NCBI RefSeq assembly: GCF_003702705.1
Contig: NZ_QZMN01000001.1
Coordinates: 310,001 to 374,000 of the forward strand
Reading direction: 5' to 3'
Source: Ornithinimicrobium cerasi
GTDB taxonomy: Bacteria > Actinomycetota > Actinomycetes > Actinomycetales > Dermatophilaceae
Length of the DNA stretch: 64,000 bases
Position 1 is the stretch's first letter. Every line of letters starts with the position of its first letter. Positions 1-64,000 of this stretch are shown piece after piece. Under the pieces are notes generated by a model that did not search any database, had not been told where the DNA came from, and saw nothing but the letters and a program-made list of their open reading frames with translations. Both the position numbers and the translations under genes were made by a program.

Positions 1-1
1 C

Positions 2-1810
2 GCCCGCGAGCAGGGGATGTGGCTGGAGCCCTCGGGCAACGCCGAGGCGCGCTACAGCGAGCGCCTCGAGCTGGACCTGTCCACGGTCGTGCCCTCGATC
101 GCCGGCCCGAAGCGACCCCAGGACCGCATCGCGCTGTCGGGGGCCAAGGAGCAGTTCCACGCCGACCTGGCGAACTACGCCGACGGTGGCGGGTCCGTGC
201 AGAGCGAGGTCGACCTGGAGCTCGCGGGCACCTTCCCCGCCTCCGACGCCCCCTCGCACGACGCCCGCGACGACGACCACGGCAACGGTCACCCGCACCA
301 CGCGGAGCCGGCCGCGCCCGGCGTGCGGCGCGCGAGCAACCCGGTGCCGGTGACCATCGCGGGCGAGGAGGCGTCCGTCGACCACGGTCACGTCGCGATC
401 GCCTCGATCACCTCCTGCACCAACACCTCCAACCCCTCGGTGATGATGGCCTCGGCGCTGCTGGCCAGGAACGCCGTCGAGAAGGGGCTGTCGGTGCCCC
501 CGTGGGTCAAGACCTCGATGGCACCGGGGTCGAAGGTGGTCACGGGGTACTTCGAGAAGGCGGGCATGTGGCCCTACCTGGAAGCCCTGGGCTTCCACCT
601 CGTCGGCTACGGCTGCACCACGTGCATCGGCAACTCCGGCCCGATCATCGACGAGGTGTCGGCCGCCGTGAACGAGAACGACCTCGCCGTCGTCTCGGTG
701 CTCTCCGGCAACCGCAACTTCGAGGGCCGGATCAACCCCGACGTGAAGATGAACTACCTGGCCTCCCCGCCGCTCGTCATCGCCTACGCGCTCGCCGGGA
801 CGATGGACTTCGACTTCGACACCCAGCCGCTGGGCCGCGGCAAGGACGGTGAGGACGTCTTCCTCAAGGAGATCTGGCCCTCGCCCGAGGAGGTCGAGTC
901 CACGATCGCGACCTCGATCAGCAGGGACATGTTCACCGAGGACTACGCCGACGTGTTCGCCGGTGACGAGCGCTGGCAGTCGCTGCCGACCCCGGCCGGC
1001 GACACCTTCGAGTGGGCCGACGACTCCACCTACGTCCGCAAGCCCCCCTACTTCGAGGGCATGCAGGCGCAGCCAGCTCCGGTGGAGGACATCAGCGGGG
1101 CGCGGGTGCTGGCCCGGCTGGGCGACTCGGTCACGACCGACCACATCAGCCCCGCGGGCTCGATCAAGGCGGACAGCCCCGCGGGGCGCTACCTGGCCGA
1201 GCACGGGATCGACCGCAAGGACTTCAACTCCTACGGCTCGCGCCGAGGCAACCACGAGGTGATGATCCGCGGCACCTTCGCCAACATCCGGCTGCGCAAC
1301 CAGCTCCTGGACGGCGTCGAGGGTGGCTTCACCCGGGACTTCACCAGGGACGGCGGGCCGCAGGAGACGATCTACGACGCCGCGCAGAACTACGCCGCCG
1401 CCGGCACGCCGCTGGTGATCCTGGCCGGCAAGGAGTACGGCTCCGGGTCCTCGCGCGACTGGGCGGCCAAGGGCACCCGACTGCTGGGCGTCAAGGCCGT
1501 CATCGCCGAGTCCTACGAGCGCATCCACCGCTCCAACCTCATCGGGATGGGCGTGCTGCCCCTGCAGTTCCCCCAGGGTGAGACCGCCGAGTCCCTGGGG
1601 CTCGACGGCACCGAGATCTTCTCGGTCAGCGGCGTGACGGCGCTCAACGACGGTGGCGTCCCCCGCACCGTGAAGGTCACGGCGGCCAAGGAGTCCGGCG
1701 AGTCTGCGGAATTCGACGCGGTGGTGCGCATCGACACCCCCGGCGAGGCCGACTACTACCGCAACGACGGCATCCTGCAGTACGTCCTGCGCTCGCTCGT
1801 GGGCGCCTGA
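2..1810 (+). CDS. acnA: Aconitate hydratase, 3' part (5' end outside window)
   Basis: TCA-cycle enzyme isomerising citrate and isocitrate through a 4Fe-4S cluster in the cytosol. The visible 602 residues are the C-terminal two thirds of a protein usually about 900 residues long; the reading frame is open to the window edge. Cluster and active-site segments are clear: [20 protein letters not shown] with its two cysteines, then in the swivel domain [13 protein letters not shown] and the [15 protein letters not shown] motif. A His/Asp-rich insert lies before the SCTNTS segment, at about residues 80-105 of the visible part; inserts there are, as far as I recall, common in actinobacterial AcnA. 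A strong hairpin terminator follows the stop at once, so this is the end of its transcription unit. Confidence 0.97.
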
Positions 1811-1828
1811 CGCCCGAGCCCGGCCCTG

Positions 1829-1864
1829 GGACGCCCCGTCGACCACCCGGTCGACGGGGCGTCC
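1829..1864 (+). terminator. Rho-independent-like terminator after acnA
   Basis: A perfect 16-bp inverted repeat (GGACGCCCCGTCGACC and its complement) with a 4-nt loop ACCC begins 18 nt after the acnA stop. No U-tract follows, which is common for actinobacterial terminators. Confidence 0.85.
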
Positions 1865-1959
1865 GCGTGCAGCGGTCCACCTCCGGCCCGACGGTCTGGG
1901 GAATGCCGGGGACGGCCCCGGGGTTAAGATAGGTGACACGTCATACACTGAGGAGCGTC

Positions 1960-2841
1960 ATGACCCTGCAGTCCACCAGCCCAGACCGTCTCGCCGCCGA
2001 CACCACGATGGGTCCGGTCACGCTCGACGTCGCCGACCTCGCCGGCATGACGGCGTTCTACCGTGACGTCATCACCCTCCAGGTGATCTCCGAGGAGGGC
2101 CCCGTCGTCACCCTCGGCCGCGGGACGACACCGGTGGTGCACCTGCGGCACAGCCCGCAGCTGCGGCACGCCACGCCCGGGTCCGCAGGGCTGTTCCACA
2201 CCGCCATCCTCTTCCCGACCCGGACCGCCCTCGCGGCCGTGCTGGCCTCGGTCGCGCAGCAGGCGCCGCAGCGGTTCACCGGCAGCGCCGACCACCTGGT
2301 CAGCCAGGCGTTCTACCTCGACGACCCCGAGGGCAACGGGATCGAGCTCTACTGGGACCGCGACCGGACGCAGTGGAGCTGGGTGCACGGGCAGGTCGAG
2401 ATGGCCACCCTCCACCTCGACCCGAACGACTTCCTCCGCCAGCACCTCACGCCGGAGGCGCTGCAGGCGCCGGGCTCCTCGGACGCGGTCGTCGGCCACG
2501 TCCACCTCTCCGTGGGGGACACCCGCACCGCTCGCGAGTTCTACGTCGACCGGCTCGGTTTCGACACGACCGCCGAGCTGGGCAACCAGGCGCTGTTCGT
2601 CAGCGCCGGCGGCTACCACCACCACATGGCGATGAACGTCTGGACGAGCCGCGGCGCGGGCCGGCGCTTCCCCACGCTGGGCCTGGGGCAGGTCGACATC
2701 GAGCTGCCGACCAGCGACGACGTCGGCGCGCTGACGGAGCGGATGCGGCACGTGGGTGTGCAGGCCGCCGACGACGGGCGCACGGTCTCCTTCGAGGACC
2801 CGTGGGCCAACCGCATCCAGGTCCGCGTCGCCGGGTCATGA
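1960..2841 (+). CDS. VOC-family protein, catechol-2,3-dioxygenase-like (CatE type)
   Basis: A 293-residue protein with two vicinal-oxygen-chelate modules. The first (about residues 8-135) holds LDVADLAGMTAFYRDV and GIELYWDR; the second (about 170-290) holds GHVHLSVGDTRTAREFYVD and the His-rich GGYHHHMAMN. This layout is that of CatE-like extradiol dioxygenases and two-module glyoxalase-fold proteins. Histidine and glutamate residues that could be metal ligands are present, but the substrate cannot be read from sequence. ATG at 1960 is chosen because AGGAG sits 4 nt upstream; an in-frame GTG lies at 1933 without a ribosome site. The next gene follows after 28 nt and is probably co-transcribed, suggesting two oxidoreductases of one pathway. 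Confidence 0.88.
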   Translation: MTLQSTSPDRLAADTTMGPVTLDVADLAGMTAFYRDVITLQVISEEGPVVTLGRGTTPVVHLRHSPQLRHATPGSAGLFHTAILFPTRTALAAVLASVAQQAPQRFTGSADHLVSQAFYLDDPEGNGIELYWDRDRTQWSWVHGQVEMATLHLDPNDFLRQHLTPEALQAPGSSDAVVGHVHLSVGDTRTAREFYVDRLGFDTTAELGNQALFVSAGGYHHHMAMNVWTSRGAGRRFPTLGLGQVDIELPTSDDVGALTERMRHVGVQAADDGRTVSFEDPWANRIQVRVAGS

Positions 2842-2869
2842 GCGCCGCCGCGGGTGGGAGGGTGAGCCG

Positions 2870-4459
2870 GTGACCGACTACGGCCACGACGTGCGGCTCG
2901 GCATCTTCCCGACCCCTGACGCGGCGGACCCGCAACGGGCGGTCGACCTGGCGGTCCTTGCCGACAGCTCGGGTCTGGACCTGGTCAGCATCCAGGACCA
3001 CCCCTACAACGCGGGGCATCTCGACACCTCGACGCTGCTCACCTGGATCGCCGCCCGCACGACCAGGGTGCGCCTCTCGCACAACGTCGCGAACCTGCCG
3101 CTGCGGGCTCCGGTCGTGCTCGCGCGCACCATCGCGACGCTGGACCTGCTCTCCGGCGGACGTGCCGACCTCGGCATCGGCGCCGGTGCCTTCTGGGACG
3201 GGATCGTGGCTGCGGGCGGCCCTCGCCGGAGCCCGGGGGAGGCCGTCGACGCGCTGGTCGAGGCGATCGACATCGCCCGCCAGCTCTGGCGGGGCGAGGG
3301 CTCGGTGCGGGCCGAGGGCGAGCACTACCGGGTGCGAGGCCTGCGCTCCGGACCGCAGCCGGGCGGGAGCCCGGGCATCTGGGTCGGGGCCTACGGGCCG
3401 CGGATGCTCGGCGTCACCGGGCGCCTGGCCGACGGGTGGCTGCCCAGCATGGGCTACCTGCCGCCCGCGCGGCTGGCGGAGGCGAACGCGCGCATCGACG
3501 AGGCTGCGGTCAGGGCGGGCCGGGCGCCCGAGGACGTCGTGCGCCTCTACAACGTCCACGGGACCCTCGGGCAGAGGCGCGGTGCTGGCGACGGGCTCCA
3601 CGGCCACGCCGAGGACTGGGCCGAGCAGCTCGCGGCGCTCGTGCTGGAGGAGGGCATGTCCTCCTTCGTCCTCGCCACGGACGACCCGGTCACGGTCCGG
3701 ATCTTCGCGGAGGAGGTGGGGCCCGCGCTGCGCGATCTCGTCGACACCGGCCGGGCGGTGGACGGGGACAGGGACATGGACAGGGTCGAAGCGGCCGGGG
3801 GAGCCCGGCCCGCCCCGGGGGCCGGGACCGCACCGGTGGAGGTGGGCGTCAGTCCCACGCCCGACGACGGCACGCGGCTCACCGGCGAGCTGGCGTGGGA
3901 CGAGGCCGCCCGCCCGAGGACCCCCTCGCCCGCCGGCGCGCCGACGGCCTACACACGTCAGCAGCTCGCGGCGCCCCAGCACCTCGTCGACGTCCACGAC
4001 CACCTGCGCGCTGAGCTCGCGCGGGTGCGCGACGTCGTGGACCAGGTCCGCCGCGGACACCTCGAGGTCGGCCAGGCGCGCTCGGTCATCAACACGATGG
4101 CGATGCGCCAGAACAACTGGACGCTGGGGGCGTTCTGCGAGTCGTACTGCCGGATGGTGACCGGGCACCACACCCTCGAGGACCGGTCGGTCTTCCCGCA
4201 CCTGCGCCGCTCCGAGCCGGGCGTGGGGCCGGTGCTCGACCGGCTCGAGGAGGAGCACGAGGTGATCGCCGACGTGCTGGACCGGCTCGACCGGGCCCTG
4301 GTGGAGCTCGTCGGGCAGGACACCTACGGGCAGGCGGGGAGCGCGGCCCTGGACGAGCTGGGCCGCAGCGTCGACCTGCTCACCGACACGCTGCTCTCAC
4401 ACCTGTCCTACGAGGAGCGCGAGCTGGCCGGGCCGCTGGCTCGCCACGGCCTCGCCTGA
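2870..4459 (+). CDS. Luciferase-like (LLM) monooxygenase fused to a hemerythrin-like domain
   Basis: A 529-residue two-domain protein. Residues about 1-300 form a luciferase-like flavin/F420 monooxygenase TIM barrel: LVSIQDHPYN near the start, then RVRLSHNVANLPLRAPVVLAR, RADLGIGAGAFWDG and WVGAYGPRMLGVTGRLADGW. After a Pro/Gly-rich linker (about 300-365) comes a four-helix hemerythrin-like domain with metal-ligand-type motifs HDHLRAEL, GHHTLEDRSVFPHL, EEHEVIADVL and HLSYEE. LLM enzymes oxidise small organics with FMNH2 or F420H2; hemerythrins bind di-iron and O2 or NO. The GTG start at 2870 follows a GGGAGG stretch and lies 28 nt after the VOC gene. Joining these domains could supply or sense oxygen, but this is inference. 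The end meets PPK2 convergently. Confidence 0.9.
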   Translation: MTDYGHDVRLGIFPTPDAADPQRAVDLAVLADSSGLDLVSIQDHPYNAGHLDTSTLLTWIAARTTRVRLSHNVANLPLRAPVVLARTIATLDLLSGGRADLGIGAGAFWDGIVAAGGPRRSPGEAVDALVEAIDIARQLWRGEGSVRAEGEHYRVRGLRSGPQPGGSPGIWVGAYGPRMLGVTGRLADGWLPSMGYLPPARLAEANARIDEAAVRAGRAPEDVVRLYNVHGTLGQRRGAGDGLHGHAEDWAEQLAALVLEEGMSSFVLATDDPVTVRIFAEEVGPALRDLVDTGRAVDGDRDMDRVEAAGGARPAPGAGTAPVEVGVSPTPDDGTRLTGELAWDEAARPRTPSPAGAPTAYTRQQLAAPQHLVDVHDHLRAELARVRDVVDQVRRGHLEVGQARSVINTMAMRQNNWTLGAFCESYCRMVTGHHTLEDRSVFPHLRRSEPGVGPVLDRLEEEHEVIADVLDRLDRALVELVGQDTYGQAGSAALDELGRSVDLLTDTLLSHLSYEERELAGPLARHGLA

Positions 4460-4489
4460 CCGTCGCGCCCCGCCCCACCGGGGGCGTCC

Positions 4490-5350
4490 TCACCCCATGT
4501 CCTCCCGGTGTCGACGGTGCACGGGCCTGCCCTCGCGCCGTCCGACCTCGGCGGCGTGGTCGGGCACCTCGGTCTGCAGCGAGCGGTCGGTGCGCTCGTA
4601 GCCCGTCGAGGCCGGGCGCTCGGGCATCCGCAGCCGGGGCAGCTCCACCTCCTCGTAGGGGATGCTCGCCAGCAGGTGGGCGATCATGTTGATCCGCGCC
4701 GAGCGCTTGTCGTCGCTCTCCACGACGTTCCACGGGGCCTCGGGGATGTCGGTGTGGACGAGCATCTCGTCCTTGGCGCGGCTGTAGGCCTCCCAGCGGG
4801 TCAGGCTCTCCAGGTCGGTGGGGGACAGCTTCCACCGGCGCATCGGGTCCTTCATCCGCGAGCGGAAGCGCCGCTCCTGCTCGTCGTCGGAGACCGAGAA
4901 CCAGTACTTGCGCAGCATGATCCCCTCCTCGACGAGCATCCGCTCGAAGATGGGGCACTGGTGCAGGAAGCGCCGGTGCTCCTCGGGGGTGCAGTAGCCC
5001 ATGACGCGCTCGACCCCGGCGCGGTTGTACCAGGAGCGGTCGAAGAGGCGGATCTCGCCGGCGGCCGGGAGGTTCTCGACGTAGCGCTGGAAGTACCACT
5101 GCGTGCGCTCCCGCTCGGTCGGGGCGGGCAGGGCGACGATCTGCGTCTGCCGGGGGGAGAGGTACTCGGTGACCCTCTTGATCGCGCCGCCCTTGCCGGC
5201 GGCGTCCCGCCCCTCGAAGAGGACCACCACGCGCTGCCCGGTGTCGCGGATCCACTCCTGGAGCTTGACCAGCTCACCCTGGAGCCGGAAGAGCTCGGCC
5301 TCGTAGACCTTGCGGTCGAGCCGGTGGGTGGGGTCCTTGGAGGTCGCCAT
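4490..5350 (-). CDS. ppk2: Polyphosphate kinase 2 family protein
   Basis: PPK2 enzymes use inorganic polyphosphate to phosphorylate nucleotides (ADP to ATP or GDP to GTP, or AMP to ADP, depending on class). The 286-residue length fits a one-domain PPK2. Walker A is GRDAAGKGG (about residues 47-55) and the lid/Walker B segment is [11 protein letters not shown] (about 104-114), followed by [12 protein letters not shown] and [10 protein letters not shown]. The class cannot be fixed by eye. The ATG at 5350 is preferred; an in-frame GTG lies at 5365 and neither has a clear ribosome site. The gene is divergent from the small gene at 5418, so a LexA-like box lies about 52 nt upstream of it. Confidence 0.93.
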
Positions 5351-5401
5351 CGGACCATGGTGCACCGGGTATGCCGTCGCGCGCCCGGTGTCGGACCGGA
5401 G

Positions 5402-5417
5402 TCGTACACTTGTTCGT
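5402..5417 (+). promoter_or_regulatory. LexA-like SOS box overlapping a leaderless -10
   Basis: TCGTAC-ACTT-GTTCGT matches the actinobacterial SOS box TCGAAC-N4-GTTCGA at 10 of 12 positions. It contains the -10-like hexamer TACACT (5405-5410), and the ATG of the next gene starts 8 nt after that hexamer, so the box would cover the promoter of a leaderless gene. Confidence 0.55.
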
Positions 5418-5777
5418 ATGTCGAGCGGACCTCCAGGATGGCCGGACCGGGTCCCGCCCGCGGGGGTGCCGGGCTGGGAGGAGGCTGCGGTGTCCTGGCT
5501 GCTGGACCAGTGCCCGGCCGACTACCGCTCCTACCGGGCCTGGCGCAAGCACCCCGCAGCCCTCGCCTGGATCGCGACCCGGCACCTCCAGTCCGAGCTC
5601 GAGGCGATGCGCGGCGCCTGGCGGGACGTGCGTCCGGAGCTGGGGCCGCTGCTCCCGCCGGGGAGCCTCGGCGACGTCCTCGACGCGCTGGCGCGCGAGG
5701 GGCTGCGGCTGCGGGCCGCCCACCGGTCCGCGGGCCTGCTCCTGGAGGCGCTGCGGCTGCGTGCCCCGATGCGCTGA
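5418..5777 (+). CDS. Small conserved-looking protein of unknown function, possibly SOS-controlled
   Basis: A 119-residue, Arg/Leu/Ala-rich helical protein with no signal peptide or membrane segment. It has the segment [19 protein letters not shown] at about residues 34-52 and a Leu-rich C-terminus. I do not recognise a catalytic motif; related small proteins next to dxs seem familiar from other actinobacteria, but the function is unknown to me. The start is set by the ATG immediately behind TACACT, with no ribosome site, suggesting a leaderless mRNA. Its promoter overlaps a LexA-like box, so a DNA-damage role is possible. dxs follows on the same strand after 104 nt. Confidence 0.7.
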
Positions 5778-5881
5778 GGCGCGGTCACCACGGGCGTACA
5801 GCCACTCCCCAGCGTGCGCCACCTACACTGGCGGGGTTCATCGCCGACGTGGTCGAGACGACCGCAGAAGGACGCACCCCT

Positions 5882-7798
5882 GTGGCACTCATGCGCACCA
5901 TCACCGGCCCCAGCGACCTCAAGGGGCTGTCACGGCGACAGGTCGACCAGCTGGCGGCGGAGATCCGGGACTACCTCATCACGTCGGTGTCCCGGACCGG
6001 GGGCCACCTCGGCCCCAACCTCGGCGTCGTCGAACTGACGATCGCCCTGCACCGGGTCTTCGACTCCCCCCGCGACACGATCCTCTTCGACACCGGGCAC
6101 ATCGGCTACGTGCACAAGCTCCTCACCGGCCGGCACGACTTCTCCACCCTGCGCCAGGAGGGCGGTCTGTCCGGCTACCCGAGCCGGGCCGAGTCCGACC
6201 ACGACGTCGTCGAGAACTCCCACGCCTCGACCTCGCTGTCCTGGGCGATCGGCATCGCGAGCGGGCGCAAGCTGCGCGGCGAGACCGGACGGCACACCGT
6301 CGCGGTCATCGGGGACGGTGCGCTCACCGGGGGGATGGTGTGGGAGGCGCTCAACAACATCGCCGAGCACCGCGACCTGCCCCTCATCATCGTCATCAAC
6401 GACAACGAGCGGTCCTACGCGGCCACCCGGGGCGGCATGGCCGACTACCTCGCCTCGCTGCGCGCGACGCCGGAGTACGAGAGCGTGCTGTCCTGGGGCA
6501 AGCGGCAGCTGAACCGCACCCCCGTGGTCGGCCGACAGGTCTACGACACCCTCCACGGCATGAAGAAAGGCCTGAAGGACATCGTCAGCCCGCAGGGGAT
6601 GTTCGAGGATCTCGGCCTGAAGTACCTCGGACCGGTCGACGGTCACGACGTCGAGGCGATGGAGACGGCCCTGCGCAGGGCGCACGATTTCGGCGGGGTG
6701 GTGCTCGTGCACGCCCTCACCGAGAAGGGCCACGGCTACGACCCCGCCACGGCGGACGAGGCGGACCGCTTCCACGCGGTCGGCAAGATCAACCCCGAGA
6801 CCGGTCTGCCGCTGGAGCTGAGCGGGCGCAGCTGGACGGACGAGTTCAGCGACGAGCTGGTGCGGCTGGGCAAGGAGCGGGAGGACATCGTCGCGATCAC
6901 CGCCGCGATGCTCATCCCGGTCGGCCTGCAGCCCTTCGCGGAGCGCTTCCCGGAGCGGGTCTTCGACGTCGGCATCGCCGAGCAGCACGCCGTGACGATG
7001 GCGGCCGGGTTGTCCTACGCGGGCCTGCACCCGGTGGTCTGCGTCTACGCCACCTTCCTCAACCGGGCCTTCGACCAGCTCCTCATGGACTGCGCGCTGC
7101 ACCGCCAGGGCGTCACCTTCGTGCTCGACCGCGCCGGGGTGACGGGCACCGACGGAGCCAGCCACAACGGGATGTGGGACCTGACCCTGCTCGGCATGGT
7201 GCCCGGTGTGCGGGTCGCCGCACCGCGTGACGGCCAGCAGGTCGCGAGGGCGCTGCGCGAGGCGGTCACGGTGGAGGACGCCCCCACGGTGGTGCGCTTC
7301 CCCAAGGGCTCGGTCGGTGCGCCGCTCGAGGCGGTGCGGACCGTCGGCACGGTGGACGTGCTCCGCGAGCCCGAGCGGGGCCCAGCCGGGGATCTGTCCG
7401 CGCTCGACCCGGTCGACCTGCTCGTCGTCGGCATCGGGTCGATGGCGGCCACGGCGCTCGAGGTGGCCGACAAGCTGCAGGCCGAGGGTCGCTCGGTCAT
7501 GGTCGTCGACCCCCGGTGGGTGCTGCCGGTGAGCGATGACCTGGTCGAGCTCGCCCGCGGCGCGAGGACCGTCGCGGTCGTCGAGGACAGCGTGGTGGGC
7601 GGGGTGGCCGGGCAGGTGCGGCAGCGGCTCGACGACGAGGGCCTCACCGTGCCGGTGCACGGCTACGGCGTCCCCGCCCAGTTCCTCGACCACGGCTCCC
7701 GGGCCCAGGTCCTGGACCGGATCGGCCTCACGGCGGACTCCGTCGCGACCTCGCTCTCGGGCCGGCTCGCGAGCTCGCTCACGGGACGCACGGCCTGA
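5882..7798 (+). CDS. dxs: 1-deoxy-D-xylulose-5-phosphate synthase
   Basis: First enzyme of the MEP isoprenoid pathway: condenses pyruvate and glyceraldehyde-3-phosphate using thiamine diphosphate. The 638-residue length is typical. Motifs in order: [31 protein letters not shown], the ThDP/Mg motif [16 protein letters not shown] (about residues 144-159), [16 protein letters not shown], then the pyrimidine domain [15 protein letters not shown] and [15 protein letters not shown]. The GTG at 5882 is chosen because AAGGA lies 9 nt upstream; the ATG three codons later is too far from it. The stop TGA overlaps a CTG that probably starts the lipid-kinase gene (CTGA), so the two are translationally coupled. 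Confidence 0.97.
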
Positions 7799-8868
7799 GC
7801 GGGCTGCGGCCTTCGCACCACGTCGTTCGGGTCGCGCTGGTCGTCAACCCGGTGTCCCGTCGCGCGCGGGAGGCGGTCGCCGCCGTCGAGCGGGCCTGCT
7901 CCGACGTCGGCGACCCCGGTCCGCTCGTCCTGAGCACGACCGTCCGCGACCCGGGCCCCGGCCAGGTGCGGGAGGCGCTGGCGAGGGGTGCGCGTCGGAT
8001 CGTCGTCGCGGGCGGTGACGGCACGGTCCGGCTCGTCGCCGGAGCCCTCGCGACCGCTGCGGCCGGGGCGAACGGTCTCCCTGCCGCGACCGCACCCGCG
8101 GAGGAAGCCGCACCGGCCGACGCGACCGCCGCCCGCCACGCGACCGCACCTGACGACGCGACCGGACCACCTCCCGCGCACGTCGTCCTCGGCGTCGTCC
8201 CGGTCGGGACCGCCAACCTCTTCGCCCGCAGCGCGCTGCTGGGGACGCGCGACCTCCGGCAGGCCGCGCGCAAGGCCGTCTCTGCGCCGGGCCGGCCCAC
8301 GGACCTCGGCCGGGCGACGCTCGCCGACGCCGCCGGTGGGTGGAGCAGCCATCCCTTCCTCGTCGTCGCGGGGCTGGGTCACGACGCGGCGACCCTGGCC
8401 GCCGTGACCCCGGCCCTGAAGGAGCGGCTGCGCTGGCTGGCCTACTTCCTGCCCGGGGTGCGCCGTCTGCGCCACGCTGGGCACGCCCTGGACCTCATCA
8501 TCGACGGCGCGACGGTCGACGCCGGGCCGTTGTGGACCCTCCTCGCGGTCAACGCCGCCCGGCTGCCGGCAGGTGCGCGGGTGGTCCCCGGGGCCAGGTT
8601 GGACGACGGCGTGCTGCACACCGTCCTCGTGGCGCCCTCCGGACCGCTCGACTGGGCGCGCATCGCGGCCACCGGTCTGGGCAGGGTCGGGGACGGGCGG
8701 GGTGGGCGCTACCCCGTCGACCGACCCGCCCTGCGCTACCGGGACGCCCGGAGGGTCGTGGTCACCTCCCGTGACCCGGTCCTGGCCCAGGTGGACGGCG
8801 ACGTCATACCGGCTATCGTCGGGGCCGAGCTGACCCTGCTCCCCGCGGCGCTCCGGGTGGCGCGCTGA
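7795..8868 (+). CDS. Diacylglycerol kinase-family lipid kinase (YegS/DgkB type), probable CTG start
   Basis: Phosphorylates diacylglycerol or a related lipid with ATP at the inner membrane face. The catalytic domain starts with [14 protein letters not shown], then the nucleotide motif VAGGDGTVR and the substrate-site stretch [12 protein letters not shown]. The conserved N-terminal strand (VALVVNP) lies upstream of the first ATG/GTG in frame (GTG 7852). No ATG, GTG or TTG exists upstream in this frame for more than 200 nt. The CTG at 7795, overlapping the dxs stop as CTGA, is therefore the likely start (357 residues). An Ala/Thr/Pro-rich insert of about 40 residues separates GGDGT from GTAN, longer than usual. 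Phosphatidate made here could feed the lipid operon at 44-47 kb. Confidence 0.85.
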
Positions 8869-8891
8869 CGGCATACCTGCTCAGGAGTGAC

Positions 8892-10112
8892 ATGGACCCC
8901 CGCGCGACCCAGATCACCGCACTCACCTCGGGCTGGCGCACCGGGGCGGACGCCGAGCGGCAGGTGATCGAGATCCTGCGCGAGGCACCGCCCGCCGAGC
9001 TCGACGCGGTCCTGGGCGACCTCGACCTCGACGGCGTGATCGGTGACATCGACGACCATGTCTGGGGGCCTGACCACCGGACCGAGCTGGTCGACCTGCT
9101 TCTCCACCAGCGTCGAGGGGACCTGTCGACGACGTCGCTGGCGACGGTGGTCGGGGCCCTGCACCCGGTGGTCAGGCAGCGCGAGCACCAGGAGACGATC
9201 GCCGACGTGCTGCTGTCCCGGACCGGTGGGAGCTTCCACGACCTGAAGTACCGGCTGAACGCGACCGGTGACCACCACGACCTCGAGCACCTCGTCTTCA
9301 CCGACCTCGACGAGGACCTGCGGGAGCGTGTCCTCGCGCACATCGCCGAGCAGGCGAGCGTCGACCCCACGTCCGACCTCCGGGTCCTGTGCGACATCGA
9401 CGACACGCTCAAGTGCGCCATCCACGACGACCGCTACCCGAGGGGGACGGTCTACCCGGGGATCGTGGCCCTGCTCCACGCTCTCGACGAGGGGGCGGCC
9501 GAGGAGCCCTCCCGGCCGGGTGACCTGACCTTCGTCACCGCGCGTCCCGGCGGGCCTCGGGGGCTGGTGGAGCAGTACACGCTCAACGGCTTGTCCGAGC
9601 TGGGCCTGCCGCCGCACGCGGTGCTGGGCGGCAGCCTCCTCAACCTGCACACCAAGGAGCGGATCGCCGAGCGCAAGATCCAGAACATGGAGCGCGACCG
9701 GTTGCTCTTCCCGGAGTGCCGCATGGTGTTCATCGGGGACAGCGGGCAGGCGGACGGGCAGGTGGGGGCGCAGATGCACCAGCGTGACCCGGGACACATC
9801 GTCGGGACGCTGCTGCACAACGTCACCGACCTCGACCCCGCCGCTCGAGCCCGCTGGGCCGAGCAGGGGGTGCACGTCTTCGACACCTACGCGGGGGCCG
9901 CCGCGCACGCCGTGCGGCTCGGGCTGGTCCGGGTGGACCAGGCGCGGGAGGTGGCCGAGGAGACACGGGCCCAGCTCGCCCTGGTGGACCTCTCGCCGCA
10001 GCAGCGGGAGCGTCTGGAGCGCGAGCTCGCGGCGGACGTCGAGGCGATCGAGAGGGCTACGGACGAGGTGGCCGGTGCCCCGGGGGTCGCCGCGGTCGAC
10101 CCGGGCCTCTGA
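8892..10112 (+). CDS. HAD-like phosphatase-fold protein, APP1/DUF2183-like
   Basis: A 406-residue soluble protein. The HAD nucleophile motif appears as LCDIDDTLKC at about residue 165-174, motif II as FVTARP (about 213) and the acidic motif as FIGDSGQADGQVG (about 278). DIDDT followed by a T/S-x-RP step resembles DUF2183/APP1-type phosphatidate phosphatases, though sequence outside the motifs looks divergent. The N-terminal 150 residues are acidic helices without a recognised domain, and the C-terminal 40 are Glu/Arg-rich helix. The ATG follows AGGAG by 4 nt. It lies directly behind the diacylglycerol-kinase gene, so opposing lipid phosphorylation and dephosphorylation is an attractive but unproven reading. 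Confidence 0.75.
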   Translation: MDPRATQITALTSGWRTGADAERQVIEILREAPPAELDAVLGDLDLDGVIGDIDDHVWGPDHRTELVDLLLHQRRGDLSTTSLATVVGALHPVVRQREHQETIADVLLSRTGGSFHDLKYRLNATGDHHDLEHLVFTDLDEDLRERVLAHIAEQASVDPTSDLRVLCDIDDTLKCAIHDDRYPRGTVYPGIVALLHALDEGAAEEPSRPGDLTFVTARPGGPRGLVEQYTLNGLSELGLPPHAVLGGSLLNLHTKERIAERKIQNMERDRLLFPECRMVFIGDSGQADGQVGAQMHQRDPGHIVGTLLHNVTDLDPAARARWAEQGVHVFDTYAGAAAHAVRLGLVRVDQAREVAEETRAQLALVDLSPQQRERLERELAADVEAIERATDEVAGAPGVAAVDPGL

Positions 10113-10219
10113 CCGCCAGGACTCCTCGGGACCGCCCCCGCGTTGCCCGCCGGTCCGGGCATCGGCAGGATGGGGGACGACGCGGCCGGATCGCCCGACC
10201 GCACGAGGAGGAGACACAC

Positions 10220-10645
10220 ATGGCACTCGTCAGCACCGGAAGCGCGACCTGGAACGGCAGCCTCTTCGAGGGATCGGGCACCGCCCGCCTGGACAGCTCC
10301 GGCCTGGGAACGTTCGACATTCACTGGAAGGGTCGCACCGAGGAGGGCCAGAAGGTCACCAACCCCGAGGAGCTCATCGGCGCGGCCCACGCCGCGTGCT
10401 TCTCGATGGCCTTCAGCAACATGCTGGCCAAGGCCGGCACGCCGCCGACCCAGCTGGACACCCGGGCGGACGTCACCTTCGTGCCGGGCGAGGGCATCAC
10501 CGGCATCCACCTCACCGTGCGCGGCCAGGTCCCCGACCTCGGCGAGGAGGACTTCCAGCGGATCGCCGAGGAGGCCAAGACCGGTTGCCCCGTGTCGCAG
10601 GCCCTCGCCGGCACCGAGATCACCCTGACGGCCGAGCTGGCCTGA
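10220..10645 (+). CDS. osmC: OsmC-family peroxiredoxin-like protein
   Basis: Reduces organic hydroperoxides with a pair of redox cysteines in the cytosol. The 141-residue length and the motifs NPEELIGAAHAACFSMAFS (Cys60) and TGCPVSQAL (Cys123) are those of OsmC rather than the shorter OhrA branch. A strong GAGGAGGAG ribosome site precedes the ATG. The gene has its own likely promoter (CAGGAT about 50 nt upstream) and ends at a bidirectional hairpin shared with the convergent RIO-type kinase gene. Confidence 0.93.
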   Translation: MALVSTGSATWNGSLFEGSGTARLDSSGLGTFDIHWKGRTEEGQKVTNPEELIGAAHAACFSMAFSNMLAKAGTPPTQLDTRADVTFVPGEGITGIHLTVRGQVPDLGEEDFQRIAEEAKTGCPVSQALAGTEITLTAELA

Positions 10646-10661
10646 GGTCAGTCGCACCCCT

Positions 10662-10711
10662 GGGACCACCGGCCCGGGCAGGCTCCGACCTGCCCGGTTC
10701 GGTGGTGTCCC
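10662..10711. terminator. Bidirectional hairpin between osmC and the RIO-type kinase gene
   Basis: Arms of about 20 nt (GGGACCACCGGCCCGGGCAGG and its near complement) around a 6-nt loop, 16 nt after the osmC stop and 20 nt from the convergent gene's stop. Confidence 0.8.
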
Positions 10712-10731
10712 CTCGGGGCACCGGCCGCCCG

Positions 10732-11604
10732 TCACAGCGCCAGCGCCACGGCCTCGGCGAACAGCGCGTCCGCATCCGCACGGACGCCCTGGGACCCGAA
10801 CCACGTCGCGACGTTGGCGCAGTCGCGGTGCAGCAGCTCCGGCCCGCGAGGGTTGGCCACGACGTCGACGACCTGGGGCATGTCGATCGCCAGGACGACC
10901 TCACCGTGCAGGAGCAGGTTGTAGGCCGACAGGTCCCCGTGGGCCCAGCCGATCCCGGCCAGACCGAGGACGATCTGCACCACCTGCTCCCAGCAGTGGT
11001 CGAGGAGGTCGACGTCGGCCCGCGCCTGGGCCAGCCGGGGGGCGGCCGCGCCGTCGGGTGCGCCGGCGAACTCCATGAGCAGCTCGGTGCCCTGGACCGA
11101 CACCGGGTAGGGGACCGGCACGCCGGCGTCCCAGGCCGTGCACAGGGCCACCCACTCGGCCTGGGCCCAGCGCCCGGCCGCGATCTGGCGGCCGTAGCCG
11201 GACTTGCGCTCGAGGGCCCGCTGGTCGCGGCTGCGGCGCACCCCGCGACCCTCCACATAGAGGCTGTCGCGGTGGAAGCTGCGGTGCTCGGCGTCCCGGT
11301 AGCGCTTGGCGGCGAGCAGGCACGCCTCGCCCCGGCCGGCGGCGTGCCGCGCGGCCCGCTCGAGGAGGAAGACGTCGGCCTCCTTGCCGGTCTTGAGCAC
11401 GCCGAGCTCGGTGTCGAGCGCGCCGGCGTCGGTCACCAGCCAGGCCGGGACCGGCTGGGGCCCGCGCTGGCCGCGCTCGACGTCCCAGTAGGTCGTGGGG
11501 CGTTGCTGGTCGGTGGCCGTCTCGACCTGGTCGATCGGCACGTAGTCGAAGACGAAGAACGGGTCGACGTCACCCGTGGTGGTGCGTGGGTGTGCACTGT
11601 GCAC
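10732..11604 (-). CDS. RIO-type atypical protein kinase
   Basis: A 290-residue cytosolic kinase-fold protein. It has the nucleotide segment LKTGKEADVFL (about residue 70), the lysine in LLAAKRYRD, the catalytic loop HGDLSAYNLL and the metal motif IDMPQVVD, all in RIO-family order. Bacterial RIO-like kinases are common in actinobacteria but their substrates are poorly known. The GTG start at 11604 is supported by AGGAG 6 nt upstream. It stands alone, convergent with osmC and downstream of the tct operon on the same strand. Confidence 0.88.
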   Translation of the reverse strand: MHSAHPRTTTGDVDPFFVFDYVPIDQVETATDQQRPTTYWDVERGQRGPQPVPAWLVTDAGALDTELGVLKTGKEADVFLLERAARHAAGRGEACLLAAKRYRDAEHRSFHRDSLYVEGRGVRRSRDQRALERKSGYGRQIAAGRWAQAEWVALCTAWDAGVPVPYPVSVQGTELLMEFAGAPDGAAAPRLAQARADVDLLDHCWEQVVQIVLGLAGIGWAHGDLSAYNLLLHGEVVLAIDMPQVVDVVANPRGPELLHRDCANVATWFGSQGVRADADALFAEAVALAL

Positions 11605-11775
11605 GAGAACTCCTGAGAGGAAGAGGGGCGAGGACGGTCCGGGGACCGCGGCATGCGTCGGACATCGCTCCTCCTTCCGGTCAGGGCGCGGGCGGTATGC
11701 CGTGCGCGCTCAGGTCAGGCGACCAGGGTGACCCGACACGGCCGCGAGGCGCAACGGGTTTTCCGCCGCGGGTGC

Positions 11776-13281
11776 TCAGACGTCCTTGCGGGTCCTGCTG
11801 ACGATCTTGCTGCGGACGGTGAGGAGGACGACCAGCAGCAGCACGCCATACAGGAGCAGGGTGATCCAGCTCCCCACGAGGACCGAGTAGTCCCCGTTGG
11901 AGGAGAGGAGGGCGTCGCGCAGCGACGTCTCGGCGAGCGGTCCCAGCACCATGCCGATCATCAGCGGCGCCAGCGGGACGCCGTGCCGGCGCAGGACGAA
12001 GCCGACGATCCCGATACCCAGCAGCATGAACAGGTCGAAGCGCGACCCCGACGTGGCGTAGACGCCCAGCCCGCAGAACATGGTGATGCCGGCGTAGAGG
12101 TAGGGGGGCGGGATGAGCAGGAGCTTGGCCCAGATCCGGGCGAAGGGCAGGTTGATGATGAGCAGCACGACCATGGCCACGAAGAAGCTGGCGAGCAGGG
12201 ACCAGACGAGGTCCGGGGCGCGGTCGAAGAGCAGAGGTCCGGGCTGCAGGCCGTACTGGCGGAACGCCGCGAGCATGATGGCCGCGGTGGCCGAGACAGG
12301 CAGGCCCAGCGCGAGGAGCGCACCCATCGCGGTGCCCGTGGTGGCGTTGCCCGCCGCCTCGGGGGCCGCGAGACCGCGGATCGAGCCGCGGCCGAAGGTG
12401 GGGCGGGCCCGACGCCGGTCGAGGCGCCGCTCGAGGTCGTAGGCCATGAACGTGGGGACCTCGGCGCCGCCGACGGGGATGACGCCGAAGGGCAGGCCGA
12501 TCGCCGTCCCGCGCGCCCAGGCGGGGGCGGCCTCGCGGAACTCCGCGCCGCTCAGCCAGGGGCGGCCTGAGGGGCGCATGGCGACGGCGTGCGGGTCACG
12601 CCGGATGCGGGCGGCCATGTGGAACACCTCGCCCAGCGCGAGGACGGCCACGGTGACGGTGACGAGGGAGATGCCGTCGAACATCTCGGGGACCCCCAGG
12701 GTCCCGCGCTCCGTCCCGGACGTGGCGTCGATGCCGACGGTCGCGATGCCCAGGCCCAGCACCAGCGAGGCGAGGCCCTTGACGGCGGAGTCCGAGACGA
12801 CCGAGGAGGTGGCGACGAAGGCGAACAGGGCCAGGGCGAAGAACTCGGCCGAGCCGAAGTTGGCCGACCACGCGGCGAGCTGGGGGGCCAGGAAGACGAC
12901 CACGACGGCCGCGGTCATCCCGCCGATGAAGGCCCCGATGGCCGCGGTGGCCAGCGCCTGGGCCGCCCGCCCGTCCTTGGCCATCCGGTGACCCTCGAAG
13001 GTCGAGGCGATGGCCGAGGCCTGCCCGGGCGTGTTCATGAGGATGGCCATCGTGGAGTCGCCGAAGAGCCCGCCGAAGTAGACACCGGCGAACATGATGA
13101 AGGCGGCGGTGGGGTCGAGGGCGAAGGTCATCGGCAGCAGCAGGGCGACCGCCATCGAGGACCCGAGGCCGGGGAGCACGCCGACGGCGGTGCCGAGCAG
13201 GCACCCGAGGAGAACCCACATCAGGTTCGCGGGGGTCAGCGCACCGCCGAACCCCTGCAGCAGCAGCTCGATCGACTCCAT
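11776..13281 (-). CDS. tctA: Tripartite tricarboxylate transporter, large membrane subunit TctA
   Basis: The 12-TM-scale permease subunit of a TTT transporter that imports tricarboxylates or related acids using an ion gradient. The 501 residues include the family landmarks GVLPGLGSSMAVALLLP near residue 40, GVYFGGLFGDSTMAILMNTPG (about 65-85), and a second half with GVIPVGGAEVP and NATTGTAMGALLALGLP. It is the last gene of tctC-tctB-tctA, starting 1 nt after the tctB stop, the usual coupling in this operon. Confidence 0.96.
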   Translation of the reverse strand: MESIELLLQGFGGALTPANLMWVLLGCLLGTAVGVLPGLGSSMAVALLLPMTFALDPTAAFIMFAGVYFGGLFGDSTMAILMNTPGQASAIASTFEGHRMAKDGRAAQALATAAIGAFIGGMTAAVVVVFLAPQLAAWSANFGSAEFFALALFAFVATSSVVSDSAVKGLASLVLGLGIATVGIDATSGTERGTLGVPEMFDGISLVTVTVAVLALGEVFHMAARIRRDPHAVAMRPSGRPWLSGAEFREAAPAWARGTAIGLPFGVIPVGGAEVPTFMAYDLERRLDRRRARPTFGRGSIRGLAAPEAAGNATTGTAMGALLALGLPVSATAAIMLAAFRQYGLQPGPLLFDRAPDLVWSLLASFFVAMVVLLIINLPFARIWAKLLLIPPPYLYAGITMFCGLGVYATSGSRFDLFMLLGIGIVGFVLRRHGVPLAPLMIGMVLGPLAETSLRDALLSSNGDYSVLVGSWITLLLYGVLLLVVLLTVRSKIVSRTRKDV

Positions 13282-13282
13282 G

Positions 13283-13870
13283 TCAGATCCCTCCGAGGAA
13301 GCCGGCCGGCAGGTTGAGCTGGAGCCCCTCGGCGAAGGCGAGGTAGACGGCCGAGGACATGAGGAGGGCGAGGGTGACGTCGAAGACCGGGCGGCGCGAC
13401 CCCATACCCCGGGCCACGAACCAGAAAAGCAGGGCGGCGGCGAGGATCCAGCCGAGCCACTCCAGGGTCAGGGCGAAGAGGAAGAAGCCGGCGACGCACC
13501 AGGCGACCGACGTCCAGTCGCTGTGCGTGCGCCAGGTCCGGCCGTCCGGGGACGCCGGGGCCTCGGGCACCTCCGGTGAGCGCAGGTAGTGCAGGACGAG
13601 GAGTACGGCGAGGACCAGCGCGACCACCACGAGGATCGTGGGGAAGAACGCCGGGCCTGGGAAGTCGGTCCCCTCCGGCACCTCCATGGTGACGATGCCG
13701 TAGACGAGGTAGAGGCTGAAGGCCACCATCAGGGCGGCCAGCACGAGCCCGGAGCGACCGTGCCAGAAACCGCGGTCGGCGGTGTCCGTCCCGACGGCCG
13801 TGCGGACCGGGGGCGGGACGTCCTGCAGCTGCGCGGAGGTCTCGGGTGTCGGACCCGTCGGGCTGCTCAC
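13283..13870 (-). CDS. tctB: Tripartite tricarboxylate transporter, small membrane subunit TctB
   Basis: The 195-residue small permease subunit. After a 35-residue polar N-terminus there are four hydrophobic segments (around residues 37-57, 75-95, 122-140 and 158-180), as expected for TctB. The GTG start at 13870 overlaps the tctC stop (GTGA), giving translational coupling in the operon. Confidence 0.93.
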   Translation of the reverse strand: MSSPTGPTPETSAQLQDVPPPVRTAVGTDTADRGFWHGRSGLVLAALMVAFSLYLVYGIVTMEVPEGTDFPGPAFFPTILVVVALVLAVLLVLHYLRSPEVPEAPASPDGRTWRTHSDWTSVAWCVAGFFLFALTLEWLGWILAAALLFWFVARGMGSRRPVFDVTLALLMSSAVYLAFAEGLQLNLPAGFLGGI

Positions 13871-14922
13871 AGGCCCAGCTCCTCGACCAGGGCCTCGATC
13901 GTCGCGGTGTCCTCGACGAGGAAGTCCTCCAGCTCCGGTCCGACGAGGAAGACGTCGGCCCACTTGTTGCGCTCCATCGCGTCCTTCCACTCCGGCGTCT
14001 GGACCGTCTCGGCGACGATCTCCTCCAGCTCCGCGAACTGCTCGTCCGTGATCCCGGCGGGAGCGAGCAGACCCCGCCAGTTGGTCATGGCCACGTCGTA
14101 GCCCTGGTCCACGAGGGTCGGCATGTCGATGCCCTCGACCGGCTCGGGGGAGACGATGGCCAGACCCCTCATCCGGCCCGCCTCGATCTGGTCGGCGAAC
14201 TCGTTGTAGCCGCTGACCGCCGCCCGCGCCCCGCCCGAGGTGAGCACCTGGATGGCCTCGGCCCCACCGGACTTGGGGATGTAGGTGACCTCGTCGGGAC
14301 CGATGTCGTTCTTCAGCGCCAGGTCGGCGACGATGAGATGGTCCAGGCCGCCCGCCGACCCCCCGGTCCAGGGGAAGGCCTTGGGGTCCTGCGTCCAGTC
14401 GGCGACCAGGTCGTCGATGGACTGGTAGGGCGAGTCGGCCGGCACGACGATGACGTCGTACTCCTCGGAGATCCTGGCGATCGGGCGCACGTCCTCGAGC
14501 GTGACGGGGGAGTCGTTGAGCGCGATCGCCCCGACCATCACCGTGCCGCTCGTCAGCAGCGTGTCGGCCTGCCCGTCCATGGTGCTGTACTTGCCCAGCC
14601 CGATGGTCCCGCCGGCGCCCGGGATGTTGACGACCTGGGCGTTGTTGACGACCTTCTGAGCGCGCATCGCCGCCTGCAGCTCGCGCGTGAAGGTGTCCCA
14701 GCCACCGCCCGCCCCCGCGGGGGCGATGAGGGTGAGGTTGGCACGCAGGTCCTGGCCGCTGTGGGCCGAGCGCACGGACGCGGTGAGCGCCCACCCGACG
14801 ATCAGGGCGGCCACCAGGCCGTAGACGATCATCGGCACAGGCCCTCGGCGCGCCCTCCCGTGGTCGGCGTCGGTCCGGGGAGCGGCCTCGGTGGGGGGCT
14901 GGCTGCCGGCTGCGGTGCTCAT
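13867..14922 (-). CDS. tctC: Tripartite tricarboxylate transporter, substrate-binding protein TctC
   Basis: The extracytoplasmic solute receptor of the TTT system. The 351 residues begin with a 28-residue polar, Arg-containing stretch and one hydrophobic segment (about 30-48) with no lipobox cysteine, so the protein is probably held by an N-terminal membrane anchor. The Bug/TctC fold is evident from LIAPAGAGGGWDTFTRELQ, NIPGAGGTIGLGKY and the DLALKNDIGPDEVTYIPKSGG segment. ATG at 14922 follows GAGGAG. It is the first gene of the operon and is divergent from the stress-protein gene; no two-component regulator is present nearby. The exact substrate cannot be told. Confidence 0.94.
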   Translation of the reverse strand: MSTAAGSQPPTEAAPRTDADHGRARRGPVPMIVYGLVAALIVGWALTASVRSAHSGQDLRANLTLIAPAGAGGGWDTFTRELQAAMRAQKVVNNAQVVNIPGAGGTIGLGKYSTMDGQADTLLTSGTVMVGAIALNDSPVTLEDVRPIARISEEYDVIVVPADSPYQSIDDLVADWTQDPKAFPWTGGSAGGLDHLIVADLALKNDIGPDEVTYIPKSGGAEAIQVLTSGGARAAVSGYNEFADQIEAGRMRGLAIVSPEPVEGIDMPTLVDQGYDVAMTNWRGLLAPAGITDEQFAELEEIVAETVQTPEWKDAMERNKWADVFLVGPELEDFLVEDTATIEALVEELGL

Positions 14923-14953
14923 GTCGTCCTGCTCTCCTCGCGTGACAGACCTC

Positions 14954-14959
14954 TACTAT
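14954..14959 (+). promoter_or_regulatory. -10-like element for the universal stress gene
   Basis: TACTAT lies about 52 nt upstream of the ATG at 15012 in the divergent tctC/usp spacer. I see no convincing -35. Confidence 0.45.
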
Positions 14960-15011
14960 GGCTTACGTCGCGTCAAGAACGTCGCGTTTCGTCAACTGGA
15001 AGGTGTCGCCG

Positions 15012-15371
15012 ATGACCGTCGTGCTCGCCCACACCACCACGCCGGAGGGCGTCGCAGCACAGGACGCCGCCCTGGACGAGGCTCGACGCCGGGGGGAGGA
15101 CCTGCTGGTCTTCCCGCTGTCCGGACAGAGCGTCACCGCCGACGAGATCTCCGGCGAGGGCGTCCAGGTCAGCGTCCGGCTCCCTGACGGGCGCAGCCGC
15201 GACGTCGTCGGCGAGCTGCTGGACGTCGCCGGCGAGGTCGGTGCCACCTGCATCGTCATCGGGCTGCGCCACCGGACCCCCGTGGGCAAGCTCCTCCTGG
15301 GCTCCGCCGCACAGCAGATCCTGCTCGAGGCGGCCGTGCCCGTGATCGCGGTGAAGCCGGCGCAGTCCTGA
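15012..15371 (+). CDS. Universal stress protein family (UspA-like)
   Basis: A single-domain, 119-residue Usp protein. It opens with MTVVLAHTTTPEG and ends with the nucleotide-binding signature region: CIVIGLRHRTPVGKLLLGSAAQ followed by PVIAVKP, matching the G-2x-G-9x-G(S/T) layout. Such proteins bind ATP and help survival under stress. ATG at 15012 is chosen over upstream in-frame starts because GGAAGG lies 8 nt before it. Its stop overlaps a CTG from which the MFS gene seems to start (CTGA), so the two genes form an operon. Confidence 0.88.
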   Translation: MTVVLAHTTTPEGVAAQDAALDEARRRGEDLLVFPLSGQSVTADEISGEGVQVSVRLPDGRSRDVVGELLDVAGEVGATCIVIGLRHRTPVGKLLLGSAAQQILLEAAVPVIAVKPAQS

Positions 15372-16567
15372 GGGGGGCGCGACGCTGGCTCTGGCTGCTC
15401 GTCGCGGCCGGGGTCCTCTGCCAGGGGGCGCTCAACGTCGTCCGACCGGTCACGTCCTACAAGCTCCTCGCGCTCGGGGCGGACGGGGCCACGATCGGTC
15501 TCGTCACGGCGGCGTACGCCGTCGTGCCGTTGCTGGTGGCGCTGTCCCTCGCGCGGCTCACCGACCGGCGACCGCGCCTGCTCAGGCTTGTCCAGGGCTC
15601 GGCGCTGGTGCTCGCGGTCGGCGCGGCGGCCGTCGCGCTCGCCCCGGACGTCTGGGGCGTGGCCGTGGGCACGGTCGTCGTGGGGGTCGGGCACCTCCTC
15701 TTCACCATCACCGGCCAGGCGGCGATCGCGCGGTACTCCCGCGACGAGGACCTGGACCTGGGTTTCGGCTGGTTCACCGCCTCGTACAGCGTGGGCCAGG
15801 CACTCGGACCCTTGATCGGCGGGGCTCTCGTCGGGGCCGGCTCGGTCGAGGCGGCTGGGCGGCTGGCCGACATCGACCTGGCGCTGTGGGCCGGGGGCGG
15901 CCTCGCCCTGCTCGCGCTGCCGGCGCTCCTGGTCCCCGTGGGGGCCCTGCCCACGGCTCGCCGGAGCCCCGGCACAGAGAACCAGGTCGCGGCGCGGGCG
16001 CCCGTGCGGCAGATCCTGGGGGTCCGGGGCGTAGGTTCGGCGATGTTCGCCTCGATGGCCCTGCTGGCCACGATGGACATCGTCATCGCCTTCCTGCCCG
16101 TGGTGGGGGAGCGTGCCGGCGTCTCTCCGGTCGTCGTGGGCTGGCTCCTCGCCGTGCGCGGCGCTGCCGGGTTCGTGTCGCGGGTCATGCTCCCGTTCCT
16201 CTCCCGACGTCTGTCGCGCAGGTCGCTCCTCAGCACGTCGGTCCTCGGCGCCGGCCTCTCCCTCACGGTGGCCCCCGTCCTGATCCGTGACCCCCTGCTC
16301 GCTGGCCTCCTCCTGGCGGTGGGTGGGTTCTTCCTCGGGCTGGGGCAGCCGCTCACCATGACGATGATCTCCACCCGCGTCCCGATCCACTGGCGCTCCC
16401 AGGCCCTGGCGGTACGCCTCATGGGCAACCGGATCGGTCAGGTTGCCTTCCCCCTCCTGGCAGGACTCGTGGTGGCGCCCCTGGGGCCGGGCGGGGCGAT
16501 CTGGCTCACCTGCGCCGTCCTGGTGCTGTCGGGCACCGAGCAGCTGCTCCGACGGGACGGTCCGTAG
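15368..16567 (+). CDS. MFS transporter, probable CTG start
   Basis: A 399-residue, 12-TM major facilitator permease. The first helix (RRWLWLLVAAGVLCQGALN) and the second (TIGLVTAAYAVVPLLVALS) are plain, and the loop after helix 2 has the MFS motif-A-like LARLTDRRPR. Reading from the first ATG/GTG in frame (15524) would delete helix 1 and most of helix 2. No ATG, GTG or TTG lies further upstream in this frame for at least 60 nt. The CTG at 15368 overlaps the usp stop (CTGA) and restores the full family length. Substrate unknown; drug- or metabolite-efflux type. Confidence 0.87.
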   Translation: MRGARRWLWLLVAAGVLCQGALNVVRPVTSYKLLALGADGATIGLVTAAYAVVPLLVALSLARLTDRRPRLLRLVQGSALVLAVGAAAVALAPDVWGVAVGTVVVGVGHLLFTITGQAAIARYSRDEDLDLGFGWFTASYSVGQALGPLIGGALVGAGSVEAAGRLADIDLALWAGGGLALLALPALLVPVGALPTARRSPGTENQVAARAPVRQILGVRGVGSAMFASMALLATMDIVIAFLPVVGERAGVSPVVVGWLLAVRGAAGFVSRVMLPFLSRRLSRRSLLSTSVLGAGLSLTVAPVLIRDPLLAGLLLAVGGFFLGLGQPLTMTMISTRVPIHWRSQALAVRLMGNRIGQVAFPLLAGLVVAPLGPGGAIWLTCAVLVLSGTEQLLRRDGP

Positions 16568-16597
16568 CACGAGGTGACTCCGTGATCACGGCACCCT

Positions 16598-16661
16598 CGG
16601 CCCGTCGGGTCCCCGGCCCGTCGGGTCCCCGGCCTGTCGGGTCCCCGGCCCGTCGAGGCCC
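16598..16661. repeat. Four tandem 16-bp repeats between convergent genes
   Basis: Unit CGGCCCGTCGGGTCCC at 16598, 16614, 16630 (one change) and 16646 (degenerate). It fills the gap between the MFS gene and the HNH gene. Confidence 0.9.
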
Positions 16662-16679
16662 ACGAACCAGATGCGTGTC

Positions 16680-18311
16680 TCACGCGACGTCCGGCCGGGA
16701 GCAGTCGGGGGCACGAGGACCTAGCCTTTCGACACCGTCGACACCGTCGACCCCGTCGACCCCGTCGACACCTGGGGAGATGCGGCCGTGCAGCGAGGTG
16801 AGCACCGGGGGCGGTGGCCGGTAGGACTCCTCCCGCGGCTCGCGATGTCGTTCACGCTCCCGGGCGAGGTTGCAGCGGTGGCACAGGCCCCGCGCGTTGT
16901 CAGCGTCCGTGGTCCCGCCCTCGCTGTGCCGGAGGACGTGGTCGACGTCGCGGATCGGCGCCCCGCACCAGGAGTTGCGGCAGGTGCGGTCCCGGGCGAT
17001 GACGAAAGCCCGCACCGAGCCGGTGAACACCCGTCGGCGGGGATCACGACCGACGAGCCGGCCGGTCACGGCGTCCACGTAGAGCCGGCGCACCCACGCC
17101 TGGGCGGCCCTTGCCGACCCCTCGCCCTGGCCCGTACCTGAGGTGGCGGACACTGGGGTGGGGCAGCCTGAGGTGGGGGAGGCTGAGCTGGCGGGGCGTG
17201 GGGTGGGGGAACCCGAGGCGGGGGTCGGGGTGGAGGAGACTGAGCTGGCGGGGCGTGGGGTGGGGGAACCCGAGGCGGGGGTCGGGGTGGCGGAGGCTGA
17301 GACGGCGGGGCCGGCGGCGGGTGGGGGCGCGCCGTGCGCGAGGCGGCAGTCCCAGGTCGTGCACCGTCCGCCCTCGGGACACGGTGGCGGCACGGTCGTG
17401 CCCGTCCCCTCTGGCGTCGCCTCGTCGCCGACAGTGGCTCGGAGGAGGTCGCGCGCCATCTCGGCCGGAATCGGTCCGTAGCCCTCCAGGTCGGCCGCGT
17501 CGCTGGCTCCTCCGAAGACCGCGGCATCCGTCATGACCAGTCCGACCTCGACGTCGATCCCGTCGACGACCGCGCGCCCGGTCAGGCGCGCCACCAGCTC
17601 GTCCGCCATCAGCTGGTTGAGCCCGCGCGGGTCGCCGCTGGCCCGCGCGGCGACGGCGTGCTGACGGAGCGCCTTGTAGCACGCGACGGCTGCCGGGGCG
17701 GGCAGCCTGGCGGACAGGGTCGCCATCACGTCCGGGGCGGGACGGACGGAGACACCCCGGTCCTGGGCTGCGCGGCGGGCGCGTCGGACGAAACCGGCCG
17801 GGTCGACCGCGTAGACGAGCGCGCGCGCCGCGCTGCCGATCTCGCGGCTGCTGGCTCCCTCCAGCGAGGCGGCCAGTCGTTCGTCGACCTCGACCCGGTC
17901 GGCGCGGTCGAGGCACGTGGTCGCCTCGGTGATCAGCCGTGCCTGATAGCTGTTGATGGTGCCTGCCTGAAGCGCCTCGAGCGTGCGCGGCATATCCTCG
18001 ACCAGGGCTCGAGCGCTGCTCAGGTCACGGCTGCCCCAGTAGGGAGAGGTCTTGCGCGCGGCGGCAAGGTCGTCGGCCACGGCCCGTCCCCGCCGCCGCG
18101 CGGGCACGCCAGCGGCCTTCTGGGCCGCGACCTGCGACGTCGCGAAGGCCGCCTGGGTGCGGACGTCGAGGGCGGCCAGCGACCGGGTGAGGTCCTCCAT
18201 CGAGCGCAGCAGACTCAGTCGCTCGGTGTCGTCCAACGCGGCGACGTCGAGGCTGAGCAGCTCCGCCCGCACCTCCTCGACGCGGTGCGCCACGCCAGGA
18301 TGAGCGCCCAT
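16680..18311 (-). CDS. DUF222 / HNH endonuclease-signature protein (13E12-like)
   Basis: A 543-residue protein with an N-terminal helical DUF222 domain (about 1-290) and a C-terminal HNH nuclease motif (about 435-490): CRNSWCGAPIRDVDHV, the HSEGGTTDADN stretch and GLCHRCN, with the expected Cys, Asp-His and Asn residues. Between them is a Ser/Thr/Pro-rich linker made of 19-residue repeats, and the tail has VDG repeats. Proteins of this kind are multi-copy in mycobacteria (13E12 family), where some belong to the DNA-damage regulon. The ATG at 18311 is preferred over GTG 18320, though neither has an ideal ribosome site. A LexA-like box lies upstream. Confidence 0.88.
   Translation of the reverse strand: MGAHPGVAHRVEEVRAELLSLDVAALDDTERLSLLRSMEDLTRSLAALDVRTQAAFATSQVAAQKAAGVPARRRGRAVADDLAAARKTSPYWGSRDLSSARALVEDMPRTLEALQAGTINSYQARLITEATTCLDRADRVEVDERLAASLEGASSREIGSAARALVYAVDPAGFVRRARRAAQDRGVSVRPAPDVMATLSARLPAPAAVACYKALRQHAVAARASGDPRGLNQLMADELVARLTGRAVVDGIDVEVGLVMTDAAVFGGASDAADLEGYGPIPAEMARDLLRATVGDEATPEGTGTTVPPPCPEGGRCTTWDCRLAHGAPPPAAGPAVSASATPTPASGSPTPRPASSVSSTPTPASGSPTPRPASSASPTSGCPTPVSATSGTGQGEGSARAAQAWVRRLYVDAVTGRLVGRDPRRRVFTGSVRAFVIARDRTCRNSWCGAPIRDVDHVLRHSEGGTTDADNARGLCHRCNLARERERHREPREESYRPPPPVLTSLHGRISPGVDGVDGVDGVDGVERLGPRAPDCSRPDVA
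16731..16772 (-). repeat. 9-bp tandem repeats coding a (VDG)n tail
   Basis: GACACCGTC / GACCCCGTC repeated about 4.7 times near the 3' end of the HNH gene, giving alternating VDG residues; each unit is in frame so length changes keep the reading frame. Confidence 0.9.
17183..17310 (-). repeat. 57-bp in-frame tandem repeats in the HNH gene linker
   Basis: Two full copies (from 17183 and 17240) and the start of a third (17297), with period 57 bp, encode a 19-residue Pro/Thr/Ser unit (TPTPASGSPTPRPASS...). The copies are nearly identical in DNA, suggesting recent expansion. Confidence 0.92.
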
Positions 18312-18373
18312 CCTCCCCACCCCCTCCGGTGGTCTCGTCGTGGTCGCCCTCCCCGGCGTCCTCTCCTGCTCCC

Positions 18374-18379
18374 ATGCTA
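18374..18379 (-). promoter_or_regulatory. -10-like element for the HNH gene
   Basis: TAGCAT on the minus strand, 62 nt from the ATG. A 17-nt spacer puts the -35 region at 18397-18402 (CTGAAG), which overlaps the LexA-like box. Confidence 0.4.
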
Positions 18380-18398
18380 CGCGGAGCCAGGGTCATCT

Positions 18399-18414
18399 TC
18401 AGACAGGTGTTCGA
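18399..18414 (-). promoter_or_regulatory. LexA-like SOS box upstream of the HNH gene
   Basis: On the minus strand TCGAAC-ACCT-GTCTGA: one perfect half site and 10 of 12 matches to TCGAAC-N4-GTTCGA. It covers the presumed -35 of the HNH gene. Confidence 0.5.
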
Positions 18415-18520
18415 TAATGTGGACGGCGTGTCGCCCGGTCGGGAGGGTGTGGACGACGCCCGCCCGCCGCGCGCCCCGCTCCGGGTCGAGGCGGACCGAG
18501 AGGATCACCGGCGCTGTCGG

Positions 18521-18526
18521 CATACT
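18521..18526 (+). promoter_or_regulatory. Leaderless promoter -10 of the SDR gene
   Basis: CATACT ends 7 nt before the ATG at 18534 and no Shine-Dalgarno is visible, so transcription probably begins at the start codon. Confidence 0.6.
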
Positions 18527-18533
18527 CGACCGC

Positions 18534-19289
18534 ATGAGCACTCGACCGACGGCAGTGGTGACGGGCGCGAGCGGCGGAATCGGGCGTGCCTGCGCCGTGC
18601 GTCTCGCGCAGGACGGGTATGACGTGTGGGTCACCGCGCGCCGGGCGGACCGGGTGCGGGAGGTCGCCGACGAGATCGGCGGACGCGCGCTCGCCGTCGA
18701 CATCACCGACCCGCAGGACGTCGCCCGGCTGGCCGCCGAGGTCGGCGACCGTCTGGACGTGCTCGTCAACAACGCCGGTGGCGCGCTCGGCATGGACCCC
18801 GTCGCGGAGGCCGACCTGGATGGCTGGCGGACGATGTTCGAGACGAACGTCCTCGGCACGGTGTCGGTCACCAAGGCGCTCCTCCCGGCCCTGCGCGCGG
18901 CCGAGCACGGCACGATCGTCGTCATCGGGTCGACGGCCGGGGGCGTGGCCTACGAGGGTGGCGGTGGCTACTGCGCCGCGAAGTATGCCGAGCGCGCCGT
19001 CGTCGACACCCTGCGCCTGGAGCTCAACGGCACGAGGGTGCGGATCAGCGAGATCGCCCCCGGCATGGTGAACTCCGAGTCCTTCTCCCTCACCCGGCTC
19101 CACGGCGACGAGGAGGCGGCGGCGAAGGTGTACGCCGGCGTCGAGGACCCCCTGACCCAGGAGGACGTCGCCGAGTGCGTGGCCTGGGTCGTCTCGCTGC
19201 CCGGCCACGTCAACATCGACCGCATGGTGGTCCGCCCCGTCGCGCAGGCCGCCGCGCACAAGGTGCACCGTGCCCCGCTGACCGACTGA
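18534..19289 (+). CDS. Short-chain dehydrogenase/reductase (SDR)
   Basis: A 251-residue classical SDR acting on an unknown alcohol or ketone with NAD(P). Motifs: cofactor site TGASGGIG (about residues 10-17), NNAGG, catalytic Ser in VVIGSTAGGVAYEG, and the YCAAK tetrad segment (Tyr and Lys); APGMVNSE follows. The start is set by the ATG directly behind a CATACT -10, with no ribosome site. It is divergent from the HNH gene and is followed on the same strand by the inositol-phosphatase-like gene after a possible hairpin. Confidence 0.92.
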   Translation: MSTRPTAVVTGASGGIGRACAVRLAQDGYDVWVTARRADRVREVADEIGGRALAVDITDPQDVARLAAEVGDRLDVLVNNAGGALGMDPVAEADLDGWRTMFETNVLGTVSVTKALLPALRAAEHGTIVVIGSTAGGVAYEGGGGYCAAKYAERAVVDTLRLELNGTRVRISEIAPGMVNSESFSLTRLHGDEEAAAKVYAGVEDPLTQEDVAECVAWVVSLPGHVNIDRMVVRPVAQAAAHKVHRAPLTD

Positions 19290-19294
19290 ACGCG

Positions 19295-19330
19295 CACGCC
19301 CACCCCCCTCGGGACACCGGGGCGGGCGTG
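19295..19330 (+). terminator. Possible terminator after the SDR gene
   Basis: CACGCCC and GGGCGTG arms with further C-run/G-run pairing enclose a short loop 5 nt after the stop; the next gene's -10-like hexamer begins directly behind it. Confidence 0.45.
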
Positions 19331-19331
19331 A

Positions 19332-19337
19332 CACGCT
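19332..19337 (+). promoter_or_regulatory. Leaderless promoter -10 of the IMPase-like gene
   Basis: CACGCT followed by 6 nt and then the ATG at 19344; no ribosome site is present. Confidence 0.4.
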
Positions 19338-19343
19338 GGGTCC

Positions 19344-20144
19344 ATGCCCAGGCCGATGGACACCGACGCCGTGCTGACCCTCCTGCAGGAGACGGCGGAG
19401 GCGGTCATCAACCCCCGCTTCCGCGCGCTCGTCCAGGCCGAGATCAGCTCCAAGACGCACCCGGGCGACCTCGTCACTGTCGCCGACCGGGAGGCCGAGG
19501 TGCTGATCGCGCGTGCCCTGCGAGCGGCATACCCGCAGGCCATGGTCCTGGGGGAGGAGGAGTATGCCGGGGATGCGCGGCTCCTCGACGCCTTCCGGGC
19601 GGCCGACCACGCTTTCACCGTCGACCCCGTCGACGGGACCCGCAACTTCGTCCACGGCTCGCCCGACCACGCGGTGATGGCGGCCGAGGTCGTGGCCGGG
19701 CAGACCGTGCGCGCGTGGATCTGGCAGCCGCAGCACGAGGTGGCCTACGTCGCCGAGCGCGGGTCCGGCCTGTGGCGCGACGGGGTGCAGGTCCGACGCG
19801 CCGCGGCCCCCGAGGCGCCCGAGGACCTGGACGTCCGCACCTCCACGCGCCGCAGCGTCGGCACCACGCTCGGGCCGGTCGGACCGATGGGGCTCACCTG
19901 GGTCAGCTGCGGGATCGACTACCCGCAGCTGGCGACGGGGGGCTGCGACGGGCTGGTCTACGGCGGCACGATGCCGTGGGACCACGTGCCCGGTGCGCTC
20001 ATGATCGAGGAGGTCGGCGGCGTGGTCGGCACGACGGACGGGGAGGTCTACGGCCCCCGCAGCCGGCCCCGCGGGATCGTCGCGGCCGCCGATGAGCGCA
20101 TCTACCGGCTGCTGGTCGAGCACCTCGGGGAGATGAGGGTGTAG
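19344..20144 (+). CDS. Inositol monophosphatase family protein
   Basis: A Mg-dependent sugar or inositol phosphatase of 266 residues. The metal-ligand motifs are present in order: GEEEY (about residue 72), DPVDGTRNFVHG (about 94-105) and the C-terminal WDHVPGALMIEEVGG. The true substrate may be inositol phosphate, histidinol phosphate or a nucleotide phosphate; sequence alone does not decide. The start at 19344 is set by the leaderless -10; a second Met lies four codons on. It is the last plus-strand gene before a repeat-filled gap and the glycan cluster. Confidence 0.9.
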   Translation: MPRPMDTDAVLTLLQETAEAVINPRFRALVQAEISSKTHPGDLVTVADREAEVLIARALRAAYPQAMVLGEEEYAGDARLLDAFRAADHAFTVDPVDGTRNFVHGSPDHAVMAAEVVAGQTVRAWIWQPQHEVAYVAERGSGLWRDGVQVRRAAAPEAPEDLDVRTSTRRSVGTTLGPVGPMGLTWVSCGIDYPQLATGGCDGLVYGGTMPWDHVPGALMIEEVGGVVGTTDGEVYGPRSRPRGIVAAADERIYRLLVEHLGEMRV

Positions 20145-20150
20145 CTCGCG

Positions 20151-20254
20151 GCACCTCGTATGGCGTGCACGCGCCACTCACCTGAGTGGCTACGGCCCGG
20201 CCGCACCTCGGATGGCGTGCACGCGCCACTCACCTGAGTCGCTGCTGCCCCGGG
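20151..20254. repeat. Two tandem 52-bp repeats with an embedded hairpin
   Basis: Copies start at 20151 and 20203; the first 41 nt of each differ at only two positions. Copy 1 holds the perfect inverted repeat GCCACTCA-CC-TGAGTGGC (20173-20190) and the palindrome GCGTGCACGC; copy 2 breaks the hairpin with one change. It lies between convergent genes and may act as a terminator or be a REP-like element. Confidence 0.9.
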
Positions 20255-20292
20255 AGGCCCGACGATCGAGCGGGGCCGGCGGGCCAGGGGTC

Positions 20293-20850
20293 CTACGAGC
20301 CGACGGGGCGGGGTGGGGGGGCCTGCGGATCGATGTCGCCGGCAGGGCGCCGATGGTCGCCTCGGCCCCCGAGGCGACCATCATGGTTGTGCCCCTGCTG
20401 ATGCCCAGGGTCGCCGTGACCCTCGAGGCGCTCTCGCTTCTCCCCGGTCGTGGTGCCCGGCCGGACGTGATGGCCCTTCGTGTCGTGGATCGCCGCCCGC
20501 AGCGCCATCTCCCGCGCGAGCGTGGTCACCTGCTGCTCCATGTGCCTCATGCGCCGGTAGGAGGAGGCGACGTAGCCGAGGAAGAACACCGTGAGTCCGT
20601 AGAGGAGCAGGTCCGCGCCACGGCCGACGCCGAGCACCTGCGCCACCCGGGTGAGCAGCACCGGGAAGAGCACCGCCATGGCGGCGAGCAGCACGAAGCC
20701 GCCGAGCATGAGGCGGCGCACCGCCTGGTGCCGCGCGCCCGCGCTGGAGGCGTTGAGCATCGCGGTGATCACCACGATGGCCACGAGCAGGAGGATCTTG
20801 ATCAGGGGTTGGTCGACGATCCCGTCGCCCCCGGTGGTCGCGGCGAACAT
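20293..20850 (-). CDS. DUF2304 membrane protein
   Basis: A 185-residue protein with three hydrophobic segments (about 16-33, 48-68 and 78-98) followed by a short helical stretch (EQQVTTLAREMALR). This is the DUF2304 layout, a small membrane partner usually encoded beside polyprenyl-phosphate glycosyltransferases. The last 75 residues are an unusual polar His/Gly/Arg-rich tail that most DUF2304 proteins, typically about 115 residues long, lack. It follows the GT2 gene by 8 nt and is surely co-transcribed with it. Confidence 0.85.
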   Translation of the reverse strand: MFAATTGGDGIVDQPLIKILLLVAIVVITAMLNASSAGARHQAVRRLMLGGFVLLAAMAVLFPVLLTRVAQVLGVGRGADLLLYGLTVFFLGYVASSYRRMRHMEQQVTTLAREMALRAAIHDTKGHHVRPGTTTGEKRERLEGHGDPGHQQGHNHDGRLGGRGDHRRPAGDIDPQAPPPRPVGS

Positions 20851-20858
20851 GTCCGGCC

Positions 20859-21542
20859 TCACTTCAGGATCGTGTCGACGAGGATGTTGACCGAGTTGAT
20901 CAGGGACTGGCCCTTGGCCTTGCTGTAGTCGGTGTAGACGATGTGCACCGGGTGCTCCGCCCAGGGCAGGCCGGTGCGCCCCAGCTGCAGCACGATCTCG
21001 GTCGCGTGGGCCATCCGGTTCTGCCGCAGGTCCAGCGCGGTGGCCGCGTCCCGGCGCAGGACACGCAGCCCGTTGTGGGCGTCGGTCAGCCGCATCCCGG
21101 TCTGCTGGTTCGTCAGCCACACGGCGGCCTTGAGCACGACCTTCTTCAGCAGCCCGGGCCGGGTGCGGTCGTCGAGGAACCGCGAGCCGAAGACGACGGC
21201 GAGATCCTCCTGGCGAGCACGTTCCACCATCGCTGCCGCGTCCTCGACCCGGTGCTGGCCGTCGGCGTCGAAGGTCACCAGGTATGCCGCGTCCGTCGCG
21301 CCGAGCGCGTACGCCATACCCGTCTGGAGCGCGGCGCCCTGACCGAGGTTGAAGGGGTGGCGCACGACGACGGCGCCCGCGGCCTCCGCCCGGGCCGCCG
21401 AGTCGTCGGTGCTGGCGTCGTCCACGCAGAGGATGTGCGGAAAGATCGGGCGCGCACGCCGGACGACGTCCTCGATGACGGTCGCCTCGTTGAACAGGGG
21501 GATCACCAGCCAGGCGTCCTCGATCGGGGGCGATAGGGTCAT
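20859..21542 (-). CDS. GT2 glycosyltransferase, dolichyl/undecaprenyl-phosphate sugar synthase type
   Basis: A 227-residue GT-A enzyme that likely moves a sugar from a nucleotide donor to polyprenyl phosphate on the cytosolic membrane face. It opens with WLVIPLFNEATVIEDVV, then CVDDASTDDS, HPFNLGQGAALQTG and the metal site TFDADGQH (DxD), and ends with the family's HIVYTDYSKAKGQS. There are no membrane helices; the neighbouring DUF2304 protein probably supplies the membrane part. ATG 21542 follows GGGAGG. It is divergent from the acetyltransferase gene with only 34 nt between start codons. Confidence 0.93.
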   Translation of the reverse strand: MTLSPPIEDAWLVIPLFNEATVIEDVVRRARPIFPHILCVDDASTDDSAARAEAAGAVVVRHPFNLGQGAALQTGMAYALGATDAAYLVTFDADGQHRVEDAAAMVERARQEDLAVVFGSRFLDDRTRPGLLKKVVLKAAVWLTNQQTGMRLTDAHNGLRVLRRDAATALDLRQNRMAHATEIVLQLGRTGLPWAEHPVHIVYTDYSKAKGQSLINSVNILVDTILK

Positions 21543-21576
21543 GGCACCATCCTCCCGTACCCGATCAAGGAGTCCC

Positions 21577-22185
21577 GTGGCAACACGCATCGTCGACAGC
21601 GCCGACGTCTCCCCGGAGGCCGTCATCGGGGACGGGACCTCCGTCTGGCACCTCGCGCAGGTGCGGGAGCAGGCGGTCCTCGGCCGGGGCTGCGTCGTGG
21701 GACGCGGCGCCTACATCGGCACGGGGGTCGAGCTCGGGGACCACTGCAAGGTCCAGAACTACGCCCTCGTCTACGAGCCGGCGCGGCTGGCCCGGGGCGT
21801 CTTCGTCGGACCCGCCGCGGTGCTGACCAACGACACCTTCCCGCGGGCCATCAACCCGGACGGCTCCCTGAAGGACGCCGCCGACTGGCAGGCGGTGGGC
21901 GTGACGGTGGAGGAGGGGGCCTCGATCGGGGCGCGCGCGGTCTGCGTGGCGCCCGTGACGATCGGCGCCTGGTCCACCGTCGCCGCGGGGGCGGTCGTCA
22001 CCCGTGACGTCCCGGCGCACGCGCTCGTGGTGGGCGTCCCGGCCCGTCAGGTCGGCTGGGTCGGCCGCGCCGGCCACCCCCTGGAGAGCACCGACACCCC
22101 CGGGCGCTGGCGCTGCCCGACCACCGGCACGACCTACACCGAGCACGACGGCACCCTGACCGAGGAAGGCACCACCCATGACTGA
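21577..22185 (+). CDS. Left-handed beta-helix acyltransferase, WbpD/WlbB-like
   Basis: Likely acetylates the 3-amino group of a UDP-2-acetamido-3-amino uronic acid. The 202 residues show hexapeptide-repeat coils from about residue 12 to 150 (IGDGTSVWH, VLGRGCVVGRGAYIGTG, CKVQNYALVYEPARL, VFVGPAAVLTND, ASIGARAVCVAPVTIG) and the closing HALVVGVPARQVGWV, close to WbpD/WlbB. A cysteine-containing C-terminal extension (RWRCPTTGTTY) follows. GTG 21577 is chosen for AAGGAG 5 nt upstream. Its end overlaps the aminotransferase start by 8 nt, forming a three-gene sugar-modification operon. Confidence 0.9.
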   Translation: MATRIVDSADVSPEAVIGDGTSVWHLAQVREQAVLGRGCVVGRGAYIGTGVELGDHCKVQNYALVYEPARLARGVFVGPAAVLTNDTFPRAINPDGSLKDAADWQAVGVTVEEGASIGARAVCVAPVTIGAWSTVAAGAVVTRDVPAHALVVGVPARQVGWVGRAGHPLESTDTPGRWRCPTTGTTYTEHDGTLTEEGTTHD

Positions 22186-23308
22186 GCGCACGGACGAGCT
22201 CCCCATGATCCCTGCCGCGAGGCCGATCATCGGGGAGGAGGAGCGGGCGGCGGTGGACCGGGTGATGCGCTCGGGGATGGTGGCCCAGGGGCCGGAGGTC
22301 GCGGCGTTCGAGCGGGAGTTCGCCGACGTGCTGGTGGGCGGGCGGACGTGCGTGGCGGTGAACTCGGGGACCTCGGGGTTGCACCTGGGGTTGCTGGCGG
22401 CGGGGATCGGGGCGGGGGATGAGGTGATCGTTCCCTCGTTCACGTTCGCGGCGACGGCGAACTCGGTGGCGCTGACGGGGGCGACGCCGGTGTTCGCGGA
22501 CATCAGCGAGGACACGTTCAACCTGGACCCGGAGTCGGTGCGGGCGGCGGTGAGCGACCGGACGGCGGCGGTGATGCCGGTGCACCTGTACGGGCACCCG
22601 GCGGAGCTGGGCGCGCTGGGTGCGGTGGCGGCGGAGGCGGGGATCGCGTTGTTCGAGGACGCGGCGCAGGCGCACGGGGCGACGTACGGGGGTGCTCCGG
22701 TGGGGTCGTTCGGGGTGTTCGGGATGTTCAGCCTGTACCCGACGAAGAACATGACGTCGGGGGAGGGCGGGATGGTTTCGTGCGCGGACGAGGAGATCGC
22801 GCGGGGGGTGCGGCTGCTGCGCAACCAGGGGATGGAGAAGCAGTACGCGAACGAGGTGGTGGGGCTGAACAACCGGATGACGGACATCCACGCGGCGATC
22901 GGTCGGGTGCAGCTGGGCAAGGTCGGGGCGTGGACGGCGCAGCGGCAGGCGAACGCGGCGTGGCTGGACGCGGCGCTGGGTGATGTCGTGGTGGTGCCGC
23001 CGGTGCGCGAGGGGTGCACGCACGTGTACCACCAGTACACGGTGCGGGTGGCCGGTGCCAGCGGTGCGGAGCGGGACCGGGTGGTGACCGCGTTGCGGGA
23101 GGAGCACAGGGTGGGGTGCGGGGTGTACTACCCGACGCCGAACCACGAGCTGGTGTCGTTGGCGCGGTTCGCGCCGGAGCGGGAGCTGCCGGTCACGGCG
23201 CGGGCGGCGGCGGAGGTGATCTCGCTGCCGGTGCACCCGTCCCTGTCGACCGGTGACCTGGAGCGGGTCGCGGCGGCGGTGCACGCGGTGCTGGGGGCGG
23301 GCGCGTGA
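22178..23308 (+). CDS. DegT/DnrJ/EryC1 PLP aminotransferase, WbpE/WlbC-like
   Basis: A sugar aminotransferase of 376 residues that would install a 3-amino group on a 3-keto UDP-uronic acid. Motifs: GTSGLHLGLLAAGIGAGDE, PSFTFAATANSV, PVHLYGHPAEL, EDAAQAHGA and the PLP lysine in FSLYPTKNMTSGEGG. From about its tenth codon the gene is written with G-ending codons (gtg, gcg, ggg) in place of the C-ending codons used in flanking genes, a sign of a different origin. It overlaps both neighbours (8 nt upstream, 4 nt downstream as GTGA). Confidence 0.95.
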   Translation: MTERTDELPMIPAARPIIGEEERAAVDRVMRSGMVAQGPEVAAFEREFADVLVGGRTCVAVNSGTSGLHLGLLAAGIGAGDEVIVPSFTFAATANSVALTGATPVFADISEDTFNLDPESVRAAVSDRTAAVMPVHLYGHPAELGALGAVAAEAGIALFEDAAQAHGATYGGAPVGSFGVFGMFSLYPTKNMTSGEGGMVSCADEEIARGVRLLRNQGMEKQYANEVVGLNNRMTDIHAAIGRVQLGKVGAWTAQRQANAAWLDAALGDVVVVPPVREGCTHVYHQYTVRVAGASGAERDRVVTALREEHRVGCGVYYPTPNHELVSLARFAPERELPVTARAAAEVISLPVHPSLSTGDLERVAAAVHAVLGAGA

Positions 23309-24348
23309 GCGCGGGTATGCGGTCGGCGCCGGGGCCGGGGTCGGCGGGGGTGCTGCCGGAGGGTGGCACGGTGCGGATGGGGTTGATCGGGCTGGGCTCG
23401 ATGGGTCGTCACCATGCCCGGGTGATCCGGTCGGTGGAGGGCATGGAGCTGGTGGCGGTGGCCGACCCGGTGGGGGACCGGCACGGGGTGGCCGGTGGCC
23501 TGGAGGTGCTGCCGGACGTGGCGTCGTTGATCGGGGCCGGGCTGGACGCGGCGATGGTGGCGGTGCCGACGTACCTGCACGAGGAGGTGGCGCTGGCGCT
23601 GTGCGAGGCCGGGGTGCACACGATGGTGGAGAAGCCGATCGCGGCGACGGTGGCCTCGGGGCAGCGGGTCGCGGACGCGTTCGCGGCGGCGGGGCTGGTC
23701 GGTGCGGTCGGTTACGTGGAGCGGTGCAACCCGGCGCTGCTGGAGATGCGGCGCCTGATCGGGGCCGGTGAGCTGGGGGAGATCTACCAGATCACCACGT
23801 CCCGGCAGGGTCCGTTCCCGGCGCGGATCGCCGACGTGGGCGTGGTGAAGGACCTGGCCACGCACGACATCGACCTGACGGCCTGGTTGGCGGGGTCGAC
23901 GTACGAGCGGGTGGCGGGGGAGGTGACGCACCGTTCCGGGCGTCAGCACGAGGACATGGTCGTGGTGACCGGGCAGCTGGCCAGCGGGATCATCGTCTCG
24001 CACACGGTCAACTGGCTCTCGCCGGTGAAGATCCGCGAGACCGTGGCCACCGGGGAGAAGGGTGCGTTGATCGCAAACACGCTCACCGGTGACCTGACGC
24101 TGGTGAAGAACGGTGACGTGACGACCGAGTGGGACCGGGTCTCGGCCTTCCGCGGGGTGTCCGAGGGCGACTCCACCCGCTTCGCCCTGGCCCGGCGCGA
24201 GCCCCTGCTGGTCGAGCAGGAAGGCTTCCGCGACGCCCTCTGGGGCCGCCCCTCGGAGACCGTCTCGATGACCGAGGGCGTCAACACCCTCCGCGTCGTC
24301 GAGGCCGTCCTGGAGTCCGCGGCCACCGGCCGGACCGTCACGCTTTGA
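23305..24348 (+). CDS. Gfo/Idh/MocA-family oxidoreductase, WbpB/WlbA-like
   Basis: An NAD-dependent sugar dehydrogenase of 347 residues, by context oxidising C3 of a UDP-N-acetyl uronic acid. After a 22-residue N-terminal extension the Rossmann motif is GLIGLGSMGRHHARV, then MVEKPIAATV (EKP) and the catalytic-domain HDIDLTAWLAG. Codon usage matches the aminotransferase gene until about 24,140 and then turns back to C-ending codons for the last 65 residues, so a recombination edge may lie inside this gene. Its stop overlaps the next start (TTGA). Confidence 0.93.
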   Translation: MSAGMRSAPGPGSAGVLPEGGTVRMGLIGLGSMGRHHARVIRSVEGMELVAVADPVGDRHGVAGGLEVLPDVASLIGAGLDAAMVAVPTYLHEEVALALCEAGVHTMVEKPIAATVASGQRVADAFAAAGLVGAVGYVERCNPALLEMRRLIGAGELGEIYQITTSRQGPFPARIADVGVVKDLATHDIDLTAWLAGSTYERVAGEVTHRSGRQHEDMVVVTGQLASGIIVSHTVNWLSPVKIRETVATGEKGALIANTLTGDLTLVKNGDVTTEWDRVSAFRGVSEGDSTRFALARREPLLVEQEGFRDALWGRPSETVSMTEGVNTLRVVEAVLESAATGRTVTL

Positions 24349-25556
24349 CCCTGCGCGTCCTCCTCGCCACGCGCATCTTCGCGCCCGAGTCAGCCGCGGC
24401 GACGTTCCGGCTCACGGCGCTGGTGCGCGCACTGGCCGACCGGGCCTCCGTGCAGGTCCTCACGACCACGCCACCGCCGTCGCTGCGGGGCGCGCCGTCG
24501 CGGGGGCCGGGCGCGGAGGACACCGGGGGAGGCGTCACCGTCTCCCGATGGCCGGCGCTGCGCGACAGCACGGGGTACGTGCGCGGCTACCTGCCCTACC
24601 TCTCCTTCGACCTGCCGCTGGCGCTCCGCCTGCTCACGGTGCCGCGGCCCGACGTCGTCGTCGTCGAGCCGCCCCCCACGACCGGGGCGGTGGCCCGGGT
24701 GATCCTCGCCGCGCGGGGGCTCCGTGGGCCCCGGATCCCCTACGTCTACTACGCCGCCGACGTCTGGTCGGACGCCACCGCCTCGATGGGGGCGCCGGCA
24801 CCCGTCGTCGGCGTCATGCGGTGGGTCGAGCGCTTCGCGCTCCGCGGCGCCCGGGACGTGGTGGCGGTCTCCGACGGGGTTGCGGCACGGGTGCGCGCGC
24901 TCGTCGGTCCTGACTCCGGCGCCAGCGTCACGGTGGTGCCCAACGGCATCGACACCGACGTCTTCACCCCCGTAGGCGACCCGCACCCCGAGGCGCCGGG
25001 CACGCCATACCTCGTGTATGCCGGGACGGCCTCGGAGTGGCAGGGTGCCGAGATCTTCGCCGAGGCCATGCGCGAGGTGGTGCGTGAGGAGCCGCGCGCG
25101 CGCCTGGTCTTCCTCGGTCAGGGCTCCAGCTGGCCTGCGCTGCAGCGCATCCGGGACGATCTTCCGAGCGGTGCGATCGAGCTGCGACCCCTCGCGCCAC
25201 CGGCGGAGGCGGCTGCGTGGCAGCGCGGAGCCGCCGCGGCGCTGGTGAGCGTGCGACCCGGGGTGGGCTACGACTTCGCCTACCCGACCAAGGTCATCGC
25301 CGCCGTCGCGTGCGGCACACCGGTGGTCTTCGCCGGACCGGGCCCGGCCGCGGCGGACGTGGCCGAGCACGGGCTCGGCGAGACGGTCGGGTATGACGTC
25401 GGTCAGGTCGCGCGGGCCATGCTCGCCGCCCTCCGCGCTCACCGGGGTGGCCGCGACCCGGCGGCGGACGAGGCCCGCGTGCACTGGGCCCGGACCCACC
25501 GGAGCCTCACGGCGACGGGCCGGGCGGCGGCCGACGTGGTGCTGCGCGGGCCCTGA
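24345..25556 (+). CDS. GT4-family glycosyltransferase (TTG start)
   Basis: A retaining GT-B glycosyltransferase of 403 residues acting in cell-surface glycan assembly. N-terminal domain: LRVLLATRIFAPESAAATFR; hinge and C-terminal domain: VTVVPNGIDTDVF (about 200), LVYAGTASEWQGAEIF and PTKVIAAVACGTPVVFAG. The TTG at 24345 overlaps the preceding stop (TTGA) and places the first strand correctly; no ATG or GTG lies nearby in frame, so TTG is required. It is the fourth gene of the acetyltransferase-aminotransferase-oxidoreductase operon. Confidence 0.9.
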   Translation: MTLRVLLATRIFAPESAAATFRLTALVRALADRASVQVLTTTPPPSLRGAPSRGPGAEDTGGGVTVSRWPALRDSTGYVRGYLPYLSFDLPLALRLLTVPRPDVVVVEPPPTTGAVARVILAARGLRGPRIPYVYYAADVWSDATASMGAPAPVVGVMRWVERFALRGARDVVAVSDGVAARVRALVGPDSGASVTVVPNGIDTDVFTPVGDPHPEAPGTPYLVYAGTASEWQGAEIFAEAMREVVREEPRARLVFLGQGSSWPALQRIRDDLPSGAIELRPLAPPAEAAAWQRGAAAALVSVRPGVGYDFAYPTKVIAAVACGTPVVFAGPGPAAADVAEHGLGETVGYDVGQVARAMLAALRAHRGGRDPAADEARVHWARTHRSLTATGRAAADVVLRGP

Positions 25557-25591
25557 CCCCGACCTGCTTGTGGGACGGGCGCCGGTGGTGC

Positions 25592-25597
25592 CACGCT
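25592..25597 (+). promoter_or_regulatory. Leaderless promoter -10 of the MmcQ/YjbR gene
   Basis: CACGCT, 6 nt, then GTG at 25604; no ribosome site. Confidence 0.4.
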
Positions 25598-25603
25598 GCT
25601 GAC

Positions 25604-25957
25604 GTGACGACCGATCCGCTCCATGCGCACGCCCTCGGCAAGCCGGGAGCCTGGCCGGACTCGCCCTGGGAGGGTGACCTGGTCGCCAAGGTGGGTCCGG
25701 GGGATCGCGGCAAGATCTTCGCCTTCCTCGGCGCCACCACGCTCGGCGTCAAGTGCGGCTTCGGGCGCGACGAGGCGGACGAGTGGCTGGACCGTCACCC
25801 CGCGGACGCCTCGGTCATGGCCTACATCGGTCGGGGCGGCTGGAACACGCTGCGCACCGACGGGAGCATCCCCGTCGAGGAGCTTGTCGAGGCGATCGAC
25901 GACTCCTACGAGATGGTGGTCTCCCGGATGCCGAGGCGCGACCGTCCGATCACCTGA
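25604..25957 (+). CDS. MmcQ/YjbR-family protein (DUF419)
   Basis: A 117-residue single-domain protein of the MmcQ/YjbR fold. The landmarks are the pre-strand PWEGDLVAKVG, the core KIFAFLGATTLGVKCG and the C-terminal helix WNTLRTDGSIPVEELVEAIDDSY with a final SRMPRR. Members are small, soluble and proposed to bind DNA, but no function is established. GTG 25604 follows a leaderless-type -10. It is not obviously related to the glycan genes around it. Confidence 0.88.
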   Translation: MTTDPLHAHALGKPGAWPDSPWEGDLVAKVGPGDRGKIFAFLGATTLGVKCGFGRDEADEWLDRHPADASVMAYIGRGGWNTLRTDGSIPVEELVEAIDDSYEMVVSRMPRRDRPIT

Positions 25958-26035
25958 GACTCACGGGGCCGCTCCGCACGCCGCGTGGCCGTCCGCGCGT
26001 CAGCGTCCTACCGTGGGAGACGAAGGAGGTCACGG

Positions 26036-26740
26036 ATGACGCAGCACGAGGACGAGGGTCGGCCCACGTGGGGCCGTGCGGGCGAGCGGCCGGGCGCCCC
26101 GCGCGCCGAGGACCAGCTGAGGGAGCAGGGAGTCCGGCCCCGCCCGACGGCCGCCACCACCGCACGGGCGGTGTCCGGCTGGGTCGACCAGCAGATCCAG
26201 CAGGCGCAGCGCCAGGGAGCGTTCGACGACCTTCCGGGCGCAGGGCGGCCGCTGCGTGACGTCGACACCCGCACCGACCCCGACTGGTGGGTCCGCGGCC
26301 TCGTCGAGCGCGAGCAGCTCGACCTCTCCGAGGCCTTGCCCGGTGCCATGCAGCTCCGCCGCGAGAAGGCGGGCTTGCCCGACTCCCTGATGGACCTGCC
26401 GGACGAGGCCGCCGTGCGCGCCCGGCTCGAGGACTTCAACGAGCGCGTCCTCGCCGACCGTCGCCGCCCGCACGTCGGGACCACCTCGCCCCCGGTGGTC
26501 GGGCGAGTCGACGTCGACGCCCTGGTCGAGGTATGGCGCGCCGCCCGCCCCGCCAGCCGCTCACCGGAGGGGTCGGTCGGCGAGGTGACCGGTGGGGGGA
26601 CCGGCGAGGTGACCGCCGAGCAGGGTGGTGCGGCCGACGACCCGCGGCGACGGTCGTGGTGGGGCCGCACGCCGTGGGGCCGCACGTGGCGGGGCCGCAC
26701 GTCTCTGGACCGCACGTCTCGGGACCGCCCTCTCGCCTGA
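26036..26740 (+). CDS. DUF1992 (DnaJ-homologue subfamily C member 28-like) protein
   Basis: A 234-residue protein whose middle (about residues 45-125) is DUF1992: WVDQQIQQAQRQGAFDDLPG, AGRPLRDVD, WWVRGLVEREQ, LPGAMQLRREK and DFNERVLADRRRP. Function is unknown; the domain is also found in DNAJC28-like proteins without a J-domain. The C-terminal 60 residues are low-complexity and end in repeated WGRT/RGRT units, not part of the family, so the 3' end may be drifting. ATG 26036 has AGGAGG upstream; a -10-like TACCGT lies at 26009. Confidence 0.85.
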   Translation: MTQHEDEGRPTWGRAGERPGAPRAEDQLREQGVRPRPTAATTARAVSGWVDQQIQQAQRQGAFDDLPGAGRPLRDVDTRTDPDWWVRGLVEREQLDLSEALPGAMQLRREKAGLPDSLMDLPDEAAVRARLEDFNERVLADRRRPHVGTTSPPVVGRVDVDALVEVWRAARPASRSPEGSVGEVTGGGTGEVTAEQGGAADDPRRRSWWGRTPWGRTWRGRTSLDRTSRDRPLA

Positions 26741-26803
26741 CGGGTCCACGGCCGAGGGCGCGTGGATGCGCCCGGCGACTGGTCCACCTCGGCTGCGCCT
26801 CCC

Positions 26804-26879
26804 GATGCCTGTGCCCTGCTGTCGTGCCACAAGTAACGCCAGGGCGTTCGTGGTGACACGACAGCGCCGCTCAGGCATC
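26804..26879. repeat. Large imperfect hairpin (about 37-nt arms)
   Basis: Arms beginning GATGCCTG and ending CAGGCATC pair through CTGTCGTG / CACGACAG and AACGCC / GGCGTT with a short loop. It fills the gap between the DUF1992 gene and the convergent PfkB gene and contains no ORF. It could be a bidirectional terminator or a miniature repeat. Confidence 0.75.
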
Positions 26880-26902
26880 ACCCAGCGGCGTCCACCGCGT
26901 GC

Positions 26903-27022
26903 GCCACCCCTCACGCCGGCGCCGCGACCCCGACGCCACCCCTCACGCCGGCGCCGCGACCCCGACGCCACCCCTCACGCCGGCGCCGCGACCCACACGA
27001 CCGCCACGCCACCCCTCACGCC
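26903..27022. repeat. 32-bp tandem repeats running into the PfkB stop codon
   Basis: Unit GCCACCCCTCACGCCGGCGC... starts at 26903, 26935 and 26967, then once more at 27008 after a longer spacing. The last copy supplies the TCA stop complement of the PfkB gene. There are no spacers between units, so it is not a CRISPR. Confidence 0.9.
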
Positions 27023-27879
27023 AGCTCCCACGACCCGACCGCCGCGGCGGCCCGCTCGGCGCCGCGACGGGCGCACGTCAGGACGTCCAGCCCGGCCACC
27101 CAGCCGGAGGCGAACCCGGCGAAGAACGCGTCCCCCGCACCGTTCGTGTCGACCACCTCGGCCACCGGCACCGCCGGAACCTCGACCCAGCCCTCGGCGG
27201 TGACCACCGACGCCCCGTCCGCGCCGTGCGTGCAGACCACCGCCGTCGCCCCGGCCCGCACCCTGCCCTCGGCGAAGGACCGCCACCCGGGCATCGCCAC
27301 CGAGCTGAGCTGCAGGAAGGAGGCGGCCTCGACGTAGTCGCGGTGGTAGGGGTCGACCCCGTCATGGTCGTGCACGTCCACCCACAGCGGCACGCCCGCC
27401 GCCCGCAGCGGCGCCAGGAGCGAGCGCGTCTGCTCGAAGATCGTCACCGCGACGACGTCCGCACCGACCGCGCGACGGATCAGCTCGCTGCGCCAGGGCT
27501 CACCCACCGGCTCGTCGAGCGACCCCCGGACGACGAAGACCGAGACCCGCCCACCCGCCGGGTCCATGAGGTTGACGTGCTCCATCGTTCCCGCCGGGTC
27601 GTCCTCCACCAGCGCCTCCACACCCGCCCGTGACAGCGCCTCGCGCACCCGGCGGCCCGGCTCGTCCCGGCCCAACCGGCACCACAGCGCCGCCTCCATC
27701 CCGCAGACGCGCAGGTTCAGGGCCTTGCCGGCGCCGCTCGACCCCAGAGCCTCGTGGCTGCCCTCCGCGAAGATCGTCTGCGGCCCGCCGCGCGGCAGCT
27801 CCGGGACCCGGACCATCCGGTTCCACGAGGCCCCGGAGATGATCAGCGCGCTCGGCCGCCGGCCGTCCCCGCCGGTCAC
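27016..27879 (-). CDS. PfkB-family carbohydrate kinase
   Basis: A 287-residue ribokinase-fold sugar or nucleoside kinase. The C-terminal signature VDTNGAGDAFFAGFASG (about residues 235-251) carries the catalytic Asp and anion-hole GAGD; the N-terminal GSSGAGKALNLR replaces the usual GG-x-x-N substrate motif. The N-terminus is short compared with typical PfkB proteins (300 or more). GTG 27879 sits 1 nt after the stop of the upstream glycosyltransferase, so it is co-transcribed with it, suggesting that it phosphorylates a sugar used in this glycan region. The exact substrate is unknown. Confidence 0.87.
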   Translation of the reverse strand: MTGGDGRRPSALIISGASWNRMVRVPELPRGGPQTIFAEGSHEALGSSGAGKALNLRVCGMEAALWCRLGRDEPGRRVREALSRAGVEALVEDDPAGTMEHVNLMDPAGGRVSVFVVRGSLDEPVGEPWRSELIRRAVGADVVAVTIFEQTRSLLAPLRAAGVPLWVDVHDHDGVDPYHRDYVEAASFLQLSSVAMPGWRSFAEGRVRAGATAVVCTHGADGASVVTAEGWVEVPAVPVAEVVDTNGAGDAFFAGFASGWVAGLDVLTCARRGAERAAAAVGSWELA

Positions 27880-27880
27880 C

Positions 27881-29146
27881 TCACCGGTCCACCGGCTCGA
27901 CGCCGAGCCAGCCGCCCAGCACCGCGGCGGCGGCCCGACCGTCGTGGTGCCGCCGGGCCCACGCGGGACCCCGCGACGCCACCGCCTGGTATGCCGCCCG
28001 GTCGTCGAGGACGCCCTCGAGCACCTCCCGCAGGGTGTCGGGGTCCGCCTCCACCACCGGCACGTCGGCCTCCGCACGGTCCAGGACCGGGAGCGCCTCG
28101 TCGCTCGCCCCCCAGCGACCCCGCACCTGGTCGGTCAGGTGCGCGACGACCACCCGACCGGCCGCCAGGGCCTCCGTCATGAGCACCCCCGGGTTGCCCA
28201 GCACGACCTGGTCGACCACCACGTCCGCGTCGGCCACGAAGGCTGGCATCTGCGCGTGGGGGACGCCGCTGAGGCGGCGGTACTGCACCAGCCCGGCACT
28301 CTGCATACCCTCCAGCACCTCCTCCACCGCCCCGGTGCCCTTGAGGCGGGGGTTGGAGGGCGCGTGCAGGATCACCGGCACCTCCCGCTCGAGCGGTCCC
28401 ACCCCGGCCGCCGCGGCGCCGGCGAAGCGGTCCACGTCCACCACCAGCGGCAGCCAGGACGCCCCGGGCACGACGTCGAGCAGGTCGGGGGTGGAGACGA
28501 GCACCCGGCCACCGCCGGCGGCGTGCTCCCGCAGGTCGGCACGGTTCTTGTCCACGATCGACTGGAGCGTCCGGAAGTAGTCGTCCCACTCGCGCTCCGG
28601 CACCCGGTAGGGGCTGTGCGGGTAGCGCTCGGCGTGCTCGCGCAGGTCGCGGATCTCGCTGCCGTGGTAGAGGACGGCGTGCGAGATCCCGGCCGCCTCC
28701 AGCGCCGGCACGTCCTGGAGCATCGAGGCGGCGTGGAAGTCGGCGAGCACCGCCCGCCCCGACTCGTGCAGCACGTGGGTGGCCTCCCGCAGCACCCGCT
28801 CCCCGTGGATCTCCCGCACCCGGCCGCGCTGGGCGAGGGCGGAGATCTCGTGGTCGGCGGGGAAGGAGAAGTGCGACTGCGCCAGCGAGCGCTGGGCCCA
28901 GAGGTTCTGGGCGGCGGTGCCGGGCAGGTGGCGCTCGGCGGCCCGCGCCCAGGACCACCCCTGTCCTGCGGTGTTCCACGGCCCGGCGTAGAGCCGGCGA
29001 TCGGCCTCCGGCATGGGGGTCAGCGAGCGCAGCTCGGCGTCGGCGCGCCGCCGGACCGGCAGGGTCGCCACCCGCCGCACCGGTCCGGGGAGCGCCGCGA
29101 CCGCGCGCCACGCGAGACGACGCAGGTCGACGGGGGGAGCGGCCAT
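27881..29146 (-). CDS. Glycosyltransferase-like GT-B protein
   Basis: A 421-residue cytosolic protein whose second half reads as a GT4-like C-terminal domain: PVILHAPSNPRLKGT at about residue 265, DVVVDQVVLGNPGVLMTEALAAG with the nucleotide-sugar-binding acidic region, and a closing DRAAYQAVASRG-type helix. The first half has LHESGRAVLADFHAASML and VLYHGSEIRDL, typical of the acceptor domain. Donor and acceptor are unknown. The ATG lies 6 nt behind TAGGCT and lacks a ribosome site (leaderless). It is divergent from the ABC exporter, with overlapping -10 elements. Confidence 0.8.
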   Translation of the reverse strand: MAAPPVDLRRLAWRAVAALPGPVRRVATLPVRRRADAELRSLTPMPEADRRLYAGPWNTAGQGWSWARAAERHLPGTAAQNLWAQRSLAQSHFSFPADHEISALAQRGRVREIHGERVLREATHVLHESGRAVLADFHAASMLQDVPALEAAGISHAVLYHGSEIRDLREHAERYPHSPYRVPEREWDDYFRTLQSIVDKNRADLREHAAGGGRVLVSTPDLLDVVPGASWLPLVVDVDRFAGAAAAGVGPLEREVPVILHAPSNPRLKGTGAVEEVLEGMQSAGLVQYRRLSGVPHAQMPAFVADADVVVDQVVLGNPGVLMTEALAAGRVVVAHLTDQVRGRWGASDEALPVLDRAEADVPVVEADPDTLREVLEGVLDDRAAYQAVASRGPAWARRHHDGRAAAAVLGGWLGVEPVDR

Positions 29147-29152
29147 GCCCGC

Positions 29153-29162
29153 AGCCTACGAT
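29153..29162. promoter_or_regulatory. Overlapping divergent -10 elements
   Basis: TAGGCT on the minus strand (29158 to 29153) drives the glycosyltransferase, 6 nt before its ATG. TACGAT on the plus strand (29157-29162) lies 7 nt before the ATG of a 5-codon leader ORF. The two hexamers share 2 bp, so initiation in one direction should hinder the other. Confidence 0.6.
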
Positions 29163-29169
29163 GGGGCGC

Positions 29170-29187
29170 ATGAGGCAGGACGGATGA
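29170..29187 (+). CDS. Possible 5-codon leaderless upstream ORF (MRQDG) coupled to the ABC exporter
   Basis: ATG AGG CAG GAC GGA TGA starts 8 nt after the TACGAT hexamer, so the transcript may begin at this ATG. Its TGA overlaps the ABC gene's ATG as ATGA. Alternatively AGGCAGGA within it is just the ribosome site of the exporter gene. Confidence 0.4.
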   Translation: MRQDG

Positions 29188-30959
29188 GCAGGCTGCTGCG
29201 CGCGCTGCGTCAGCTCCTCCCGCTGCTGCCCCCCTCGACCCGCTGGTTCCTGCTCGTCTACGCCGTGCTGTCCAGCCTGCTCGCCGTCGTCGACATCCTC
29301 GCCCTCGCGCTGCTCGCGCTCACCCTCGCACCGATGGTCCAGGACCGACCGGTGACCCTGCCGCTGCTCGGCGAGGTCGCCGCGGACCGCTACGCCTGGC
29401 TGCTCGGGGGCATCACCCTGCTGGTCGTGCTCAAGGGGCTCGCCACCCTCGTCCTGCAGTGGGCGGTCGCGCGGCGGCTTGCGGCCTACGACCTCGTGAT
29501 CGGCGACCGGCTCTTCGGCGCCTACATCCGCGCGCCCTGGACCGAGCGGCTGCGCCGCAACACCGCGCAGCTGGTCCGTCTGGCCGACGTCGGCATCGCC
29601 AACACGACCACCGGCCTCCTGCTGCCCGCCGCGTCGCTCCCGGCCGAGCTGGCGACCTTCGCGGCGGTCCTGGTGGTCCTGCTCGTCGCGCAGCCCCTCA
29701 CCGCGCTCATCACGTTCGCCTACCTGGGCGGTCTGGCCGTCCTCATGTATGTCGTGATCTCGCCCCGCGCGGTCGTCGCCGGGCGGGTGGGGCGCGACTA
29801 CTCCTTCAAGGTCGCCGGCCTGATGACCGAGATGATGGGGGCCCTGAAGGAGGTGACCCTGCGCGGCAAGGCGCAGGAGGTCGCCGACGAGGTGCACGCC
29901 AACCGGGTGCACGCGACGCGGGCGCGGAGCAACCTGATGTTCCTCAACTCGGTGCCCAAGTTCGTCACCGACACCGGTCTCGTGCTCGGCTTCGCGATCG
30001 TCGGCGGGATGGCCTACCTGCTCGGCGGCCCGGCCCAGGCGTTCGAGGCGATCGCGCTCTTCGCCGTCGCCGGGATGCGGATGATCCCGAGCGTCAACCG
30101 CTTCCAGTCGATCATGACCCAGACCTCCTCGACGCTGCCGCACGCCGAGGCGGTGATCACCGACATCGTCGAGGCCCGGGGCTACGTCGAGGCCGCCGAG
30201 CGGCTCGGCCAGGACCCGCTGCCGGAGGACCCGCAGGTGCTGACGCTGCGCGACGTCGCCTTCACCTACCCCGGGAGGGCCGAGCCGGCGCTGCGCGAGG
30301 TGAGCCTCGACATACCGCTGGGGTCCTCGGTGGCGCTCGTCGGCGCCTCGGGCGCCGGGAAGTCCACCCTCGTCGACGTGCTCCTCGGCCTCCTCGTGCC
30401 GCAGGAGGGGCAGATCCGGGTCGACGACCGGCCGCTGCCGGACGTGCTCGCGGCGTGGCGGTCGAGGGTGGGCTACGTGCCTCAGGAGGTCAACCTCTTC
30501 GACGGCACCGTGGCCCAGAACGTGGCCCTGACCTGGGGCGAGGACATCGACGAGGACGCGGTGACGCGCGCCCTCGAGCGGGCCCAGCTGCTCGACCTGG
30601 TGCGGGAGCGCGGGGGGCTGCGGACCCGGGTGGCCGAGCGGGGTCTGGCGCTCTCGGGCGGGCAGCGGCAGCGGCTCGGCATCGCCCGGGCGCTGTACGC
30701 CGACCCGCTCGTCCTCGTGCTCGACGAGGCCACGTCCTCCCTGGACACGACCACCGAGGACGCCGTCGCCCGCGCGATCCGCGAGCTCCACGGGCAGGTC
30801 ACCGTCATCGCCGTCGCGCACCGGCTCTCCACGGTGCGCCACAGCGACCAGGTGTGCTTCATGCGGGAGGGCACGATCGCCGCCCGTGGCACCTTCGACG
30901 CGGTCGTCGCCGCGCACCCGGAGTTCGCCACCCAGGCGCGACTGTCGGGGCTGGCATGA
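29184..30959 (+). CDS. ABC exporter, fused membrane and ATPase domains (PglK/MsbA-like flippase)
   Basis: A 591-residue half-transporter that dimerises; by context it probably flips a lipid-linked oligosaccharide or exports glycan. The membrane domain (about 1-320) has six hydrophobic helices starting RWFLLVYAVLSSLLAVVDIL; that segment and GALKEVTLRGKAQEV resemble PglK/WlaB. The ATPase domain has Walker A GASGAGKST (about 391), Q-loop YVPQEVNLFDGTV, signature LSGGQRQRLGIARAL, Walker B LVLVLDEATSS and the H-loop AVAHRLSTV. The start follows AGGCAGGACGG and overlaps a tiny leader ORF. Its stop overlaps the next ATG (ATGA). Confidence 0.93.
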   Translation: MSRLLRALRQLLPLLPPSTRWFLLVYAVLSSLLAVVDILALALLALTLAPMVQDRPVTLPLLGEVAADRYAWLLGGITLLVVLKGLATLVLQWAVARRLAAYDLVIGDRLFGAYIRAPWTERLRRNTAQLVRLADVGIANTTTGLLLPAASLPAELATFAAVLVVLLVAQPLTALITFAYLGGLAVLMYVVISPRAVVAGRVGRDYSFKVAGLMTEMMGALKEVTLRGKAQEVADEVHANRVHATRARSNLMFLNSVPKFVTDTGLVLGFAIVGGMAYLLGGPAQAFEAIALFAVAGMRMIPSVNRFQSIMTQTSSTLPHAEAVITDIVEARGYVEAAERLGQDPLPEDPQVLTLRDVAFTYPGRAEPALREVSLDIPLGSSVALVGASGAGKSTLVDVLLGLLVPQEGQIRVDDRPLPDVLAAWRSRVGYVPQEVNLFDGTVAQNVALTWGEDIDEDAVTRALERAQLLDLVRERGGLRTRVAERGLALSGGQRQRLGIARALYADPLVLVLDEATSSLDTTTEDAVARAIRELHGQVTVIAVAHRLSTVRHSDQVCFMREGTIAARGTFDAVVAAHPEFATQARLSGLA

Positions 30960-33382
30960 GCCGCGACCCCGGCGCCGGCCCGGTCACGCTGCCGCCCGTC
31001 GACATCGACGTGGTCGTCGCCGTGCACGACCTGCGCCGCGAGGTCGGGTGGACCGTGGCCTCCGCCCTGGAGGGCGCCGACCTGGCCGGCGTGCTCCCCA
31101 CCGGTCACCGCGTCCGGGTCACCGTCGCGTGCCACGAGCTCGGCGCGGCGGAGGTGCGTCGTCGCGTCGAGGAGGCGCTGGAGGCCACGGAGGAGGACGA
31201 CCTCGCCGCGCACGTGCGCTACCTCGAGGTGCGTGACGGGCTCGGCTCCCCGGCCGGGCCGTTCAACGCCGGCCTGGCGGCGGCCCAGGGTCGCTACGTG
31301 AGCATCATCGGCTCCGACGACAGGTATGCCGCGGGCGCGCCGGGTGCGTGGGCTCGGCTGGCCGACGAGCTCGGGTCGGCGTGGTTGATGCCCCGCCTGG
31401 AGACCGACACGGGCGAGCAGGTCCCCACGCCGCGGACGCGTCCAGGCCGGACCCGCGACCTCGACCTGGTGCTCGACCGGCTCGCCTACCGCACCGCCCC
31501 GCTGGGCCTGCTGCGACGGCAGAGCCTCGAGGACCTCGGGCTGCTCCCCGAGCCCCTGACACCCGGGCTGGTCACCGGCGAGGACGTCGAGCTGTCCCTG
31601 CGCCTCGCGGCCTCGGGGGAGCGGGTCGACTACGCGGCCGAGCTGCCGCCCTACGTCATCGGGACCGGGGCCGCCGCCGCCCCGGACCTTGCGCCGGAAC
31701 CGGACCCCGACGACCCGGGTCGGTCGGCGCGCACCTCGGAGGCCGTGCGCCCGGTGGCCGACGAGCTCGCCGCGCACGCCCGTCTCCTCGACCGGCGCTG
31801 GGTCCTCGCGCTCCCCGCACCTGCCCGCCGCGCGATCGTGGTCAAGACCCTGCGGATCCACGTCCTCGCCGCCGTCCGGCGCCGGACCTCACCGCTGGAC
31901 TGGGCGCCCGGCGAGGCGGCGTGGGTGCGCGCGCTCACCCACGACCTGCTGTCGATGGCCCCCGACGCGGACCGGGCGCTGCACCGGGCCGACCGGGCGC
32001 TGCTGGAGGCGGTCCTCACAGCCCGGGACACCGACGCCCTGGCGGCCGCCTCCGACCGACGCGCCCGCGCCTCCCGCTGGGACATCCTGCTGAGCCCCTC
32101 CCCGCTGGCCAACCTCGACCACGAGTCGACGGTGCGCCAGCACCTCGAGGCCGCGGTCGTCCGGGCCTCGACCAGGGGTCGGGACCTCGTGCAGGCGGTG
32201 GGCGAGAGGGAGCGCCGCCACCGGCCGTCGGCCCTGCACGTCGAGGACCGGCCACGCGTCCTCGTCCTGTCCTTCAGCCCGGTCGCCGACGACGCCCGGG
32301 TCCTCAAGCAGGTGCGCCACCTCGCGGAGGAGTTCGACGTCGTCACCTGCGGCTACGGGCCCCCTCCTCCCGGCGTCACGGCTCACGTCCGCGTCCCGGA
32401 CGAACTGCAGAACCGCCTCGACGGGAGGCTCATCACCCTGCACGCCTACCGCGCCGCCTACCTGGCGCAGGCCGGCGTGCGGTGGGTGCGGAGCGCCGTC
32501 GCGCCGGGCACCGCCGACGTCGTCCTGGCCAACGACCTCGACGCGGTCCCGCTGGCGCTGGCGCTGCGGCCGCGGGCGGGCGTCCACGCCGACCTGCACG
32601 AGTACTTCCCCCGGCTGCACGAGGAGCACGAGGCCTGGATGAGGCGGATCTCGCCCTACCAGGCGTGGCTCTGCGGCCGCTACCTCCCGCGCTGCACGGC
32701 GGTCACCACCGTCAGTCACCGCATCGCCGAGGAGTACGCCGAGCAGTTCGGCGTCCGGGTCGGCGTCGTGACCAACGCCAGCCCGTGGGCGGACCTCGCG
32801 CCGGGCCCGGTGGATCACCGGATCCGGCTCGTCCACTCCGGCGCCTGCCTGCGCAACCGCGACCTGCACGTCCTCGTCGACGCGGTAAACCTCGCCGCGA
32901 CCGAGGGCGCCGACGTGACCCTCGACCTCTACCTCACGGCCAACGACCCCGGATACCTCGACGAGCTGCACGAGCGCGCCAGCCTCACCGGGGGCGTGGT
33001 GAGCGTGCTCCCGCCCGTCCCCTACGCGGACCTCGTGTCCACCCTGAGCAGGTATGACGTCGGCGTGCACGTGCTCCCTCCGAGCTCCTTCAACAACGCC
33101 AACGCGCTGCCCAACAAGGTGTTCGACTACGTCCAGGCCAGGCTGGGGCTGCTCGTGGGCCCCAGCCCGGAGATGGCGCGGCTCGTGCACCACCACGGCG
33201 TCGGTGTCGTGGCCGACGGGTTCGACGCGCGGGCCGTGGCCACGGTGGTCGGCAGCCTCGACGTCGACCGGGTGAGGCGCTACAAGGCGGCGGCCCACGC
33301 CGCCGCCCTCGAGCTCTCCGACGCCGAGCAGTCCCGTCGCTGGGTGGACTCGGTCAGAGCGATCGCCGGGGGCGCGTCGTGA
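30956..33382 (+). CDS. Fused GT2 + GT-B glycosyltransferase (order GT2-GT4)
   Basis: An 808-residue protein with two glycosyltransferase units. Residues about 15-270 are GT2: DIDVVVAVHDLRREV, DGLGSPAGPFNAG, the IGSDDR metal site and GLVTGEDVELSLRLA. About 270-410 is a helical segment with KTLRIHVLAAV. About 430-808 is a GT-B unit: VLSFSPVADDARVLKQ, GVHADLHEYFPRLHEE, LPNKVFDYVQARLG and GPSPEMARLVHH. The GT2 unit including its helical tail is homologous to the C-terminal half of the 36793 gene, and the GT-B unit to the next gene. The start overlaps the ABC stop (ATGA); the end overlaps the next start (GTGA). Confidence 0.88.
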   Translation: MSRDPGAGPVTLPPVDIDVVVAVHDLRREVGWTVASALEGADLAGVLPTGHRVRVTVACHELGAAEVRRRVEEALEATEEDDLAAHVRYLEVRDGLGSPAGPFNAGLAAAQGRYVSIIGSDDRYAAGAPGAWARLADELGSAWLMPRLETDTGEQVPTPRTRPGRTRDLDLVLDRLAYRTAPLGLLRRQSLEDLGLLPEPLTPGLVTGEDVELSLRLAASGERVDYAAELPPYVIGTGAAAAPDLAPEPDPDDPGRSARTSEAVRPVADELAAHARLLDRRWVLALPAPARRAIVVKTLRIHVLAAVRRRTSPLDWAPGEAAWVRALTHDLLSMAPDADRALHRADRALLEAVLTARDTDALAAASDRRARASRWDILLSPSPLANLDHESTVRQHLEAAVVRASTRGRDLVQAVGERERRHRPSALHVEDRPRVLVLSFSPVADDARVLKQVRHLAEEFDVVTCGYGPPPPGVTAHVRVPDELQNRLDGRLITLHAYRAAYLAQAGVRWVRSAVAPGTADVVLANDLDAVPLALALRPRAGVHADLHEYFPRLHEEHEAWMRRISPYQAWLCGRYLPRCTAVTTVSHRIAEEYAEQFGVRVGVVTNASPWADLAPGPVDHRIRLVHSGACLRNRDLHVLVDAVNLAATEGADVTLDLYLTANDPGYLDELHERASLTGGVVSVLPPVPYADLVSTLSRYDVGVHVLPPSSFNNANALPNKVFDYVQARLGLLVGPSPEMARLVHHHGVGVVADGFDARAVATVVGSLDVDRVRRYKAAAHAAALELSDAEQSRRWVDSVRAIAGGAS

Positions 33383-34530
33383 GGCCGGACCCCCGGCCGC
33401 GGCTGCTGGTCATCGCCTTCAGCCCGCTGCGTTCCGACGCCCGGGTGCTGCGGCAGGTAGCCCTGTTCGCCGAGCGCTACGCCGTGACGACCCTCGGCTA
33501 CGGTGAGGCGCCGGACGGCGTCGTCGAGCACCTGCGCCTGCCCGACGACGTGGTGAACTGGCACAAGGACCGTCGGCTCCTCGCCGTGCGACGGTTCGAG
33601 GCGGCCTACCGCAGCGCCCCCGTGGTGGTGGCCGCCGAGGACCTGCTCGAGGGTCGTGCCCGCACGTTCGACGTCGTCCTCGCCGACGACATCGACACCG
33701 TGCCGCTCGCGCTCGACCTCGCCCCGCCGGCCGGCGTGCACGCCGACCTGCACGAGTACCACCCCCGGCAGAACGAGGAGAACCCGCGCTGGCGGTTCTT
33801 CGTCGCGCCGTACTACCGCTGGCTCGTGCGGACCTACGGCACCCGCGCCGACTCGGTGACGACGGTGGGGGAGGGCATCGCGCGCGAGTACCGACTGCGG
33901 TTCGGGCTGCGCGCCGGCGTGGTCGTCAACGCGCCGCACCTCGTCGACCTGGGGCCGACGCCGGTGCCCGACGGCGCACCGCTGCGCCTCGTCCACTCCG
34001 GCAACGCCCAGCGGCACCGGCTCGATGTCATCCTCGAGGCGATGGACCTGGTGTCCCGGCCGATGACGCTCGACCTCTACCTCATGTCGAACGACCCCGG
34101 CTACCTGGAGGAGCTCCGGACCAGGTATGCCGGCTCCGACCGGGTGCGCCTGCACCCCCCGGTGCCGCCCGACCAGCTGCCCGTCACGCTCAACGCCCAC
34201 GACGTGGGCGTCTACGTGCTGCCCCCTGTCTCGTTCAACCACCTGTGGGCGCTGCCCAACAAGGTCTTCGACTTCGTGCAGGGCCGGCTGGCGCTCGTGG
34301 TCGGCCCGAGCCCGGAGATGGCGGCCCTGGTGCGCCGGCACGGGGTGGGCGTCGTGACCGACGACTTCACCCCGGCGGCGCTGGCCAGGGAGCTCGACGC
34401 CCTGACGTCGGCGGACGTGCGCCGCTTCAAGGCTGCCTCCGACGTCGCCGCCCACGAGCTCTGCGCGGAGCGGCAGGTGCAGGGCTGGTCCCGGGCGGTC
34501 GACACGCTCGCCGCCCGGGTCAACGGCTGA
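33379..34530 (+). CDS. GT-B (GT4-like) glycosyltransferase, paralogue of the preceding C-terminal half
   Basis: A 383-residue enzyme that aligns by eye along its whole length with the second half of the upstream fusion: VIAFSPLRSDARVLRQ, GVHADLHEYHPRQNEE, LVHSGNAQRHRLDV, LYLMSNDPGYLEEL, LPNKVFDFVQGRL and GPSPEMAALVRRHGVGVV. This points to a duplication. The GTG start overlaps the preceding stop, so exporter, fusion and this gene form one operon. Donor and acceptor are unknown. Confidence 0.88.
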   Translation: MRPDPRPRLLVIAFSPLRSDARVLRQVALFAERYAVTTLGYGEAPDGVVEHLRLPDDVVNWHKDRRLLAVRRFEAAYRSAPVVVAAEDLLEGRARTFDVVLADDIDTVPLALDLAPPAGVHADLHEYHPRQNEENPRWRFFVAPYYRWLVRTYGTRADSVTTVGEGIAREYRLRFGLRAGVVVNAPHLVDLGPTPVPDGAPLRLVHSGNAQRHRLDVILEAMDLVSRPMTLDLYLMSNDPGYLEELRTRYAGSDRVRLHPPVPPDQLPVTLNAHDVGVYVLPPVSFNHLWALPNKVFDFVQGRLALVVGPSPEMAALVRRHGVGVVTDDFTPAALARELDALTSADVRRFKAASDVAAHELCAERQVQGWSRAVDTLAARVNG

Positions 34531-34533
34531 GGG

Positions 34534-35610
34534 TCACAGCCCGGTCAGCTGCCAGCCGCCGGCGGCGCTGCGCTCCCGGAACCCCAGCGCCTCGTTGATC
34601 GCCAGCATGTGGGAGTTCTCGCCGGCGTTCCAGGTGTGGACCCGCTCCACGTCAGGGGCGTGGGCCCGGAGCTGTTGAAGGTTGAGGGCCTTGACGAGCA
34701 TCCCGAGACGGTGGCCCCGGTGCCCGATGCGCACCAGCGTGTCCTCCTGGTAGGCCACCCGGGGCTTGTCCCGCGGCTGGTCCAGCACCGTGTACGCCAC
34801 CAGCTCCCCGCTCGCCACGTGCTCCGCCGCCACGGTCAGGCTCAGCCGACCCATCTCGACGGTGACCCGGTCCCGCTCCGCCACCCGGTCGGCGTCCCAG
34901 TCCTCGGGGTCGATCTCCAGCTCGCCGGAGGGTGCGTCGGTGCTCATCCGGGCCATCAGCGCGGCCATCCCCTCGAGGTGCTCGGGAGGGGTCGGGCCGA
35001 CCCACGACAGCGCGCGGTATGCCGGTCCCGCCACCTCCCGGGCGCCGGCCACCCCGGCCTCCGCGGCCGGGAGCGCCGGGGCGACCTCCAGCACGCTGTG
35101 CCGTTCGACCTGCTCGAGGACGAGCCCCAGCTCGCGCAGCGTGTCGGCGGCCCGGTCGCGGGGCAGCCGGCCGACGCCGGTGCGCGGTGTCAGGTGCTCG
35201 GCGGTGGGGTCCGCCCGGTGGGAGCTCCACACCTGGACGGTGGTGCGCCCCTCGCGGCGCAGCACCTCGTGCACCCCCGACCAGAGCGCCGGGATGACGA
35301 CCCCGGGGTCCGATCCGGGGTCCACCTCGAAGTCGCACTCGGCGAGGTGCGTGTTGTCCTTGAGCGGGATCCGCACGTAGGACCCGCCGACGACGTCGTC
35401 GCCGTCGAGCGCCAGGATGAGGCTCTTGCGGCGCACCGTCTGGCTGCCGTACGCCACCGCGATGGACGAGGCGGAGTCAGCCAGGTCGTCGTCCCCGAGG
35501 ATCGCCGTGAGGGCCCGGCTCACCAGGTCGGCGTAGGCCGCGACCTGCGCCGGCGGCGAGGCGGCCCCGCCCGGGTCGGGCGGCGGCACGGAGACGACCG
35601 AGAGACTCAC
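34534..35610 (-). CDS. Two-domain GNAT-type acetyltransferase-like protein
   Basis: A 358-residue cytosolic protein. The C-terminal half is GNAT-like: ASGELVAYTVLD, then the acetyl-CoA loop TLVRIGHRGHRLGMLVKALNL (the R/Q-x-x-G-x-G/A pattern appears as RGHRLG) and INEALGFRERSAAGGWQL. The N-terminal half looks like a degenerate second GNAT unit (AYGSQTVRRKSLILALDGDDVVGG). Substrate unknown. The GTG lies 7 nt behind GACACT with no ribosome site. It is convergent with the glycosyltransferase gene (3 nt between stops). Confidence 0.82.
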   Translation of the reverse strand: MSLSVVSVPPPDPGGAASPPAQVAAYADLVSRALTAILGDDDLADSASSIAVAYGSQTVRRKSLILALDGDDVVGGSYVRIPLKDNTHLAECDFEVDPGSDPGVVIPALWSGVHEVLRREGRTTVQVWSSHRADPTAEHLTPRTGVGRLPRDRAADTLRELGLVLEQVERHSVLEVAPALPAAEAGVAGAREVAGPAYRALSWVGPTPPEHLEGMAALMARMSTDAPSGELEIDPEDWDADRVAERDRVTVEMGRLSLTVAAEHVASGELVAYTVLDQPRDKPRVAYQEDTLVRIGHRGHRLGMLVKALNLQQLRAHAPDVERVHTWNAGENSHMLAINEALGFRERSAAGGWQLTGL

Positions 35611-35617
35611 GTCCGAC

Positions 35618-35623
35618 AGTGTC
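35618..35623 (-). promoter_or_regulatory. Leaderless promoter -10 of the GNAT gene
   Basis: GACACT on the minus strand, then 7 nt, then GTG at 35610. Confidence 0.5.
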
Positions 35624-35682
35624 TGCCGCCGTCGGGGGTGGCGGCAAGGCGTTTTGCGTCGGCACGGGGCGGGCGGCCGGCC

Positions 35683-36750
35683 TCAGGGGCGCGGGGCGCT
35701 CCCGAGCGCGTCCAGCACCGCGGCGGCCGCGGAGCCGTCGCCGTAGGGCGCCTCGTCCGTCGGGGCCGGGGCGGGGCGGGATGCCGCGTCGCGGACGGCC
35801 GGACCCGGCTCGACGAGCACGTTCCAGCCCAGCCGCACGGTCTCCACCCACTCGGTCTCGGTGCGCACCGTCGTGCACGGGGTGCGCAGCGCGAACGCCT
35901 CCTTCTGCAGGCCGCCGGAGTCGGTGATGACGCCCCTGGCCTGGGCCACCGCTCCCACGAGCGCCGGGTAGGGGAGGGGCGGCCGGGTGATGAGCGACCC
36001 GCCGTCGAGGTCGAGCCCGTGCTCCTCCGCCCGCGCGCGCAGGCGGGGGTGCGCCAGGAGCACGACCGGGTGGTCGACCTCCTGCAGCGCCGTGACGATC
36101 GCACGCAGGCGGTCCGGGTCGTCGGTGTTCTCCGCCCGGTGGACGGTCGCGAGGGAGAAGCGGCCAGACGGCACACCCAGCTCCGCCAGGACCGCCCCGG
36201 TGTCGACGAGCTCGTCGCGCACCCGCATCAGGACGTCGATCATCACGTCGCCGACGACCACCGTGCGGCCGCCCAGACCCTCGTCGGTGAGGTGCCCGCG
36301 CGCCACCTCGGTCGGCGCCAGCAGCAGGTCCGCGGCGTGGTCGGTGAGCACCCGGTTGTGCTCCTCGGGCATCCGCCGGTTGAACGAGCGCAGCCCCGCC
36401 TCCAGGTGGGCGACCGGCAGGTGGAGCTTGACGGCCGACAGGGCCCCGGCGAGCGTGGAGTTGGTGTCGCCGTAGACGAGGACCCAGTCCGGTCCCTGCG
36501 TCTCCAGCACCGCGTCCATGGCGCCGAGGATGGCGCCGGTCTGCACGCCGTGGCCGCCGGAGCCGACGCCGAGGTGGACGTCCGGGTCGGGGATGCCCAG
36601 GTCGCGGAAGAAGACGTCGGAGAGCATCGGGTCGTAGTGCTGCCCCGTGTGCACGATGACGTGATCGAGGCCGCGGCGCGCGCACTCCGCCGCCACGGGG
36701 GCGAGCTTGACGAACTGGGGACGGGCGCCGACGACGCTGAGAACCTTCAC
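35683..36750 (-). CDS. wecB: UDP-GlcNAc 2-epimerase (non-hydrolysing), WecB/WbpI family
   Basis: Interconverts UDP-GlcNAc-type and UDP-ManNAc-type sugars by 2-epimerisation. The 355 residues carry the family landmarks GARPQFVKLAP, HTGQHYDPMLS, VYGDTNSTLAGAL, HLEAGLRSFNRRMPEEHNR and TDSGGLQKEAFAL. WecB acts on UDP-GlcNAc, whereas the homologue WbpI acts on UDP-2,3-diacetamido-glucuronate; the presence of WbpD/E/B-like genes 12-14 kb away makes the WbpI role plausible. GTG 36750 follows TACCCT by 7 nt (leaderless). It is divergent from the GT4-GT2 fusion gene with 42 nt between them. Confidence 0.95.
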   Translation of the reverse strand: MKVLSVVGARPQFVKLAPVAAECARRGLDHVIVHTGQHYDPMLSDVFFRDLGIPDPDVHLGVGSGGHGVQTGAILGAMDAVLETQGPDWVLVYGDTNSTLAGALSAVKLHLPVAHLEAGLRSFNRRMPEEHNRVLTDHAADLLLAPTEVARGHLTDEGLGGRTVVVGDVMIDVLMRVRDELVDTGAVLAELGVPSGRFSLATVHRAENTDDPDRLRAIVTALQEVDHPVVLLAHPRLRARAEEHGLDLDGGSLITRPPLPYPALVGAVAQARGVITDSGGLQKEAFALRTPCTTVRTETEWVETVRLGWNVLVEPGPAVRDAASRPAPAPTDEAPYGDGSAAAAVLDALGSAPRP

Positions 36751-36757
36751 GGTGCCC

Positions 36758-36786
36758 AGGGTAGGGCGCCCGTGCCGGGATACGTT
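36758..36786. promoter_or_regulatory. Divergent leaderless -10 pair
   Basis: Minus strand TACCCT (36763 to 36758) lies 7 nt before the epimerase GTG. Plus strand TACGTT (36781-36786) lies 6 nt before the ATG of the GT4-GT2 gene. The whole intergenic space is 42 nt and neither gene has a ribosome site. Confidence 0.65.
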
Positions 36787-36792
36787 GGTGCC

Positions 36793-39195
36793 ATGCGCGT
36801 GCTGGTGGTGACGACCTGGTACCCCACCGCCGCCTCCCCCGGCACCGGCATCTTCGTGGCCCGCGACGTGGCGGCGATCGCGACGCTCCACGACGTGCGG
36901 GTGCTCCACCTGGTCGCACCGACGCTCGTGGAGCAGGGGCCCTCGGGGTATGCCGTGACCCCGGGCGGGCGGGGTGGGGCACCTGCCGCGTCGGCCGGGG
37001 CAGTGGTCCCCGTGGAGCAATTGGTCATGGACCCGCGCCGGCCGGACCACGTGCTGCGGGCCGCGCTGCGGGTCGGCGCGCTGGCAGGTCACGCCGACGT
37101 CGTGCACACGATGGCGGTCTCCGCGCTGCTGCCGATGACCGGGTGGCGACCCGCGGTGCCGTGGGTGCACACCGAGCACTGGTCCGGGCTCACCGCGCCG
37201 GAGACACTCTCGCCCGCGCTGCGCCTCGCCCGCGGTGCGGTCCGCCCCCTGCTGCGACGTCCGGACGTCGTCGCGGTCGTCGGCGAGGGACTGGCCGAGG
37301 GCGTGCGAGGGCTCCGGGCCGGCCCGGTCGTCGTGGTCCCGAACATCGTGGACGGTCCCGACGTCCCCGCGCCGCGCCGGGCCCCCGCGGTGGCGCTGAC
37401 CGACCGCGGGCCGCTGGAGCTGGTCGCGGTGGGTGCGCTGATCGACCGGAAGGACCCCCTGACGGCGGTCGAGGCGACGGCGGAGCTGCGGCGACGGGGG
37501 GTGGACGCGCGGCTGACCTGGGTGGGGGAGGGTCCGCTGCGCGGGCGGACGGCCGAGCGGGCGGGCAGGCTCGCGGTGCCCCTCACTCTGACCGGCGCCG
37601 TCGACCCGCCTGACGTGCCGGGTCTCGTCTCGGCGTCCGACCTGTTCCTCCTGCCGACGCGGGCCGAGACGTTCTGCGTGGCGGCGGCGGAGGCGCTGGC
37701 CCGCGGGCGCCCGGTCGTCGTCGGCGACAGCGGCGGGCCGCGGGCCTTCGTCGCTCCTCCCTCCGGGCTCCTCGTCCCCCCCGGTGCCCCCGCGGCGCAG
37801 TGGGCGGACGCCGTCGAGCAGGTGTGGGGCGCCGCCGCCGGCCTGAGCGCCGAGGACGTCGCCGCGCCGGTCCTGGCCGCCTACGGCGCCGCGCAGCACG
37901 CCGCCCGCGTGGACGCCCTGTATGCCGGCCTCACGCCCCGTGACACCGGTTCACCAGATGAACCAGTGGGTCCGGTGGATCACCACGCGAGCCAGGCCGA
38001 CCTTGGCTCAGGGGGTGAGCCAGTGGGTCCGGTGGATCACCGCGCGAGCCGCGCCGACCCTGGCTCAGGGGGTGAACCAGTGTCACGTGGTCCAGGCGAC
38101 CGGCCGCCGGACGTCGACGTGGTGATCGCCACCCACTCCTCCCGCCGGCGGACAGAGCAGGCCGTGAGGTCGGTGCTCGACGGGGTCGGCGCGGTGGCGG
38201 CGCGCGTCACGGTGGTGTGCCACGACCTGCCCCTGGCCGACGTCGCGGCCGGCCTCAGCGAGGCGACGAGGGCGGACGGGCGGGTCCGCCTGCTCGAGCA
38301 CCACGACGGGCTGGGCAGCCCGGCGGGACCGTTCACCGCGGGTCTGGAGGCGGCGACCGCTCCGTGGGTCTCGATCCTGGGCAGCGACGACCGCCTCTCA
38401 CCCGGCGCGCTGGGTCACTGGATGGACGTGGCCCACCGCACCGGCGCGGAGGTGGTCCTGGCGCAGGTCCAGCTCGACGGCGCCCCCGTCCCCACCCCGC
38501 CGACGCGCCTGCGACCGCTGCCGGGCATGCTTCGGCGACATCGCGACCTCGACCTGGTGCGGGACCGGCTCAGCTACCGCTCGGCCCCCCTCGGCCTTCT
38601 CTCCCGGGCCGCCGTCGAACGCACCGGCGCGCGCCTGCTGCCGGGGGCGCAGACCGGTGAGGACGTGCCCTTCGTGATCAGGCTGTACGCAGGTGCCCGG
38701 GTCGCGCTCGCAGACGCCGCGCCCTACGTCGTGGGCACGGACGCGACGGACCGCACGACCTCCGTGCCCAGACCGGTCCGGGACCAGCTGGTGGCGGTCA
38801 CCCACCTCGTCGAGGACCCGTGGCTGGCGACGCGACCGGCGGGCGAGCGCGACGCGGTCGGCACCAAGCTCCTACGCATCCACGTGTTCGGGGCGGTCCT
38901 CACGCGCAGCGACCCCGGCTGGTGGACGCCGGCCGAACGCGCCGACCTGGCCCGGATCACCCGGGAGCTCCTGGGCGCCTGCCCCGGTGCCGCCGACCCG
39001 CTCAGCCTGGCGGACCACGACCTCCTCCGCGCCGTGCTCGACCCCGGCACCCCCGCCCGGAAGCTCGTCGACCTCGCCCACGCACGGCGACGTCACGGCA
39101 CCCCCCGCACGCTGCTGCCGTCCGACTGGCGGCACGTCCTGCACCGCGAGGCGCCGCTGCGCCTGATGGCCGCCTCCCTCGCGGCCCAACGCTGA
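36793..39195 (+). CDS. Fused GT4 + GT2 glycosyltransferase (order GT4-GT2)
   Basis: An 800-residue protein with two glycosyltransferase units in the reverse order of the 30956 gene. Residues about 1-380 are GT4: VVTTWYPTAASPGTGIFVAR, HTEHWSGLTAPE, VVVVPNIVDGP and the donor-site LLPTRAETFCVAAAEALARG. A linker of 19-residue Asp/Gly/Pro repeats (about 385-435) leads to GT2 (about 437-800): DVDVVIATHSSRRRTE, DGLGSPAGPFTAG, LGSDDRLSPGAL, GAQTGEDVPFVIRL and the helical tail KLLRIHVFGAV. The C-terminal unit is homologous to the N-terminal unit of 30956; the GT4 unit is of a different subtype. The ATG follows TACGTT by 6 nt. Confidence 0.88.
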   Translation: MRVLVVTTWYPTAASPGTGIFVARDVAAIATLHDVRVLHLVAPTLVEQGPSGYAVTPGGRGGAPAASAGAVVPVEQLVMDPRRPDHVLRAALRVGALAGHADVVHTMAVSALLPMTGWRPAVPWVHTEHWSGLTAPETLSPALRLARGAVRPLLRRPDVVAVVGEGLAEGVRGLRAGPVVVVPNIVDGPDVPAPRRAPAVALTDRGPLELVAVGALIDRKDPLTAVEATAELRRRGVDARLTWVGEGPLRGRTAERAGRLAVPLTLTGAVDPPDVPGLVSASDLFLLPTRAETFCVAAAEALARGRPVVVGDSGGPRAFVAPPSGLLVPPGAPAAQWADAVEQVWGAAAGLSAEDVAAPVLAAYGAAQHAARVDALYAGLTPRDTGSPDEPVGPVDHHASQADLGSGGEPVGPVDHRASRADPGSGGEPVSRGPGDRPPDVDVVIATHSSRRRTEQAVRSVLDGVGAVAARVTVVCHDLPLADVAAGLSEATRADGRVRLLEHHDGLGSPAGPFTAGLEAATAPWVSILGSDDRLSPGALGHWMDVAHRTGAEVVLAQVQLDGAPVPTPPTRLRPLPGMLRRHRDLDLVRDRLSYRSAPLGLLSRAAVERTGARLLPGAQTGEDVPFVIRLYAGARVALADAAPYVVGTDATDRTTSVPRPVRDQLVAVTHLVEDPWLATRPAGERDAVGTKLLRIHVFGAVLTRSDPGWWTPAERADLARITRELLGACPGAADPLSLADHDLLRAVLDPGTPARKLVDLAHARRRHGTPRTLLPSDWRHVLHREAPLRLMAASLAAQR
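37960..38085 (+). repeat. 57-bp in-frame tandem repeats in an interdomain linker
   Basis: Copies start at about 37963, 38020 and (truncated) 38077, with period 57 bp, encoding EPVGPVDHxASxADxGSGG. The nucleotide sequence is nearly identical between copies, indicating recent duplication; the reading frame is kept. Confidence 0.92.
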
Positions 39196-39260
39196 CCGGC
39201 CCGACGCTGACCGGCCCGGGGGCTCGCGGACGCGCGGTCAGCGGCAGCAGGAGCGGGACG

Positions 39261-40190
39261 TCAGCGCGGGAAGCGGGCGTCGAGCCACGAAAGCAGGTCG
39301 GCCTCCACCTCGTCGCGGTTGACCTCGTTGAGCACCTCGTGCCGGGCGCCGGGCCAGACCGTCACCGTCACGTCCCGGACGCCGGCGCGGCGCAGCCGGC
39401 CGCTGACCTCCTCGGCCGCCGCCGCCCCGCCGACGGGGTCCACCTCGCCGCCGACGACGAGGACCGGCAGCCCCGCGGGGATCCGCGCGTAGGTCGACGG
39501 CTCGCTCACCCAGAGCAGGCCGGTGAGCAGGTCACGGTAGAACCCGGCCGTCGCAGTCCCGCCGCACAGCTCGTCCGCCGCGTAGGAGTCGACCTGCGCC
39601 TCGTCCCGCGACAGCCAGTCGAACCTCGTCCGGTTGGGTCGGAACGCCCGGTTGTACGGCCCCAGCAGCAACGCCTCCATGAGCCGGCTGCGCGCCCGCG
39701 GCCCCCGCAGCCGCGCCTCCAGCGTCGCCACCTTCAGCCCCAGGCGTCCGGAGAGCCCGGGGTCGCCGGCCGTCCCCGACAGGATCAGGCCAGCCAGCCG
39801 GTCGCCGTGGCGGGCGGCGTAGGCCCGGGCCAGGAACGACCCCATGCTGTGCCCGAGCAGCACGACCGGCGCCCCCGGGTGCTCCGCCGAGAGGTGGTCG
39901 GTCAGCGCCACCGTGTCGTCCACCACGGCCGCGAAGCCGTGCTCGTCCCCGAGGTGCCCGAGCTCGCCCGGGCCACCCGCCGTGCGGCCGTGCCCGCGGT
40001 GGTCCGCCGCGTACACGGCATACCCCTGGTCCGCCAGCCGCTCACCCAGGTGCGCGTAGCGCTCGGCGTGCTCGACCATCCCGTGCACCACCTGCACGAC
40101 GGCGCGCGGCGGCCCCTCGGGGAGCCAGCTGCGGACGTGCAGCACGGTGCCGTCCGGGACGGTGTGGCGGAACGTCGAGGTCGTGGGCAC
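39261..40190 (-). CDS. Alpha/beta hydrolase, monoacylglycerol-lipase-like
   Basis: A 309-residue serine hydrolase. The motif VQVVHGMVEHAERYAHLG with DHRGHGRTAGG is typical of the lysophospholipase/monoacylglycerol lipase group; the nucleophile elbow is LLGHSMGSF (about residue 113), the acid is in VVGGEVDPVGG and the catalytic His in GARHEVLNE. It likely cleaves a small ester; a detergent-like lipid or glycan ester is possible. GTG 40190 lies 6 nt behind TAGTCT (leaderless) and is divergent from the nucleotide-sugar dehydrogenase. Confidence 0.9.
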   Translation of the reverse strand: MPTTSTFRHTVPDGTVLHVRSWLPEGPPRAVVQVVHGMVEHAERYAHLGERLADQGYAVYAADHRGHGRTAGGPGELGHLGDEHGFAAVVDDTVALTDHLSAEHPGAPVVLLGHSMGSFLARAYAARHGDRLAGLILSGTAGDPGLSGRLGLKVATLEARLRGPRARSRLMEALLLGPYNRAFRPNRTRFDWLSRDEAQVDSYAADELCGGTATAGFYRDLLTGLLWVSEPSTYARIPAGLPVLVVGGEVDPVGGAAAAEEVSGRLRRAGVRDVTVTVWPGARHEVLNEVNRDEVEADLLSWLDARFPR

Positions 40191-40196
40191 GGGGTC

Positions 40197-40202
40197 AGAC
40201 TA
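40197..40202 (-). promoter_or_regulatory. Leaderless promoter -10 of the hydrolase gene
   Basis: TAGTCT on the minus strand, 6 nt, then GTG at 40190. Confidence 0.55.
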
Positions 40203-40264
40203 TGCGCCGCGCGCCCACGTATCCTGGGCACGCACCACACCCCACAGGACGGACACCTCCACCC

Positions 40265-41593
40265 ATGAAGATCGCGGTCGTCGCGCTCGGCAAGATCGGT
40301 CTCCCCCTGGCGGTGCAGTTCGCCGACGCGGACCCCTCGCACGAGGTCGTCGGGGTCGATGTCAGCCGGCGCGTCGTGGACGCGGTCAACGCGGGTCAGG
40401 AGCCGTTCCCCGGGGAGGCCGGGCTGGCCGACAAGCTCGCCGAGCTGGTCCCGGCAGGGCGGCTGCGGGCCACGACCGACTACGGCGACGCGATCCCCGG
40501 GGCCGACGCGGTGGTGCTCGTCGTGCCGCTCTTCGTCGACGAGGCCACCGGGGCCCCCGACTTCGGTTGGATGGACGAGGCGACCCGCTCCCTGGCGCAG
40601 CACCTCACCCCTGGCACGCTCGTCTCCTACGAGACCACCCTGCCGGTGGGCACGACCCGCACCCGCTGGAAGCCCATGCTCGAGGAGATCTCCGGGCTGA
40701 GCGAGTCACCGGACACCGGCTCCGGTGGTTTCTGGCTCGTCTTCTCGCCCGAGCGCGTGCTCACCGGTCGGGTGTTCGCCGACCTGCGCCGCTACCCCAA
40801 GCTCGTCGGGGGGCTGAGCCCTGAGGGCACCGCCCGTGCCGTCGAGTTCTACGAGTCGGTGCTCGAGTTCGACACCCGCCTGGACCTGCCCCGCCCCAAC
40901 GGCGTGTGGGACCTGGGCAGCGCCGAGGCCGCGGAGATGGCCAAGCTGGCCGAGACCACCTACCGGGACGTCAACATCGGGCTGGCCAACCAGTTCGCGC
41001 GCTTCGCCGACACCGTCGGCATCGACGTGCACCGCGTCATCGAGGCCTGCAACTCCCAGCCCTACTCCCACATCCACACCCCCGGCATCGCGGTCGGCGG
41101 CCACTGCATCCCCGTCTACCCGCGCCTCTACCTCTCCACCGACGCCGACGCCACCGTCGTGCGGTCCGCCCGCGAGGCCAACGCGGCGATGCCGGAGTAC
41201 GCCGTCTCCCGCGCCGAGGCGCTCCTGGGCTCCCTGCAGGGGCTGCGCGTCGTCGTCCTCGGCGCCTCCTACCGCGGCCGGGTCAAGGAGACCGCGTTCT
41301 CCGGGGTCTTCGCGACCGTCGGGGCGCTGCGCTCCCGCGGCGCCGAGGTCCTGGTCCACGACCCCATGTACGACGACGACGAGCTCGCCGCCCTCGGGTG
41401 GACGCCCTACCACCTCGGGGAGCCGGCGGACGTGGCGATCGTCCAGGCCGACCACCCCGAGTACACCCGGCTCTCCTCCCACGACCTCCCCGGCCTGCGG
41501 CTGCTCCTCGACGGGCGCCGCGTCACCGACCCCGACCGGTTCACCGGCGTCCCCCGCCTCACCATCGGCGGGGGTGACCCCCTCCCCGCATGA
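40265..41593 (+). CDS. UDP-N-acetyl sugar 6-dehydrogenase (WbpA/WecC-type)
   Basis: An NAD-dependent four-electron dehydrogenase of 442 residues that oxidises C6 of UDP-GlcNAc or UDP-ManNAc to the uronic acid. It has the Rossmann motif VVALGKIGLPLAV, the ETTLPVGTTR segment, SPERVLTG, AEMAKLAETTYRDVNIGLAN and the catalytic cysteine in GGHCIPVYP (about residue 278). With the Wbp-like enzymes at 21.6-24.3 kb it would supply UDP-GlcNAcA; with the epimerase alone it would make UDP-ManNAcA. A -10-like TATCCT lies at 40219, giving a leader of about 35 nt. Its stop overlaps the next ATG (ATGA). Confidence 0.93.
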   Translation: MKIAVVALGKIGLPLAVQFADADPSHEVVGVDVSRRVVDAVNAGQEPFPGEAGLADKLAELVPAGRLRATTDYGDAIPGADAVVLVVPLFVDEATGAPDFGWMDEATRSLAQHLTPGTLVSYETTLPVGTTRTRWKPMLEEISGLSESPDTGSGGFWLVFSPERVLTGRVFADLRRYPKLVGGLSPEGTARAVEFYESVLEFDTRLDLPRPNGVWDLGSAEAAEMAKLAETTYRDVNIGLANQFARFADTVGIDVHRVIEACNSQPYSHIHTPGIAVGGHCIPVYPRLYLSTDADATVVRSAREANAAMPEYAVSRAEALLGSLQGLRVVVLGASYRGRVKETAFSGVFATVGALRSRGAEVLVHDPMYDDDELAALGWTPYHLGEPADVAIVQADHPEYTRLSSHDLPGLRLLLDGRRVTDPDRFTGVPRLTIGGGDPLPA

Positions 41594-43566
41594 GCTGGGC
41601 GCAGGCCGCACCCGGCGTCGTCGGGCTCGCACTGATCTGGGTGGTCCCGGGGTATGCCGTGCTGCGGCTCCTCGGGTTCCGTGGGCTCCTCGCGCTGGGG
41701 GGCGGGGCCGCCGTCACCTCCGGGCTGTCCGGGGTGCTGGCCATCGCCTACGACCTCGTGGGCATCGGCTGGTCGCTGGGCAGCCTGCTGCTCGGGCTCC
41801 TGCTCGCGGTGGCGGTCGCTGCCGCCCTCGGCCGCCTGCTCGGGTCGACCCAGCACCCGGACGGGGTGACGGTCGCGGGGGAGCGCGAGCTGCGGCATAC
41901 CGAGCGCGGGTGGCTGGCGCTCACCTGGGCCCTCGGCGGCGGCGTGCTCGCCGCGGCCATGACGACCGGCATGGGGCGCGCGGACCAGCCGCCGCAGGCC
42001 TGGGACGCGGTCTTCCACCTCAACGCGCTGTGGTTCGTGCGGGAGACCGGCAACGCCAGCTCGCTCGGCGGGCTGTCCCCGATGTACGCCGACCTCGCCG
42101 CCCCGTTCTACCCCGCGACGTGGCACGGGCTGGTCGCCGTCGCGCCGTTCCTCCCCGGCGTGACGGAGGCGGCGAACGCCTCCTCGGTGGTGCTCGGGTC
42201 GGTCGTCTGGGTGGCCGGGCTGGTCGCGCTCTCCCGCGTCGTCTGGCCGGCGCGGGCGCTGCCGACGGTGCTGGTCCCCGTGCTGGCCGCCTCCTACGTG
42301 GCCTTCCCGGCGATCGCGGTGTCGATGCTGGCGGTGTGGCCGTTCGCGCTGTCGGTGGCCTGCCTGCCGGGCACGATCGCGCTCGTCATCGCCACGCTGC
42401 GGGGCGTCCTCTCGTGGCGCATGCACCTGGCGCTGTCCCTCGGGCTGCTCTGGGCGGTCGCCGGGGTGGTCCTGGCGCACCCGTCCGGGCTGTTCTCCCT
42501 CGTGCTCCTCGCGCTGCCGCTGCTGACCGTGCTGCTCGCGCGCCAGCTGGTGCGGATGGGCCGTCGGGGCCGGCCGGTGCGCGCGGCGCTGCTGATGACG
42601 GTCTGGGTGGTGGCGATCGTGGGCACCATCGTCTTCCTGGTCAACTTCCCGCCGGTGCGCTCGATCATGGACTACCGCAGGGGCGGGCAGGACTCCTACC
42701 TCCCGGGCGTCGGGTCGCTGCTCATCGACCACCCGCTCATCTACGTCTACAAGATCACCTCGGTCAACGTCGTCGGCACCGCGCTCGTCCTGCTGGGGGT
42801 GGTGCTGGCGCTCCGGTGGCGGCACGCCCGCTGGCTGGTGGTCTCGCTCGTCGCCGCCGCGGTGCTGACCCTGCTCGCCGCCGGTCCGCCCGAGCAGCCG
42901 CTGCGGGTGCTCGCCGGCTTCTGGTACACCCAGGCGTCCCGGATCAACCAGCTGATGCTCGTGCCGGCGATCATGCTCGCGGCGGGGGCGGGCTCGTGGC
43001 TGTCCCGGGTCGCGGCCCGACGGCTCGGGAGCCCCCTGTGGGTCCCGGCCGCGGTCCTCGTGGTGATGCTCGTGACGCTGACGTCGGGGCTGCGGTGGAC
43101 GAGCCAGACCCAGGTGATGGCCTCCACCTACACGACCTACCCCATCGCGTGGGGGACGATCCTGGAGCCTGAGGAGATCGCGATGATCGACCGGGCCGCC
43201 ACGACGCTGCCGGACGACGCGGTCGTCCTGGGCGAGGCGGTGGCGGGCTCGCCGTACCTCCTGCACCGGGCCGGCGTCGACGTCGTCTTCCCCCAGCTCA
43301 GCCCCATCCCGGACTCGCCGGAGCGGACGGTGCTCGAGCAGGACTTCCGCGACTGGCGCACCCGGCCCGAGGTCTGCGACGCGGTGCGCGCGCTCGGCGT
43401 CACGCACGTGTATGCCGACTCGCTCACCTTCGACGACCCGCTCAACGCCAAGTGGGAGGAGACCACCCCCGGCCTGCGCAACCTGGCCCCCGAGGAGGGC
43501 CCGGACTTCCGCCGGGTGGACGAGGGTGGCTCGGCCTCGCTGTGGGAGTTCACCGGCTGCTCGTGA
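41590..43566 (+). CDS. Large DUF6541-like integral membrane protein
   Basis: A 658-residue protein with about 12 hydrophobic segments in the first 500 residues, a loop QAWDAVFHLNALWFVRETGN (about 138-157) and an extracytoplasmic soluble C-terminus (about 515-658). DUF6541 proteins in actinobacteria look like GT-C-type glycosyltransferases or polymerase-like envelope proteins, with an acidic residue in the first outside loop (here WDAVFH). It starts in the stop of the sugar dehydrogenase, so it is co-expressed and may use the uronic-acid glycan. No Wzy or Wzx is present, making this the best polymerase or GT-C candidate (inference). Confidence 0.75.
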   Translation: MSWAQAAPGVVGLALIWVVPGYAVLRLLGFRGLLALGGGAAVTSGLSGVLAIAYDLVGIGWSLGSLLLGLLLAVAVAAALGRLLGSTQHPDGVTVAGERELRHTERGWLALTWALGGGVLAAAMTTGMGRADQPPQAWDAVFHLNALWFVRETGNASSLGGLSPMYADLAAPFYPATWHGLVAVAPFLPGVTEAANASSVVLGSVVWVAGLVALSRVVWPARALPTVLVPVLAASYVAFPAIAVSMLAVWPFALSVACLPGTIALVIATLRGVLSWRMHLALSLGLLWAVAGVVLAHPSGLFSLVLLALPLLTVLLARQLVRMGRRGRPVRAALLMTVWVVAIVGTIVFLVNFPPVRSIMDYRRGGQDSYLPGVGSLLIDHPLIYVYKITSVNVVGTALVLLGVVLALRWRHARWLVVSLVAAAVLTLLAAGPPEQPLRVLAGFWYTQASRINQLMLVPAIMLAAGAGSWLSRVAARRLGSPLWVPAAVLVVMLVTLTSGLRWTSQTQVMASTYTTYPIAWGTILEPEEIAMIDRAATTLPDDAVVLGEAVAGSPYLLHRAGVDVVFPQLSPIPDSPERTVLEQDFRDWRTRPEVCDAVRALGVTHVYADSLTFDDPLNAKWEETTPGLRNLAPEEGPDFRRVDEGGSASLWEFTGCS

Positions 43567-43578
43567 CGGGCGGGCCGG

Positions 43579-44361
43579 TCAGCCCACCCACTCGCCCCGC
43601 GCCTGGAGCACCTCCTTGAGGAGGTCCGCCCGGTCGGTGACGATCCCGTCGACGCCCAGGTCGAGCAGCCGCACCATCTCGGGGACCTCGTTGACCGTCC
43701 ACACGTGCACGAACGCCCCCACCTCCTGCGCCGCCTCGACCGTCGTCGGGGTCACCACCTCGACACCCGAGCGACGCACCGGCACCTGCAGCCCGTCGAC
43801 CCCCGCCAGCACCCTGGCCACCACCGGCGTCCGCACGAGCGGGGGGAGGGCGGCCGCCGCCCGGAACCGCGCCGCCGTGGTCTGACCGGCCGACGTCACC
43901 ACGGGGCGGGTCAGCCGCATCAGACCCTCGCGCCGGCGCTGGTCGGAGAAGGAGGCGATGCACACCCGGTCGTGCGCGCGCGTGCGCTCGATGACCCGGG
44001 CCAGCGGCAGGATCGCGCCCGGGCTCTTGATGTCGATGTTGACCCGCAGGTCGGGCCAGGCGCCCAGCAGCTCCTCGAGCTGCGGCACCGGCTGTGGGCG
44101 AGCGCCGATCCGGGCCCGCGACACCTCCCGCCAGGACAGGTCGGGGATCCGCCCCACCCGGTCCGTCAACCGGTCGAGGCTGTGGTCGTGGAAGGCGACG
44201 ACGACCCCGTCGCGGGTGGCGTGCACGTCGGTCTCGACGTAGCGGTACCCCAGCTCCACCGCCCCCTCGAACGCGACCATGGTGTTCTCCAGGCCCTCGA
44301 GGGAGAAGCCCCGGTGGGCCATCGGGACGGGTCCCGGGTGGTCGAGGTATGCCGTGCGCAC
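43579..44361 (-). CDS. Glycerophosphodiester phosphodiesterase
   Basis: Hydrolyses glycerophosphodiesters to sn-glycerol-3-phosphate and an alcohol. The 260 residues show the GDPD motifs [17 protein letters not shown] (His-Arg-Gly and Glu-Asn), [30 protein letters not shown] and the closing HVWTVNE and [11 protein letters not shown]. No signal peptide, so it acts in the cytosol. GTG 44361 lies 6 nt behind TACGGT (leaderless), divergent from the phospholipid operon. Confidence 0.93.
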
Positions 44362-44367
44362 GTCCCC

Positions 44368-44373
44368 ACCGTA
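44368..44373 (-). promoter_or_regulatory. Leaderless promoter -10 of the GDPD gene
   Basis: TACGGT on the minus strand, 6 nt, GTG at 44361. Confidence 0.6.
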
Positions 44374-44440
44374 CGGTGCCGCCCCGACCGACCGGCCGCG
44401 ACACGACCGCCGCGGGCCCGGGGACGGGGGTGCGTTCTGC

Positions 44441-44446
44441 CACACT
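44441..44446 (+). promoter_or_regulatory. Leaderless promoter -10 of the CDP-alcohol transferase operon
   Basis: CACACT, 8 nt, GTG at 44455; no ribosome site. Confidence 0.5.
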
Positions 44447-44454
44447 GGCGCCCT

Positions 44455-45039
44455 GTGCAGGGGCTCTACGCGCTCAAACCGTGGTACACCCGCCGTCTCG
44501 GCCGAGCCGTGGCGGCGGCCGAGCGGCGTGGCCTCTCGCCCGACGTCTTCACCCTGGCCGGCGTCCTCGCCGCGGCCGTGGCCGGCGGGGCCCTGGCCGT
44601 CGGCTGGTGGTGGGCGGCCCTCCCGCTGCTCGCCCTGCGTCTCGCGGGCGCCAACCTGGACGGGGCCGTCGCCCGCGCCCGCGGGGTCTCCCGCCCGTGG
44701 GGCTTCGTCCTCAACGAGCTGGGCGACCGGGCGGGCGATCTGCTGATGTGGGCCGGCCTGGCGTGGTGGGCGGCACAGCACTCGACCGCCGCCCTCGTCG
44801 CCGTGCTGGTCGCCAGCGTCGCCGCGACGCTGCCGACGTTCGCCTCCCTCTCGGCCGCCGGAGCAGGGGGGAGCCGCGTCAACGGCGGGCCGCTGGGCAA
44901 GACCGAGAGGTGCGCCCTGGCGGTCCTCGGCTGTGCCGTGCCGTCCTGGCTGGTCGGCATCAGCATCCTGGTCGTCGTCGGCTCGCTGGCCACCGCCGTC
45001 CTGCGGCTGCGCACCGCCCGTGGCGAGCTCCGGCCGTGA
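44455..45039 (+). CDS. CDP-alcohol phosphatidyltransferase-like protein (YnbA-like)
   Basis: A 194-residue membrane enzyme of the family that joins CDP-diacylglycerol or another CDP-alcohol to an acceptor. The signature [15 protein letters not shown] followed by [13 protein letters not shown] fits DG-x2-AR-x8-G-x3-D-x3-D, except that Asn replaces the third Asp, a residue normally involved in metal binding or catalysis. Four to six hydrophobic segments surround it. It is first in an operon with a CdsA-like and a PlsC-like gene (overlap GTGA), the same arrangement idea as ynbA-ynbB in E. coli. Product unknown. Confidence 0.85.
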
Positions 45040-45947
45040 CCGTCGACCCGGGGCTGTGGTGGGACACCCTGCTGCACCACGACCGCGTGCTCACGCTGCC
45101 GGTGGACCTCCCGTGGTTCGGGGAGGTCACCGGCCAGGGCGTGTTCAACCTCTACCTGACCCTCGCCGTCCTCATGGTCGGCGGACTGGCGGTGGCGGTC
45201 CTGCGGCAGCCGGAGCTGCGGGCGCGGTGGACCACCTGGGTCCTCATCGCCCCCGTCGTGGGCCTGCCCATCTGGCTGGGTCGCGGCAGCACCGCCCTCC
45301 TCGCCGCCGTCCTGGCCGTGGTGGCGGTCGTCGAGCTCGCCCGCCTGGTCGGCCTGCCCCGGGCCGAGACGACGATCCTGCTCGTCCTGGCCGTCGCCTA
45401 CCCGCTCGCCGCGTGGCGGGCGCCGGACCTGCTGCTGCTCGCCCCCGTCGTCGCCCTCGGCTGCGCGGTGCCGGCCATCGTGCGGGGCGACGCCGCGACG
45501 GGGGTGGAACGTTCCGCCCTGACCGCGTTCGCCTCCGTGTGGGTGTGCTGGTCGCTGGCCCACCTCGTGGTCCTGTGGGAGGACGCCTTCGCGGTCGTCT
45601 TCGCCGCCGCCGCCGCCGACGTGGCGGCCTACGTGGGGGGCCGCACCCTGCGCCGCCTCCGGTGGGCCCGGACCCCGCTCTCGCCCCTGTCGCCGAACAA
45701 GACCGTCGGGGGACTGGTCGGGGCGGTGGTCGGCGCCGTGATCGTGCTGCTCGTCCTCGGTCACCTCAGCGCGGGCATGGTCGTGGCCGTGGCGGCCGGC
45801 GGGGTGCTCGGTGACCTCCTCGAGTCGATGGTCAAGCGCCGGGCGGGGGTCAAGGACGCCGGCCGGTGGCTGCCCGGCTTCGGGGGGCTCCTGGACCGTG
45901 TCGACTCCCTCCTGATCGTGCTGCCGCTGGCGGCTGTGCTGGGATGA
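45036..45947 (+). CDS. Phosphatidate cytidylyltransferase-like protein (CdsA/YnbB-like)
   Basis: A 303-residue membrane protein of the CTP_transf_1 family, which makes CDP-lipids from CTP and phosphatidate. It has the motif [18 protein letters not shown] (about 205-222) and the C-terminal signature [15 protein letters not shown] then [13 protein letters not shown]; the usual His of PxHGG is Phe here. About eight hydrophobic segments. It overlaps both neighbours (GTGA and ATGA). This may be a paralogue making a special CDP-alcohol instead of the main CdsA, which is not in the window. Confidence 0.88.
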
Positions 45948-47176
45948 CCGTCATGGGCAGCACCTCCAGCTCGGACCGCACCACCCGGCCGCCCGCCCGG
46001 GCGACCTGGGGCGCCCGGGCCAGGCACGTGCTCTGGCGGGCGATGTCGACGCTGGTCGGCGGGGTGCGCATCGGCGGCCGGGTGCCCTCCGGGTCCATGG
46101 TGCTGGTGGCCAACCACACCTCCCACGCCGACACCGCCGCACTGCTCACGGCGGTCCCGCCCGACCGTCGGCCGACCTTCGTGGCCGCCGCGGACTACTG
46201 GTTCGCCCGACCCTGGCGCCGCGCTCTCGTCTCCGGCCTGGTCGGGGCGCTCCCGGTGGCCCGCACGGGTGACGCCTACGAGACCCTGCGGGACGCCGCC
46301 GCCCCCGTGCTCGCCGAGGGCCGGGCCCTCGTCATCTACCCCGAGGGCACCCGCGGTGCACCGGGGGAGCCGGTCGGCCCGTTCCGCTCCGGAGCGCTCC
46401 GCCTCGCCGCCGACCTGGACGTCCCCCTCGTGCCCGTGGGGATCAGCGGCACCGGGGAGGTGCTGCCCAAGCACGGGCGGCTCCGGCCCACCGGGGTGGT
46501 GCTGCGCTTCGGCGACCCCCTGCCGGGGGTGGTCTGCCGGGACACCAGCCCGGAGGTGGTGCGGGCCGCGGTCCAGGCGCTGCGCGACGACAGCAGCGCC
46601 GTCCCCTGGCCGGACTCGAGGCTCTACAGCTGGCTGGAGCGCCGCAGCGACGTGCAGCTGATGACCGCAGGTCTGCTCTGGGGGTTCGCCGAGGCGCTGT
46701 CCTGGCCGGTCATGGCCGAGGTCTACGTGGTGGCGGTCGGAGCGCCGCAGCCGCACCGCGCCGGCCGCGTCGGGGCGTCCGTGGCGGCCGGCTCGGTGGC
46801 CGGGGTCCTCGTCCACGCCGCCCTGGCCCGACGAGGCGTCCGCCTGCCGGCACCCCTGACCACGCCGGCCATGCGCACGGCGGCCCGGGACCACCTCCGC
46901 TCCGACGGGGCTCCGGGGATCTGGCGCCAGCTCCGCAACGGGATCCCGGTCAAGGTCTACGCCCGCGCGGCGGGGGAGTCGGACCTCGCCCTGCACCGCC
47001 TCGCCGGCGCCGTGGCGCTGGCCAGGCCGACGCGGATGGCGCTGGCCACGGGCGTCGTGCTCGTGGCGGGACGGTGGGCCCACCCGCTGCTGCGTCGGCG
47101 CTACCCCGAGTTCCTCGTCCTGGGCTCGGCCGTGTTCGCCGAGGGCCTGCACCGCGTCGTGCGTCGTTGGCGCTGA
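45944..47176 (+). CDS. PlsC-type acyltransferase with a C-terminal extension
   Basis: A 410-residue protein. The first half (about 25-220) is a lysophospholipid acyltransferase: acyl-transfer motif [13 protein letters not shown] (H-x4-D), then [15 protein letters not shown], and the [14 protein letters not shown] phosphate-binding motif. The second half (about 225-410) is mostly hydrophobic, with at least three possible membrane segments ([20 protein letters not shown] and others), and is not recognised. It completes the three-gene lipid operon (start ATGA in the CdsA-like stop), suggesting that acyl chain, CDP-lipid and alcohol headgroup steps act together. Confidence 0.87.
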
Positions 47177-47191
47177 CCCCGTCCGCGCCCC

Positions 47192-47207
47192 ACCCCTAGG
47201 GGTGGCC
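47192..47207. promoter_or_regulatory. Perfect 16-bp palindrome upstream of the envelope-stress operon
   Basis: CCACCCCTAGGGGTGG, 15 nt after the acyltransferase stop and about 52 nt upstream of a TACGGT -10-like element. It may be an operator; GC-rich palindromes of this form are bound by CsoR-type regulators in other bacteria, but none is encoded here. A terminator stem is the alternative. Confidence 0.5.
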
Positions 47208-47243
47208 CTGCCGCTTCACCCGGCGCCCCGCGCCGTCCCCTCC

Positions 47244-47274
47244 TACGGTGGAGGAAGGTGGACACGTGGTCCAC
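47244..47274 (+). promoter_or_regulatory. -10-like element and inverted repeat before the envelope-stress operon
   Basis: TACGGT (47244-47249) is followed at about +3 by GTGGAC-ACGTG-GTCCAC (47258-47274), which would sit in the 5' leader or act as an operator. The AGGAGGAG ribosome site follows. Confidence 0.45.
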
Positions 47275-47291
47275 GACAGAAGGAGGAGCAC

Positions 47292-48107
47292 ATGAGCGAC
47301 CAGTCTTTCGACCAGCACGGCACCAACCTGAGCACCCGCGACGTGGCGATGGAGGAGACCGCAGGCGTCGCCTCGGACGCCAAGGAGGGGGCACGCTCCG
47401 TGGCCCAGACGGCCGGGGCCGAGGTCCAGAACGTCGCCGGCGAGGCCCGCGACCAGATCTCGTCCCTCTACCAGCAGGTGCGGCAGGACGTCGGCTCCCA
47501 GGCGAGCGACCAGCAGCGGCGCGCGGCGGGCGGGCTGCACGGTCTGGCCGGCGAGCTGACCCAGATGGCCGACGGGGCCGAGAGCTCCAGCCTGGCCACC
47601 AGCCTGGCCCGCCAGGCGGCCGAGCGGCTGGACGGCATCGCCGGCTGGATCGAGCAGCGCGAGCCGGCCGACCTGCTCGACGAGGTCCGCCGTTACGCCC
47701 GACGCAACCCGGGGACCTTCCTGGCCGCGTGCGCGGCCATCGGGCTCGTCGGCGGGCGCCTCACCCGTGGACTGCGCGACGAGGCCTCCGCGGAGGACGC
47801 GCGCTCCCCGCTGGGAGCGCCGGTCCCCGCCTACGGCGGCACGGCGACCACGGGCACGACGACCCCGTTCGGCGGTGAGGGCTACGGCGGCCGTCCCGGT
47901 CCGGCGGCGACCACCTACACCTCCGCCGGCGCGGCGGTCGCGACCCCTGGCTACGACCAGCCCGTCGGGATGCCCGGGTCCACGGACGCCATGTACGACG
48001 ACGACATCCGCGCCCTCGACGGCGAGGGGCTCGACGGCGAGCGGGGCGAGGTCTACCCCGCCACCGCCGACGCCGGCCTGCTCGACGACGGCGGTGACCG
48101 CCGGTGA
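47292..48107 (+). CDS. Ala/Glu-rich protein of unknown function with one possible membrane segment
   Basis: A 271-residue protein. Residues about 15-130 are long amphipathic, Ala/Gln/Glu-rich helices like those of LEA-type or apolipoprotein-like stress proteins; residues about 138-155 (FLAACAAIGLVGGRL) could cross or dip into the membrane; the last 100 residues are Gly/Thr/Tyr-rich and disordered-looking. No catalytic motif. AGGAGGAG precedes the ATG. It is the first gene of a tight operon with a holin-family and a DUF3618 gene, a set often found together in actinobacteria with unknown role in the envelope. Confidence 0.75.
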   Translation: MSDQSFDQHGTNLSTRDVAMEETAGVASDAKEGARSVAQTAGAEVQNVAGEARDQISSLYQQVRQDVGSQASDQQRRAAGGLHGLAGELTQMADGAESSSLATSLARQAAERLDGIAGWIEQREPADLLDEVRRYARRNPGTFLAACAAIGLVGGRLTRGLRDEASAEDARSPLGAPVPAYGGTATTGTTTPFGGEGYGGRPGPAATTYTSAGAAVATPGYDQPVGMPGSTDAMYDDDIRALDGEGLDGERGEVYPATADAGLLDDGGDRR

Positions 48108-48613
48108 CCCTGCCGACCACCGGAGGAGCCTCCCGGGTCCCGGACCCGCACGTGCGCGAACCCGCGGCGCCGGGCGAGGTCCGGCCCGCCGAGCAGATCG
48201 ACGGCGCCCACCGCTCGTACGACCGCGGTGAGGTCGATTCCGTCGGCGCGCTCGTCGGCGACGTCACCCGCGACCTGTCGACGCTGATGCGCCAGGAGGT
48301 GGCGCTGGCCAAGGCCGAGGCCAAGCAGTCCGCGACCCAGGCGGGCAAGGGCGCGGGCCTGCTCAGCGGCGCTGCGCTGGCCGGCTACTTCACGCTGCTG
48401 TTCCTGTCGGTCGCCCTGTGGTGGGCCCTCGGTGACGCCCTGGACAACCTGGGCTGGGCAGCCGTCGTCGTCGCTCTGATCTGGGCCGTCGTCGCTGCGG
48501 TCCTGGGCGTGATGGGTCGCAGCCAGCTGCAGAAGGTACGGGGCATGCCGTACACCGTCGACACCGCCAAGAAGGTTCCTGACGCACTCAAGGGAAACGA
48601 GGACCACCGATGA
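48104..48613 (+). CDS. Phage-holin-family (Phage_holin_3_6) membrane protein
   Basis: A 169-residue protein: a polar N-terminus, an amphipathic helix with TLMRQEVALAKAEAKQSA (about 64-81), and two membrane helices (about 92-114 and 122-143). This is the actinobacterial holin-X-like family, a chromosomal envelope protein rather than a sign of phage. Start GTG overlaps the preceding stop; the stop overlaps the next ATG. Confidence 0.87.
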   Translation: MTLPTTGGASRVPDPHVREPAAPGEVRPAEQIDGAHRSYDRGEVDSVGALVGDVTRDLSTLMRQEVALAKAEAKQSATQAGKGAGLLSGAALAGYFTLLFLSVALWWALGDALDNLGWAAVVVALIWAVVAAVLGVMGRSQLQKVRGMPYTVDTAKKVPDALKGNEDHR

Positions 48614-49305
48614 GCACCTACCCCACCGACCCCACCACCACCAGCGACGACCCCGAGGTCCTGCGGCGGCAGATCGAGCAGACCCGCTCGGACCTCAGCC
48701 GCAACGTCGACGCCCTCGGCGAGGCCGCCAGCCCCGGCAACATCGCACGCCGCCAGGCCGAGAAGGTCGGCGACTCCGTCCGCGGCGCCGGCCACTCGTT
48801 GAAGGAGAAGGTCATGGGCAGCAGCGACCCGTACGACACGGAGCCGGGCCTGACGGGCCGCACGTCCGAGGCGGCCTCCGCCGTGGGCTCGAAGGTCGGT
48901 GACGTCGCCGGCTCCGCCCGCGACGCCGTCGCCTCCACCCCCTCCGCGGTGAAGCAGCAGGCGCGCGGCAACCCGCTCGCCGCCGGGCTCGTCGCCCTCG
49001 GCGCAGGGTGGCTGCTCGGCTCCCTCCTGCCCGGGTCGGAGAAGGAGCGCGAGCTGGCCGTCGCGGCGAAGGAGCAGGTCCGCGACAGCGGCCTGGCCGA
49101 GGAGGTCAGCGCCGCGGCCAAGAACGTCGTCGAGGAGATCAAGCCCCAGGCCCAGGAGGCCATGGACAAGGTCAGGACGAGCGCGGCCGAGGGCGCCGAG
49201 CACGTCAAGGAGGACGCGGCCTCGACCGCCCCGGACGTGAAGAGCAGTGCCCAGGAGTCCAAGGACACCGTGCAGGGGTACCGCGAGCAGGGCGGCAGCC
49301 TCTGA
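48610..49305 (+). CDS. DUF3618 domain protein
   Basis: A 231-residue protein beginning with the DUF3618 motif EVLRRQIEQTRSDLSRNVDAL (about residues 17-37). Then comes a long Ala/Ser/Lys-rich amphipathic region, a single hydrophobic segment (AAGLVALGAGWLLGSLLP, about 122-139) and a helical, charged tail. DUF3618 proteins are small membrane-associated partners of holin-X-type genes. The function is unknown. It ends the operon, before a strong terminator. Confidence 0.87.
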   Translation: MSTYPTDPTTTSDDPEVLRRQIEQTRSDLSRNVDALGEAASPGNIARRQAEKVGDSVRGAGHSLKEKVMGSSDPYDTEPGLTGRTSEAASAVGSKVGDVAGSARDAVASTPSAVKQQARGNPLAAGLVALGAGWLLGSLLPGSEKERELAVAAKEQVRDSGLAEEVSAAAKNVVEEIKPQAQEAMDKVRTSAAEGAEHVKEDAASTAPDVKSSAQESKDTVQGYREQGGSL

Positions 49306-49352
49306 CCAGCACGTCCCCTGGCGACGCCGGGTGACCCTCACCCGAGCGGTCC

Positions 49353-49383
49353 GGCCCCGTCCACCTCACCGGTGGGCGGGGCC
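49353..49383. terminator. Bidirectional hairpin terminator
   Basis: GGCCCCGTCCACC pairs with GGTGGGCGGGGCC (one G-U pair) around a 5-nt loop, between the DUF3618 gene and the convergent spermidine-synthase-like gene. Confidence 0.8.
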
Positions 49384-49389
49384 GCGCCG

Positions 49390-50184
49390 TCACCGCAGCC
49401 GCAGCGCGCCGGTGTCGGGAGGGACGGGTGAGGCCTCACCCGTCTCGCCGAAGGGCCGCACCCCCGCGACGAGCCGGTCGACCTCCCCGCCCGCCCGCCA
49501 CGCGCTGGGGAAGTTCGCGCGTGCGGCCACCCGGCGCAGGCTGACGTCGTCGAGGGGGTCGTGGGAGGCCACGACGACCACGTTGCCGAAGCGTCTCCCG
49601 CTCGCGACCTCGCGGAGCACCATCTGCCCGACGTGCGCGAAACGCTGTCGCAGCGTCGCGCACAGCCGGGCGACCCAGCGCAGCCCCGGCTCGTCCGCGG
49701 TGTTGAGCAGCAGGAGACCGTCCGGTGCGAGGACCCGGTCCAGCTCCCGGACCCAGGCCGCGCCGGCCAGGTCGCCCGGGACCCGTCCCTCGTCGAACGC
49801 GTCGACGACCACGACGTCCGCGGACGCCGTCCGGAGGGCGGCCACGCCCTCCTGACCGGTGACGGGCCGCACCCGGATGCGGTGGCCCCTCGGCAGCGGC
49901 AGCTCGCGCCGCACGAGCTCGGTCAGCGGGGCGTCGGGCTCCAGCACGATCTGCGGCGAGCCGGGGTGCACCCGGTGCACCCACCGGGCGAGCGTCATAC
50001 CCGCCCCGCCCACGTGCGTGACCGCGAGCGGTGCCGGGTCGGGGCGCAGCGCCTCCAGCACCAGGGCCAGCTGCTGGACGTACTCGAAGACCAGCAGCAG
50101 CGGGTCGTCGGGGTCGACGTAGGACTGCGGGTAGCCGTCGCGCTCGACCGTCGCGCCGCCGCGCTCGTCCCAGACGATGCCCAT
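49390..50184 (-). CDS. Spermidine-synthase-like (SAM/decarboxy-SAM fold) protein
   Basis: A 264-residue cytosolic Rossmann-fold protein. Motif I is VTHVGGAGMTLARWVHR, followed by IVLEPDAPL (acidic residue at the strand end), VVVDAFDEGRVPGDLAG (catalytic-type Asp) and VLAPDGLLLLNTAD. These fit the spermidine-synthase-like family, in which the actinobacterial members often lack known polyamine activity. It follows the murA-like gene on the same strand after 37 nt. I cannot assign a substrate. Confidence 0.82.
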   Translation of the reverse strand: MGIVWDERGGATVERDGYPQSYVDPDDPLLLVFEYVQQLALVLEALRPDPAPLAVTHVGGAGMTLARWVHRVHPGSPQIVLEPDAPLTELVRRELPLPRGHRIRVRPVTGQEGVAALRTASADVVVVDAFDEGRVPGDLAGAAWVRELDRVLAPDGLLLLNTADEPGLRWVARLCATLRQRFAHVGQMVLREVASGRRFGNVVVVASHDPLDDVSLRRVAARANFPSAWRAGGEVDRLVAGVRPFGETGEASPVPPDTGALRLR

Positions 50185-50221
50185 CCGGTATGCCGTCGCG
50201 CCCGCCCGCGGTCCGCCCGGC

Positions 50222-51751
50222 TCAGATGTCCCGGAAGGTCTGGATCCGGGCGCCGAGGGCGTTGAGCCGCGTGGCCAGCTCCTCGTAGCCCCGGTTGATG
50301 ACGTAGACGTTGCGCAGGACCGAGGAGCCGGGGGCGGCGAGCATGGCCAGCAGGATGACCACGCCCGGGCGCAGCGCCGGTGGGCACATGATCTCGCCGG
50401 CCCGCCACTTGGTGGGACCCTCGATCATCACCCGGTGCGGGTCCATGAGGTGGACCTTGGCGCCGAGGGTGGTGAGCTCGGTGAGGTAGATGGCGCGGTT
50501 CTCGTAGACCCAGTCGTGGATGAGCGTCGAGCCCTGGGCGCAGGCCGCGATGATCGCGAAGAACGGCAGGTTGTCGATGTTGAGGCCGGGGAAGGGCAGC
50601 GGGTGGATCTTGTCCAGCGGCGCCTTGAGCGGCCCCGGGATCGTGCGCAGGTCGACGAGCCGGGTGTGCCCGTTGGCGGAGGTGTACTCCGGGCTCAGCT
50701 CGCACTGGAAGCCCATCGTGTCCAGCACCGCCAGCTCGATCTCCATGAACTCGATCGGCACCCGCTGGATGGTGATCTCGCTGCCGGTGACCACCGCGGC
50801 GGCCAGCAGGCTCATCGCCTCGATGGGGTCCTCGGAGGGGGAGTACTCGATGTCCTGGTCGATCTGCTCGACGCCGGTGACGGTGAGCGTCGTGGTGCCC
50901 AGACCCTCGATCCGCACCCCGAGCTGCTGCAGGAAGACGCACAGGTCCTGCACCATGTAGTTGGACGAGGCGTTGCGGATCACCGTGGTGCCGGGGTGGC
51001 GGGCGGCGGCCAGCAGGACGTTCTCGGTCACCGTGTCGCCCCGCTCGGTGAGCACGATGGGCCGGGTCGGCCACTGGGCCGTGTCGACGCTGACGTGGTA
51101 GGTGCCGGTCGTGGCCGTCACGTCCATACCGAAGTGGCGCAGGGCGATCATGTGCGGCTCGACGGTCCGCGTGCCGAGGTCGCACCCGCCCGCGTAGGGC
51201 AGCTCGAAGGTCTCGAACTCGTGCATGAGCGGGCCGAGGAACATGATGATCGTGCGGGTGCGGCGTGCTGCGGTCTCGTCCATCGCCCCGAGGTCGATCC
51301 GCTCCGGCGGCATGATCTCCAGGTCGGAGGAGTCCGGGAGCCAACGGATCTTGAAGCCGATGGAGGTCAGCACCTCGGTGATCCGGTTGACCTCCTCGAT
51401 CCGCGCCAGGTTGCGCAGGGTCGTCCGGCCCTTGTTCAGGAGTGACGCGCACAGCAGCGCGACCGCGGCGTTCTTGGAGGTCCGCACGTCGATCTCGCCG
51501 GAGAGCTTGACCCCGCCCTCGATGCGCAGGTTCTGGGGGACGCCCGAGCTGACCTGGACGATCTCGGAGTCGAGCTTCTCCCCGATGCGGGCGATCATCT
51601 CCAGGGAGAGGTTCTGCTTGCCCTGCTCGATGCGGGCCACCGCGCTCTGGCTGGTACCGAGCAGCACGGCGAGCTCGGCCTGGGTGAGCTCCTTGTGCCG
51701 CCGGGCGTCGCGGATCAGACCACCGATGCGGGACAGGTAGCTCTCAGTCAT
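50222..51751 (-). CDS. murA: UDP-GlcNAc enolpyruvyltransferase (MurA-like) with N-terminal XRE helix-turn-helix
   Basis: MurA transfers enolpyruvate to UDP-GlcNAc in peptidoglycan synthesis. Here 509 residues: an XRE-type HTH (about 9-65: LIRDARRHKELTQAELAVLL, TSQSAVARIEQGK) is followed by the EPT domain (about 78-505). Catalytic features are kept: SKNAAVALL (Lys-Asn of the active site), the Cys of YAGGCDLGTRTVEPH, the Asp of FPGLNIDNLPFF and the Arg of INRGYEEL. Typical MurA is about 420 residues without HTH, so this is a fusion; it may sense its substrate and control genes. ATG 51751 lies 7 nt behind TACAGT, with an AT-rich palindrome just upstream. Confidence 0.92.
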   Translation of the reverse strand: MTESYLSRIGGLIRDARRHKELTQAELAVLLGTSQSAVARIEQGKQNLSLEMIARIGEKLDSEIVQVSSGVPQNLRIEGGVKLSGEIDVRTSKNAAVALLCASLLNKGRTTLRNLARIEEVNRITEVLTSIGFKIRWLPDSSDLEIMPPERIDLGAMDETAARRTRTIIMFLGPLMHEFETFELPYAGGCDLGTRTVEPHMIALRHFGMDVTATTGTYHVSVDTAQWPTRPIVLTERGDTVTENVLLAAARHPGTTVIRNASSNYMVQDLCVFLQQLGVRIEGLGTTTLTVTGVEQIDQDIEYSPSEDPIEAMSLLAAAVVTGSEITIQRVPIEFMEIELAVLDTMGFQCELSPEYTSANGHTRLVDLRTIPGPLKAPLDKIHPLPFPGLNIDNLPFFAIIAACAQGSTLIHDWVYENRAIYLTELTTLGAKVHLMDPHRVMIEGPTKWRAGEIMCPPALRPGVVILLAMLAAPGSSVLRNVYVINRGYEELATRLNALGARIQTFRDI

Positions 51752-51758
51752 GCGCCCC

Positions 51759-51780
51759 ACTGTAGATCACATATATGAGA
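51759..51780 (-). promoter_or_regulatory. Leaderless murA promoter with AT-rich palindromic operator candidate
   Basis: TACAGT on the minus strand (51764 to 51759) ends 7 nt before the ATG. TCACATATATGAGA (51767-51780) is a palindrome at 12 of 14 positions in the spacer and stands out as the most AT-rich spot nearby. It could bind the HTH of this same protein. Confidence 0.6.
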
Positions 51781-51807
51781 TAAGAATGATGGTCGGGCGG
51801 AGACCGA

Positions 51808-53094
51808 TCACGCCGGGCGGATCGCGGCGAGCAGCACGGGACCGACCAGCTCGCGCTGCCACGGTCGGGCGCCGAGCTCGGCCAGGGCGTCCTCGATGCT
51901 GCCGGCGGTCGGAGGAGTGGGCGGGCGCCACAGCACCCGCCTGAACGTGTCGGGGGTCATGAGGTTCTCGACGGGGACGTCGACCTCCTCGGAGAGCCGC
52001 GCGAGCGCCGCCCGCGCGACGGTGAGACGTTCGGCCGCCTCGGGGTCGCGGTCGGCCCAGGCCCGGACCGGGGGAGGGCCGTCGCCGCGCGCCGGGGGCG
52101 CGGGGAGCTCCTCCTCGGGCAGCTCGACCGCCCGACGGATCGCGGCCAGCCAGGTGCGCTGGTAGCGCAGGATGCCCTGCTCGGCCCGGCGCTGCCTGGA
52201 GTGGGAGCGCTCCGGCTTGTCCGAGGCGAGTGCCGAGGCGTGCCTGGGGAGCCGGGTCGCGAGGTCCACCAGCGTGCCGTCCGGCAGCACCCTGCCCGGC
52301 GCGACGTCCCGGTCCCGGGCGATCTGGTCGCGGGCCAGCCACAGCTCTCGCAGCGCCGCGGTGTTGCGCCGGTTGCGCAGCCGCTGGGTCCCGGTCGTGC
52401 GGCGCCAGGGCTCCGGGTCGCGGTCCCGCTGCGGGACGAACTCGCACAGCGCCGCGAACTCCTGCCGTGCCCAGCCGAGCTTGCCCTGCTCCTCGAGGTC
52501 GCGCTCCATACGGTCCCGCAGCTGCACGAGCAGCTCGACGTCGAGCGCGGCGTAGCGCAGCCAGGGCTCCGGCAACGGCCGGGTCGACCAGTCGACGGCG
52601 GAGTGCTCCTTGGCGAGGGTCACCCCGAGGTAGTACTCCAGGGAGGCCGAGAGGCCGACCCGTGGCAGGCCGGCCAGGCGGGCCCCCAGCTCGGTGTCGA
52701 ACAGCTCGGCGGGGCGCAGCCCGAGCTCGTCGAGGCAGGGGATGTCCTGGCTCGCGGCGTGCAGGACCCATTCGGGACCGCTGAGCACGGCCGCGAGCGG
52801 CGCCAGGTCGGGGAGCGGAACCGGGTCGACGAGCCACGTCCCGGACCCCTCCCGCCGCACCTGGACGAGGTAGGCCTTCTGCCCGTACCGGTAGCCGGAG
52901 GCCCGTTCGGCGTCGACCGCGACCGGCCCGGTCCCCGCGGTCAGCGACCCGACTGCGCGGGCCAGGCCCTCGGGGGTGTCGACGACGTCGGGGACCCCGT
53001 CCGAGGGCTCGTCCAGGGCGTGGAAGTCGGTCTCGACGTCCGTGTCCGAGCCGGTCCGGTCCGTGTCGGCGGCGCCCTGGCGGCCGGCCGTCAC
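51808..53094 (-). CDS. rnd: Ribonuclease D-family 3'-5' exonuclease
   Basis: A DEDD-type exoribonuclease with an HRDC domain, 428 residues. Exonuclease motifs: VAVDAERASGYRYGQKAYL (Exo I Asp and Glu), VLHAASQDIPCL (Exo II Asp) and YAALDVELL (Exo III Tyr and Asp). HRDC lies at about 225-305. A C-terminal extension (about 330-428) is found in actinobacterial members. It processes stable RNA 3' ends. The GTG start overlaps the DUF3000 stop (GTGA), so the two are co-transcribed. Confidence 0.92.
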   Translation of the reverse strand: MTAGRQGAADTDRTGSDTDVETDFHALDEPSDGVPDVVDTPEGLARAVGSLTAGTGPVAVDAERASGYRYGQKAYLVQVRREGSGTWLVDPVPLPDLAPLAAVLSGPEWVLHAASQDIPCLDELGLRPAELFDTELGARLAGLPRVGLSASLEYYLGVTLAKEHSAVDWSTRPLPEPWLRYAALDVELLVQLRDRMERDLEEQGKLGWARQEFAALCEFVPQRDRDPEPWRRTTGTQRLRNRRNTAALRELWLARDQIARDRDVAPGRVLPDGTLVDLATRLPRHASALASDKPERSHSRQRRAEQGILRYQRTWLAAIRRAVELPEEELPAPPARGDGPPPVRAWADRDPEAAERLTVARAALARLSEEVDVPVENLMTPDTFRRVLWRPPTPPTAGSIEDALAELGARPWQRELVGPVLLAAIRPA

Positions 53095-53732
53095 CGGCGG
53101 GTACCGGAGAGGGCGACCACGCCCTCGGGCAGCGGCGGGAGGCCGGCGAGCGTGCAGAGCAGGTCACCCCAGGCGCCCAGGTGCGCGGCGAGCTCCACGT
53201 CTTCGCGCCCGGGGGTCAGGACCGGCGTCCACGAGGCGCGGATCTCGAGCTCGACGCTCGGCGGACGGTCGACGAGGGCACCGAAGCTCTCGGACGTCAC
53301 GCAGGTCACGGTGCCCGCCGCGGCGGCCCAGCCGAGCTCGGCGGAGTCGAGGGCGTCGGTGAGCCAGGACCACCCGGCCTGGCCGGCGAGCGGGTCGTGA
53401 CCGACCTCGGGCTCCATCTGCGCCTTGGCGTAGCTGACCACCCGCCAGGCACCCTCCCACGGCTCGGGCTCGGCAGGGTCGTGCAGGAGCACGAAGCGGC
53501 CGGTCGCGATCGCCTCGTCGTCCTCGAGGTGGGAGGGGACGACCTCCCCGGAGAGGGCGACGGCGTGCGGGGCCAGCCTGGTCGGTGCCGGGACCTCCTC
53601 GAGCAGCAGCTCGGCGCGCACGCCGACCTCGCGCAGCCCGGAGATCGCCCGGGTGAAGACGCTGCTCTCGGACGTCGCGGGACCGCCCGCGGCCCGGGGG
53701 CGCGAGCGGGTCCCTGAGATCCGGCTCACCAC
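53091..53732 (-). CDS. DUF3000 protein
   Basis: A 213-residue actinobacterial protein of unknown function. It is recognised by its segments [28 protein letters not shown]-type beginning (residues about 22-48), [31 protein letters not shown] and TCVTSESFG. The start GTG 53732 is chosen because it lies 6 nt after TACTGT with no ribosome site. The gene is divergent from hemE and coupled to rnd, a neighbourhood typical for DUF3000. Confidence 0.85.
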
Positions 53733-53738
53733 GTCACC

Positions 53739-53744
53739 ACAGTA
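53739..53744 (-). promoter_or_regulatory. Leaderless promoter -10 of the DUF3000-rnd operon
   Basis: TACTGT on the minus strand, then 6 nt, then GTG at 53732. Confidence 0.6.
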
Positions 53745-53811
53745 GGCCGAGCGCACCGTGCGGGCCAGCACCGCCACGCCCGGACCCCCGGGGGCGGCGC
53801 GGGCCCCGTGG

Positions 53812-53817
53812 GAGACT
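53812..53817 (+). promoter_or_regulatory. Leaderless promoter -10 of hemE
   Basis: GAGACT, 7 nt, GTG at 53825; no ribosome site. Confidence 0.45.
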
Positions 53818-53824
53818 GGGCCCC

Positions 53825-54865
53825 GTGACCTCCCCCGTCGACAGCCCCCTCGTCCGCGCTGCCCGCCGCCAGGACGTCCCGCACACCCCGGTGTGGTTCA
53901 TGCGGCAGGCCGGGCGCTCGCTGCCGGAGTACCGCGCGATCCGGCAGGACGTCGGCATGCTGGAGTCCTGCCGCACGCCGGAGCTGGTCGCCGAGATCAC
54001 GCTGCAGCCGGTGCGCCGGCACGGGGTCGACGCGGCGATCCTCTTCAGCGACATCGTCGTGCCGCTGATGGCGGTGGGCCTCGACCTGGACATCGTCGCC
54101 GGCGTCGGGCCGGTGGTGGCCGAGCCCGTGCGCGCCCGCTCCGACCTCGACCGGCTCCCCGAGCTCGCCCCGGAGGCGGTCCCGGACATCGCCGAGTCGG
54201 TTCGGCTGCTCGTCGCCGAGCTGGGCGCCACCCCCCTCATCGGTTTCGCCGGCGCCCCGTTCACGCTCGCGTCATACCTCGTGGAGGGTGGGCCGTCGAA
54301 GAACCACGAGCGCACCAAGGCGCTCATGCACGGGGACCCGCAGCTCTGGGACGACCTGTGCGCGCGTCTCGCGCAGATCTCGCTGGCCTTCCTCCGCGTC
54401 CAGGCCGACCACGGTGCGAGCGCGGTCCAGCTCTTCGACTCCTGGGCGGGACACCTGTCGCGCGCCGACTACCTGCGGCACGTCGAGCCGCACAGCCGCG
54501 CGGTCCTCGCCGGGATGGCGCAGAGCCACCCCGAGGTCCCGCGGATCCACTTCGGCGTCGGCACGGGCGAGCTGCTGGCGCCGATGGCGGACGCGGGCGC
54601 CGACGTCATCGGCGTCGACTACCGCGTCAGCCTCGCGGACGCGGTGGAGCGCACCGGCGGGAGGTATGCCGTGCAGGGCAACCTCGACCCCGCGCTGCTC
54701 TTCGCCCCGTGGGAGCCGTTGGAGAGGCGCGTCCGCGAGATCGTGGAGGAGGGCCGCGCGGCACCGGGGCACATCTTCAACCTCGGGCACGGCGTGCTGC
54801 CGACCACCGACCCCGACGTGCTCACCCGGGTGGTCGAGCTGGTCCACGAGGTCTCCGTGCGCTGA
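53825..54865 (+). CDS. hemE: Uroporphyrinogen decarboxylase
   Basis: Converts uroporphyrinogen III to coproporphyrinogen III in haem synthesis. The 346 residues show [16 protein letters not shown] (signature 1), [34 protein letters not shown] (signature 2), FDSWAGHLS and [13 protein letters not shown]. The product feeds the coproporphyrin-dependent branch encoded by cgoX and chdC 2 kb downstream. GTG start behind GAGACT suggests a leaderless transcript. Confidence 0.97.
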
Positions 54866-54931
54866 CGGCGGACCCGGGCCCACCCTCGCAGGTGCTCGAC
54901 GGGGTGAGCGGTCGAGGGTCACCCGTCAGCG
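54860..54931. terminator. Long imperfect inverted repeat between hemE and nadE
   Basis: CGCTGACGG (54860-54868) pairs with CCGTCAGCG (54923-54931), and inside it CACCCTCG pairs with CGAGGGTC. It spans both stop codons of the convergent genes and may stop transcription in both directions. Confidence 0.45.
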
Positions 54932-55771
54932 GTCACCGAGGAACCCGTCCGGGGTGACGGGGAGCGCCCTCTTGTGCCCGGTGCGGCGGTACCACCGCAG
55001 GATCGTCGCCTCGTCCTCCGCCGGGACGGGCAGGCCCTCGAGGTAGTCGTCGACGGCCTCGTAGCGCACGCCCAGCGCCACCTCGTCGGCGAGCAGCGGC
55101 TTGTCGCTCTCCAGGTCGGCCGTGGGGACCTTGTCGACCAGCACCTGCGGGGCGTCCAGGTGCCGCGCGATCTCCCGCACCCGACGCTTGGGCAGCCCGA
55201 ACAGCGGCGTCAGGTCGGCGGCCCCGTCGCCGAACTTCGTGAAGAAGCCGACGACCGCCTCGGCGGCCTGGTCGGTGCCCAGCACGGCCAGGCCGCGCAC
55301 CCCGGCGATCGCGAACTGCGCGACCATCCGGTGGCGCGCCTTGACGTTGCCCTTGTGGTAGTCGTCCACGTCGTCACCGACGACCATGCCGGAGGCCAGC
55401 AGCTGTTCCCACTGGGCGTCCACGCCGGGCCCGATGTCGACGGTCAGCACCTCGTCGGCACGGATGAACCCCAGGGCGCGCTGCGCGTCGGCCTCGTCCC
55501 TCTGCTCGTGGTAGGGCAGGCGCACCGCGACGAACCGGGCGTCACCGCCCGCGAGCCGCACGCGCTCGCAGGCGACCTGCGCCAGCCGCCCGGCCACCGT
55601 GCTGTCCACGCCGCCGCTGATGCCCAGGGCGTAGCCGCGCAGGCCGGACTCCTGGAGGTAGCGGACCAGGAACCCGATGCGCCGCTCGGCCTCGGCGGCC
55701 GGGTCGAAGGTCGCCGGGTCGATCACCTCGAGCGCCGTCCTGATCTCCTGCTGCTGCTGGGTGTCGGTCAC
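54926..55771 (-). CDS. nadE: Ammonia-dependent NAD(+) synthetase
   Basis: Makes NAD from nicotinate adenine dinucleotide, ATP and ammonia. The 281 residues carry the P-loop [16 protein letters not shown] (about 48-63), [34 protein letters not shown] and the [17 protein letters not shown] and [10 protein letters not shown] segments. There is no glutaminase domain, so it uses ammonia directly. GTG start overlaps the stop of the DUF4349 gene. Confidence 0.96.
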
Positions 55772-56715
55772 GCCTGGATGCTATCCGGGGCGGTGGGCAC
55801 CGACACCCCGCGCCGGCGTCGACGGCGCACCAGCACGAGGGGGACGGCGACCAGGGCGGCCACCGCGAGGAACGGCAGCAGGGCCCCCGTGGCGGTGAGG
55901 AGGACCGTGAGCGACCTCCCGAACGCCTCCCACCCGGCCCGCAGCCCGGCGAGCAGCCCGGTGTCCGGCACGGTCTCCGCCAGCGTCTGCCGGTCCTCGG
56001 CCAGGTGCAGCGTGACGGTCGACCGGCTGACGTCCTGGGCCATGACCTGCATCCGGGCCTTGAGCGCGTCGAGCTCGGCCTCGCGGTCGGCCAGCTCGCG
56101 CTCGAGGCCGGCGATCGACTCCACGCTGGTCGCCTGGCCCACCAGGTCACGGAGCCGGTCCGCCCCCGCCTCGAGGGTCGCCACCCGGGCCTCGACGTCC
56201 CGGTACTCCGCGGCGACGTCCTCCGCCTGGCTCCGGCTCGCCGTCACCTCCCCGAGCTCGCCGAGGGTGACCACCACGGCGTCGAGGCTCTCGGAGGGGA
56301 CCCGCAGGACGAGCGTCGCCCAGCCCGTGCGCTCCTCGTCGCCGGGGGAGACCTCCTCGGAGGAGACCCAGCCCCCGGCCGTGGTCGCCGCGGCCCGAGC
56401 CTGGGAGGCCGCCGCCGCGACGTCCTCGACGAGCACCTCCAGCGTCACCCGGCGCACCATCATGGCCCCGTCGGCGTCCGTCGCGGCGACCGGGACGACG
56501 TCGAGGGAGGCCTCCTCGGCACCCGAGGTGCCGCCGTCCGAACCCGCGGCACCGCCGTCGTCGTCCGCGGCACCCTCGGAGAACGCCCCCACGGTCCCGG
56601 CGTCACCGGAGGCGGGCTCCGCCGCGGTGTCGGCGCCGGACCGCACGCCGACGGCCGAGCACCCGCCCAGGAGCATGAGCAGCATTCCCAGCACCACCAA
56701 CAACCTCGTGGACAT
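55768..56715 (-). CDS. DUF4349 lipoprotein
   Basis: A 315-residue membrane-anchored protein. Signal peptide with lipobox LLGGC (Cys19), then an acidic Gly/Asp/Ala-rich stretch (about 25-70), the DUF4349 core ([19 protein letters not shown], then [10 protein letters not shown] and [13 protein letters not shown]), a coiled coil (about 160-225) and a C-terminal membrane helix (about 275-297) ending in a run of arginines. It probably spans the outside face with both ends at the membrane. Function unknown. ATG 56715 has AAGGAG; it is co-transcribed with nadE. Confidence 0.9.
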
Positions 56716-56810
56716 CGTCGTCTCCTTCTGTGCGTGCGTGGACGCCCGTGCGACGCCGCCCCCGGGCGGGCCGTTCCCGCGACCCGGTCACGGCTGCGTC
56801 ACGATCCTTG

Positions 56811-56903
56811 GCACGGGGGCACGGGGGCACGGGGGCACGGGGGCACGGGGGCACGGGGGCACGGGGGCACGGGGGCACGGGGGCACAGGGGCACAGGTAC
56901 ACA
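56811..56903 (+). repeat. Octamer tandem repeat (GCACGGGG)n, G-quadruplex-prone
   Basis: About nine perfect units CACGGGGG with 8-bp period, then two or three degenerate units (CACAGGGG, CACAGGTA). It lies in the 271-nt gap between the divergent lipoprotein and cgoX genes. The plus strand presents G5 runs spaced by CAC, which suits four-stranded folding; copy number could vary by slippage. Confidence 0.95.
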
Positions 56904-56974
56904 GGCGCACGGGCATCGGCCCGGACGGCAGGCACGAGACGCTCCCGGTCGGGGCAGGGCACCGACCCGGGTGA

Positions 56975-56980
56975 GAGGGT
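56975..56980 (+). promoter_or_regulatory. Leaderless promoter -10 of cgoX
   Basis: GAGGGT, 6 nt, ATG at 56987; weak hexamer, no ribosome site. Confidence 0.35.
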
Positions 56981-56986
56981 GGCGCC

Positions 56987-58420
56987 ATGCCGTCCTACCT
57001 GGTCCTCGGCGGCGGGATCGCCGGTCTCGCCGCGGTCGACGCCATCCTCGACCTCGACCCCGTCGCCTCCGTCACGTTGCTGGAGGCGGGGGACAGGGTG
57101 GGCGGCAAGATCAGCAAGGCGCAGGTCGCGGGCTGCACGGTGGACGTGGGCGCCGAGGCCGTGCTGGCCCGCCGCCCCGAGGCCGTCGACCTCATGCACC
57201 GCGCCGGGCTGGGGGACGAGGTGGTCCACCCCACGGGTGCCCCCGCCCAGGTGTGGTCGCGCGGACGGCTGCACAGGTTGCCGGCCCGGACCTTCATGGG
57301 TGTGCCGGCCGACCCGGAGACCCTGCGCGGTCTTCTCACCGACGAGGAGGTGCGTCGCGCCGGCGACGAGCGGGTCGGTGCCACGGACGAGGCGGACGTC
57401 TCGGTCGCCGACCTGGTGACGGGCCGCCTGGGCCGGGCCGTCACCGAGCGCCTGGTCGAGCCGCTGCTCGGGGGTGTCTACGCCGGGCACGCCGACCTGC
57501 TCTCCGCCAGGGCGGCGCTCCCGCAGCTGTTCGAGGCGGCCCGCTGCGGGGGCTCCCTGCTCGAGGCGGTCGCCCGGCTGGTGCCGTCCCCGTCGGCGGG
57601 GACTCAGTCCCGGGCCGGCACGCCGGTCTTCGCGACCGTCCGCGGCGGGTTGCACCGTCTGCCGGCGGCGCTCGCGGCCCGCCTGGAGGAGCGGGGGGCG
57701 AGGGTCCTGACCGGCACGGTCGTCCGCGAGCTGGGCCAGCTGCCCGGGGGCGGGTTCGAGGCGGTGACCGGCCCGCGGCCGGCGCCGACGGCATACCGCG
57801 CGGACAGGGTCGTGCTCGCGGTGCCCGCCGCGCCCGCCGCCCGCCTCCTCCGGGACCTCGCCCCCGTCGCGGCGCGGCTCCTGGGCACGGTGGAGAGCGC
57901 GTCGATGGCCGTGGTGACCCTGGCGTTCCCCTCTTCGGGGATGGGGGCGCTGACCGGGTCCGGGTTCCTCGTCCCCCCGGTCGACGGCCGGACCGTGAAG
58001 GCGTCGACCTTCAGCGCCTCGAAGTGGGACTGGGTCCGGGAGTCCGGTCGAGGCCGTGCCCCGGGAGGCGGTGACCTGACGCTGCTGCGCGCGTCGGTCG
58101 GACGGCACCGCGAGGAGGCGGCCCTGCAGGTGAGCGACGCCGAGCTGGTCCGCGCCTGCCTCGGCGACCTCGCGGAGGCGCTGGGCCGCGACCTCCCGGA
58201 GCCTGTGGACACCCACGTGCAGCGGTGGGGCGGGGGACTGCCGCAGTATGCCGTGGGACACCTCGACCGGGTCGCGGCGGTCCGCGAGGCGCTGGCGGGT
58301 GTGGACGGCCTGACCGCGTGCGGCGCGGCCTACGACGGCGTCGGGATCCCCGCCTGCGTGGCGTCGGCGCGCGGGGCGGTCGCGGAGCTGTTCGGTCCGG
58401 CCGGGACAATGGGGTCATGA
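56987..58420 (+). CDS. cgoX: Coproporphyrinogen III / protoporphyrinogen oxidase (HemY-type)
   Basis: A FAD-dependent oxidase of 477 residues. The N-terminal dinucleotide motif is [16 protein letters not shown], then [31 protein letters not shown], and [22 protein letters not shown]; the C-terminus has [23 protein letters not shown]. In actinobacteria this enzyme makes coproporphyrin III for the coproporphyrin-dependent haem route. Its stop overlaps the chdC start (ATGA), so the two steps are coupled. Confidence 0.94.
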
Positions 58421-59124
58421 GCGACTACACCTCCCCGACGCCGGACCAGGCCGAGCAGATCAACGCGGCGATCCGCTACGCCGCCTACTCCGTCTTCCGG
58501 TCCGCGGCCCCGCTGCCGAGGGACCGCGGCCCGCTGGCCGCCGAGGTGCGCGAGGTGCTGGCGGAGCTGGAGGGTCAGGGGCTCGTGGTCCGGGGGATGT
58601 ACGACGTCTCGGGACTGCGCGCCGACGCCGACCTGATGATCTGGTGGCACGCCGCCGACGTCGAGCTCGTCCAGGCGGCCTACCAGCGGTTCCGCCGCAC
58701 GGAGCTGGGCCGCCACCTGGAGCCGGTGTGGTCCAACGTCGGGCTGCACCGCCCGGCGGAGTTCAACCGGGGCCACGTCCCCGCGTTCCTCTCCGGCGAG
58801 GCACCTCGGCGCTACGTGTGCGTCTACCCGTTCGTGCGCTCCTACGAGTGGTACCTGCTGGACGCCGCCGAGCGTGGTCGCATGCTGCGCGAGCACGGTG
58901 AGGCGGCCCGTGACTTCAAGGACGTTCTCGCCAACACGATCTCCTCGTTCGCGCTCGGCGACTACGAGTGGCTGCTGGCCTTCGAGGCCGACGAGCTGCA
59001 CCGCATCGTCGACCTGATGCGCGAGCTGCGGGCCGTCGACGCCCGGCGGCACGTCCGGGAGGAGATCCCGTTCTTCACCGGCCCCCTCGTCGAGGTGGAG
59101 GACCTGGTGACGCGGCTGCCGTAG
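58417..59124 (+). CDS. chdC: Hydrogen peroxide-dependent coproheme decarboxylase (ChdC/HemQ)
   Basis: Converts coproheme to haem b by two decarboxylations with H2O2. The 235 residues belong to the actinobacterial chlorite-dismutase-like branch: [49 protein letters not shown] (with the catalytic-type Tyr) and [19 protein letters not shown], where a conserved His is not visible in the same place as in Listeria-type enzymes. The ATG is inside the cgoX stop. It ends 25 nt from the convergent msrB. Confidence 0.93.
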
Positions 59125-59148
59125 CGGGGCGCGACCGCTCAGCCCAGG

Positions 59149-59604
59149 TCAGCCGTCCTTGGGCACCAGGGTCATCGCGATGCTGTTCATGCAGTAGCGC
59201 TGGTCGGTCGGGGTGGCGTAGCCCTCACCCTCGAAGACGTGCCCCAGGTGCGAGCCGCAGGTGCCGCAGCGCACCTCGGTGCGGGTCCGTCCCAGGGAGG
59301 CGTCCTCGATGTAGCGGACCCGGTCCTCGGCCAGCGGGGCGTAGAAGCTGGGCCAGCCGCAGTGGCTGTCGAACTTGGTCTCGGAGCGGAAGAGCTCGGC
59401 CCCGCACGCCCGGCAGGCGTAGACGCCCTCCGTCGTCGTCTCGTTGTACTCGCCGGTGAAGGGGCGCTCCGTCCCGGCCTCGCGCAGCACGTGGTACTCG
59501 GCCGGGGTGAGCTGCTCGCGCCACTCCTGCTCGGTCCGGGCGACGGGGAGGTCCGTGCCGCCCCGGGCGGCGTCGGTCGCGGGGGTGCTGTGGTGGGTGG
59601 TCAT
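59149..59604 (-). CDS. msrB: Peptide-methionine (R)-S-oxide reductase
   Basis: Repairs methionine-R-sulfoxide in proteins. The 151 residues have two zinc-binding CxxC pairs (CRACGAEL and CGTCGSHLGHVF), the GWPSF motif and the catalytic cysteine in RYCMNSIAM. ATG 59604 lies 7 nt behind TAGGCT with no ribosome site. It stands convergent with chdC. Confidence 0.95.
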   Translation of the reverse strand: MTTHHSTPATDAARGGTDLPVARTEQEWREQLTPAEYHVLREAGTERPFTGEYNETTTEGVYACRACGAELFRSETKFDSHCGWPSFYAPLAEDRVRYIEDASLGRTRTEVRCGTCGSHLGHVFEGEGYATPTDQRYCMNSIAMTLVPKDG

Positions 59605-59611
59605 GACGACC

Positions 59612-59617
59612 AGCCTA
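59612..59617 (-). promoter_or_regulatory. Leaderless promoter -10 of msrB
   Basis: TAGGCT on the minus strand, 7 nt, ATG at 59604. Confidence 0.6.
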
Positions 59618-59633
59618 CGACGCGGGCCTGGTA

Positions 59634-59663
59634 GCGGCCGCCGGGCGAGTGCCCGGCGGCCGC
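59634..59663 (-). terminator. Terminator of the S8 peptidase gene
   Basis: Perfect 13-bp arms (GCGGCCGCCGGGC and complement) with loop GAGT, about 15 nt after the stop. Confidence 0.85.
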
Positions 59664-59678
59664 CACAGGTCCATCCCC

Positions 59679-62600
59679 CTAGCGGGGGAGGCGGAGCTCC
59701 TCGAGCACGCCGTCCTGCACCGCCAGCGTGCCGCCGAGGACGAAGATCCGCCCCGGCTCGAGCCGGTCGAGGGCCGCCCAGGTCGGTCCCGGCACGCTCC
59801 CGGTCCGCACCAGCAGCACGGGCGAGTCGGTGGCCCCGGCCCGCGCCGCGCCCGCGAGCGCGTCGGGCCAGTCCAGACCGGTGGCGATGTAGACGTCCTG
59901 CGACGTCGCCAGCGCCCTCGAGACCTCGGCCGCGGTGGCGTACCGGTTGGCCCCGGCGACGCGTTCCACCGTGCCGTAGGAGCCCAGAGCCGTGACGACC
60001 GCGTCGGACACGGCGAGCGTCCCGCCCAGCACCACGATGCGGTCAGGCGCGAGCCGTTGCAGCTCGGCCCGGGTCGACGGCGGCACGGATCCGTGCCGCA
60101 CGAGCAGCACCGGACCGTCGACGGACCCGGCCCTCGCCGCCCCGGCCAGAGCGTCGGGGAAATCGGCGCCGGTCGCCACGTAGACGACGTCGGCCGCGGG
60201 GAGGTCCCGTGCGATGAGCGCGGCCGTCTGGTACCGATCGCCACCCGCACGACGCACGACGGTGGCGTCCGGCAGCAGCGTGCGCAGGGAGCTCTCCACT
60301 CCCGCGGACACCGCGAGGGTGCCCCCGACGACGACGACCCTGTCCGGCTGCAGCCGCCGCAGCTCGGTGGCGGTGACGCCGGGCACCGAGGTCGGGCGCA
60401 CCAGCAGCACGGGGCCGCCCAGGCTGCCGGCCCGGGCCGCCGCGGCGAGCGCATCGGGGAACGCCGTACCGGTGGCGACGTAGACCGTTCCGACGCCCGG
60501 GGCGAACTGCTGGCTGACCCGAGCCGCCGTGTCGTAGCGGTCCAGACCCGAGACGCGGATCACCTCCGGCGGGACCGGGCCCGGGTTCTCGCGGCAGGCC
60601 TCGTCCAGCAGCGCGAAGTCCTGCACGACCGTGCCACCCCGCGCCAGGTCCACGAGGTGGGGGTCGGGCCGGAAACCGGTCAGCAGCGCCGTCATCCGCA
60701 GGGTGCCCACCTGGGTGTTGATCCACCGGGCGTAGACGCCCTCCTGGTCGGTCATGATGAGCCAGCCGTCGCCGACACCCTCCCGCACGGGGGTGATGTC
60801 GATGCCGACGGAGTCCCCGGCGACCAGGCCGCCCTCGCAGTCCTCGAGGTATGCCGTCCCCGTCACCTTGCCCCAGGACAGCGGGGGGGTCACGTGCATG
60901 GTGACGTCCACCGGGGCCGGGGTGACCGGGACGTTGGCCACGACGCCGACGCCGGCGGTGTAGGTGCCGGGCTGGTTCACGGCTGAGCTGTCGGTGGTGA
61001 CACCGACCGTGACGCTCTGGCCGGGGTCCAGGACGGCCTCGGTGGTGTCCAGGACGAGCCACTCCACGTCGGCGCCGCTCTCGGCGCACAGGTCGAGACC
61101 GGGCAGCAGCTCTGCCGAGGACACGAGGTCGAAGTCGTCCTGCCCGCCCGCCCGGAGGAAGCCGCAGGCCCCCCCGCCGCGGTAGACCGCGTGGTTGGCG
61201 TTCGGCAGGGGCGACCAGCTGTCGGCGACCGGGTCGTAGGCCCACGAGGCGTTGGTGAGCTGGCCGTCCTGGATGCCGCTGACCGCCACGAGCTGGCCGT
61301 TGGCGCTGGCTGCGGCGGGGGCGAAGAGCGTCGCCGGTGCGGGCGCCCGTGACGTCCAGGCGTCCGCGGACGGGTCGTAGGCCCACGTCGCGTCCAGCAT
61401 CTGCTCGCTCGAGTCGATGCCGCCGGCGCACACGACGCCGCCGTCCAGGCCGCCGCACGAGGGGAAGGCGACCGGCACGGGGAAGGGCGTGCGGACGGAC
61501 CACGAGTCGCTGGCGATGTCGTAGGCCTGGACGGTGTCGACGAGCGGGAGGCAGAAGCCCGTCGTGCACCCGCCCACCGCGAGGACCTCACCGGCCGTCA
61601 CGGCGACGCCCATGGACGACACCGGCGTCGGCAGCGGCGCACCCGGTGCCCAGCTGTCGGTCTCCGGGTCGTAGATCCAGGTGTCGGACGTCGGCTCACC
61701 GGACGCCGACCAGCCGCCGGCCACGACGATGCGGCCGTCGACGGCTGCCGCGAGCGGCAGCTCGACGGGAGCGGGGAGCGCGGCGAGGGGCTGCCACTCC
61801 AACGCCGGGGCGTCGTAGCGGTAGAGGCCCGGGAAGTCGGTGAAGCTGAAGCCGCCGACGCTGTACCAGACGCCGTCGAGACTCACGACGCGGTTGCCGG
61901 TGACCGGGACGGGGAGGTCGGTCAGGTCGGTCCACGGCTCGTCGGCGGGGGCCGCCGCGGCCGCCGCCTCCCGGAGGTCCTCGCGCAGCGCGGACGAGCC
62001 CACCGACACCTCGACGGGCCTGCTGACCAGCGGCGCACCGTCAGCGGCGACAGCCTGCTGGGAGCTCATCCTGCTGCCGTCCGCGCGGAGGATCTCAAAG
62101 TCTCCGCGGCGCTCGGTGAAGGTGATCTGCGCCGTGCTGGTGCCGGTGTTGGTGACGGTGAACTCACCACCGTCCGCCTCCCCGAGCGCCACCGTCGTCG
62201 TGAGGGAGGTGGGGTCGATCTCCAGGATCGCCTGGCCGAGCACGAAGTCGGCCCGAGCCACAGCGCCCTCCAGCACCGTCACGTCCTGCTGGTCCGTGCC
62301 GTAGTTGCGGGCCGTGGCCAGGAACGGGTGACTGCCGGTGAGCTCGGAGTGCAGCCAGTAGAAGCCGTCGTCCAGCGCCGGGTCGTCCGGGGTTGCCCGG
62401 CTGGTGCCGGCGTCGGAAGGGTTGTCGACGGAGCTGACCCGGGCGTTGACGATCCCGGCGCCCTCCAGGTCGTCCTGCACGTAGCCGACGACGAGGCCGC
62501 CGCCGAGCGGCTCGCAGGTGCGGCTGCCGAGGAAGACGTCGTCGACCTGCCACAGCAGGTCGGGCTCCGGCGGCGGGTCCTGGTAGCGGAACCGGACGTG

Positions 62601-64000
62601 GGCCTGGGAGGCACCCGCGAGCTGGTCGGTGACGTCGAGCGTCACCTCGTCCTCGATGACGAAGGTCGTCTCCTCGTGGACGACGACCCAGGTGATGCCG
62701 CCGTCCGCGCTGACCTCGACGGCGCCGGAGGATCCGCCGAAGGTGTCGAAGAGCTGCTTGTAGACGACCGACACGGTGGTCATCGCGCTGGCGTCGAGCG
62801 GTGGCGAGACGAGGACCGTGTCTCCGGACCCCACGTCGAGCATGCTGTTCGCCTCGGCGAACCCGCCCTGACCACCCGTGAGGTTGCCGATCGCCATCGG
62901 GTCGTCGAAGCGCCAGACCAGCCCGTCGCCCTGCAGGTCCTCGACGCTCCATCCCTCGGGCAGGGCCAGGGAGTCGTAGGTCTCCGTGGTCCCGTCCAGG
63001 ACCAGCGTGTACCCGGGGGCGCTGCACGTCACCGGGTCGACGAGCAGCGCGAAGTCGGCCACGGACCCGTCCGCCGCGACGACGACGACCTCGCGCGACT
63101 CCACCTGGTAGCCGGGCAGCTGGGCGGTGGCGCGGACGACGTGCGTGCCCACCGGGAGGTCCAGGGTGTAGGCACCGGTCAGGGGGTCGGTGTAGGCACC
63201 GACGGAGGACTGGCCCTGGACGCTGATCCGGGCGTAGAGCGGGTAGCCCTGGCCGGACCCGTCGGTCACGGTCCCGGACAGCATGCCGGTCGGCGCGGCC
63301 TCCAGCGCGACGTCGTGGACCACGGTGTCGTCCACGGGCACGGTGACGGTCGCCGCGTCGGGGAGGTAGCCGAACTTGCTCGTCGTGACGTCCCACTCGC
63401 CGGAGCCGAGGCGGATGCCGTAGGTGCCGTCGGCCGCAGTGGTGGTGGACCGGGTGCGCTCCGCCTGCAGGGTGACGGTGGCCCCGGCGAGCGCCTCCGC
63501 GCTGGCCGCGTCGGTGACGGTCCCCGCCACCCGGCCGGTGTCGCCGATCGGTGCGGAGTCCAGCAGCGCGATCGCGTCGAGGCGTCCCTCGCCGTAGACG
63601 TTGTTGTCGCCGGGGGAGCCGCCGCACTGCTCGTCCGGGGTGTCGACGGCGGACCCGTCGAGCAGCTCGCGGGTGAAGGTCACGTCACCGATGAGGTCGG
63701 GCGCCGCCGCCCAGAGCAGGGCGACCGCGCCACCGACGTGCGGCGCCGCCATGGAGGTGCCGCTGAAGGACTCGTACCCGCCGCCTGGGACGGAGGAGCG
63801 GACGTTCACCCCCGGCGCCGAGATGTCCGGCTTGACCGCTCCGTCCTGGCCGACGCCGCGGGAGGAGAAGGGGGCGATGGTGTTCGTGATGTCGTAGGCG
63901 CCGACGGAGTAGTTGATGATCCGGCTGCCCGGCGAACCGGACGTCTGGCACTGGGGCCCCATGTTGCCGTTGGACCACACCCCGAAGATGCCGGAGGCCG
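59679..64000 (-). CDS. Secreted S8 peptidase with kelch and cell-wall-binding repeats, 5' end outside window
   Basis: A very large extracellular protein; the visible 1,439 residues are the C-terminal part. It starts inside the subtilisin domain with the oxyanion Asn (SNGNMGP) and the catalytic Ser of SGTSMAAPHVGGAVALLW; the Asp and His are off the edge. Then come two carboxypeptidase-regulatory-like beta domains (GRVAGTVTDAAS, GMLSGTVTDGSG), a choice-of-anchor-J-like domain with PEGWSVEDLQGDGLVWRFDD, another such beta domain, a series of kelch-type repeats (VVAGGWSASGEP, VVCAGGIDSSEQ and similar) and three CW_binding_2 repeats at the end (RVSGLDRYDTAARVS, RAGGDRYQTAALIAR, VAGANRYATAAEVSR). 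It likely anchors at the wall and cuts surface proteins. A terminator follows. Confidence 0.93.
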   Translation of the reverse strand, partial: ASGIFGVWSNGNMGPQCQTSGSPGSRIINYSVGAYDITNTIAPFSSRGVGQDGAVKPDISAPGVNVRSSVPGGGYESFSGTSMAAPHVGGAVALLWAAAPDLIGDVTFTRELLDGSAVDTPDEQCGGSPGDNNVYGEGRLDAIALLDSAPIGDTGRVAGTVTDAASAEALAGATVTLQAERTRSTTTAADGTYGIRLGSGEWDVTTSKFGYLPDAATVTVPVDDTVVHDVALEAAPTGMLSGTVTDGSGQGYPLYARISVQGQSSVGAYTDPLTGAYTLDLPVGTHVVRATAQLPGYQVESREVVVVAADGSVADFALLVDPVTCSAPGYTLVLDGTTETYDSLALPEGWSVEDLQGDGLVWRFDDPMAIGNLTGGQGGFAEANSMLDVGSGDTVLVSPPLDASAMTTVSVVYKQLFDTFGGSSGAVEVSADGGITWVVVHEETTFVIEDEVTLDVTDQLAGASQAHVRFRYQDPPPEPDLLWQVDDVFLGSRTCEPLGGGLVVGYVQDDLEGAGIVNARVSSVDNPSDAGTSRATPDDPALDDGFYWLHSELTGSHPFLATARNYGTDQQDVTVLEGAVARADFVLGQAILEIDPTSLTTTVALGEADGGEFTVTNTGTSTAQITFTERRGDFEILRADGSRMSSQQAVAADGAPLVSRPVEVSVGSSALREDLREAAAAAAPADEPWTDLTDLPVPVTGNRVVSLDGVWYSVGGFSFTDFPGLYRYDAPALEWQPLAALPAPVELPLAAAVDGRIVVAGGWSASGEPTSDTWIYDPETDSWAPGAPLPTPVSSMGVAVTAGEVLAVGGCTTGFCLPLVDTVQAYDIASDSWSVRTPFPVPVAFPSCGGLDGGVVCAGGIDSSEQMLDATWAYDPSADAWTSRAPAPATLFAPAAASANGQLVAVSGIQDGQLTNASWAYDPVADSWSPLPNANHAVYRGGGACGFLRAGGQDDFDLVSSAELLPGLDLCAESGADVEWLVLDTTEAVLDPGQSVTVGVTTDSSAVNQPGTYTAGVGVVANVPVTPAPVDVTMHVTPPLSWGKVTGTAYLEDCEGGLVAGDSVGIDITPVREGVGDGWLIMTDQEGVYARWINTQVGTLRMTALLTGFRPDPHLVDLARGGTVVQDFALLDEACRENPGPVPPEVIRVSGLDRYDTAARVSQQFAPGVGTVYVATGTAFPDALAAAARAGSLGGPVLLVRPTSVPGVTATELRRLQPDRVVVVGGTLAVSAGVESSLRTLLPDATVVRRAGGDRYQTAALIARDLPAADVVYVATGADFPDALAGAARAGSVDGPVLLVRHGSVPPSTRAELQRLAPDRIVVLGGTLAVSDAVVTALGSYGTVERVAGANRYATAAEVSRALATSQDVYIATGLDWPDALAGAARAGATDSPVLLVRTGSVPGPTWAALDRLEPGRIFVLGGTLAVQDGVLEELRLPR

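Follow-up and report, generated by a model that had tools for sequence, protein, structure and literature searches.

Genes of the locus

The window, a 64,000-nt stretch of the Ornithinimicrobium cerasi genome (contig NZ_QZMN01000001.1, positions 310,001 to 374,000), encodes two long predicted glycosyltransferases, each in a single open frame; all coordinates given here are those of the window. Protein A (30956..33382, plus strand, 808 aa) comprises a GT2 module with a helical tail (residues ~15–404) followed by a GT-B module (~432–808). Protein C (36793..39195, plus strand, 800 aa) comprises a GT4 module (1–384), a low-confidence linker (385–432) and a GT2 module with a helical tail (~437–800). 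A 57-nt (19-codon) in-frame tandem repeat of 2.2 copies with 91% matches lies in the C linker (37959..38082, plus strand). Protein B (33379..34530, plus strand, 383 aa) is a free GT-B protein and an old paralogue of the GT-B half of A.

A is preceded by a gene (29184..30959, plus strand) for an MsbA/PglK-like ABC exporter with membrane and ATPase parts in one protein (ABC_tran, 112 bits). The MsbA and PglK models matched it with 237 and 199 bits, both short of their equivalog cut-offs, and it is probably the flippase of the glycan or its precursor. Overlaps of 4 nt join the stop of the ABC gene to the start of A and the stop of A to the start of B, so the three genes look like one operon.

The window also encodes a non-hydrolysing UDP-GlcNAc 2-epimerase of the WecB/WbpI type (35683..36819, minus strand; TIGR00236, 248.6 bits, cut-off 210.15) and a nucleotide-sugar 6-dehydrogenase of the WecC/WbpA type (40265..41593, plus strand; TIGR03026, 275.7 bits, cut-off 189.8). 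Three further candidates lie on the plus strand: a WbpD/WlbB-like hexapeptide-repeat acetyltransferase (21349..22185, start uncertain; PF00132, 68 bits), a WbpE-like DegT-family sugar aminotransferase (22178..23308; PF01041, 395 bits) and a WbpB-like Gfo/Idh/MocA sugar oxidoreductase (23317..24348, scanned from 23305; PF01408, 70 bits). Five candidate UDP-ManNAc3NAcA pathway genes, with functions predicted from family matches, thus adjoin the TarS-like GT2, and we infer by analogy that the sugar made by this set is of the UDP-ManNAc3NAcA type. A free GT4-type glycosyltransferase (24345..25556, plus strand) and a free glycosyltransferase with GT27-type homologues (27881..29146, minus strand; weak PF13524 match, 20 bits, cut-off 25) both have homologues that recur in related clusters. 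A DUF6541 membrane protein (41590..43566, plus strand, 515 bits) may possibly act at a later step of the polymer pathway.

No TagF match (PF04464) was found in the genome, with a control search positive in 3 of 14 genomes, and no Wzx/Wzy-type gene was found among the window genes scanned. The genome holds three PF02397 and three LCP matches, all outside the window. On the minus strand at 20293–21626, a standard GT2 gene, homologues of which recur in relatives, stands beside a DUF2304 gene; this pair may provide the same polymer with a lipid-linked sugar. Downstream of the glycan cluster (45036–47176), genes for a cytidylyltransferase-family protein and an acyltransferase lie next to each other.

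Architecture and relatedness of the modules

The initial annotation described A and C as two GT2/GT-B fusions with opposite domain order, and the open frames, Pfam searches and predicted models all agree with this. Pfam detected both halves of C above their cut-offs (GT4 77.8 bits, GT2 27.1 bits). Whole A scored slightly below them (GT2 18 bits, cut-off 23.3; PF13439 27.5 bits, cut-off 28.5), and its GT-B half alone exceeded the PF13439 cut-off with 32.1 bits. The scores of B were below the cut-offs. At E ≤ 0.01 neither A nor B had an NCBIfam match, and the matches of C, including EpsE and TuaC, were all far short of their cut-offs. The predicted models of C and A (pTM 0.57 and 0.62) contain two confident domains per protein, with low-confidence linkers at residues 385–432 of C and, shorter, 417–426 of A; given these linkers and pTM values, the models do not fix the relative placement of the two halves.

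The GT2 modules of A and C share 154 identities over 354 positions (43.5%, 197 bits, E 1e-63), helical tails included. DGLGSPAGPF, GSDDR and LRIHV, motifs on which the initial annotation had based the relatedness of the two units, align in register, one of them within the helical tail. Searches with either module revealed no further copy in the genome at E ≤ 1e-3. By sequence, the two are specific paralogues. The GT-B half of A and B share 188 of 379 positions (50%, E 2e-106). The GT-B half of A and the GT4 half of C showed no significant similarity (E 1.7), and the GT4 half of C matched B only briefly and weakly (E about 1e-5).

Both GT2 modules are TarS/TarP-like along their full length, by sequence profile and by fold match, in the catalytic domain and the helical region. 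SDD and a later Asp are present in 130 of 130 aligned GT2 rows; we take the former to be metal-binding and the latter to be catalytic. An EX7E-type motif is typical of GT4, and its second E is usual in GT4 enzymes. The GT4 half of C has a GT-B fold with such a motif. The GT-B half of A has a fold match to GT-B, and both it and B (32249–34530) carry D where the GT4-type motif has its final acidic residue, a position occupied by D in 70 of 89 rows and by E in 19. The GT-B half of A and B are probably active. The earlier proposal that each fusion adds two sugars accordingly fits the active-site signatures of three of the four halves, whereas the motif in the GT-B half of A ends in D. The structure alignments comprised 77 and 67 rows picked from the modules found, with L039, L059 and L080 excluded.

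Distribution of the fusions

A-type GT2 modules were detected at E ≤ 1e-3 in 18 of 149 family genomes, 12 of them at 1e-30 or better, O. cerasi itself included. Both fusions were present in five of the eight other genomes of the genus listed. In two (G104, G139) the C pair alone was found, as unfused GT4 and GT2 frames. One (G133) had no GT2 match, so neither fusion is universal in the genus. An assembly or sequencing artefact was rejected, as both fusions occur in five further genus genomes and in eight named loci, although these sets overlap (G047/L042, G080/L044, G145/L041 and the unfused G104/L049). An assembly fault is also unlikely because two of the five genus genomes with both fusions (G119, G127) are single-contig assemblies.

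Scanning named genomes turned up 165 relatives; the best 80 were mapped, with hits of at least 70 bits kept. These 80 include Ornithinimicrobium, Serinicoccus, Brachybacterium, Actinomyces, Georgenia, Sanguibacter, Cellulosimicrobium, Oerskovia, Microbacterium and Arthrobacter; within them, the modules of the window are closest to those of Ornithinimicrobium and Serinicoccus in the GT2 tree. In many of the 80 loci the modules are accompanied by homologues of the ABC exporter and the WecB-like, WecC-like, DegT, Gfo and DUF6541 proteins. A class-wide profile search, scoring at most five candidates per genome, gave matches in 266 of 393 genomes; among the matches listed, best first, the whole-module span was found in eight genomes only, all of the same taxonomic order.

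Other arrangements were seen in the named loci. In Microbacterium gallinarum (L085:18077–21010), a GT2–GT2–GT-B triple fusion in one frame is truncated by the locus end. One frame of a Microbacteriaceae genome (L086:4195–6624) encodes two B-type GT-B modules in tandem, and in a Microbacterium MAG (L101:13358–16069) a GT2 of the same family is fused to a GT27-type domain, a homologue of the protein at 27881–29146 of the window. Three loci labelled Vibrio cholerae (L080), Sporosarcina (L095) and Acidobacteria (L039) group with Arthrobacter or Ornithinimicrobium, so their labels or bins are probably wrong.

Gene order in relatives

Among the best 80 of the 165 relatives, GT4 and GT2 are separate genes in 43, with GT4 directly upstream, and are fused in 12. 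GT2 precedes GT4 in eight (at a distance of over 3 kb in L081), the two are on opposite strands in one, and no GT4 was found at threshold in 16. In 32 of the 43 unfused pairs, a candidate GT2 start overlaps the GT4 stop by 4 or 8 nt.

For the A pair, the same 80 loci contain 48 other A-like GT2 hits. Eight are fused to a GT-B; in a further five a GT-B lies at most 150 nt downstream, in 12 at most 1.5 kb and in one far away. No same-strand downstream GT-B was found in 22, a number that includes the two GT2s of L085, whose GT-B piece is truncated at the locus end though in one frame with them. A GT27-type homologue lies between GT2 and GT-B in L078, L094 and L103, and a GT4-like gene between A-type GT2 and A-type GT-B in Sanguibacter (L073, L107). 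In Georgenia the only GT-B found was of the B type, about 1.1 kb downstream of the A-type GT2. Direct neighbours in the right order occur in the A-like groups of Microbacterium, Rarobacter, Cellulosimicrobium (L077), Oerskovia (L105) and Agromyces.

These counts of separate gene pairs indicate that both domain orders also occur as gene orders. That both are widespread ordinary fusions, the outcome named in the initial annotation as counting against its reading, holds in part: GT4–GT2 recurs in several lineages, whereas GT2–GT-B fusion was seen, within the best 80 of 165, only in the Ornithinimicrobium/Serinicoccus clade and in the L085 triple. The inter-module gaps of A- and C-type fusions range from 3 to 67 residues and have no obvious common sequence by eye.

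Phylogeny and origin of the fusions

In the GT2 tree (130 modules, hits of at least 700 nt), the module of C, the 80 best C-type rows and one more row form an 82-row clade (SH-aLRT 99). The nine fused A rows make up a single clade, whose neighbours are A-type modules encoded by single genes in Sanguibacter and Georgenia. Fusion among the C rows is seen in one MAG, in the Ornithinimicrobium/Serinicoccus clade and in Brachybacterium, there next to unfused relatives; a fused C-type protein also occurs in the family genome G099 (L012), outside the trees. In the GT-B tree (89 modules, hits of at least 180 bits and 850 nt), the GT-B half of A belongs to a clade of 28 (support 99) that also contains stand-alone GT-Bs from other genera, and B lies outside it. 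The two trees, quick ones made without bootstrapping, together place the duplications before the fusions. Protein B had been read as a duplicate of the C-terminal half of A: the homology stands, and a recent duplication of B from A is ruled out by the GT-B tree.

The fewest state changes were five among the 80 C-type rows and three among the 49 other GT2 rows, counts that depend on the tree, are blind to fusion versus fission and omit L039 (at a contig edge, probably fused); single genes are the majority. By the count of five, the GT4–GT2 fusion is recurrent. The opposite domain orders of A and C appear to follow the order of two different gene pairs, the case being strong for C and weaker for A. 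For A the evidence of in-place joining is more indirect, as the two modules do not stand side by side in its nearest unfused relatives. Overall, the gene orders and trees suggest that the fusions arose by joining neighbouring genes of an old cell-wall glycopolymer cluster in place.

Proposed function

The reading we favour, and hold to be rather probable, is that A and C each act as a two-headed glycosyltransferase in a conserved actinobacterial cluster for a cell-wall glycopolymer of teichuronic-acid type, and that each derives from nearby genes joined in place. GT2 then GT-B would have been joined to give A, and GT4 then GT2 to give C. The TarS/TarP-like GT2, presumably inverting and beta-forming, would add an N-acetylated uronic acid such as ManNAcA or ManNAc3NAcA, and the GT4/GT-B half, presumably retaining and alpha-forming, would add a neutral sugar. 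A flexible linker would keep both halves at the chain as it grows in the cytoplasm, before the ABC protein carries it across the membrane. C would be the repeat-making pair, and A a second pair for a linkage, a branch or a second repeat. C is the likelier repeat-making pair because its pair is the most widely common here, a count biased by loci having been found by GT2 and ranked against that of C. The pairing of an inverting TarS-like GT2 with a retaining GT4 in one chain is in keeping with an alternating polymer such as those of M. luteus and S. griseus.

Since TagF had no match in the genome, a TagF-dependent acceptor was rejected and a polyol-phosphate acceptor (poly-ribitol phosphate) is less likely; assembly of the polymer on a lipid primer, with ligation by LCP proteins, would be more likely. 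More tentatively, C, and perhaps A, might be a single-chain teichuronic-acid synthase, its two halves on a flexible tether adding by turns a neutral sugar in alpha and an amino-uronic acid in beta linkage. The PglK/MsbA-like exporter would also fit a short oligosaccharide.

Joining in place is compatible with a near-neutral fusion, in which two enzymes of a single complex became one chain, the reaction stays the same and the tether fixes only stoichiometry and folding, and for this we see an evenly balanced chance. The candidate gene overlaps in unfused relatives, the variable gaps between modules and the low-confidence C linker point that way, as do O-antigen polymerase modules of Klebsiella, described in the available part of one report in both single- and multi-module proteins (PMC11231755). 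Against it, the recurrence of the GT4–GT2 fusion hints, without proof, at some advantage. That the product is another glycan (a capsule, exopolysaccharide, lipid-linked oligosaccharide or protein glycan) and not a teichuronic-acid-like polymer seems unlikely: the MsbA/PglK-like exporter and the lack of TagF in the genome and of a Wzx/Wzy-type gene among the scanned window genes would suit it, but the amino-uronic-acid gene set with a TarS-like GT2 matches the S. griseus locus, and M. luteus has a ManNAcA-containing teichuronic acid, according to the part of that paper available (PMC3005890). Improbable, finally, is module shuffling, in which a mobile GT2 cassette was attached to different GT-B partners on opposite sides for combinatorial glycan assembly, in line with the modular system "built by shuffling" of the initial annotation. 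In its favour, one GT2 family does flank dissimilar GT-B folds, other combinations exist (L085, L101, L086) and the immediate precursor of A is not seen in its nearest unfused relatives (Sanguibacter, Georgenia). Against it, in many relatives the modules are encoded separately within these clusters, for the most part in the fusion order, the fused modules group with these free ones and the duplications predate the fusions; nor did any sign of cassette transfer come up in passing. The apparent domain shuffling is thus explainable by the joining of neighbours.

Comparison with known systems

Both GT2 modules resemble S. aureus TarS and TarP, GT2 wall-teichoic-acid GlcNAc transferases, which match in profile and fold with the helical region included. 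Identity in the fold matches is 12–16%, and the GT2s of A and C differ in being fused to GT4/GT-B partners. No TarS/TarP-type GT2 fused to a GT4 or GT-B, and no fused teichuronic-acid transferase, was found in the literature searched (titles, abstract openings and some passages, with subscription journals thinly covered).

The utr locus of S. griseus, likened here by its description in the accessible portion of the source, has the same kinds of sugar-nucleotide genes, five kinds being described for UDP-ManNAc3NAcA, together with a TarS-like GT2 (PMC13274773). That portion terms teichuronic acids a poorly characterised class, gives the repeat as alpha-GalNAc/beta-ManNAc3NAcA and reports that the TarS-like UtrC is required (PMC13274773). 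UtrC and the TarM-like UtrF are described there as separate proteins, whereas A and C are fused, and the Streptomyces teichuronic acid is attached to wall teichoic acid (PMC13274773). As the O. cerasi genome had no TagF match, such attachment may not apply here.

M. luteus belongs to a related order. Its teichuronic acid, with a repeat of beta-ManNAcA and alpha-Glc, is described in the sections available as the product of a two-transferase complex needing both donors for significant elongation (PMC3005890). This 440-kDa synthetase pairs alpha-glucosyl and beta-ManNAcA transferases, like the model proposed here, but in two separate subunits of about 54 and 52.5 kDa, described after purification without named genes in those sections, whereas A and C are single chains of ~800 residues (PMC3005890). 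By analogy, a single-chain synthase of the kind considered above might, with some reserve, be regarded as the covalent counterpart of the two-subunit enzyme.

Two-module transferases are already known, chondroitin polymerase being a dual- or multi-module bacterial polymerase, and KpsC is likewise reported to be one. In the part of the paper available, WbdA, WbbY and WbbB have two or more glycosyltransferase modules per chain (PMC11231755), as do A and C. The likeness lies in the presence of two modules, with repeat polymerisation suggested by analogy; A and C differ in joining a TarS/TarP-type GT2 to a GT4/GT-B and in that unfused forms are common in relatives. A conserved gene pair with halves fused in several lineages points to two enzymes acting together, likely the repeat-making pair, and fused C offers these as a single protein to express and test.
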